Assembly: GCA_029267645.1 (NCBI GenBank)
Contig: JAJUIM010000002.1
Coordinates: forward strand, 1 to 23,761
Source: Microbacterium sp.
GTDB taxonomy: Bacteria > Actinomycetota > Actinomycetes > Actinomycetales > Microbacteriaceae
Direction of reading: 5' to 3'
Length of the DNA: 23,761 nucleotides
This document shows, piece after piece, positions 1 through 23,761 of this stretch. How positions within the stretch are numbered: the stretch's first letter is position 1; each line of letters starts with the position of its first letter. The notes under the pieces were generated by a model, which worked only from the letters and a program-made list of their open reading frames with translations, did not search any database and was not told the DNA's origin. The position numbers and the translations under genes are program-made.

Positions 1-923
1 ATCGTCTCGGGATGCGAGTTGACATAGCCGATCGTGCCGCGCACATCGACTTCCTTCATCACGAGCTTGTGCATGTCGAAGGATGCGGGCTTGCCCCAGA
101 TCGACACGACGACCACGACGCCCGTGGGCCGCACGGCGTCCATCAGCGTGTCGAAGACGACCTGCACCGAGGTGCACTCGAACGCGACGTCGGCGCCCTT
201 GCCGCCGGTGAGGCGCTTCACTTCGTCGACGACATCGACTGCGGCCGGATCGAGCGCGTGATCCGCGACGCCCGCATCGATCGCCTTCTGCCGCCGCAGC
301 GACGAGAGCTCAGACACGACGACCGTCACGCCGAGGGCGTGCAGGACCGTCGCGGTGAGCAGTCCGATCGGCCCCGCCCCGCCGACGACGGCGACTTGGC
401 CCGCCTGGACACCCGAGCGCTTGACCGCGTGATAGGCGACCGAGAGCGGCTCTATCAGCGCAGCCTCGTCGAGCGGCACATCGTTCGAGATCTTGTGCAC
501 CCACCGGCGCTTGACGACAATGTTCTCCGCCAGGCCGCCACCGCAGCCGCCCAGTCCGATGAAGTTCATGTCCGGCGACAGGTGGTAGTCATTCGAGGCC
601 GGACTTGTATCGACGTCGTCGCGGATAATGTACGGCTCGACGACCACGTGATCGCCGACCTCGAGATCCGTCACTCCCTCCCCGACCTCAGAAATCGTTC
701 CCGAGAACTCGTGGCCGAGCGTGACGGGAGCGTCCTCTCCCGAGATGGGATGCGGGTGCCCGTGCGGAGGCACGAAGATCGGCCCGTCGAGGTACTCGTG
801 CAGGTCGGTGCCGCAGATGCCGCACCACGCCACGTCGATGCGGACGGTGCCGGGCTCCAACTTCTGCTGCTCGATGTCCTCGATGCGGATGTCGCCGCGG
901 TCGTAGAAGCGTGCTGCCTTCAT
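1..923 (-). CDS. Zinc-dependent alcohol dehydrogenase, 2,3-butanediol dehydrogenase-like (C-terminus outside window)
   Basis: Medium-chain dehydrogenase/reductase that should oxidise a secondary alcohol or diol with NAD(P) in the cytoplasm. The visible 307 residues start at ATG 921-923, with AGAGGA eight bases upstream. The catalytic zinc region reads WCGICGTDLHE (Cys37), followed by GHEFSG near residue 70. The cofactor fold has GGAGPIG near residue 175. The four-cysteine structural zinc lobe of classical alcohol dehydrogenases is absent; the stretch DYHLSPDMNFIGLGG sits there instead, as in bacterial 2,3-butanediol dehydrogenases. These are about 350 residues long, so roughly 45 residues are missing at the left edge. 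The gene is divergent from another alcohol dehydrogenase across 195 bp. Family is secure; the substrate is inferred and could be another polyol. Confidence 0.85.
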   Translation of the reverse strand, partial: MKAARFYDRGDIRIEDIEQQKLEPGTVRIDVAWCGICGTDLHEYLDGPIFVPPHGHPHPISGEDAPVTLGHEFSGTISEVGEGVTDLEVGDHVVVEPYIIRDDVDTSPASNDYHLSPDMNFIGLGGCGGGLAENIVVKRRWVHKISNDVPLDEAALIEPLSVAYHAVKRSGVQAGQVAVVGGAGPIGLLTATVLHALGVTVVVSELSSLRRQKAIDAGVADHALDPAAVDVVDEVKRLTGGKGADVAFECTSVQVVFDTLMDAVRPTGVVVVVSIWGKPASFDMHKLVMKEVDVRGTIGYVNSHPET

Positions 924-984
924 CGTTCTCGTCCTCTCATGGAATGACGGTGAATCGTGTGCGATCCACGATCTATGCTACCTC

Positions 985-1000
985 TGTCGATCAGTCGACA
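985..1000. promoter_or_regulatory. Palindrome in the divergent alcohol dehydrogenase promoter region
   Basis: TGTCGA and TCGACA form perfect six-base inverted arms around a four-base centre. They lie in the 195 bp between two divergent dehydrogenase starts (923 minus, 1119 plus). A TATGCT hexamer just to the left (974-979) could be a plus-strand -10 element. Position and symmetry suit a repressor site serving both genes, but no regulator gene is adjacent and the site occurs once, so the call is tentative. Confidence 0.3.
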
Positions 1001-1118
1001 CCAGGGCCCGTTCGCGTCCCAGAGGGGTCCCGTCAGCACCTGGCTCGGCGACCGCCCCGCGACGCGATCCGTGGCAACCTGGGTTTCTCCCCTCCCGACC
1101 GATCGACAGGAGTTCCCC

Positions 1119-2159
1119 ATGCTCACCGTCAACGCCTACGGAGCGACGTCCGCGACCGCTCCCCTCGTGCCCCTCACGATCGAGCGCCGCGACGTCGGCC
1201 CGAACGACGTGCTCATCGCGATCCGCTACGCCGGCATCTGCCACAGCGACATCCACACGGTCCGCGGCGAATGGGGCCCCATCGCCTACCCGCAGGTCGT
1301 CGGCCACGAGATCGTCGGCGAGGTCGTCGAGGTCGGATCCGACGTCACGAAGCATGCCGTCGGCGACCGCGTCGGCGTGGGCTGCATGGTCAACTCGTGC
1401 GGCGAGTGCGACGCCTGCCTCGCGGGCGACGAGCACATGTGCGCGAAGGGCAACACGCAGACCTACGCGTCGGTCGACCGCGACGGCACGATCACGCAGG
1501 GCGGCTACTCGACCCACGTCGTGGTCGACGAGGACTTCGTGCTGAAGGTGCCCGAGTCGATCCCCTACGAGCAGGCCGCTCCCCTGCTGTGCGCCGGCAT
1601 CACGACGTACTCGCCGCTCGCCCGCTGGGGCGCAGGCCCCGGCAAGCGCGTCGCGGTCGTCGGCATGGGCGGCCTCGGCCACATGGCCGTGAAGATCGCC
1701 GTCGCGATGGGCGCCGACGTCACGGTGCTCTCCCGCACGGCGTCCAAGCGCGACGACGCTCTCGCCTTCGGCGCCACGGCCCACGTCGCGACGGGCGAGG
1801 AAGGCGCGCTCGAGTCGGTGCGCGGATCCTTCGACCTCATCATCAACACCGTGAGCGCGAAGCTCGACATCGACGCCTACCTCGCGACGCTTCGCCCCTT
1901 CGGCACGCTCGTCAACGTGGGCGCACCGCCCGAGGCGCTGCCCGTGCAGGTGTTCTCGCTCATCATGGGTAACAAGGCGTTCGTGGGCTCGAACATCGGC
2001 TCGATCCGCGAGACGCAGGAGATGCTCGACTTCTGCGCCGAGCACGGCATCGCGCCAGAGACCGAGCTCATCTCGGCCGACCGCATCAACGAGGCCTACG
2101 AGCGCGTGCTCGCGAGCGACGTGCGCTACCGCTTCGTCATCGACACCGCCACGCTGTAG
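1119..2159 (+). CDS. NAD(P)-dependent zinc alcohol dehydrogenase, YahK/CAD type
   Basis: A 346-residue cytoplasmic medium-chain alcohol dehydrogenase of the cinnamyl-alcohol-dehydrogenase-like group, which usually reduces aldehydes with NADPH. The catalytic zinc site is visible as GICHSD (Cys41) and GHE (His63, Glu64). The structural zinc lobe is complete, with Cys94, Cys97, Cys100 and Cys108. The Rossmann motif GMGGLGH lies near residues 176-182. Length is normal for the family. The frame is open further upstream, but ATG 1119 is preferred because GACAGGAG lies just before it and the protein N-terminus fits the family from here. It is transcribed away from the other dehydrogenase and followed by a strong hairpin, so it is probably monocistronic. 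Substrate is not determined by sequence. Confidence 0.9.
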   Translation: MLTVNAYGATSATAPLVPLTIERRDVGPNDVLIAIRYAGICHSDIHTVRGEWGPIAYPQVVGHEIVGEVVEVGSDVTKHAVGDRVGVGCMVNSCGECDACLAGDEHMCAKGNTQTYASVDRDGTITQGGYSTHVVVDEDFVLKVPESIPYEQAAPLLCAGITTYSPLARWGAGPGKRVAVVGMGGLGHMAVKIAVAMGADVTVLSRTASKRDDALAFGATAHVATGEEGALESVRGSFDLIINTVSAKLDIDAYLATLRPFGTLVNVGAPPEALPVQVFSLIMGNKAFVGSNIGSIRETQEMLDFCAEHGIAPETELISADRINEAYERVLASDVRYRFVIDTATL

Positions 2160-2188
2160 TCCCCTCCCCTTCCCCCCTCTCCCCCCAA

Positions 2189-2269
2189 CACAACGCAGTC
2201 AATCCGTCGGCGACACGCCGGAGAGCGGGCCCCAGCCCGGGGCCGGCTCTCGGGATTGACTGCGTTGTG
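2189..2269 (+). terminator. Long hairpin after the YahK-type dehydrogenase
   Basis: A perfect 17-bp inverted repeat has its left arm at 2189-2205 and its right arm at 2253-2269. Inside it are a small CGGCG/CGCCG hairpin and a larger arm pair (GAGAGC with GCTCTC around GGCCCC/GGGGCC). A short T run follows (GGGTTTTAG). It begins 30 bases after the dehydrogenase stop and ends 18 bases before the next start. The simplest role is intrinsic termination. The branched shape and long perfect outer stem are more than a terminator needs, so it may be a copy of an intergenic palindromic repeat. Confidence 0.65.
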
Positions 2270-2287
2270 GGTTTTAGACTCGCTCCC

Positions 2288-2761
2288 GTGACCCTGGAAC
2301 CCCTGCTGCGGCGCGTCGACCGCTTCGCCGGCGGGCGGCACAGGGATCACCGCGTCGCCCCGAGCGACGACCCCCGCGCCGCGCGCGCCCTGCGCGCCGT
2401 GGCGTGGATCCTCGCGGGCTGCACCGCGCTCGGCGTCGCGACGGTCGGCGTCGCGCTCGTGCTCGCGGCCGACGGCGAGGCGCCCGGCTTCGTCGTGTGG
2501 ATGCGCTGCCTCGTGCTGCTCGGCATCACGGCCAGCCTGTTCTACTTCCTCTGGCGGGCCCGCCTCGGCTGGTACTGGGCCTTCCGCCGGCTGCAGCTGT
2601 TTACGCGCGTCTTCCCGATCGTCGCGGTCGTGCTCGCCCTCATCCCTGGCCTCTTCCCCGGGTGGGTCATCGCCGAGCAGCTCATCTTCGCGGGCCTGCT
2701 CATCGCGGCCCAGGCGCTGCTGTTCTCGCGCCCCGTCAGGGCTGCGTTTCCGGCGCCGTAG
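2288..2761 (+). CDS. Small integral membrane protein of unknown function
   Basis: A 157-residue protein starting at GTG 2288, chosen over an in-frame GTG at 2267 because the latter lies inside the hairpin arm. A basic, soluble N-terminus of about 40 residues precedes four hydrophobic segments, roughly residues 41-65, 72-92, 107-125 and 130-150. The spacing fits a four-helix membrane protein. I recognise no functional motif. Its 3' end overlaps the 3' end of the convergent lytic transglycosylase gene by 26 bases. Confidence 0.7.
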   Translation: MTLEPLLRRVDRFAGGRHRDHRVAPSDDPRAARALRAVAWILAGCTALGVATVGVALVLAADGEAPGFVVWMRCLVLLGITASLFYFLWRARLGWYWAFRRLQLFTRVFPIVAVVLALIPGLFPGWVIAEQLIFAGLLIAAQALLFSRPVRAAFPAP

Positions 2762-3500
2762 CGGCCTCCGCATAGCGCTCGGCGGCCGTTGCCACGCGCA
2801 CCTGGTAGTCGAACATGTCGTTGTACGACCGCACCGCGCGCACCCAGCTCTCCTCCGTCGCGAGCGTGCCGTCGATCCGGCAGAGGTACGTCGCGGCGGT
2901 CGCGGCCGCGTCGTCGATGCTGTGCGGATCCGCCGTGCCGTCGCCCGACGCGTCGACGCCCCAGATGCGCCACGTCTCGGGGATGAACTGCAGCGGTCCG
3001 ACCGCGCGATCCCACTCCGTGTCGCCGTCGATCTCGCCGCCGTCGGTGTCGGGGATCGCCATCGTGTCGTTCCTGCCGTCGAGCGGGATCCCGATGATCG
3101 CGGGCCGGGCGACGCCGTCGGCGTCGATCGCGCCGCCCTGCAGCGTGCCGTGATGGCTCTCGACCCATCCGATGCCGGCGAGCGTGTTCCAGCCGACCTC
3201 GCAGCCCTCCGCGCGCACGCGGGCGTCGGCCGCGACATACGCGGCGAGCGCGCGCTCGGGGATCCCCGTCGCCTCCGCCGTGCGACCGAGCCATTCGGGA
3301 TCGTCTTCGGCGGCGGCGGGTGTCGCAACGCTTACCTGGCGCTCCGGCTCGGGCGCGATGTCGTCGATGTCGATCGGATCGAACGAGATCGAGTTGATGA
3401 TCGCGATCACGCCGATGACACCCAGCGCCCCGACGCCGCCGAGGAGGGCGACCGCGCCGAGCGCGATTCCGACCGTCCGCTTCGCACCCACCGGATCCAT
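2736..3500 (-). CDS. Membrane-anchored lytic transglycosylase (MltB/SLT_2-like)
   Basis: A 254-residue protein predicted to cleave the glycan strand of peptidoglycan outside the membrane. One transmembrane anchor spans about residues 9-35 after a short basic N-terminus, followed by an acidic linker and the enzymatic domain from about residue 68. The probable catalytic glutamate is Glu114 in GIGWVESHHG. The family motif AVGPLQFIPETW lies near residues 165-180. A DASGDGTADPHSIDDAA stretch resembles the calcium-binding or substrate loop of SLT_2 proteins. Cys100 and a Cys in ATYLCRID may form a disulfide. Start is ATG 3498-3500. It is convergent with the upstream membrane protein and divergent from the small gene at 3602. 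Confidence 0.88.
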   Translation of the reverse strand: MDPVGAKRTVGIALGAVALLGGVGALGVIGVIAIINSISFDPIDIDDIAPEPERQVSVATPAAAEDDPEWLGRTAEATGIPERALAAYVAADARVRAEGCEVGWNTLAGIGWVESHHGTLQGGAIDADGVARPAIIGIPLDGRNDTMAIPDTDGGEIDGDTEWDRAVGPLQFIPETWRIWGVDASGDGTADPHSIDDAAATAATYLCRIDGTLATEESWVRAVRSYNDMFDYQVRVATAAERYAEAATAPETQP

Positions 3501-3601
3501 TGTCGCCGACGGCGGCCGGGAGATCGCCGCCGCTGGGCCGTCTTATCTGTGGCCCAGAATCCGCGGGGCGGTTCTCGGCCGGGATCGGGCATGATCAAGA
3601 G

Positions 3602-3874
3602 GTGACAGAGGAACACCACGCGCAGCGGGACGGCGTCGGGATCGCCGCCTTCCTTCTCGGCCTTCTCGCGGTCGTCTGCGCGCTCGTCCCCGTCATCGGC
3701 GAGGTGATCGCGCTCGTGCCGTCGGTCGCGGCGATCGGGCTCGGGATCCTCGGCGTGCGCCGTCACGAGCAGGGCCACGCCGCGAAGGCGGGCCTCGCGG
3801 TCGCGGGCGCGCTCTGCGGCGGCCTCGCGCTCGCGATCATCGGCCTCATCTTCGCGATGTCGCACATGCCCTGA
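3602..3874 (+). CDS. Small DUF4190-like membrane protein
   Basis: A 90-residue protein starting at GTG 3602. Two hydrophobic segments, about residues 13-36 and 62-86, flank a short loop with GLGILGVRRHEQGHAAK, which resembles DUF4190 proteins of actinobacteria. An in-frame ATC/CTG-rich stretch upstream to 3500 would add 34 residues unlike a protein N-terminus, so the GTG is preferred. No spaced Shine-Dalgarno is visible (AAGAG abuts the GTG), so a leaderless or very short leader is possible. Function is unknown. The 100 bp to the divergent transglycosylase must carry both promoters. Confidence 0.72.
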   Translation: MTEEHHAQRDGVGIAAFLLGLLAVVCALVPVIGEVIALVPSVAAIGLGILGVRRHEQGHAAKAGLAVAGALCGGLALAIIGLIFAMSHMP

Positions 3875-3885
3875 CGGGCCGCCCG

Positions 3886-4722
3886 CTACATCTCCTCGTG
3901 CGTTTCGGGGTCGGCGCCCCAGATGCGCCCGCGCTCGAGCGCCGTCAGGCGCGCGACGTCGTCGTCCGACAGCGCGAAGCCGAACACGTCGGCGTTCTCG
4001 CGCTGGCGGTCGGGGTGGGCCGACTTCGGGATCGGCGTCGAGCCGATCTGCGTGTGCCAGCGCACGACGATCTGCGTCGGGGTGACGCCGTAGCTCTCGG
4101 CGAGCTCCGCGAGCAGAGGCTCTGCCAGCAGGTCGCTGCGGCGGCCGAGCGGGCTCCAGCTCTCGGTGCGGATGCCGTGCTCGGCGTGGAAGGCGCGCAG
4201 GGCGCCCTGCGGGAAGTACGGGTGCAGCTCGACCTGGTTGACGGCGGGCGTCACGCCCGTCTCGCCGATGAGGCGCTCGAGCATGGCCTCCGTGAAGTTC
4301 GAGACGCCGACCGAGCGCACGATGCCCTCCTCGCGCAGCGCGAGCATGCCGCGGAAGGTCTCGACGTACTTGTCGACGCTGGGGTTCGGCCAGTGGATGA
4401 GCAGCAGGTCGATGCGCCCGAGGCCGAGGGTCTCGTTCGACTCGCGACCCGAGGCGATCGCCTCGTCATAGCCGTGGTGGCGCCCGGGCACCTTCGTCGT
4501 GACGATGATCTCGTCGCGGTCGACCGAGCTGCGGCGCACGGCCTCGCCGACCTCGCGCTCGTTGCCGTAGTTCACGGCCGTGTCGACGACGCGGTAGCCC
4601 CCGTCGACGCCGGCCTGGATGGCGGCGATGCCTTCGTCGCCCGTGAGGCCGTAGGTGCCGAGGCCGACCTCGGCGAAGGGGTTGCCGTCGTTGAGGGTGA
4701 TCTGCGGGATGTTCAGCGTCAT
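3886..4722 (-). CDS. Aldo/keto reductase
   Basis: A 278-residue NADPH-dependent aldehyde/ketone reductase of the 2,5-diketo-D-gluconate reductase type (AKR5-like). The catalytic tetrad is complete: Asp47 and Tyr52 in VVDTAVNYGNE, Lys77 in TTKVPG, and His110 in LLIHWPNP. VGVSNF and IPKSAHPDR near the C-terminus match family signatures for structure and the NADP phosphate pocket. Start ATG 4720-4722 is preceded by GGAAGGAA at good spacing. The open frame runs much further upstream, but that part is the reverse complement of the phosphate transporter and not protein-like. It stands alone, 74 bp downstream of the phosphate transporter. Substrate is unknown; many homologues detoxify aldehydes. Confidence 0.92.
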   Translation of the reverse strand: MTLNIPQITLNDGNPFAEVGLGTYGLTGDEGIAAIQAGVDGGYRVVDTAVNYGNEREVGEAVRRSSVDRDEIIVTTKVPGRHHGYDEAIASGRESNETLGLGRIDLLLIHWPNPSVDKYVETFRGMLALREEGIVRSVGVSNFTEAMLERLIGETGVTPAVNQVELHPYFPQGALRAFHAEHGIRTESWSPLGRRSDLLAEPLLAELAESYGVTPTQIVVRWHTQIGSTPIPKSAHPDRQRENADVFGFALSDDDVARLTALERGRIWGADPETHEEM

Positions 4723-4796
4723 GCGAGCGTTCCTTCCGTGGGCGGTCGTTGCCTCTTCGAGCCTACGACCGCGCCCGGCGCGCGGCGCGGATCCCG

Positions 4797-6206
4797 TCAG
4801 AAGATCGCGCTCAGCGCGAGGTAGCCGACGGATCCGACGGCCGCCGCGGCGGGGAGCGTCACGACCCACGCGGTCGCGATGGGCTTCATGAGCTTCCAGT
4901 TCGCGGCGCGGTTGACGAGGCCGACGCCGAGGACGGCGCCGATGAGGATGTGCGTCGACGAGACGGGCAGGCCGAGGACCGAGGCGAGCATGACGACCGA
5001 CGCGGCCGCGAGCTCGGCCGAGAAGCCGCTCGCGGGGTGGATCTCGGTGATGCGCTGGCCGACGGTCGAGACGACCTTGCGGCCGATGAACCACAGGCCC
5101 GCGAGCAGCGCGACGCCGAACGTGATGAGGATCGGGCGGGGCAGCGCGGCCGTCGCGTTGACGGCGCCGCTGCGGAACACGTCGAGCACGGCCGCGAAGG
5201 GGCCGACGGCGTTCGCGATGTCGTTGGCGCCGTGGCTGAACGCGAAGACGCTCGCCGTGAAGACCTGCATCCACGAGAACAGCGTGAAGGCGGCCTTCTT
5301 GAACTTCTTCTTGCGCAGCGCCTGCGCGAAGACGTACACGCCCACCCACACGGCGATGCCGATCATGGCGAACACGAACGCGAGGATCGCGGGCTCGAGC
5401 TCGATCGCGAGGTTCGACAGCCCCTTCACGAGCAGCATGCCCGCGAGCACGACGGCGGCGACGGCCGCGACGAGCGGCACGAGGGTCTGCAGCGCCTTGT
5501 GCCCCTCCTCGCGGTCGCCCTCCGCGTGGCTCAGGATGAAGCGCTTGATGAGCCAGAAGATCGCGAAGGCGACGACGCCGCCGAGCAGCGGCGAGAGCAC
5601 CCACGAGACGACGATCTGGCCGATCTGGTCCCACTGCACCATCTCGAAGCCGCCGGATCCCGTAACGAACCCCATCGTCACGGCCGCGCCGACGATGCCG
5701 CCGATGATCGAGTGCGTCGTCGAGACGGGCCACCCCATGTAGGTCGCGAGGAACAGCCACAGCGCCGCGCCGAGCAGCGCCGACATCATGATGAACACGA
5801 GGTCGTCGGCATCCTGCGACACCGCAGACAGGTCCACGATCCCCGACCGCACGGTCTCGGTGACGGATCCGCCCGCGAGGACGGCGCCCGAGACCTCGAA
5901 CACGGCGGCGACGATGAGCGCCTGCTTCATCGTGAGCGTGCCGGATCCGACGCTCGTGCCGAAGGAATTCGCGACATCGTTGCCGCCGATGTTGAACGCC
6001 ATGAAGACGCCGAAGACGATCGCCGTGATCAGCAGCACGCGGTTCGTCTCGGGCGCGACCCACCCGAGCGACCACAGCACGAAGCTGACGAACGAGACGG
6101 CCAGCAGGCCGCCGAACGCGACGTGCCACCAGACATCGCCTTGCTGGCGGGAGCCGGCTGCGTCGGACTGATCGGGATCAGGCAGGGAGGGGGTGTCCTT
6201 CGCCAC
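4797..6206 (-). CDS. pit: Pit-family inorganic phosphate transporter
   Basis: A 469-residue multi-pass membrane protein of the Pho4/Pit family, which imports metal-phosphate using the proton gradient. The duplicated family signature is visible as [18 protein letters not shown] near residues 72-90 and [14 protein letters not shown] near 322-335, showing the internal repeat of two inverted halves. About ten hydrophobic segments are readable, with a charged loop near residues 225-245. GTG 6204-6206 is the likely start because GAGGAG lies eight bases upstream; the open frame extends 32 codons more without protein-like sequence. No PhoU-like partner gene is adjacent. Confidence 0.92.
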
Positions 6207-6335
6207 CGAGAGCGCTCCTCGTTCACGCGATGCCGGCGACCGTTCGACGTCGGCGCCATGGCACACCCGTGGGCGAACTCGTGGCGAAGAAAAGCGTAAC
6301 AACCGGTGAATCGGCCACCCCGCACGCCGCCTGAG

Positions 6336-7244
6336 TCAGGCGCGCACGGCGGGCGGCGCGGGCCGCACGGCGAGCACGACGAGCGCGGCGCCGAGCAGCG
6401 CGATGCCGATCCATCCGGTGACGGAGAGCCGCTCCCCCACGACCGCGACCGCGAGGATCGTCGCGGCGGCCGGCTCGATGAGCGTGATGGTCGTCGCGGT
6501 GCTCGCGCGGATCCTGCTCAGGCCGATGCCGAAGAGCACGTACCCGAGGAACATCGGCACGACCGCCATGTACGCCGCCACGCCGAAGGCCGCGGCGCTC
6601 GCGACGAGCGGCGCGCCCGTCGCGGCGAGCACGGGGAGCAGGAGGATCCCGCCCGCGCCGAACACGGATCCCATCGCCGCCGCGCGCGGCACGCCCGCCG
6701 CCATGAGCGACTGCGCGACCCACGAGTACGTTGCGTACGTGAGGCCCGCAACGAGGCCGAGCACGATGCCGATGACCGTGTCGACCGCGGATCCGCCGGC
6801 CGCGTCCTTGCCCGCGCTCAGCAGCGCGCTGCCGACGATGCCGAGGCCCGCCGCCAGCATCCAGCGGCGTGTGAGGGGATGCCCGTCGACGACGCGCTCG
6901 ATGACGCCCGACGCGAGCGGCGCCGAGGCGAGCGACACGACCGATCCGATCGCGACGCCCGCGAGGCGCATCGAGCTGTAGAACGCGAGCGGGTAGATCG
7001 CGACGGCGACCGCGCCGAGCGCGACGAGGCCCCACCGCGCGCGGATCGCCGGCCAGGCGGCGCGCAGCGGTCCGATCGCGATGAGCGCCTGCAGGATCCC
7101 GCCGACGCCGAGCGCCGCCGATCCGATCGCGAGCGGCCCCGCCTCGGGCGCGAACGTCGCGGCCGTGCCCGTCGTGCCCCACAGCAGCCCTGTCACTGCG
7201 ACGGCGAGCGCGCCGACGGCAGCGGAACGATCGGTCGCAGGCAT
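6336..7244 (-). CDS. EamA/DMT-family transporter
   Basis: A 302-residue, ten-helix drug/metabolite exporter of the EamA (RhaT) type. Two similar halves of about five helices each are seen, with the typical ends IVGSALL in the first half and GERLSVTGWIGIALLGAALV in the second. Substrate cannot be read from sequence; relatives export amino acids or metabolites. ATG 7242-7244 has no clear Shine-Dalgarno, but a TACGCT hexamer lies eight bases upstream, which would suit a leaderless transcript. The short palindrome CGCCTGAGTCAGGCG overlaps the stop codon and could aid termination. Confidence 0.88.
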   Translation of the reverse strand: MPATDRSAAVGALAVAVTGLLWGTTGTAATFAPEAGPLAIGSAALGVGGILQALIAIGPLRAAWPAIRARWGLVALGAVAVAIYPLAFYSSMRLAGVAIGSVVSLASAPLASGVIERVVDGHPLTRRWMLAAGLGIVGSALLSAGKDAAGGSAVDTVIGIVLGLVAGLTYATYSWVAQSLMAAGVPRAAAMGSVFGAGGILLLPVLAATGAPLVASAAAFGVAAYMAVVPMFLGYVLFGIGLSRIRASTATTITLIEPAAATILAVAVVGERLSVTGWIGIALLGAALVVLAVRPAPPAVRA

Positions 7245-7259
7245 CGCCGATCAGCGTAG

Positions 7260-7300
7260 CGGGGCGCCCGGCCGATGACGTGCATCGACCGGGCGCCCCG
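7260..7300 (-). terminator. Hairpin terminator after the CNNM pair
   Basis: Two 18-base arms, 7260-7277 and 7283-7300, are reverse complements apart from one position that can form a G-U pair, with a five-base loop ACGTG. The stem is almost entirely GC. It lies 20 bases past the stop of the minus-strand gene at 7321 and just before the start of the EamA gene, so it should separate the two transcripts. No long T tract follows, as is common in actinobacteria. Confidence 0.7.
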
Positions 7301-7320
7301 GATCCAGCTGCTCGCGACCG

Positions 7321-8367
7321 CTACGCGGCGCGGGAGGTCATGTCCTCCACCTCGCCCACGAGGATCTCGATGACGTCCTCGAGGTACAGCAGGCCGACCG
7401 TGCGGCCGTGCTCGTCGAGCGTGCGCGCGACGTGGGCGCCGCGCTGGCGCAGGAGCGCGAGGGCGTCCTCGAGCTCGGCCGTGCGCGAGACCGTCGCGAG
7501 GCGCCGGCGGCGCTTCTCGGGGATCGGCGCGCGAAACGCCTCGGGCGTCGCGAGATCCATGACGTCCTTCATATGCACGTATGAGTCGGGCTCGCCGTCG
7601 GCGTCGGTGAGGATGTACCGCGAGTAGCCGTGCGCAGCGACCGCGGACTGCACGTCCGCCGGCGTCGCCGAGGCGGGCAGGAGCACGATGTCGCCGAGCG
7701 GCACGTCGACGTCGGCGACGGTCTTCTCGGTGAACTCGAACACGCCTGCGAGCGTGCCCGAGGCGTCCTCGAGGGTGCCCTCGCGGCGCGACTGCTCGAC
7801 GATGTTCGCGACCTCGTCGAGCGTGTACGTGCTCGTCGCCTCGTCCTTCGGCTGCACGCCGAAGAGGCGCAGGATCCCGTTGGCCGCCGTGTTCAGCGTC
7901 CAGATCACCGGCCCCAAGACCCGCGACACCGCCACGAGCGCGGGCGCGAGGATCAGCGCGGCGCGGTCGGGCACCGAGAACGCGATGTTCTTCGGGATCA
8001 TCTCGCCGAACACGACGTGCAGGAACGTCACGAACGCCAGCGCGATCGCGAACGAGATGATGCCGACGAGCTCGGGCGTGAGGCCCGTGAGCCCCAGCGG
8101 CACCTCGAGCAGGTGGTGGATCGCCGGCTCGCTCACGTTGAGGATGAGCAGCGAGCAGACCGTGATGCCGAGCTGGCTCGTGGCGAGCATGAGCGTGGCG
8201 TGCTCCATCGCCCACAGCGTCGTCTTGGCGGCGCGGCTGCCCCGCTCGGCGCGCGGCTCGATCTGCGATCGGCGGGCGGAGATGACGGCGAACTCAGCGC
8301 CGACGAAGAACGCGTTGCCGACCAGCAGCACGACGAGCCAGATGACTCCCCAGACGTCCTCACTCAT
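7321..8367 (-). CDS. CNNM/CorC-like membrane protein (hemolysin family, short form)
   Basis: A 348-residue protein with an N-terminal DUF21/CNNM membrane domain (about residues 1-185, carrying GEMIPKNIAFSVPDRA) followed by a CBS-domain pair (about 205-335). The C-terminal CorC_HlyC domain of longer relatives is absent. Family members are linked to Mg2+ or divalent cation export; older annotations call them hemolysins. The start codon overlaps the 3' end of the upstream paralogue by eight bases, implying [13 protein letters not shown] coupling and perhaps a heteromeric complex. A strong hairpin follows. Confidence 0.88.
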   Translation of the reverse strand: MSEDVWGVIWLVVLLVGNAFFVGAEFAVISARRSQIEPRAERGSRAAKTTLWAMEHATLMLATSQLGITVCSLLILNVSEPAIHHLLEVPLGLTGLTPELVGIISFAIALAFVTFLHVVFGEMIPKNIAFSVPDRAALILAPALVAVSRVLGPVIWTLNTAANGILRLFGVQPKDEATSTYTLDEVANIVEQSRREGTLEDASGTLAGVFEFTEKTVADVDVPLGDIVLLPASATPADVQSAVAAHGYSRYILTDADGEPDSYVHMKDVMDLATPEAFRAPIPEKRRRRLATVSRTAELEDALALLRQRGAHVARTLDEHGRTVGLLYLEDVIEILVGEVEDMTSRAA

Positions 8368-9727
8368 GGCCGGCTCCCTTCATGATCTCGTCGACCGTGC
8401 GATCGTGCCTCGACTGCACGGCGGGGTCGTCCTCCGGGTCGTCCGGTGTGTAGCGCAGGCGCACGATGCGGTGCCCGTCGATGCGCTCGACGCGCAGCAC
8501 GCCGCGCTCGAGGGGCACCTCGTCGCCCAGCTCGGGCAGGCGCTCGAGCACGTCGGTGACGTAGCCGCCCGCGGTGTCGTAATCGGCGCCGTCGGGGATC
8601 TCGACGCCCGTGCGGTCGAGCACCTCGTCGGGGCGCCAGCCCGCGTCGAACGTGAGCGAGCGGCCGCGGCGCAGCACGCCCGTTCGAGTGCGGTCGTGTT
8701 CGTCCTCGAGCTCGCCGACGATCTCCTCGACGACGTCCTCGAGCGTCACGACGCCCGCCGTGCCGCCGTGCTCGTCGCCGACGATCGCGATCTGCAGGCC
8801 CTCCTGGCGCAGCGCGCCGAGGAGGTGATCGGCGCCCATCGTCTCGGGCACCGTGCGCACGGGGACCATGAGGTCGGCCGCCGTGCGGGTCTCGCGCTCC
8901 TCGAGCGCGACCGCGAACGCCTGCTTGACGTGCACGACGCCGCGCACGACGTCGGGGGATCCGTCGGTGACGGGGAACCGCGAGAAGCCCGTCGCCTGCG
9001 CCTGGGCGAGGATCGCCGAGGCGTCGTCGGCGACGTCGACCGTCGCCATGCGCACGCGCGGCGTCATGACGTCGGAGGCGTCGTGCTCCGCGAACCGCAG
9101 CGTGCGGCGCAGCAGCTGGGCGTCGCTCGAGTCGAGCAGGCCGGCCGTCGCGGAGTGGCGGATCAGGTACGACAGCTCATCGGCGCTGCGGGCGCCCGAC
9201 AGCTCCTCCTTGGGCTCGATGCCCATGGCGCGGATGATGCCGTTGGCCGTGTTGTTGAACAGCAGGATCAGCGGCTTGAACACGGCCGTGAACGCGCGCT
9301 GGAAGGGCGTGACGAGCTTGGCGGTCGCGAGCGGCACGGCGAGCGCGAAGTTCTTCGGCACGAGCTCGCCCACGATCATCGAGAACAGCGTCGCGATGAC
9401 GATCGCGACGACCGTGCCGATCGGCGAGACGGCGCCCTCGGGCAGGCCGATCGCGAGGAGCGGGTCGCGCAGGAGGCTGCTGATCGCCGGCTCGAACGTG
9501 TATCCCGTGAGCAGCGTCGTCAGCGTGATGCCGAGCTGGGCGCTCGACAGGTGCGTCGAGGTGATGCGCAGGGCGGCGATCGTGCTGTCCAGGCCGCGCT
9601 CACCGCGCGACCTGCGCGCCTCGAGCTCATTGCGGTCGAGATTGACGAGAGCGAACTCGCTCGCGACGAACAATCCCGTCCCGACGGTAAGGATCAGACC
9701 GATCCCGACCATGATCCATTCGTTCAT
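8360..9727 (-). CDS. CNNM/CorC-like membrane protein (hemolysin family, full length)
   Basis: A 455-residue paralogue of the downstream gene with the complete order: DUF21/CNNM membrane domain (about 1-200, with [16 protein letters not shown]), CBS pair (about 205-330, [13 protein letters not shown] and [20 protein letters not shown]) and a C-terminal CorC_HlyC domain (about 345-430). It is predicted to sit in the cytoplasmic membrane with the CBS module sensing adenine nucleotides or Mg2+ inside. ATG 9725-9727 is the likely start, with GGGGGTG about six bases before it. It is first in a two-gene operon and is the last intact ordinary chromosomal gene before the scar region. Confidence 0.9.
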
Positions 9728-9876
9728 GCGTTACACCCCCTGGCCCGCATGCGGTCCGCGTGAGCGGATAGGTGGCCAAAGGGCGAGGGACTGTAAGACG
9801 GAGGGTCATCCATGGCTACGAACATACCGGAGCCGCGGGGCGGCGCCCGGGGAGGCGCCTCACCGGAGCTGTCCCT

Positions 9877-9978
9877 TCTCACGCTAGTTGGCAGGAACTG
9901 AGTTAGCAGATCCGCGAGATCATGCGGTTCCTCATTCGTCCAGCCGGCGCGTTCTGTCTCACGAAAGTTGGCAGTAAC
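9877..9978. repeat. Direct repeats at the island edge
   Basis: Two 22-base direct repeats begin at 9877 and 9957, exactly 80 bases apart, and differ at three positions. Their core AGTTGGCAG (9886-9894 and 9966-9974) appears a third time as AGTTAGCAG at 9901-9909. The block lies in noncoding DNA between the chromosomal CNNM operon and remnants of mobile genes. Spaced direct repeats of this kind are typical of recombinase-binding arms at the ends of integrated elements, but no integrase gene is in the window, so that role is inferred. Confidence 0.55.
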
Positions 9979-9996
9979 CGCACACGATCAGACGCC

Positions 9997-10110
9997 TCAG
10001 GTGTCACCTGTTCCTGCATCACTCCCCGCGACCGAGTAGCCGCTATCGATGATCAGGCGCGCGAGGCGAAGCCTCGTGCGCGGCGTGAGGACAGCGTTAG
10101 CGTGGGACAC
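9997..10110 (-). pseudogene. 5' remnant of an IS481-type transposase
   Basis: A 37-codon frame starts at GTG 10108-10110 with AGGAGG just upstream. Its first 25 or so residues begin VSHANAVLTPRTRLRLARLI, which I recognise as the N-terminus of actinobacterial IS481-family transposases (usual form MSHANA..LTP..R..LAR). After VAG near 10036 similarity ends, and the frame closes at 9997 in unrelated DNA. The remaining 300 or so residues, including the DDE domain, are absent. The presumed element end TGTCTAGTTCAAC (minus strand) lies at 10136-10148. It is a relic and evidence of insertion followed by deletion. Confidence 0.75.
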
Positions 10111-10175
10111 GAGGGCCTCCTGGGGCTCGTGAAGCGTTGAACTAGACAGCTCCACTTCACAGCCCGGAGGCCCTC
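10111..10175. repeat. Imperfect inverted repeat over the IS481 remnant's end
   Basis: GAGGGCCTCC plus GTGAAG at 10111-10134 is matched in reverse complement at 10155-10175, with a three-base difference in length between arms. The left arm is the ribosome-binding leader of the truncated transposase; the right arm lies outside the presumed element end. This could be two related insertion-sequence ends lying head to head, or a fold-back leader that limits transposase expression. Confidence 0.45.
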
Positions 10176-10228
10176 ACCCCTGGGAAGACTCAGCCCCGTG
10201 TCGGGAAACAACCTCCCTGGACATCACA

Positions 10229-10594
10229 GCTAAACGGGCCGGCTGGCTTGCAGAGCAAGAGCAGCGAACCCGAGATGCTGTGGTTCCTGATCGAGGACAT
10301 CTTCGCCGCTGGGGACGCTACGCCCGCGCCATCGCCCGATGGGAGCATGTGACAGGACGAATCGCGCCAGCGCTGCTAGACAGGACTAGTGGACCGCGGC
10401 CGTCGCCCGAGTTCGTGGAGTGGTTGATGGGTCTCCCCAGTGGTTGGATCACTGATCCGATCCATCAACTCACGGCTAATCAGCAGATCGCTGCGCTCGG
10501 CAACGGCGTTCTTCCGCTACAAGCGCTCTCGGCGATGCGCGTCGGCGCACTCGTGCAGGCCGATGCTGCTTCGTTGGCTGGAGTCCAGCACCCG
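10229..10594 (+). pseudogene. 3' remnant of a phage-type DNA cytosine methyltransferase
   Basis: The frame encodes WGRYARAIARWEHVTGR, then SPEFVEWLMGLPSGWITDP and IAALGNGVLPLQAL. These match the C-terminal region of cytosine-5 methyltransferases carried by actinophages and prophages, including the motif X form (ALGNGVVP in intact enzymes). All upstream catalytic motifs (SAM loop, PC motif, ENV) are missing, so only about the last 100 residues survive. The frame continues past 10594 as the antisense of lnt and is not meaningful there. No start signal is visible. The exact right end of homology is uncertain by a few tens of bases. Confidence 0.68.
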
Positions 10595-12163
10595 ATGGTG
10601 TCGCGAGGATGCACGGTCTCGCAGGAGGAGGAAGGCGAGGACGAGAAAGCCGGCGAGAGTGCCTGAGACGATCAGCGTGTTGATCGACTGCGCCAACATG
10701 ACGGCGGCGGTGAGCCCGTCCCGGAGCTCAAGGTCGGCGATCATGAGTCCGGGTTCGTCCGCGGCTAGTGCGGCCAGCGTGGCGCCGTTCGGGGCGAGTA
10801 CCTGGCTGGTGCCGGTGGTGGAGAGGTTGACGACGCTGCGGCCGGTCTCGATGGCGCGCATGCGCGCGAACGCAAGCTGTTGCAGGTGTTCATCGGTGTC
10901 GCGAAAGTCGGCGTTGTTCGTCTGGAACATGAGCACCTGGGCACCGCTGTGCGCGCCTTCGTGAATGACGTCATCGAAGGCCACGTCGAAGCAGATCGCC
11001 AGTCCCACCTCTACGCCGTCGACCTCGATGGCGGGTGTGTCGACGCCGGCGGCGTACTCGCGTTCTAGGAGGTCTACCAGGCTGGGCACGAGCGCGCCGT
11101 AGAACCACCGGTCGGGCACGTACTCGCCGAAGGGGACGGGATGGCGTTTGGCGTGCGCGGCCGTCGGCCCGTTCGAGGTCCAGAGGACGGAAGTGTTGTA
11201 GACGAGGTGGCCGTCTGCCGCGGCGGCGTTGAGCAGGATCGGGGCGTCGTATCGGGCGGCTGCATCGTCGAGCGCGTGAGCGGTGGCCTCGTCGGCGAGG
11301 GGATCACTGTCGACGCCGCCCTCGGGCCAGAGCACGATGTCGACCTGTTCGTCTTCGAGAGGGGCGGAAGCGGCGAGCTGAGATTCCAGGACCGCGCCCG
11401 GTTCGTGCTCATCGACGTACGCGGCGGGGCCGTTGCCCTGCACAGCGCCCACCCGGATGGTGCCCGCGTGACTGGTCGGGAACTGCGGCACCAGGACCAT
11501 CACCGCTGCGAGACCGAGCACGGGGATCGACGCCGCCCACGAGGCGAGAGGTGTTCTCGGGTGCTCGGTGGCGTTACCGCGTGCCGGTTGCGCGCGCACA
11601 ATCCAACGGACTGCTTCGATCGCGGCGGCGCACACGGCGACCATCAGGAAGCCCAGGCCGGAGACGCCGACCCATGACGCGACCGGAGCGATCGGGCTTT
11701 CCGATTGGCTCATCGCCACCCGTCCCCACGGGAATCCGCCGTAGGGCCAGGAGCCCATGATGAGTTCGCGGATCGTCCAGGCTCCCGCTACCAGCAGCGG
11801 CAGCGCCAGCAGCCGCATCGCGAAGGCGTTGCGCCGGCGCGGCAGCCATCGGTAGGCGAGGGCGATCGGCACCGTCAGCACAGCCGTGTAGATCGTCAGC
11901 GCGCCAGCCAGGGCCACCCACGGGACCCAGCTCAGCGGATGCTCCCCGAGAAACTGCGCCGACCAGGACACGTGAGGAAACCAGAACGCTGCGCCGAAGA
12001 CTGTCCCGACCAGCAGCGCCCCCCAGGACCGTCGCCCGATGAGAGTGACCAGGGACAACGTCACCGAGACGAACGCCAGCGGCCACCACCCGAGTGCGGG
12101 GAACGCCGCATCCATCGCGAGCCCGGCCACGCCGGCGACTGGCATCGCGGCCCATAGCGGCAA
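10517..12163 (-). CDS. lnt: Apolipoprotein N-acyltransferase
   Basis: Membrane enzyme that adds the third acyl chain to the N-terminal cysteine of lipoproteins. About six N-terminal helices precede a periplasm-side nitrilase domain (about 235-480) and a last helix (about 500-520). The catalytic residues are visible: Glu281 in LWPEGG, Lys339 in HAKRHPVPFGEY, Cys391 in LAICFDVAFDD. The first standard start is TTG 12161-12163, but the frame is open to the trxA stop and an AGGGAG lies just before ATC 12227-12229 and ATT 12224-12226, so a rare upstream start is possible. The last 20-25 residues are antisense to the methyltransferase remnant, so the natural C-terminus was probably replaced. It is last in the thiol operon, and an encoded lipoprotein lies upstream. 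Confidence 0.88.
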   Translation of the reverse strand: MPLWAAMPVAGVAGLAMDAAFPALGWWPLAFVSVTLSLVTLIGRRSWGALLVGTVFGAAFWFPHVSWSAQFLGEHPLSWVPWVALAGALTIYTAVLTVPIALAYRWLPRRRNAFAMRLLALPLLVAGAWTIRELIMGSWPYGGFPWGRVAMSQSESPIAPVASWVGVSGLGFLMVAVCAAAIEAVRWIVRAQPARGNATEHPRTPLASWAASIPVLGLAAVMVLVPQFPTSHAGTIRVGAVQGNGPAAYVDEHEPGAVLESQLAASAPLEDEQVDIVLWPEGGVDSDPLADEATAHALDDAAARYDAPILLNAAAADGHLVYNTSVLWTSNGPTAAHAKRHPVPFGEYVPDRWFYGALVPSLVDLLEREYAAGVDTPAIEVDGVEVGLAICFDVAFDDVIHEGAHSGAQVLMFQTNNADFRDTDEHLQQLAFARMRAIETGRSVVNLSTTGTSQVLAPNGATLAALAADEPGLMIADLELRDGLTAAVMLAQSINTLIVSGTLAGFLVLAFLLLRDRASSRHHRVLDSSQRSSIGLHECADAHRRERL

Positions 12164-12241
12164 GGGCGCAGTCTCGGACGCCCGCGTCCGCGTGTCGGCC
12201 GATGTCTCGACTCTGAGCCCGGAAATGATGCGCTCCCTGTT

Positions 12242-12607
12242 CTAGCGAGGGTCGGACGCCTGCATTTGCGCGCGCACGTGGTCCATGTCGAGGTCGCGGA
12301 TTTTGCCGATCAGGTCGTGGAGCGCTTTGGCCGGGAGCGCTCCGGGCTGGGAGTAGACCAGGACGCCGTCTTTGAAGCCCATCAGCGTGGGGATGGAGGT
12401 GATCTGTGCGGCGGCGGCCAGGGATGCCTGGGCCTCGGTGTCGACCTTGGCGAACAGGATGTCGGGATGCTCGGTGGACGCGGCCTCGAAGACGGGGGCG
12501 AAGCTGCGGCATGGTCCGCACCAGGCGGCCCAGAAGTCGACCAGCACGATGGGATGGTCGGTGATGGCGGCTGAGAATGCGTCTTCGGTGAGGTCGATGG
12601 TTGTCAT
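12242..12607 (-). CDS. trxA: Thioredoxin
   Basis: A 121-residue cytoplasmic thioredoxin with the redox centre WCGPC (Cys30, Cys33) and the cis-proline loop ITSIPTLMGFKDG. It reduces protein disulfides using electrons from thioredoxin reductase. The ten-residue tail after the thioredoxin fold is slightly longer than usual. Start is ATG 12605-12607 with GGAG about ten bases before it. It lies 54 bp after the TauE/SafE gene and 78 bp before lnt (TTG start), inside the minus-strand sulfur operon. Context suggests it recycles persulfide enzymes or feeds the CcdA-like protein, which passes electrons across the membrane. Confidence 0.95.
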   Translation of the reverse strand: MTTIDLTEDAFSAAITDHPIVLVDFWAAWCGPCRSFAPVFEAASTEHPDILFAKVDTEAQASLAAAAQITSIPTLMGFKDGVLVYSQPGALPAKALHDLIGKIRDLDMDHVRAQMQASDPR

Positions 12608-12661
12608 GAGGGTGGGGCTCCGGAGTCTGGTCGGCGACGGTGTGTTGTGAGGTGAAGTGGT

Positions 12662-13555
12662 TCAGCCCGGGGTCGGCCGGGCTAGGCCGAAGGGACAGTT
12701 GAGAGCGGTCAGCCGGCAGACGAGGACGAGGACCACCGTGATGAGTCCGAGGCCTCCGGCGGCGATCGCCCAGGCCGGCGGCAGCTCGATCACGAGCACG
12801 AGCGTTCCGGTGAGCAGGACGAAGACGCCGAAGACCTTCTGGAGGGCGTCGGCTGGTATGCGTTCTGACAGGCGCGCACCGAGGAGCGCTCCGAGCACGG
12901 CCATCGCAGTGACCGCGGCCACCAGGGGCCAGTCGAGGGTCACCGTGGTCAGGTAGCCGGCGAGTCCGGCGAAGGACTTCATCGCGATCACCAGCAGTGA
13001 GGTGCCCACGGCCACCGGCATGCTGAGGCCGCCCAGCAGCACGAGGGCGGGGACGACGAGGAAGCCGCCGCCGGCGCCGACGATCCCGGTGATGAGGCCG
13101 ACGACGATGCCTTCGAGCATGGTCCGCAGCATCGGCAGCGAGTGGGCGCGCTCGGTCCCGGCATCGGCCGTGGGTTGGTCGGTGTCGCGCCTGGGCTTTC
13201 TGGTGACCATCGCGATCGCGGTGGCGATCATCATGATCGCGAAGGCCACCATCAGCACGGCACCGGGGAGCTGGCCTCCGATGAGTCCTCCGGCGAAGGC
13301 GCCCACCATGCCAGCGGCTCCGAAGATGAGCCCGGTGCGCCATCGGACTCGACGGTGCCGGGCGTGCACGACGAGGCTGGACAGCGAGGTCACGCCGACG
13401 ATCAGCAGCGAGGCCGCGATGGCCTCTTTCGGGGGCATGCCCGCGATGTAGGTGAGCAGCGGGACGGTCAGGATCGACCCGCCACCGCCGAGCGTCCCTA
13501 GCGCGAGCCCGACACCCACGGCGAGCACGAGGGTGAGGATCAGGGTGCCGCTCAC
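12662..13555 (-). CDS. TauE/SafE-family sulfite or organosulfonate exporter
   Basis: A 297-residue polytopic membrane protein of the TSUP (DUF81) family. The two family repeats are visible, GTLGGGGSILTVPLL near residues 21-35 and GIVGAGGGFLVVPALVLL near 160-177, with about eight helices and a charged central loop near 120-145. The family exports sulfite, sulfoacetate or related sulfur anions. In cst-type operons such a protein removes sulfite or thiosulfate made by persulfide oxidation, which fits the neighbours here. Start is GTG 13553-13555, whose GTGA overlaps the stop of the shifted rhodanese frame. Confidence 0.9.
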   Translation of the reverse strand: MSGTLILTLVLAVGVGLALGTLGGGGSILTVPLLTYIAGMPPKEAIAASLLIVGVTSLSSLVVHARHRRVRWRTGLIFGAAGMVGAFAGGLIGGQLPGAVLMVAFAIMMIATAIAMVTRKPRRDTDQPTADAGTERAHSLPMLRTMLEGIVVGLITGIVGAGGGFLVVPALVLLGGLSMPVAVGTSLLVIAMKSFAGLAGYLTTVTLDWPLVAAVTAMAVLGALLGARLSERIPADALQKVFGVFVLLTGTLVLVIELPPAWAIAAGGLGLITVVLVLVCRLTALNCPFGLARPTPG

Positions 13556-14277
13556 TCGTGCTCACCGGGCATCGTGGTTGGTGCTGCGGGTCGTGACGCC
13601 GACCGTGCCGATGCCGGTCCTAGATGCGGGGTCGTTGCAGTTGAACGCCGTCGGAACGTCGGAGCACGCCAGGGCATCACAGTTCCTGGGTCGCGACCGG
13701 GATGGATGCGATCGCGCTCCGTGCGGTGGGGCTGGCCGTGACCTTGTTCCAGGGCATGCGGGAGAGGATGCGGCCCATCAGGCAGGAGCCGGTGAGCGCC
13801 GCGACGACGAGCCCGGCGCTGAGCGCGAACGCGATGAACCGGGACTCCGGCCAGAGGAACTCGGCCACGAGCAGGCTCACCAGGACGATCAGCCCGGCCG
13901 TGAACCGCACCCTGGCGCTCGATGTCCCAGCGAGCTGCGCTGCGGACCACCTGGCCGCCAGCGGCCTCGAAGGCGGGCACGCCGCCGGTGAGCACGTTGG
14001 CCGTCCGCACGCCGGCGGCAGCGAGATGCTGCTGGGCCTGGGTGGCGCGGTTGCCGGACTGGCACACGAGTACCGCGCGGTGCCCGAGCCGCTCTGCCAG
14101 ATCCGAGGCGTGTTCGGTCAGCAGCGGCAGCGGGACGTTGTACGAGCCGTGAATGTGGAGGGTCTCGAACTCGGCCGGGGACCGCACGTCGATGATCGTG
14201 AGGTCGTCGTGGAGCTGACGCCACTGGGCGAGCTCCTCGGCGGTGAGCGTTCGGAGCTCGGCGGAGGGATCGGTCAT
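13552..14277 (-). CDS. Rhodanese, out of frame with its DUF2892 partner domain
   Basis: Sulfurtransferase domain with active-site Cys72 in VCQSGNR and preceding IIDVRSPAEFETLHIHGSYNVP. ATG 14275-14277 follows GAGGAA. Residues 1-122, ending RWDIERQ (13912), are genuine; the following 119 residues are arginine/proline-rich and read the wrong frame. The expected continuation, a two-helix DUF2892 domain, is encoded one base out of phase from 13910. Homologues I know carry rhodanese and DUF2892 in one chain of about 190-200 residues, and removal of a single G from the GGG at 13910-13912 restores a 199-residue protein. The shifted frame ends with TGA overlapping the TauE GTG. Could be a real lesion, a sequencing error or two [25 protein letters not shown]. 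Confidence 0.8.
   Translation of the reverse strand: MTDPSAELRTLTAEELAQWRQLHDDLTIIDVRSPAEFETLHIHGSYNVPLPLLTEHASDLAERLGHRAVLVCQSGNRATQAQQHLAAAGVRTANVLTGGVPAFEAAGGQVVRSAARWDIERQGAVHGRADRPGEPARGRVPLAGVPVHRVRAQRRARRRGAHRLLPDGPHPLPHALEQGHGQPHRTERDRIHPGRDPGTVMPWRAPTFRRRSTATTPHLGPASARSASRPAAPTTMPGEHE
13677..13910 (-). CDS. DUF2892 membrane domain (separated half of the rhodanese protein)
   Basis: 77 residues with two hydrophobic segments, about 3-18 (FTAGLIVLVSLLVAEFL) and 24-45, followed by SCLMGRILSRMPWNK, the signature end of DUF2892 domains found C-terminal to rhodaneses (as in YgaP). Such domains hold the sulfurtransferase at the membrane, and YgaP-type proteins have been proposed to handle sulfur or thiocyanate. 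[11 protein letters not shown] could begin at GTG 13908-13910, located directly after the last sensible rhodanese codon plus one G, but no good Shine-Dalgarno precedes it. Independent [11 protein letters not shown] is therefore doubtful. Confidence 0.7.
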   Translation of the reverse strand: MRFTAGLIVLVSLLVAEFLWPESRFIAFALSAGLVVAALTGSCLMGRILSRMPWNKVTASPTARSAIASIPVATQEL

Positions 14278-14377
14278 GGGGTGGTTCCTCGTCAGGTCTG
14301 GCCGCGGGCAGCGGAGATGCGAATGGAAGGGGCTGGGGCCGACCGCCCGTCGGAGGATGCGATCGTTCTGCTGTGCG

Positions 14378-15787
14378 TCAGGCCAGCGCGGTCTCGCTGG
14401 TGGTCTCCTGCCATGCGCGCCAGGCGTTATAGCTGCCGTCGAGCTCGACGACGGCGTGCCCGGCGCGTCGTAGGGCACTCGCGGCGACGGTGTTCCGCAT
14501 CCCGGACTGGCAATAGGTCACGATCGTGCCGGAGCGCGGCAGCTCGTCTTGGTGCCAGAGGACGCGTGCGGCGCTGAGCTGTGTGGCGCCGGGGATGTGC
14601 CCGGCGGCGTACTCGCCGCGCTGGCGCACGTCCAGCAGCAGCGCGGCATCGAAACCTGCCAGCTCTGCCGGCTCGATGAGGGGCGGGACGAACCGGGGAA
14701 GCCCGTCGATGGTGGTGACGTAGCCGGCGGTCTGGTCGATGCCGACCCGCAGCAGCCGATCCGCGATCGCCTGGGCGGCGGTCTGGTCCTCGGCCAGCAG
14801 CACCAGCGGACGCGAGTCGGCCTCGGGATCGTAGGCCCAGGCGGCATAGGTGGCGGTCTTGGAGCCGTCGGGGATGTTGAGCGAGCCGGCAACGGTGCCC
14901 TGATGGGCCTGCGCCGGCGGGCGGGTGTCGACGAAGGTGATCTCGTCGGCCTCCAGCCGCCGCGCCACCTCCGCTACGGCCAGCTCGGGCACCGGGCCGC
15001 GCTCGCCCAGCACGGCGGGACCCTCGCGGTTCTGCTTCTTCATCCTCGCGAAGTAGGCGTGCGCGTCGGGCTGCCCGTCGAGCAGCTCCTCGATGAACCC
15101 CTGCTCGTCGTCGGCAGCCAGGTGGTGCGACCACCAGGCGTTCGCGCGTTCGTAGCCGACCGTGGTCGAGGGCAGCGCGCCGAGCGCCTTGCCGCACGCA
15201 CTGCCGGAGCCGTGCCCCGGGTGGACCTGGACGTGATCCGGCAAGGTCAGGAACACCTCACGCAAGCTGGTGAACAGTTGCCGCGCGCCCTCGAAGCGGG
15301 TGTCGACCCCGCCCGCGGCCTCGTCCAGCAGGTCGGGGCGGCCCAGGTCCCCGGCGAACACGAAGTCGCCGGAGATGAGGTAGCCGGGCTCGCTGGCGAA
15401 GGCGCCGTCGGTGACCAGGAACACCAGGTGCTCAGGAGTGTGACCAGGCGTGTGCCGGGCCTGGATCGTGATGTTGCCGATCGTGATCGTGTCGCGGTCG
15501 TACAGACGCCGGGCGTCGAACCCGTACTGCCAGTCCGCGCCGCCCTCGCCGGAGACGTAGACCTCGGCGCCGACCGCCGCAGCCAGCTCGCGGGTCCCGG
15601 ACAGGTAGTCAGCGTGGATGTGGGTCTCGGTCACTGCGACGATCCGCATGCCGTGCTTGGCCGCGAGCGCCAGGTAGTCCGCGATGTCGCGGCGCGCGTC
15701 GATCACCACCGCCTCGCCCTTGGCCTGGCAGCCGATGAAGTACCCGGCCTGCGCCAGGTCCTCGTCGTAGATGCGTTCGAGGAGCAC
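14378..15787 (-). CDS. CstB-like persulfide dioxygenase with two rhodanese domains
   Basis: 469 residues in three domains. The metallo-beta-lactamase fold (1-255) carries ETHIHADYLSG (His56, His58, Asp60), HTPGHTPEH (His112), DFVFAGDLGRPDLL (Asp147) and HPGHGSGSACGK (His189), the mononuclear-iron pattern of ETHE1-type persulfide dioxygenases. A first rhodanese domain (265-365) has no active-site cysteine. A second (370-465) has Cys426 in YCQSGMR. This dioxygenase, pseudo-rhodanese, rhodanese order is that of CstB from staphylococci, which turns glutathione- or cysteine-persulfides into thiosulfate. GTG 15785-15787 follows GGAAGG seven bases upstream. It is first after two ATACCCC-type operators, so likely derepressed by persulfide. 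Confidence 0.88.
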   Translation of the reverse strand: MLLERIYDEDLAQAGYFIGCQAKGEAVVIDARRDIADYLALAAKHGMRIVAVTETHIHADYLSGTRELAAAVGAEVYVSGEGGADWQYGFDARRLYDRDTITIGNITIQARHTPGHTPEHLVFLVTDGAFASEPGYLISGDFVFAGDLGRPDLLDEAAGGVDTRFEGARQLFTSLREVFLTLPDHVQVHPGHGSGSACGKALGALPSTTVGYERANAWWSHHLAADDEQGFIEELLDGQPDAHAYFARMKKQNREGPAVLGERGPVPELAVAEVARRLEADEITFVDTRPPAQAHQGTVAGSLNIPDGSKTATYAAWAYDPEADSRPLVLLAEDQTAAQAIADRLLRVGIDQTAGYVTTIDGLPRFVPPLIEPAELAGFDAALLLDVRQRGEYAAGHIPGATQLSAARVLWHQDELPRSGTIVTYCQSGMRNTVAASALRRAGHAVVELDGSYNAWRAWQETTSETALA

Positions 15788-15813
15788 TGTTCATCCTTCC
15801 GTCGATGTCATCG

Positions 15814-15857
15814 ATACCCTGGGGGGTATTTTTACCGTCTCATACCCCCTGGGGTAT
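15814..15857 (-). promoter_or_regulatory. Two CsoR/CstR-type operators before the CstB-like gene
   Basis: ATACCCTGGGGGGTAT at 15814-15829 and ATACCCCCTGGGGTAT at 15842-15857 are near-palindromes, 28 bases apart, in the 71 bp upstream of the CstB-like start. G/C tracts bounded by AT-rich ends are the known operator form of CsoR, FrmR and CstR family repressors. A third, perfect copy sits before the CsoR-family gene's own operon. Read on the minus strand, each ends in GGGTAT, so the TAT may begin a -10 element (TATCGA, TATGAG) and binding would cover the promoter. Promoter hexamers are weak matches. Confidence 0.85.
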
Positions 15858-15858
15858 T

Positions 15859-17103
15859 TCAAGTCGAGTCTGCGACCCGAGCACCCACGATCGACATGCC
15901 CGCGTGGCTGGACGTCGGGAAGGACTCGTTCAGAGGGGACTCAGCGATCGTCGCCACCAGGTGCCGTCGTTCCTGGAGGAGGAGTGCAGCGCCGTTGATG
16001 GTGATGTGGGTGGGCACGATGATCGGTCCTTGGCCGTCGGGTTCGTAGGCTTGGGCGACATCGCCGGTGAGGACGTTGTGGACCCGGATCGCCCCGTCCT
16101 CTCGCAGGTAGAGGAAGACGCCGCCGATCGCGGCGATGGTGGTCTCGGCGGCAACAGGCAGGGACCACAGCGGTCGGTCGTCGGCGTCGTAGCCGTGCAG
16201 GCCGGTGTCGTCCAGGGTGACGAGGGTCCCCGTGGTGGGGTCTACGGCGGCGTCGCGGGCGGTGCTGCTCACGATGCTGCCCTGATCCAGGTTGAGGAGC
16301 GCGCCGGTGGTCTCGGAGGTGGCGATGAGCGCGAGCCCGTCTCCCGGTTCAGGGCGCAGGGACGCGCTGATGGACGCCGCTGTCCAGCCGTGCTCGGCGA
16401 GGGGGATGCGCCAGAGCTCGTGATCGTCGGCCGTGTCGCGCGCGATCAGAGCGTCCTCGTGGGTGAGCAGCACGATGCCGTGGTACTCGCCGATGATGCG
16501 GATACCTTCAGGGCTCGACTCGTCGGCCGCGACGTCTCCGGTGGTGGGATCGAGCGCGACGCGTGGGCCGGTCTCGCCCATGAAGCCATCGGGAGGTGCG
16601 GCGAAGACCAGGCCGGGGCCTTGGTAGGGGCCGGGCACCTCGACCGGACCCCAGACCTGTTCCCCGGTCGTCAGGTCGTAGGCGGTGGCAGTCGTCGCGG
16701 CCAGGGCATCGGCCGTGATCTGGAGGTCGCCCAGGATCGCGAGGGCTCGGCCATGCGCGTCGGTGGTCACGACGAACCCGGTGCAGCTCGCTGGACGTTA
16801 CGCGGCCCACAGCACGTCCCCGTAGACGTCCACGGCGGTGAACTCCAGCACACCGTCGCGTTCACCGGCGGCCAGGTACACCCCGTCCGCGTACTGAGGA
16901 GTTGATGTCCACCCGGGGTCCACGACCTCCAGCTCCTCGAACGGCGTCGGCAGCTGCAAGCCCGAGGTGTCCACCACGGGTAGCGACCCATCGACCGGGT
17001 AGGGGTCTCTTACGGGCTCGGGCTCGGATGCCCCGCAGCCGGTCACCAGCAGCGCGGCCACGGCGGCGAGGGCAAGGCTGGAGCGTCCCCGGCGCGGCGT
17101 CAT
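15859..17103 (-). pseudogene. Lipoprotein with beta-propeller-like (PQQ-type) repeats, interrupted by an in-frame stop
   Basis: The reading frame runs from ATG 17101-17103 to TGA 15859-15861 and would encode 414 residues, but TAA at 16798-16800 stops it after 101. No frame change occurs at the stop: the text reads VLWAA, stop, RPASCTGFVV. The N-terminus has a basic start, a hydrophobic run and the lipobox LVTGC (Cys23). Downstream are repeated blade-like pieces (AYDLTTGEQVW, VALDPTTGD, DTADDHELWRIPL, GYDADDRPLWSLP) typical of PQQ-like propellers. It should be an outer-face lipoprotein of unknown partner. ATGA overlap links it to the CcdA gene. A short secreted N-terminal lipoprotein may still be made, and re-initiation at GTG 16770 would lack a signal. 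Confidence 0.75.
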
Positions 17104-17969
17104 GACTGTTCCGCGCGGTGCTCGCCCGCCGGGGCGTCAGCGCGAGCGTGGGTACGGCGGCGTCTGGCCCAGAGCACGAGCACGATCCCGGCGATGAGGA
17201 CGACGGCGAGGATGTCCAGGATCGGGTTCGCCAGGATCGCGGTGTTCTCCTGGAGCCAGGCCTGGGCGTCGAGCGGAACCAGTTCGGGAGCCCCGACCAG
17301 GCCGTTGGTGGTCCAGAACAGCACCCCGACGCCCACGATCAGCAGCCCGGTGACCACCGAGGTGGTGTGCAGCTCCCGGCCCAGCACGGTGAACGATCGC
17401 CCGCGCAGGAACCGGCGTCCACGGGCGCCCAGGCGCTGCCAGAGCGCGGCGATCAGCAGCAGCGGCAGCACCATGCCCGCGCCGTACACGGCGAGCATGA
17501 CGCCGGCGGCGAGGGTGTCGCCGCGGGCGGCGGCCAGGGTGAGCACGGCGCCCAGGATCGGGCCGGCGCAGAATCCCGCGATGCCGCTGGCAGCGCCCAG
17601 CAGCACCGTCTTGACGAGTCCGGTCTTGGACGCCGCTTGCGCGTGCAGGTCTGCCCCGGCCGGTAGCAGCCGGGCAGGGTCGAACCCGAACCCGAGCGCC
17701 TGCGCCGCGCCGAGGACGACCAGGACCAGCGAGGCGACGAGCACGATCGCCTGCCGGTGAGTCACGAACAGCGTCCCCAGGGCGCCGGCTCCGACCCCCA
17801 CGGGGACCAGGACGGTCAGCAGGCCGACGTAGAACACGGCTCCGTGCAGCAGCAGCCGGGGCCCGCTGCCGATCGTGGAGGCGAAGAACGCCGGCATCAG
17901 CAGCGCCGCGCACGGGCTCAGCAGCGCGAGCGTGCCGCCGGCGAACGCGGCGAGCAGTCCGATGTCCAC
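17100..17969 (-). CDS. CcdA/DsbD-like membrane thiol-disulfide transporter
   Basis: 289-residue membrane protein that carries reducing equivalents from cytoplasmic thioredoxin to extracytoplasmic thiol proteins. The two redox cysteines are Cys20 in LSPCAALLMP and Cys134 in GFCAGPILGA, both with the family's proline contexts. Six CcdA helices are followed by an additional segment (about 205-289) with two further hydrophobic stretches and an extracytoplasmic loop, which simple CcdA proteins lack. Start is GTG 17967-17969, six bases after the dsbA-like stop. Its stop overlaps the lipoprotein start as ATGA. A cytochrome c maturation role is unlikely since no heme genes are nearby. Confidence 0.9.
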   Translation of the reverse strand: MDIGLLAAFAGGTLALLSPCAALLMPAFFASTIGSGPRLLLHGAVFYVGLLTVLVPVGVGAGALGTLFVTHRQAIVLVASLVLVVLGAAQALGFGFDPARLLPAGADLHAQAASKTGLVKTVLLGAASGIAGFCAGPILGAVLTLAAARGDTLAAGVMLAVYGAGMVLPLLLIAALWQRLGARGRRFLRGRSFTVLGRELHTTSVVTGLLIVGVGVLFWTTNGLVGAPELVPLDAQAWLQENTAILANPILDILAVVLIAGIVLVLWARRRRTHARADAPAGEHRAEQS

Positions 17970-17975
17970 GCCGCC

Positions 17976-18728
17976 TCACTCCGCCGCGTCGAGCGCGCTC
18001 TGGAACGCTTCCTGGAACACCTCGGTGGGCTGCGCCCCGACGATCGGCTGTCCGCCCAGGATGAAGATCGGGGTGGAGGTGGCGCCGAGGTCGAACCCGA
18101 ACTGCTGGTTGGCGGCGATCACCTGCGCCGTCTCCTCCGAGCCCAGGTCGGCGGCGAACTGCTCGGTGTCCAAACCGAGTTCGCCCGCCAAGGCGACGAG
18201 GGCTTCCTCGCTCAGCTCGCTCTCGGACCTGCGCTCCCCGTCCTCGAACAGGGCGTCGTGGTACTCCCAGAGCGCCCCCTGGAGGGCGGCGGCGTACGAG
18301 GCCCGCGCTGCGCGCTCGGACGCGGGACCGAACACGTTGATGTCGCGCCACTCGATCCGCAGATCCCCGGCGTCGACGTGCTCCATCATCGACGGCAGTG
18401 TCTGCTCGCTCCACCGCGCGCAGAACGGGCACTGATAGTCCGAGAACACTACCAGCACCACCGGCGCATCCACGGGCCCGGCCGCGAGCAGGTCCGCCTC
18501 GTCCCTGGTCTCGGCCGCAGACAGGTCCGGTTGCTCGGGGTTCTGCACCTCCGTCGGCGCGCCGCTATCCGACGGCGAGCCCCCCTCCTCGGCCGTCGTG
18601 CCACTCCAGTTCACCGCCACGATCACGGCGATCAGGACAGCAGCCAGGGTCAACACGGCGACCGGCACGACCCATGACGACCTCGAACGGTTCGACGGTT
18701 TCGGGCGGTTCGTGGTCTCGGTGGGCAT
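17976..18728 (-). CDS. DsbA-family membrane-anchored thiol oxidoreductase
   Basis: 250 residues: basic cytoplasmic N-terminus, one anchor helix (about 20-40), an acidic Ser/Glu/Pro-rich linker, then a DsbA-type thioredoxin fold with CPFC (Cys100, Cys103) and the cis-proline loop ATSTPIFILGG near 218-228. It acts outside the membrane on disulfides, either oxidising or, with CcdA next door, reducing. ATG 18726-18728 follows AGGAGA at seven bases. It opens the minus-strand series and starts 40-60 bases from the BlaI-type operators. Confidence 0.93.
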   Translation of the reverse strand: MPTETTNRPKPSNRSRSSWVVPVAVLTLAAVLIAVIVAVNWSGTTAEEGGSPSDSGAPTEVQNPEQPDLSAAETRDEADLLAAGPVDAPVVLVVFSDYQCPFCARWSEQTLPSMMEHVDAGDLRIEWRDINVFGPASERAARASYAAALQGALWEYHDALFEDGERRSESELSEEALVALAGELGLDTEQFAADLGSEETAQVIAANQQFGFDLGATSTPIFILGGQPIVGAQPTEVFQEAFQSALDAAE

Positions 18729-18766
18729 AGGGATTCTCCTGTCACTGTCGCGGGCACCGACCTCTA

Positions 18767-18787
18767 CTATCTCAGATAGTCGACTAT
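18767..18787. promoter_or_regulatory. BlaI-type operator cluster between divergent operons
   Basis: Two overlapping palindromes: CTATCTCAGATAG at 18767-18779 and ATAGTCGACTAT at 18776-18787. GATAGTCG at 18775-18782 and a variant GGTAGTCG at 18792-18799 add half-sites. A plus-strand TATGCG (18785-18790) could be a -10 element inside the block. Symmetric sites with TAGTC/GACTA cores in the control region of a blaI operon are the expected targets of the encoded repressor, which would control both the dsbA-ccdA side and its own operon. The same half-sites recur at 23539-23572. Confidence 0.75.
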
Positions 18788-18811
18788 GCGTGGTAGTCGA
18801 GTCGTGTCAGA

Positions 18812-19411
18812 ATGGGTTCCATGACCTCTCCCACGACTCGATCCCGCCAGGGCATCGGCGAAAGCTTCCGGTTGGCGGTCCAGGCGCTTCGAGGGTGGAC
18901 GGGCAGGCAGGTGCTGGCCGCGATCGCTGCCTCGGCGGTTGTCGCGGTGGTGATCGGGGTGGCGACGGTGCTGATCCCCAACCCGCTGTTCGGTCGAGAC
19001 ATCCCGCCGGTGTGGTGGAACTATCCGGTGTGGCTGGTCACCTCGGTGCTGTCGGGCATGCTGGTCGCTACGTATATCCGCCCGTACCGCGCCGCCGCGG
19101 ACGAGCAGCAGGCGAATGCGGTCAGCGAGGACGGCGCCGCCACCGACGCGGCCGATGAGGCGCAGGCTCGGCGCAGCAGCCGGATGGGAATGGCCGGCGG
19201 CATCCTGGCGTGGTTCGCGGTGGGGTGCCCGGTGTGCAACAAGCTGGCGCTGCTGGCGCTGGGGTACTCGGGAGCGATCACCTGGTTCACCCCCGTGCAG
19301 CCGTTCCTCGCGCTCGGCGCGCTGATCCTGACCGGCGTCGCACTGGTGTGGCGACTACGCGGGCAGGTCGCTTGCCCGGTCCGCCCCGAGCCGGTGGCGG
19401 CTGTGCGATGA
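18812..19411 (+). CDS. Four-helix membrane protein with a GCPVCNK motif, unknown function
   Basis: 199 residues from ATG 18812 (an ATG at 18821 is an alternative; neither has a clear Shine-Dalgarno). Hydrophobic segments lie at about 35-56, 70-89, 128-150 and 163-181, with a soluble acidic loop at 95-125. The third helix holds GCPVCNK (Cys139, Cys142), a CxxC in a membrane setting, and a further Cys188 lies in the tail. I have seen GCPxCN proteins beside CcdA/DsbA-like genes in actinobacteria, but I know no assigned function. Electron transfer, metal transport or redox sensing are all possible. The stop overlaps blaI as ATGA, so it is the first gene of the BlaI operon. Confidence 0.8.
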   Translation: MGSMTSPTTRSRQGIGESFRLAVQALRGWTGRQVLAAIAASAVVAVVIGVATVLIPNPLFGRDIPPVWWNYPVWLVTSVLSGMLVATYIRPYRAAADEQQANAVSEDGAATDAADEAQARRSSRMGMAGGILAWFAVGCPVCNKLALLALGYSGAITWFTPVQPFLALGALILTGVALVWRLRGQVACPVRPEPVAAVR

Positions 19412-19797
19412 AGGCCGCCGATGGGCGCTCCGGCGACCTGCTGCGCCTGGGGGCGTTGGAAGCGCAGGTGATGGACGTGCTGTGGGACCACGGCCCGGCT
19501 ACCGTGCGCGAAGTGATCGAGCACCTGCCCTCCGACCCCGCCTACACCACCATCGCGACCGTGCTCACCAACCTGGATCGCAAGCGCCTGGTGACCATCA
19601 CGAGGCAGAACCGGTCCACCCGGTACGGCGCCAAGATCACCAGGCACGAGCACGCCGCGGGGCTGATGGAGCAGGTGCTGGAGGCTAGCCGCGACCGGGC
19701 CGCCTCGATCCTGCAGTTCGTGGACTCGATGCCCGAGAACGACCTGGACCTGCTGCGCGACTACCTGGAACGCCGCGACCGGGGAGACATGCCATGA
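19408..19797 (+). CDS. BlaI/MecI/CopY-family transcriptional repressor
   Basis: 129 residues from ATG 19408. A winged helix occupies about residues 12-80: LGALEAQVMDVLWDHGPATV opens it, and AYTTIATVLTNLDRKRLV is the recognition-helix region conserved in the family. The C-terminal helices (85-125) dimerise. Family members are inactivated by proteolysis by a partner M56 membrane protease, here encoded immediately downstream with ATGA overlap. Its likely targets are the palindromes at 18767-18787 and 23539-23572. Confidence 0.93.
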   Translation: MKAADGRSGDLLRLGALEAQVMDVLWDHGPATVREVIEHLPSDPAYTTIATVLTNLDRKRLVTITRQNRSTRYGAKITRHEHAAGLMEQVLEASRDRAASILQFVDSMPENDLDLLRDYLERRDRGDMP

Positions 19798-20777
19798 CCG
19801 CGGGCATCCTCACGATGGCTCTGTGCACCGGACTGGTGGCATTGGCGGTGTTCGGGCCGTGGTTGCTGCGGCACGCTGCCCCCGCCCTGGTGCGCGTCCC
19901 GCGCTTGGCGATCGTGGTCGTCGCCGGCGGCATCGGGGTCTGGCTGGTCACGCTGCTGGCGATCGGCCCGGTGCTGGCCTGGGCCGGAGCCGGCCCCGCG
20001 CTGCTGCCCGAACGCGCGGCCGAGGTCTGCCAACGGTGCCTGACCGCCGCGAACCCGTTCTCCGCCGACACCACCGAAACCCTGATCCCCGCGGTGCTGC
20101 TGCTCGCCCTGCCGGTGGCGCTGGCCCTTGCTCTGGGAGCAGGTCTTGCCCGCCAGATGGTTCGGCGCAGCTCTCGCTCCCGGGACGCCGCCCGCACGCT
20201 GCTGCACGGCGCGCGGCGGCAGCTCCTTCACGGGCACGAGGTGGCACTGGTCGACGCCGAGCACCCGTTCGCGCTTACCTTCCCCGACCGTCACGGCGGG
20301 ATCGTGCTCTCCACCGGCGCGGTGCGCGCGCTGGGGCCGGGCGAGCTGGCCGCCGTGCTGGCCCACGAGCACGCCCACCTGCACCAACGCCACCACCTCA
20401 TCACCGCGCTAGTGGACAGCATCGCCGCCTACCTACGGTGGGTGCCGCTGATCCGCGCTGTCGCCGACGCGCTGCCGCACTACCTGGAGATCGCCGCGGA
20501 CGACCAGGCCCGCCGTCACGCAGGAACCCCGGCGCTGGTCAGCGCCCTGGTCAAGCTCGGCGAACGCACCCACCCCGCCATGCCGCAGCACTCCTGCCCT
20601 GTCGCCTTGCACGCCGCTGGTCCCGAACGCATCCGCCACCTCGTCCACCCCAGCGCCGGGCTGGCAGGCGCCCTGCCCGCCGTCGCGATCGCCGCATACC
20701 TGGCCGGCATGGCCGCCCTTGCTGCCCTCGTCCATCTGCCCTACGTCTCGGCCGCCCTCACCGGCTGCACCATCTGA
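19794..20777 (+). CDS. M56-family membrane metalloprotease (BlaR1/MecR1-like, no sensor domain)
   Basis: 327 residues. Hydrophobic segments at about 3-26, 36-66, 96-120 and 290-315 flank a cytoplasmic zinc protease domain with VLAHEHAHLHQRHH (His191, Glu192, His195) and a downstream glutamate in YLEIAADDQA. Expected to cleave the neighbouring BlaI-type repressor on receiving an outside signal. There is no penicillin-binding sensor domain. The loop between helices two and three carries Cys79 and Cys82 in EVCQRCLTAANP, a CxxC that should face outside. Two more cysteines lie in the C-terminal third (HSCPVAL and the final GCTI). Confidence 0.92.
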   Translation: MTAGILTMALCTGLVALAVFGPWLLRHAAPALVRVPRLAIVVVAGGIGVWLVTLLAIGPVLAWAGAGPALLPERAAEVCQRCLTAANPFSADTTETLIPAVLLLALPVALALALGAGLARQMVRRSSRSRDAARTLLHGARRQLLHGHEVALVDAEHPFALTFPDRHGGIVLSTGAVRALGPGELAAVLAHEHAHLHQRHHLITALVDSIAAYLRWVPLIRAVADALPHYLEIAADDQARRHAGTPALVSALVKLGERTHPAMPQHSCPVALHAAGPERIRHLVHPSAGLAGALPAVAIAAYLAGMAALAALVHLPYVSAALTGCTI

Positions 20778-20809
20778 CCCTGCCGGAAACCAAGAGAGAA
20801 CACCAAACA

Positions 20810-21136
20810 ATGAATGAGAACACCCGTGAGGTGATCCTGCACGTGGCCGACGACCCCGCCGACGTGCAACGGGCGCTGGACGCCGCCGCCGGACTCCACG
20901 CCGCCGGCCTGGGAGTGCGGGTGCGGGTGATCGTCAACGGCCCGGCACTGGCCGGCCTGACCGGCACCGATGCCGTCCAGGTGCCCGAGCACACCGAGGT
21001 GGCCGCGTGCAGCATCGGGCTCGGACGGCGCGGCATCGACCCCGGCGAGTTGCGACCCGAGGTCGGCACGGTCCCCTCCGCGGTCACCGCGATCGTCCAT
21101 GCGCAACTGGCCGGCGCCGCCTACATCCGCATCTGA
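20810..21136 (+). CDS. DsrE-like sulfur-carrier family protein
   Basis: 108 residues from ATG 20810, with AGAGAG about ten bases upstream. The fold pattern EVILHVADDP, RVRVIVNGPAL and VEACS-like Cys67 in VAACSIGLGRRGI followed by VPSAVTAIVHAQLAGAAYIRI matches COG1416 DsrE-like proteins. In DsrE/TusD proteins this cysteine carries persulfide sulfur. It lies 32 bp after the M56 protease gene and so is probably last in the BlaI operon. Role in sulfur relay is inferred from the family and the island content. Confidence 0.8.
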   Translation: MNENTREVILHVADDPADVQRALDAAAGLHAAGLGVRVRVIVNGPALAGLTGTDAVQVPEHTEVAACSIGLGRRGIDPGELRPEVGTVPSAVTAIVHAQLAGAAYIRI

Positions 21137-21682
21137 CCGGACCAGAAAGCCTGGGATGAGGCCGGACAGTATCTGGCAGGCAAAGCCCGGGGCCTGCAGC
21201 GGGCGGGAGCGGACTTCATCGCCTGCGGGAGCAACACGATGCACCGAGTCGCGCCCGTCATCGAGGCGGCGATCACCGTCCCATTCCTGCACATCGCCGC
21301 TGTGGTCGCGACCACAGCGACCGACATCGGGGTGACCCGGCTGGGACTGCTCGGCACCGCGCCGACGATGGAACAGGACTTCTACCGGAGAAGACTCGAG
21401 CGAGCGGGCTTCACTGTGCTGACCCCGGAGCCCGTCGACCGGACCACGGTCGATCAGATCATCTTCGACGAGCTGACCAGACACGTGTTCCGGCCTGAGT
21501 CTCGGGAGACCTACATCCGGGTCATGACAAACCTCCACGCGGCCGGGGCCGAGGCGGTCGTGCTCGGATGCACCGAGATCATCCTCTTGGTCGGCCCCGA
21601 CGACGTGCCGGGACTGCCGCTGCTTGACTCGACCACGCTGCACGTCGAAGCCATCGTCCAGACCGCGATATCCCGCGGCTAA
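21137..21682 (+). pseudogene. Aspartate/glutamate racemase, N-terminus missing
   Basis: From immediately after the DsrE stop and in the same frame, the sequence reads KAWDEAGQYLAGKARGLQRA, then GADFIACGSNTMHRV, matching racemase homologues from about residue 55 onward. Both catalytic cysteines are present (ACGSNTMH and LGCTEI). The first 50-55 residues, including the GGMSW strand, are absent; intact proteins are about 230 residues, while this has 181. The only standard in-frame ATG is at 21239, inside the active-site loop, so a functional product is unlikely. The junction near 21140 is probably a deletion or insertion point. Confidence 0.75.
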
Positions 21683-21721
21683 GCCGCCCCACAGCGGGTC
21701 CGCCGCGCCGGGACGAGCCGG

Positions 21722-22375
21722 TCACCGGCGCTGGAGGAGAAGTACCCCGTCGGTCAGCTCGGCGGCCTCGCCGGAAGGGGCGGTGGCGTGTCGGGTGTGC
21801 GTCTGGATGCTCAGGACGAGCCAGTCGTGCTCGTTGAGGTTCAGCTCCACGAACTGTCGTGCCGGGCTGGGAAAGCTGTGCGCGGGATGATCCGCGGCGT
21901 CGACCCAGGGTGGGAGTGCGGCGTGGGAGAGGACCACGAGGTGACCGCCGGCGCGCACCGTAGTGGCTGCGCGTTGCAGGATCGCGATGCGCGGGAGCGG
22001 GACAGGCGAGTGCAGGAAGCTGGCGGTCACCAGATCGTAGGGGCCGTCGTCCGGCTCCCACCGTGCCAGGTCGGCAGTGACGAACCGGGTGGCCGCGCTG
22101 GCCTGTTGACGCTGAGCCTCGCGGCGTGCGCGGGCGATAGCGGTGGCGGAGATGTCCACGCCGGTGACGAGCCAGCCCTGGGTGGCGAGCCAGATCGCAT
22201 CGGCGCCCTCCCCGCACCCCAGATCCAGCGCTTTCCCCGGAGCCAAGTGCTGCACAGCGTTGACCAGGCTAGGGTTCGGGCGGCCCGACCACACGCGCTC
22301 GGCGTCCCGGTAGCGGCCCTCCCAGAACTCCTGAGGATTCTGAGAGGGCGAGTCGTGGCGCGTGGCGCCTGTCAT
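21722..22375 (-). CDS. Class I SAM-dependent methyltransferase
   Basis: 217 residues from ATG 22373-22375. FWEGRYRDAERVWSGRPNPSL precedes motif I, ALDLGCGEGADAIWLA (residues 49-64), with GVDISATAIARAR as motif II. This arrangement is typical of small methyltransferases annotated as TehB- or thiopurine-like. A substrate is not apparent; a thiol, sulfide or metalloid would suit the location. ATG overlaps the stop of the 58-residue gene as ATGA. Frame is open 25 codons further but that overlaps the upstream gene. Confidence 0.88.
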   Translation of the reverse strand: MTGATRHDSPSQNPQEFWEGRYRDAERVWSGRPNPSLVNAVQHLAPGKALDLGCGEGADAIWLATQGWLVTGVDISATAIARARREAQRQQASAATRFVTADLARWEPDDGPYDLVTASFLHSPVPLPRIAILQRAATTVRAGGHLVVLSHAALPPWVDAADHPAHSFPSPARQFVELNLNEHDWLVLSIQTHTRHATAPSGEAAELTDGVLLLQRR

Positions 22376-22548
22376 CGTCCGAACAGGCGGGCGAAGAACC
22401 CGCTCGTCGCGGCTGCCTTCTCCTTCTCCTTGTCGTGTCCGGGGCACCACTGGCCCGCCGGCACGGTGCGCTTGACCTCGGCGATGTGCTGGCCGCAGCC
22501 GGCCCAGGTTGTCTTGCCGCAGGTCTTACAGGTCACAGCTCGGCACAT
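22372..22548 (-). CDS. Small Cys-rich zinc-ribbon-like protein
   Basis: 58 residues from ATG 22546-22548, with AAGGAAG about ten bases upstream. Cys7, Cys10 and Cys18 (CKTCGKTTWAGCGQH, His21) plus Cys35 and His38 (WCPGH) give a pattern suited to one bound zinc or other metal. The C-terminal third is Lys/Glu-rich and then ends FFARLFGR. I recall similar short proteins with GKTTWAGCGQH in actinobacterial genomes, with no known function. ATGA overlap with the methyltransferase shows coupled [11 protein letters not shown] and favours a real gene. Confidence 0.8.
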   Translation of the reverse strand: MCRAVTCKTCGKTTWAGCGQHIAEVKRTVPAGQWCPGHDKEKEKAAATSGFFARLFGR

Positions 22549-22602
22549 GGATTGCTTCTTCCTTCGAGGGCTGTCTGTCGGTTGGTCGTGAGGATCGCTC
22601 GT

Positions 22603-22878
22603 TCAGGCGAGCGTGAGGAACAGCTTCTCCAGCTCCTCGGTGGTGATGTCGTCGGCACGGTCGGTGCCGTCGGGGTCGGCGATGCAGTCCTTCATCGCAG
22701 TGGAGATGATCGCGAACCCGGCACGGTCAAGCGCCGAGGAGACCGCCGCGAGCTGGGTCACCACCTCCCGGCACGACCCGCCGCCTTCGACCGCGTCAAT
22801 GACGGCGTTGAGCTGGCCGCGGGCGCGGCGGAGCCGGTTGAGGATGCGGCGCTGGGCGTCGGGGTCACTCGTGGACAT
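22603..22878 (-). CDS. CsoR/FrmR/CstR-family repressor, CstR-like by its ligand residues
   Basis: 91 residues. RRILNRLRRARGQLNAVIDA opens the four-helix family fold. Residues at the sensor positions are Cys36 (GGSCREVV) and Cys65 (AMKDC), while position 61, where copper-sensing CsoR has His, is Ala. That Cys-Cys without His pattern is that of CstR, which senses persulfides by forming di- or tetrasulfide links, not copper. ATG 22876-22878 follows AGGAG. The start lies inside the end of the DUF2892-like gene. Three ATACCCC-type palindromes in the window are the likely binding sites. A formaldehyde or metal sensor remains possible. Confidence 0.9.
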   Translation of the reverse strand: MSTSDPDAQRRILNRLRRARGQLNAVIDAVEGGGSCREVVTQLAAVSSALDRAGFAIISTAMKDCIADPDGTDRADDITTEELEKLFLTLA

Positions 22879-23185
22879 GAGAACTCCTGTTCGGGACGGG
22901 GGCGCTCGTCAGGTCGACGTGCTGCCGGGCATCGGGGATGTCGAGTGTGTGCTGCGGCGTCTGAGGCTGCCGACGAGTGGTGAGCCAGCTCGTCGGGCAT
23001 GTTCCTGTGACCGCCATGACCGCGATGACGGTGGCCATCACGCCGGCGGCTACCGCGATCGCCGGGTCCGTCGACAGCATGGATGCACCGAACGCGCCGA
23101 CGATCAGGGCGACGGCTCCACGGCTCAGCCGCCCCCATACGCCGGCGCGGCATGCCGGGGCGCAGGTGAGCTGTCGGTCAGACAT
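22865..23185 (-). CDS. DUF2892-like membrane protein with His-containing tail
   Basis: 106 residues from ATG 23183-23185, preceded by AGAGGAG at eight bases. N-terminus has CAPAC (Cys8, Cys12). Hydrophobic segments lie at about 22-42 and 45-63, ending MAVTGTCPTSWL, which fits the DUF2892 pattern ending in CP. A soluble 40-residue tail follows with several histidines and ends HVHE. Likely membrane-bound partner in sulfur handling, as DUF2892 is elsewhere joined to rhodanese. The 3' end overlaps the start of the CsoR-family gene by 14 bases. Confidence 0.72.
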   Translation of the reverse strand: MSDRQLTCAPACRAGVWGRLSRGAVALIVGAFGASMLSTDPAIAVAAGVMATVIAVMAVTGTCPTSWLTTRRQPQTPQHTLDIPDARQHVDLTSAPVPNRSSHVHE

Positions 23186-23312
23186 AGGCGAAACTCCTCT
23201 GACTGTCAGGAACGTCGTCGAGTGGGTGGTCGGCCCAAAAGCCCAGGATCGGCACCGAGCTCTCCTCGACCACCCGGGTCGGGTTCTCTCGCCTGATCTC
23301 GGTCGCGCCCAT
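23178..23312 (-). CDS. 44-residue ORF at a leaderless start, unknown function
   Basis: ATG 23310-23312 begins six bases after a TATAGT -10 element, so a transcript would start at or next to the ATG. The frame codes MGATEIRRENPTRVVEES, then PILGFWADHPLDDVPDS, and ends eight bases inside the next gene. It has no known motif. A leaderless small protein or a leader peptide coupling [11 protein letters not shown] into the DUF2892-like gene are both plausible; chance is not excluded. Confidence 0.45.
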   Translation of the reverse strand: MGATEIRRENPTRVVEESSVPILGFWADHPLDDVPDSQRSFAYV

Positions 23313-23318
23313 GACGCC

Positions 23319-23348
23319 ACTATACCCCCGGGGGTATCGCGATCTCAA
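23319..23348 (-). promoter_or_regulatory. Promoter with embedded CsoR/CstR-type operator
   Basis: Minus-strand TTGAGA (23343-23348) and TATAGT (23319-23324) are separated by 18 bases. The perfect 16-base palindrome ATACCCCCGGGGGTAT (23322-23337) fills the spacer and shares three bases with the -10 element. A bound tetramer would occlude RNA polymerase. It precedes the operon with the CsoR-family gene, so autoregulation is expected. Confidence 0.85.
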
Positions 23349-23538
23349 CTTTGTCATCGCAGCGTCGCGAACGAGGTCTCCGCGACAGAGGCAAGCGGAC
23401 TCTCCGGACGGTTGTGCAGCGCCCGCCGATCGCTCCTCGCGCAGCCCACTCCTCTCGGACCGCGTGGGCCGCAGAGGTCACGAACCGGGCGGGAGGCGGC
23501 TGCCCCACGGCGGCCGGCGAAAACAGGCTGAACCATAC

Positions 23539-23572
23539 GACTATGCTAGATAGTAACTATCATGGATAGTCG
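23539..23572 (+). promoter_or_regulatory. Second BlaI-type operator block
   Basis: CGACTAT (23539-23545), the palindrome GATAGTAACTATC (23549-23561) and GATAGTCG (23565-23572) repeat the half-sites found before the blaI operon 4.8 kb away. A TATGCT (23542-23547) may be the -10 element of the plus-strand gene that follows. The match suggests that the gene at the right edge belongs to the same BlaI regulon. The remaining DNA at 23349-23538 shows no convincing gene. Confidence 0.7.
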
Positions 23573-23575
23573 AAC

Positions 23576-23761
23576 ATGAGGTTGGTCAACATGCGGAACG
23601 GGGTTCGGAGCATGCGGGAGACAGTCGGACGGAGTAAGCCACCGCCGCGGCGCTGGCATGGGTTCCTCAGCGCGGCGGCGGGGACGGTCCTCGTCCTCGC
23701 TGGCGGGGCGCTGCTGGTAGGCCTTCTCGCCGCGCCGGAGCGGGTCGAGTATGTGTACGGG
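23576..23761 (+). CDS. N-terminus of a single-anchor membrane or secreted protein (runs off the window)
   Basis: Open frame from ATG 23576, with alternatives at 23591 (GAGG nine bases before it) and 23612. Basic residues precede a hydrophobic segment (GTVLVLAGGALLVGLL) and then PERVEYVYG, after which the window ends. This is an N-terminal anchor or signal sequence; nothing more can be assigned. Placement straight after BlaI-type operators suggests an envelope component of the BlaI regulon. Confidence 0.6.
   Translation, partial: MRLVNMRNGVRSMRETVGRSKPPPRRWHGFLSAAAGTVLVLAGGALLVGLLAAPERVEYVYG

Follow-up and report, generated by a model that had tools for sequence, protein, structure and literature searches.

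An actinobacterial BlaI–M56 protease pair that seems to control envelope thiol-disulfide genes

The BlaI–protease switch is best known for penicillin sensing. We find a form of it that lacks the penicillin sensor in many actinobacteria, where its apparent targets are genes whose products form or break extracellular disulfides. In the stretch of Microbacterium sp. DNA analysed here (23,761 nucleotides; the window), the gene of a GCPVCNK membrane protein is followed in one operon by blaI and the gene of an M56 (BlaR1-like) protease, and a dsbA–ccdA–lipoprotein set runs divergently. The candidate BlaI operator is a 15-bp dyad, ACTAT-N5-ATAGT, that occurs in tandem pairs at a spacing of 16–17 bp. 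On sequence grounds, there is good support for the BlaI/M56 pair controlling thiol-disulfide genes and not a beta-lactamase. The best explanation is a cysteine-gated M56–BlaI relay through which these envelope genes are derepressed, and we hold it with slightly more belief than doubt.

Gene set and operator in the window

The features are as follows (window positions).

15859..17103, minus strand: lipoprotein with PQQ/BamB-like propeller (PF13360, E 6.2e-7, on its second part); present in 65 of 87 BlaI loci
17100..17969, minus strand: CcdA-type membrane thiol-disulfide carrier (PF02683, E 2.8e-12); in 83 of 87 BlaI loci
17976..18728, minus strand: DsbA-like oxidoreductase, membrane-anchored, CPFC active site (PF01323, E 3.9e-19); in 84 of 87 BlaI loci
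18766..18780, no strand: predicted operator dyad 1a, ACTATCTCAGATAGT, 37 bp from the dsbA start
18783..18797, no strand: predicted operator dyad 1b, ACTATGCGTGGTAGT, which carries one mismatch and lies 14 bp ahead of the GCPVCNK start
18812..19411, plus strand: GCPVCNK membrane protein; all 40 sequences compared keep Cys139, Cys142 and Cys188
19408..19797, plus strand: BlaI-family repressor (PF03965, E 1.2e-26, 93.7 bits, cut-off 22.6)
19794..20777, plus strand: membrane protease of the M56 (BlaR1-like) type, carrying HExxH, Cys79-x-x-Cys82 and Cys325 (PF05569, E 8e-6; PF01435, E 2.2e-7)
20810..21136, plus strand: DsrE-like ORF (PF02635, E 0.0041, 17.7 bits, below the cut-off of 22.7)
23540..23554, no strand: predicted operator dyad 2a, ACTATGCTAGATAGT, from the pattern search of window and genome
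23556..23570, no strand: predicted operator dyad 2b, ACTATCATGGATAGT, from the same search
23576..23761, plus strand: 5' part of the edge gene, truncated where the contig stops; its product is membrane-anchored and is 192 residues long in relatives of full length; start codon uncertain

Pfam confirmed the divergent arrangement that an earlier note had read from the sequence, with the M56 protein falling below the PF05569 cut-off. The two disulfide enzymes score well above theirs: 69.6 bits (cut-off 25.6) for the DsbA-like protein, whose CxxC is kept in 27/27 sequences, and 46.8 bits (cut-off 27.1) for the CcdA-type protein, whose Cys20 and Cys134 are each kept in 26/27. The GCPVCNK protein has no relative in Pfam, NCBIfam or the PDB, and a fold search gave no PDB match at E 0.001; its model (pLDDT 76.9) shows a helix interrupted at the motif. 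The DsrE-like gene had also been placed in the operon. An ORF does follow the M56 gene, but its PF02635 match is below the cut-off and relatives occur in just 7 of 114 loci, outside the conserved core. The absence of beta-lactamase and penicillin-binding genes from the window held up: Pfam detected no penicillin-binding or serine beta-lactamase family among its 29 main ORFs or ORF segments, and the sole Lactamase_B match is a metallo-hydrolase with rhodanese domains (14378–15787).

The window copy sits on an island with 99% identity to part of a Microbacterium plasmid, on which NCBI names the M56 protein an M56 family metallopeptidase. The lipoprotein ORF of this copy is broken by an in-frame stop (16798–16800) into parts at 16798–17103 and 15859–16770; the gene is uninterrupted in relatives. 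Relatives of the edge gene were found only in near-identical mobile copies and in one Leucobacter locus. A reading of its product as a sortase, judged by eye on motifs, is not claimed, since neither Pfam at E 1 nor the PDB at E 10 gave a match.

Matching sites in the divergent region and before the edge gene had been described in the earlier note, and both blocks are real, but the element is better defined by the dyad than by the octamer GATAGTCG. That octamer is exact at 18775 and 23565; it was dropped as the site, with 29 matches at up to one mismatch against 18.8 expected and 4 of 100 shuffles reaching 29. With up to two mismatches, ACTATN5ATAGT has four matches in the window, a number reached in no shuffle (mean 0.54, maximum 3). 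With up to one mismatch, the 2.37-Mb genome also holds four, all inside the window, as against three for a reversed control pattern. ACTATN4ATAGT gave zero matches, and the N5 spacing fits.

Association of the operator with BlaI and dsbA in relatives

Of 396 genomes searched for relatives, 65 matched, and 40 loci, mostly the best scoring, were taken from these; the other loci are the best 80 of 514 relatives. Removal of six same-record duplicates reduced these 120 loci to 114; the loci are related and near-identical mobile copies (L111–L115) were kept, so that the counts below are not independent. BlaI is encoded nearby in 87 loci, and the GCPVCNK gene stands without it in 27, one of which (L140) was scored as lacking BlaI on a contig that stops about 1.2 kb past the gene. 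The genes whose synteny the earlier note had proposed looking for in relatives recur in the BlaI loci: DsbA is present in 84 and CcdA in 83, and an M56 match nearby is missing from five (L075, L147, L162, L182 and L189).

The dyad follows BlaI. It lies upstream of the GCPVCNK gene in 85 of the 87 BlaI loci, exactly in 74, and somewhere in all 87, compared with a mean of 0.19 of 87 in resampled sequences. Among the 27 loci without BlaI, it is upstream in one, on a cut contig, and anywhere in two. It also follows dsbA: in loci that have been rearranged, dsbA is preceded by its own operator copy in 10 of 11 cases, and in G161 a second operator pair precedes dsbA and then a CtaG-type gene. One of the mobile copies, L113, is without the second operator pair. 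Mycobacterium sp. 141 (L151) is an exception in several respects, with an M56 protein without the CxxC, a dsbA without the dyad and a BlaI that falls outside the clade in a tree built on 46 rows from the cluster plus 22 others (of which two are the same gene) whose bootstrap support is not settled.

Genome-wide counts agree. Exact dyads were counted within the 40-locus set, in 24 of the 26 BlaI carriers and, for comparison, 13 of the 14 genomes of non-BlaI loci. In the carriers, 32 of 35 exact dyads are within the cluster, and two of the remaining three precede another dsbA. A single exact dyad between unrelated genes in G217 is probably due to chance, given three exact dyads in the 13 comparison genomes and, for the reversed pattern, three among the 24 carriers and four among those 13. 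The tandem operator is stricter still: across 26 genomes of the 80 best-relative loci, all 29 matches are in the cluster and the reversed pattern has none, and in a draw of 394 genomes of the class it was found in five, each time beside a BlaI–M56 pair. On these genome, locus, tandem and class counts we reject a chance motif, and we consider it highly probable that BlaI controls the cluster genes.

A candidate cysteine switch in the M56 protease

The M56 protein (327 residues) ends directly after helix 4, and no beta-lactam-binding domain was detected in it by Pfam. It scores 25.7 bits against PF05569 (cut-off 31) and exceeds the cut-off of PF01435; His191, Glu192 and His195 of the HExxH motif are invariant in 26 sequences. 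Its model contains four long helices, with low confidence in the predicted external loop EL1 between helices 2 and 3 (pLDDT 55–71). Foldseek matched the model to BlaR1 chains at probability 0.94–1.00, with E 0.1–0.2 and TM-scores of 0.2–0.3, ranked behind human ZMPSTE24. EL1 carries a CxxC (Cys79 and Cys82) in 86 of 87 cluster rows and in none of 18 other BlaI-paired M56 proteins, in a comparison that retains the duplicates, and Cys325 at the C-terminus provides a third cysteine. In BlaR1, according to passages of PMC9834060, the signal is passed on through EL1 and helix 3. The EL1 cysteines are therefore a plausible sensor, and we think it probable that they serve as such.

The repressor has one PDB sequence match, M. 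tuberculosis structure 2g9w (E 1.2e-14). Its Phe104, kept in 26/27 sequences, is at the position matching the cut site of S. aureus BlaI (Asn101-Phe102). That M56 relays the signal to BlaI is very likely. Of the protease-relayed response to redox or sulfur stress suggested earlier, the relay fits the BlaR1-like model and the BlaI phenylalanine, whereas the signal is still argued indirectly, the conserved CxxC being the new support.

We propose the following sequence of events. At rest, BlaI would occupy the tandem dyads across the divergent promoters and repress GCPVCNK-blaI-m56 and dsbA-ccdA-lipoprotein, as well as the edge gene on the mobile form. The protease would keep the BlaR1 core of four membrane helices and a cytosolic HExxH domain, without the beta-lactam sensor. 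The CxxC just before helix 3, together with the presumably external C-terminal cysteine, would act as the switch, by making or breaking of a disulfide or by persulfidation; this change would shift helix 3 and activate the protease, which would cut BlaI beside Phe104. Derepression would then supply DsbA, CcdA and the GCPVCNK protein and restore the thiol-disulfide balance outside the membrane. More broadly, though with somewhat less than even confidence, we suggest a branch of BlaR1–BlaI, widespread among actinobacteria, in which an EL1 cysteine switch replaces the beta-lactam receptor domain, M56 directly senses the external thiol-disulfide state, and the output runs through BlaI cleavage to a small disulfide-enzyme regulon that includes the new GCPVCNK family.

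Passages of PMC5473688 raise, for mycobacterial BlaR, the still open question of how a signal reaches M56 proteins that have no penicillin-binding domain. Here, one clade of sensor-less M56 proteins combines a candidate switch with a single operator sequence and a regulon that is small and constant, which brings the question within reach of a reporter assay and a small number of point mutants. If the proposal is right, actinobacteria possess a regulator devoted to the disulfide chemistry of the envelope, and the relay would seem to spread in a non-antibiotic role too, as a stress module. In keeping with the earlier note, which did not know it as a described system, our searches of the PMC literature, a body that mostly excludes subscription papers and preprints, gave no description of this BlaI-M56-disulfide module.

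Known systems and rival signals

The closest known arrangement is S. aureus BlaR1-BlaI and MecR1-MecI, which share the BlaI-family repressor adjoining an HExxH M56 protease and the phenylalanine at the BlaI cut site; the helix plan of the modelled protease also resembles that of BlaR1, at the weak fold-match scores given above. In contrast to these, the present system has no beta-lactam-binding domain and, in the ORFs scanned, no beta-lactamase or PBP gene, but a CxxC in EL1, the ACTATN5ATAGT operator and disulfide enzymes as probable outputs. Mycobacterial BlaR-BlaI (Rv1845c-Rv1846c) resembles it in the 2g9w match and in a BlaR without sensor domain, as described in passages of PMC5473688; the targets reported for it are blaC, ATP synthase and cytochrome bd, and no link to dsbA-ccdA was seen in passages on that system. 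A membrane-anchored DsbA-like effector is shared with mycobacterial DsbA-VKOR oxidative folding, as far as described in passages of PMC12421883; here, CcdA adjoins instead of VKOR, and a BlaI-type operator is added.

The signal is fairly likely to be thiol-disulfide or reactive-sulfur chemistry rather than a metal. A thiophilic-metal sensor comparable to CopY regulators and Scs proteins, with the EL1 CxxC and C-terminal Cys binding external Cu(I), Ag or Hg and DsbA/CcdA guarding or repairing metal-sensitive thiols, is unlikely. The CxxC and third cysteine could form a soft-metal site, the CtaG-type gene behind the second operator pair of G161 could hint at copper, and BlaI, of the same superfamily as the CopY/TcrY copper repressors, scores weakly on the CopY model TIGR02698 (33 bits, below the cut-off of 121.95). 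The constant effectors, however, are DsbA and CcdA; P-type metal-ATPase signatures are confined to 5 of the 87 BlaI loci, and the neighbour clusters common to at least 6 of 67 BlaI loci within the 80 best relatives (ORFs of at least 120 aa, read by eye) included neither copper-export nor metal-binding families. Persulfides, polysulfides or sulfide might instead persulfidate the cysteines, with the regulon controlling external reactive sulfur, a reading that we regard as distinctly unlikely. The window island holds a persulfide-dioxygenase-rhodanese, rhodanese, TauE, thioredoxin and CsoR-family set resembling the S. coelicolor sulfane-sulfur circuit (ScCsoR-PDO-rhodanese-transporter), as outlined in passages of PMC7533328; genes of this kind are found no further than 8.5 kb away in 25 of the 87 BlaI loci and in 10 of the 27 that lack BlaI. 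Against this, 62 of the 87 have no such neighbours, and the S. coelicolor circuit uses its own, separate CsoR-type regulator, according to the same passages.

Very improbable, in our judgement, is a beta-lactam, cell-wall or respiratory-state sensor, a mycobacteria-like sensor-less BlaR for which disulfide enzymes are one output among others. Only 3 of the 35 exact dyads in the 24 carrier genomes lie outside the cluster, and the 18 other BlaI-paired M56 proteins lack the CxxC. A crude motif search (ORFs of at least 150 aa) found no SxxK-SxN-KTG match in the 87 loci (1.32 Mb); with the Pfam scan of the window, this leads us to reject a beta-lactamase regulon. The respiratory variant draws on G540, in which a tandem ACTAC-type operator separates the gene of a generic BlaI from cytochrome bd genes (PF01654, E 2.5e-159; PF02322, E 9.5e-109) that run divergently.

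Tandem dyads between divergent thiol-disulfide genes

The window, a complete contig of 23,761 bases, comes from a genome of 2.37 Mb in 477 contigs (completeness 90.5%). Its relevant features are as follows.

18766-18780 and 18783-18797: dyad pair 1, between the divergent genes
From 18812, + strand: operon of a GCPVCNK membrane protein, a BlaI-family repressor, an M56-type membrane protease and a weakly DsrE-like ORF
Opposite strand: genes for a DsbA-like oxidoreductase, a CcdA-type protein and a lipoprotein
23540-23554 and 23556-23570: dyad pair 2
From 23576, + strand: edge gene, starting at the window's right edge (192 residues in full-length relatives)

The GCPVCNK, BlaI and M56 genes overlap by a few bases, and the last ORF of the operon falls below the DsrE cut-off. 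An earlier note had placed matching GATAGTCG/CGACTATC sites at two locations. Both locations hold, but the repeat unit is a 15-bp dyad, ACTAT-N5-ATAGT, occurring in pairs. Pair 1 occupies the divergent intergenic gap; 37 bp separate it from the start of dsbA and 14 bp from that of the GCPVCNK gene. Allowing one mismatch, the dyad matches four times in the whole genome, always within the window's two pairs, and a backwards-read control pattern matches three times. Shuffled versions of the window, searched with up to two mismatches, contained a mean of 0.54 dyads (largest 3).

The repressor scores as a BlaI-family member and falls below the CopY cut-off. In a BlaI tree, 45 of 46 cluster sequences form one clade (support 97/86, from a rough bootstrap over few columns); BlaI of Mycobacterium sp. 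141 lies outside it. Phe104 is kept in 26 of 27 sequences and corresponds roughly in position to Phe102 of S. aureus BlaI, a repressor cleaved between Asn101 and Phe102 (PMC9834060).

Conservation of the operator across related loci

We assembled 114 loci, 40 from genomes of the same order and the best 80 of 514 relatives, less six duplicates. In 87 of them BlaI is encoded within 6 kb, with DsbA (84), CcdA (83), M56 (82) and lipoprotein (65) genes as near-neighbours. In 85 of these 87 BlaI loci the GCPVCNK gene is preceded by a dyad carrying no more than one mismatch (exact in 74; at least two dyads in 64), and all 87 contain one somewhere; first-order resampled sequence gave a mean of 0.19 such loci per 87 (maximum 2). 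Consecutive dyads are spaced by 17 bp (n = 50), 16 bp (n = 20) or other distances (n = 8). Among the 27 loci without BlaI, an upstream dyad occurs in one (L140, a cut contig) and a dyad anywhere in two (L139 and L140).

The loci are related, some of them near-copies, so these counts are not independent trials. This objection is weakened by rearranged loci, whole-genome searches and a class-wide draw. The dsbA gene diverges from the GCPVCNK gene in 73 of the 87 loci, and a single operator could therefore serve either gene. The dsbA gene was not found in three loci and is placed elsewhere in 11 (seven convergent, four on the same strand); in 10 of these 11 a dyad lies immediately 5' of dsbA, the exception being Mycobacterium sp. 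141. The operator tracks dsbA itself.

The 24 carrier genomes searched contain 35 exact dyads, 32 of them inside the cluster. Of the remaining three, two form a tandem pair 5' of a further dsbA, followed by a gene for a CtaG-type protein, in genome G161; the third sits between unrelated genes. In two of the carriers no exact dyad was found. The 13 genomes used for comparison contain three exact dyads, and the reversed pattern occurs three times in the 24 carriers and four times in the 13. The second operator of G161 (L217:5228-5259) has its dsbA/CtaG-type genes divergent from further ccdA and dsbA genes. In a further 26 genomes the stricter tandem pattern matched 29 times (20 genomes), by coordinates always within cluster loci, and the reversed tandem pattern had no match.

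The class draw searched 394 genomes of the class for tandem dyads independently of the cluster genes. Five were positive, and all five pairs adjoin a BlaI-M56 pair: the window, G104, G540 and two genomes from other orders that also have GCPVCNK, DsbA and CcdA. In G540, a generic BlaI gene and divergent cytochrome bd oxidase genes flank a tandem ACTAC-type pair (L248:6728-6758). This case agrees with the reported binding of mycobacterial BlaI to the promoters of cytochrome bd and ATP synthase (PMC5473688). The predicted wiring of thiol-disulfide genes to BlaI through these dyads is well supported.

The edge protein occurs in the mobile copies and in Leucobacter ruminantium, where dyads lie between the edge gene and dsbA. 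The second pair of Brevibacterium casei instead precedes another ORF, presumably an AraC-type regulator, and locus L113 lacks a second pair. The edge protein (window 23576-23761; full copy L042:14151-14729) matched no family; it has conserved AAHNNC and LQTCFYGED motifs and looks sortase-like by eye only.

A candidate cysteine sensor and its effectors

In the account that fits the evidence best, BlaI would repress from the tandem dyads until external cysteines of M56 change state, whereupon M56 would relieve repression and DsbA, CcdA and GCPVCNK would form the response. At 327 residues, the M56 protein scores below the Pfam M56 threshold. Its predicted model (mean pLDDT 85) comprises a zinc-protease core and four long helices. 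Foldseek returned nothing at E 0.001; the top match was human ZMPSTE24 (E 0.043), followed by BlaR1 chains (probability 0.94-1.00, E 0.1-0.2, TM-scores 0.2-0.3). By model and context the protease appears to resemble BlaR1, but it lacks the penicillin-binding domain with which BlaR1 senses beta-lactams.

A V-C-x-x-C motif (Cys79, Cys82) between helices 2 and 3 is invariant in 26 aligned sequences, most of which also carry a C-terminal cysteine. Cluster M56 proteins have the CxxC in 86 of 87 cases and both features in 82, as against 0/18 with CxxC and 2/18 with a cysteine near the C-terminus among M56 proteins adjoining other BlaI genes of the order. The corresponding place in BlaR1 is external loop EL1 (residues 56-96). 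Beta-lactam displaces EL1, which acts on helix 3, leading to the protease (PMC9834060). The M56 cysteines thus sit at a place where a signal could be read, with the loop modelled at low confidence and its membrane side taken from BlaR1. From their position and conservation, we infer that these cysteines are the sensor.

Sequence does not distinguish among three candidate signals: metals, reactive sulfur and the disulfide state of the envelope. We favour thiol-disulfide chemistry, because DsbA and CcdA are the constant effectors, metal-ATPase signatures occur in only five of the 87 BlaI loci, and a crude search of those loci found no penicillin-binding ORF. The DsbA CxxC is present in 27 of 27 sequences, and each of two CcdA cysteines in 26 of 27. 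Two observations speak against a thiol-disulfide signal: one genome has a CtaG neighbour, and in five BlaI loci M56 was not found nearby. Four of these five are from Cellulomonadaceae (L147, L162, L182, L189), where BlaI carries a CPD[ED]LC cysteine pair and is perhaps, at a guess, a short-cut version sensing inside the cell; a comparable pair is also seen in some loci where M56 is retained (L052, L060).

The GCPVCNK family has no relative in Pfam, NCBIfam or the PDB. Both motif cysteines and a C-terminal cysteine are invariant in 40 sequences, and the predicted model shows a helix interrupted at the motif. The gene occurs without BlaI in 27 of the 114 loci; in 10 of these, thioredoxin or sulfur genes lie no more than 8.5 kb away. 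Searches of the PMC literature, which mostly excludes subscription papers and preprints, found no description of a BlaI/M56-dsbA-ccdA module.

A probable mobile island with sulfur genes

Window positions 10229-23761 match a stretch of a Microbacterium plasmid at 99.2% identity; PLSDB types this plasmid as non-mobilizable. A 99% identical block also occurs in Cellulosimicrobium and Microlunatus, and one of 96-98% identity in Haematomicrobium and Thermocrispum; the GCPVCNK gene is in none of 34 same-genus genomes examined. Given this near-identity in other genera and the lack of the GCPVCNK gene in these 34 genomes, the island was probably transferred, and by these identities its spread across families is recent.

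The island encodes a persulfide-dioxygenase-rhodanese (a rhodanese-containing metallo-hydrolase), rhodanese-YgaP, TauE, thioredoxin and CsoR-family proteins; at 12242-15787 and 22603-22878, these probably form a sulfane-sulfur cluster. Its CsoR-family regulator has Ala in place of the ligand His of copper CsoR, with FrmR and RicR family matches below cut-off. The set resembles the S. coelicolor circuit for sulfane sulfur (PMC7533328). Such neighbours occur in 25 of the 87 BlaI loci; elsewhere the module is usually without them.

The window's lipoprotein gene alone is broken by an in-frame stop (16798-16800), a real mutation or an assembly error; seven relatives read at this position are intact, including the 99% identical plasmid copy. 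Near 21147, about 182 bp of the plasmid copy are absent, removing the start of an Asp/Glu-racemase-like gene.
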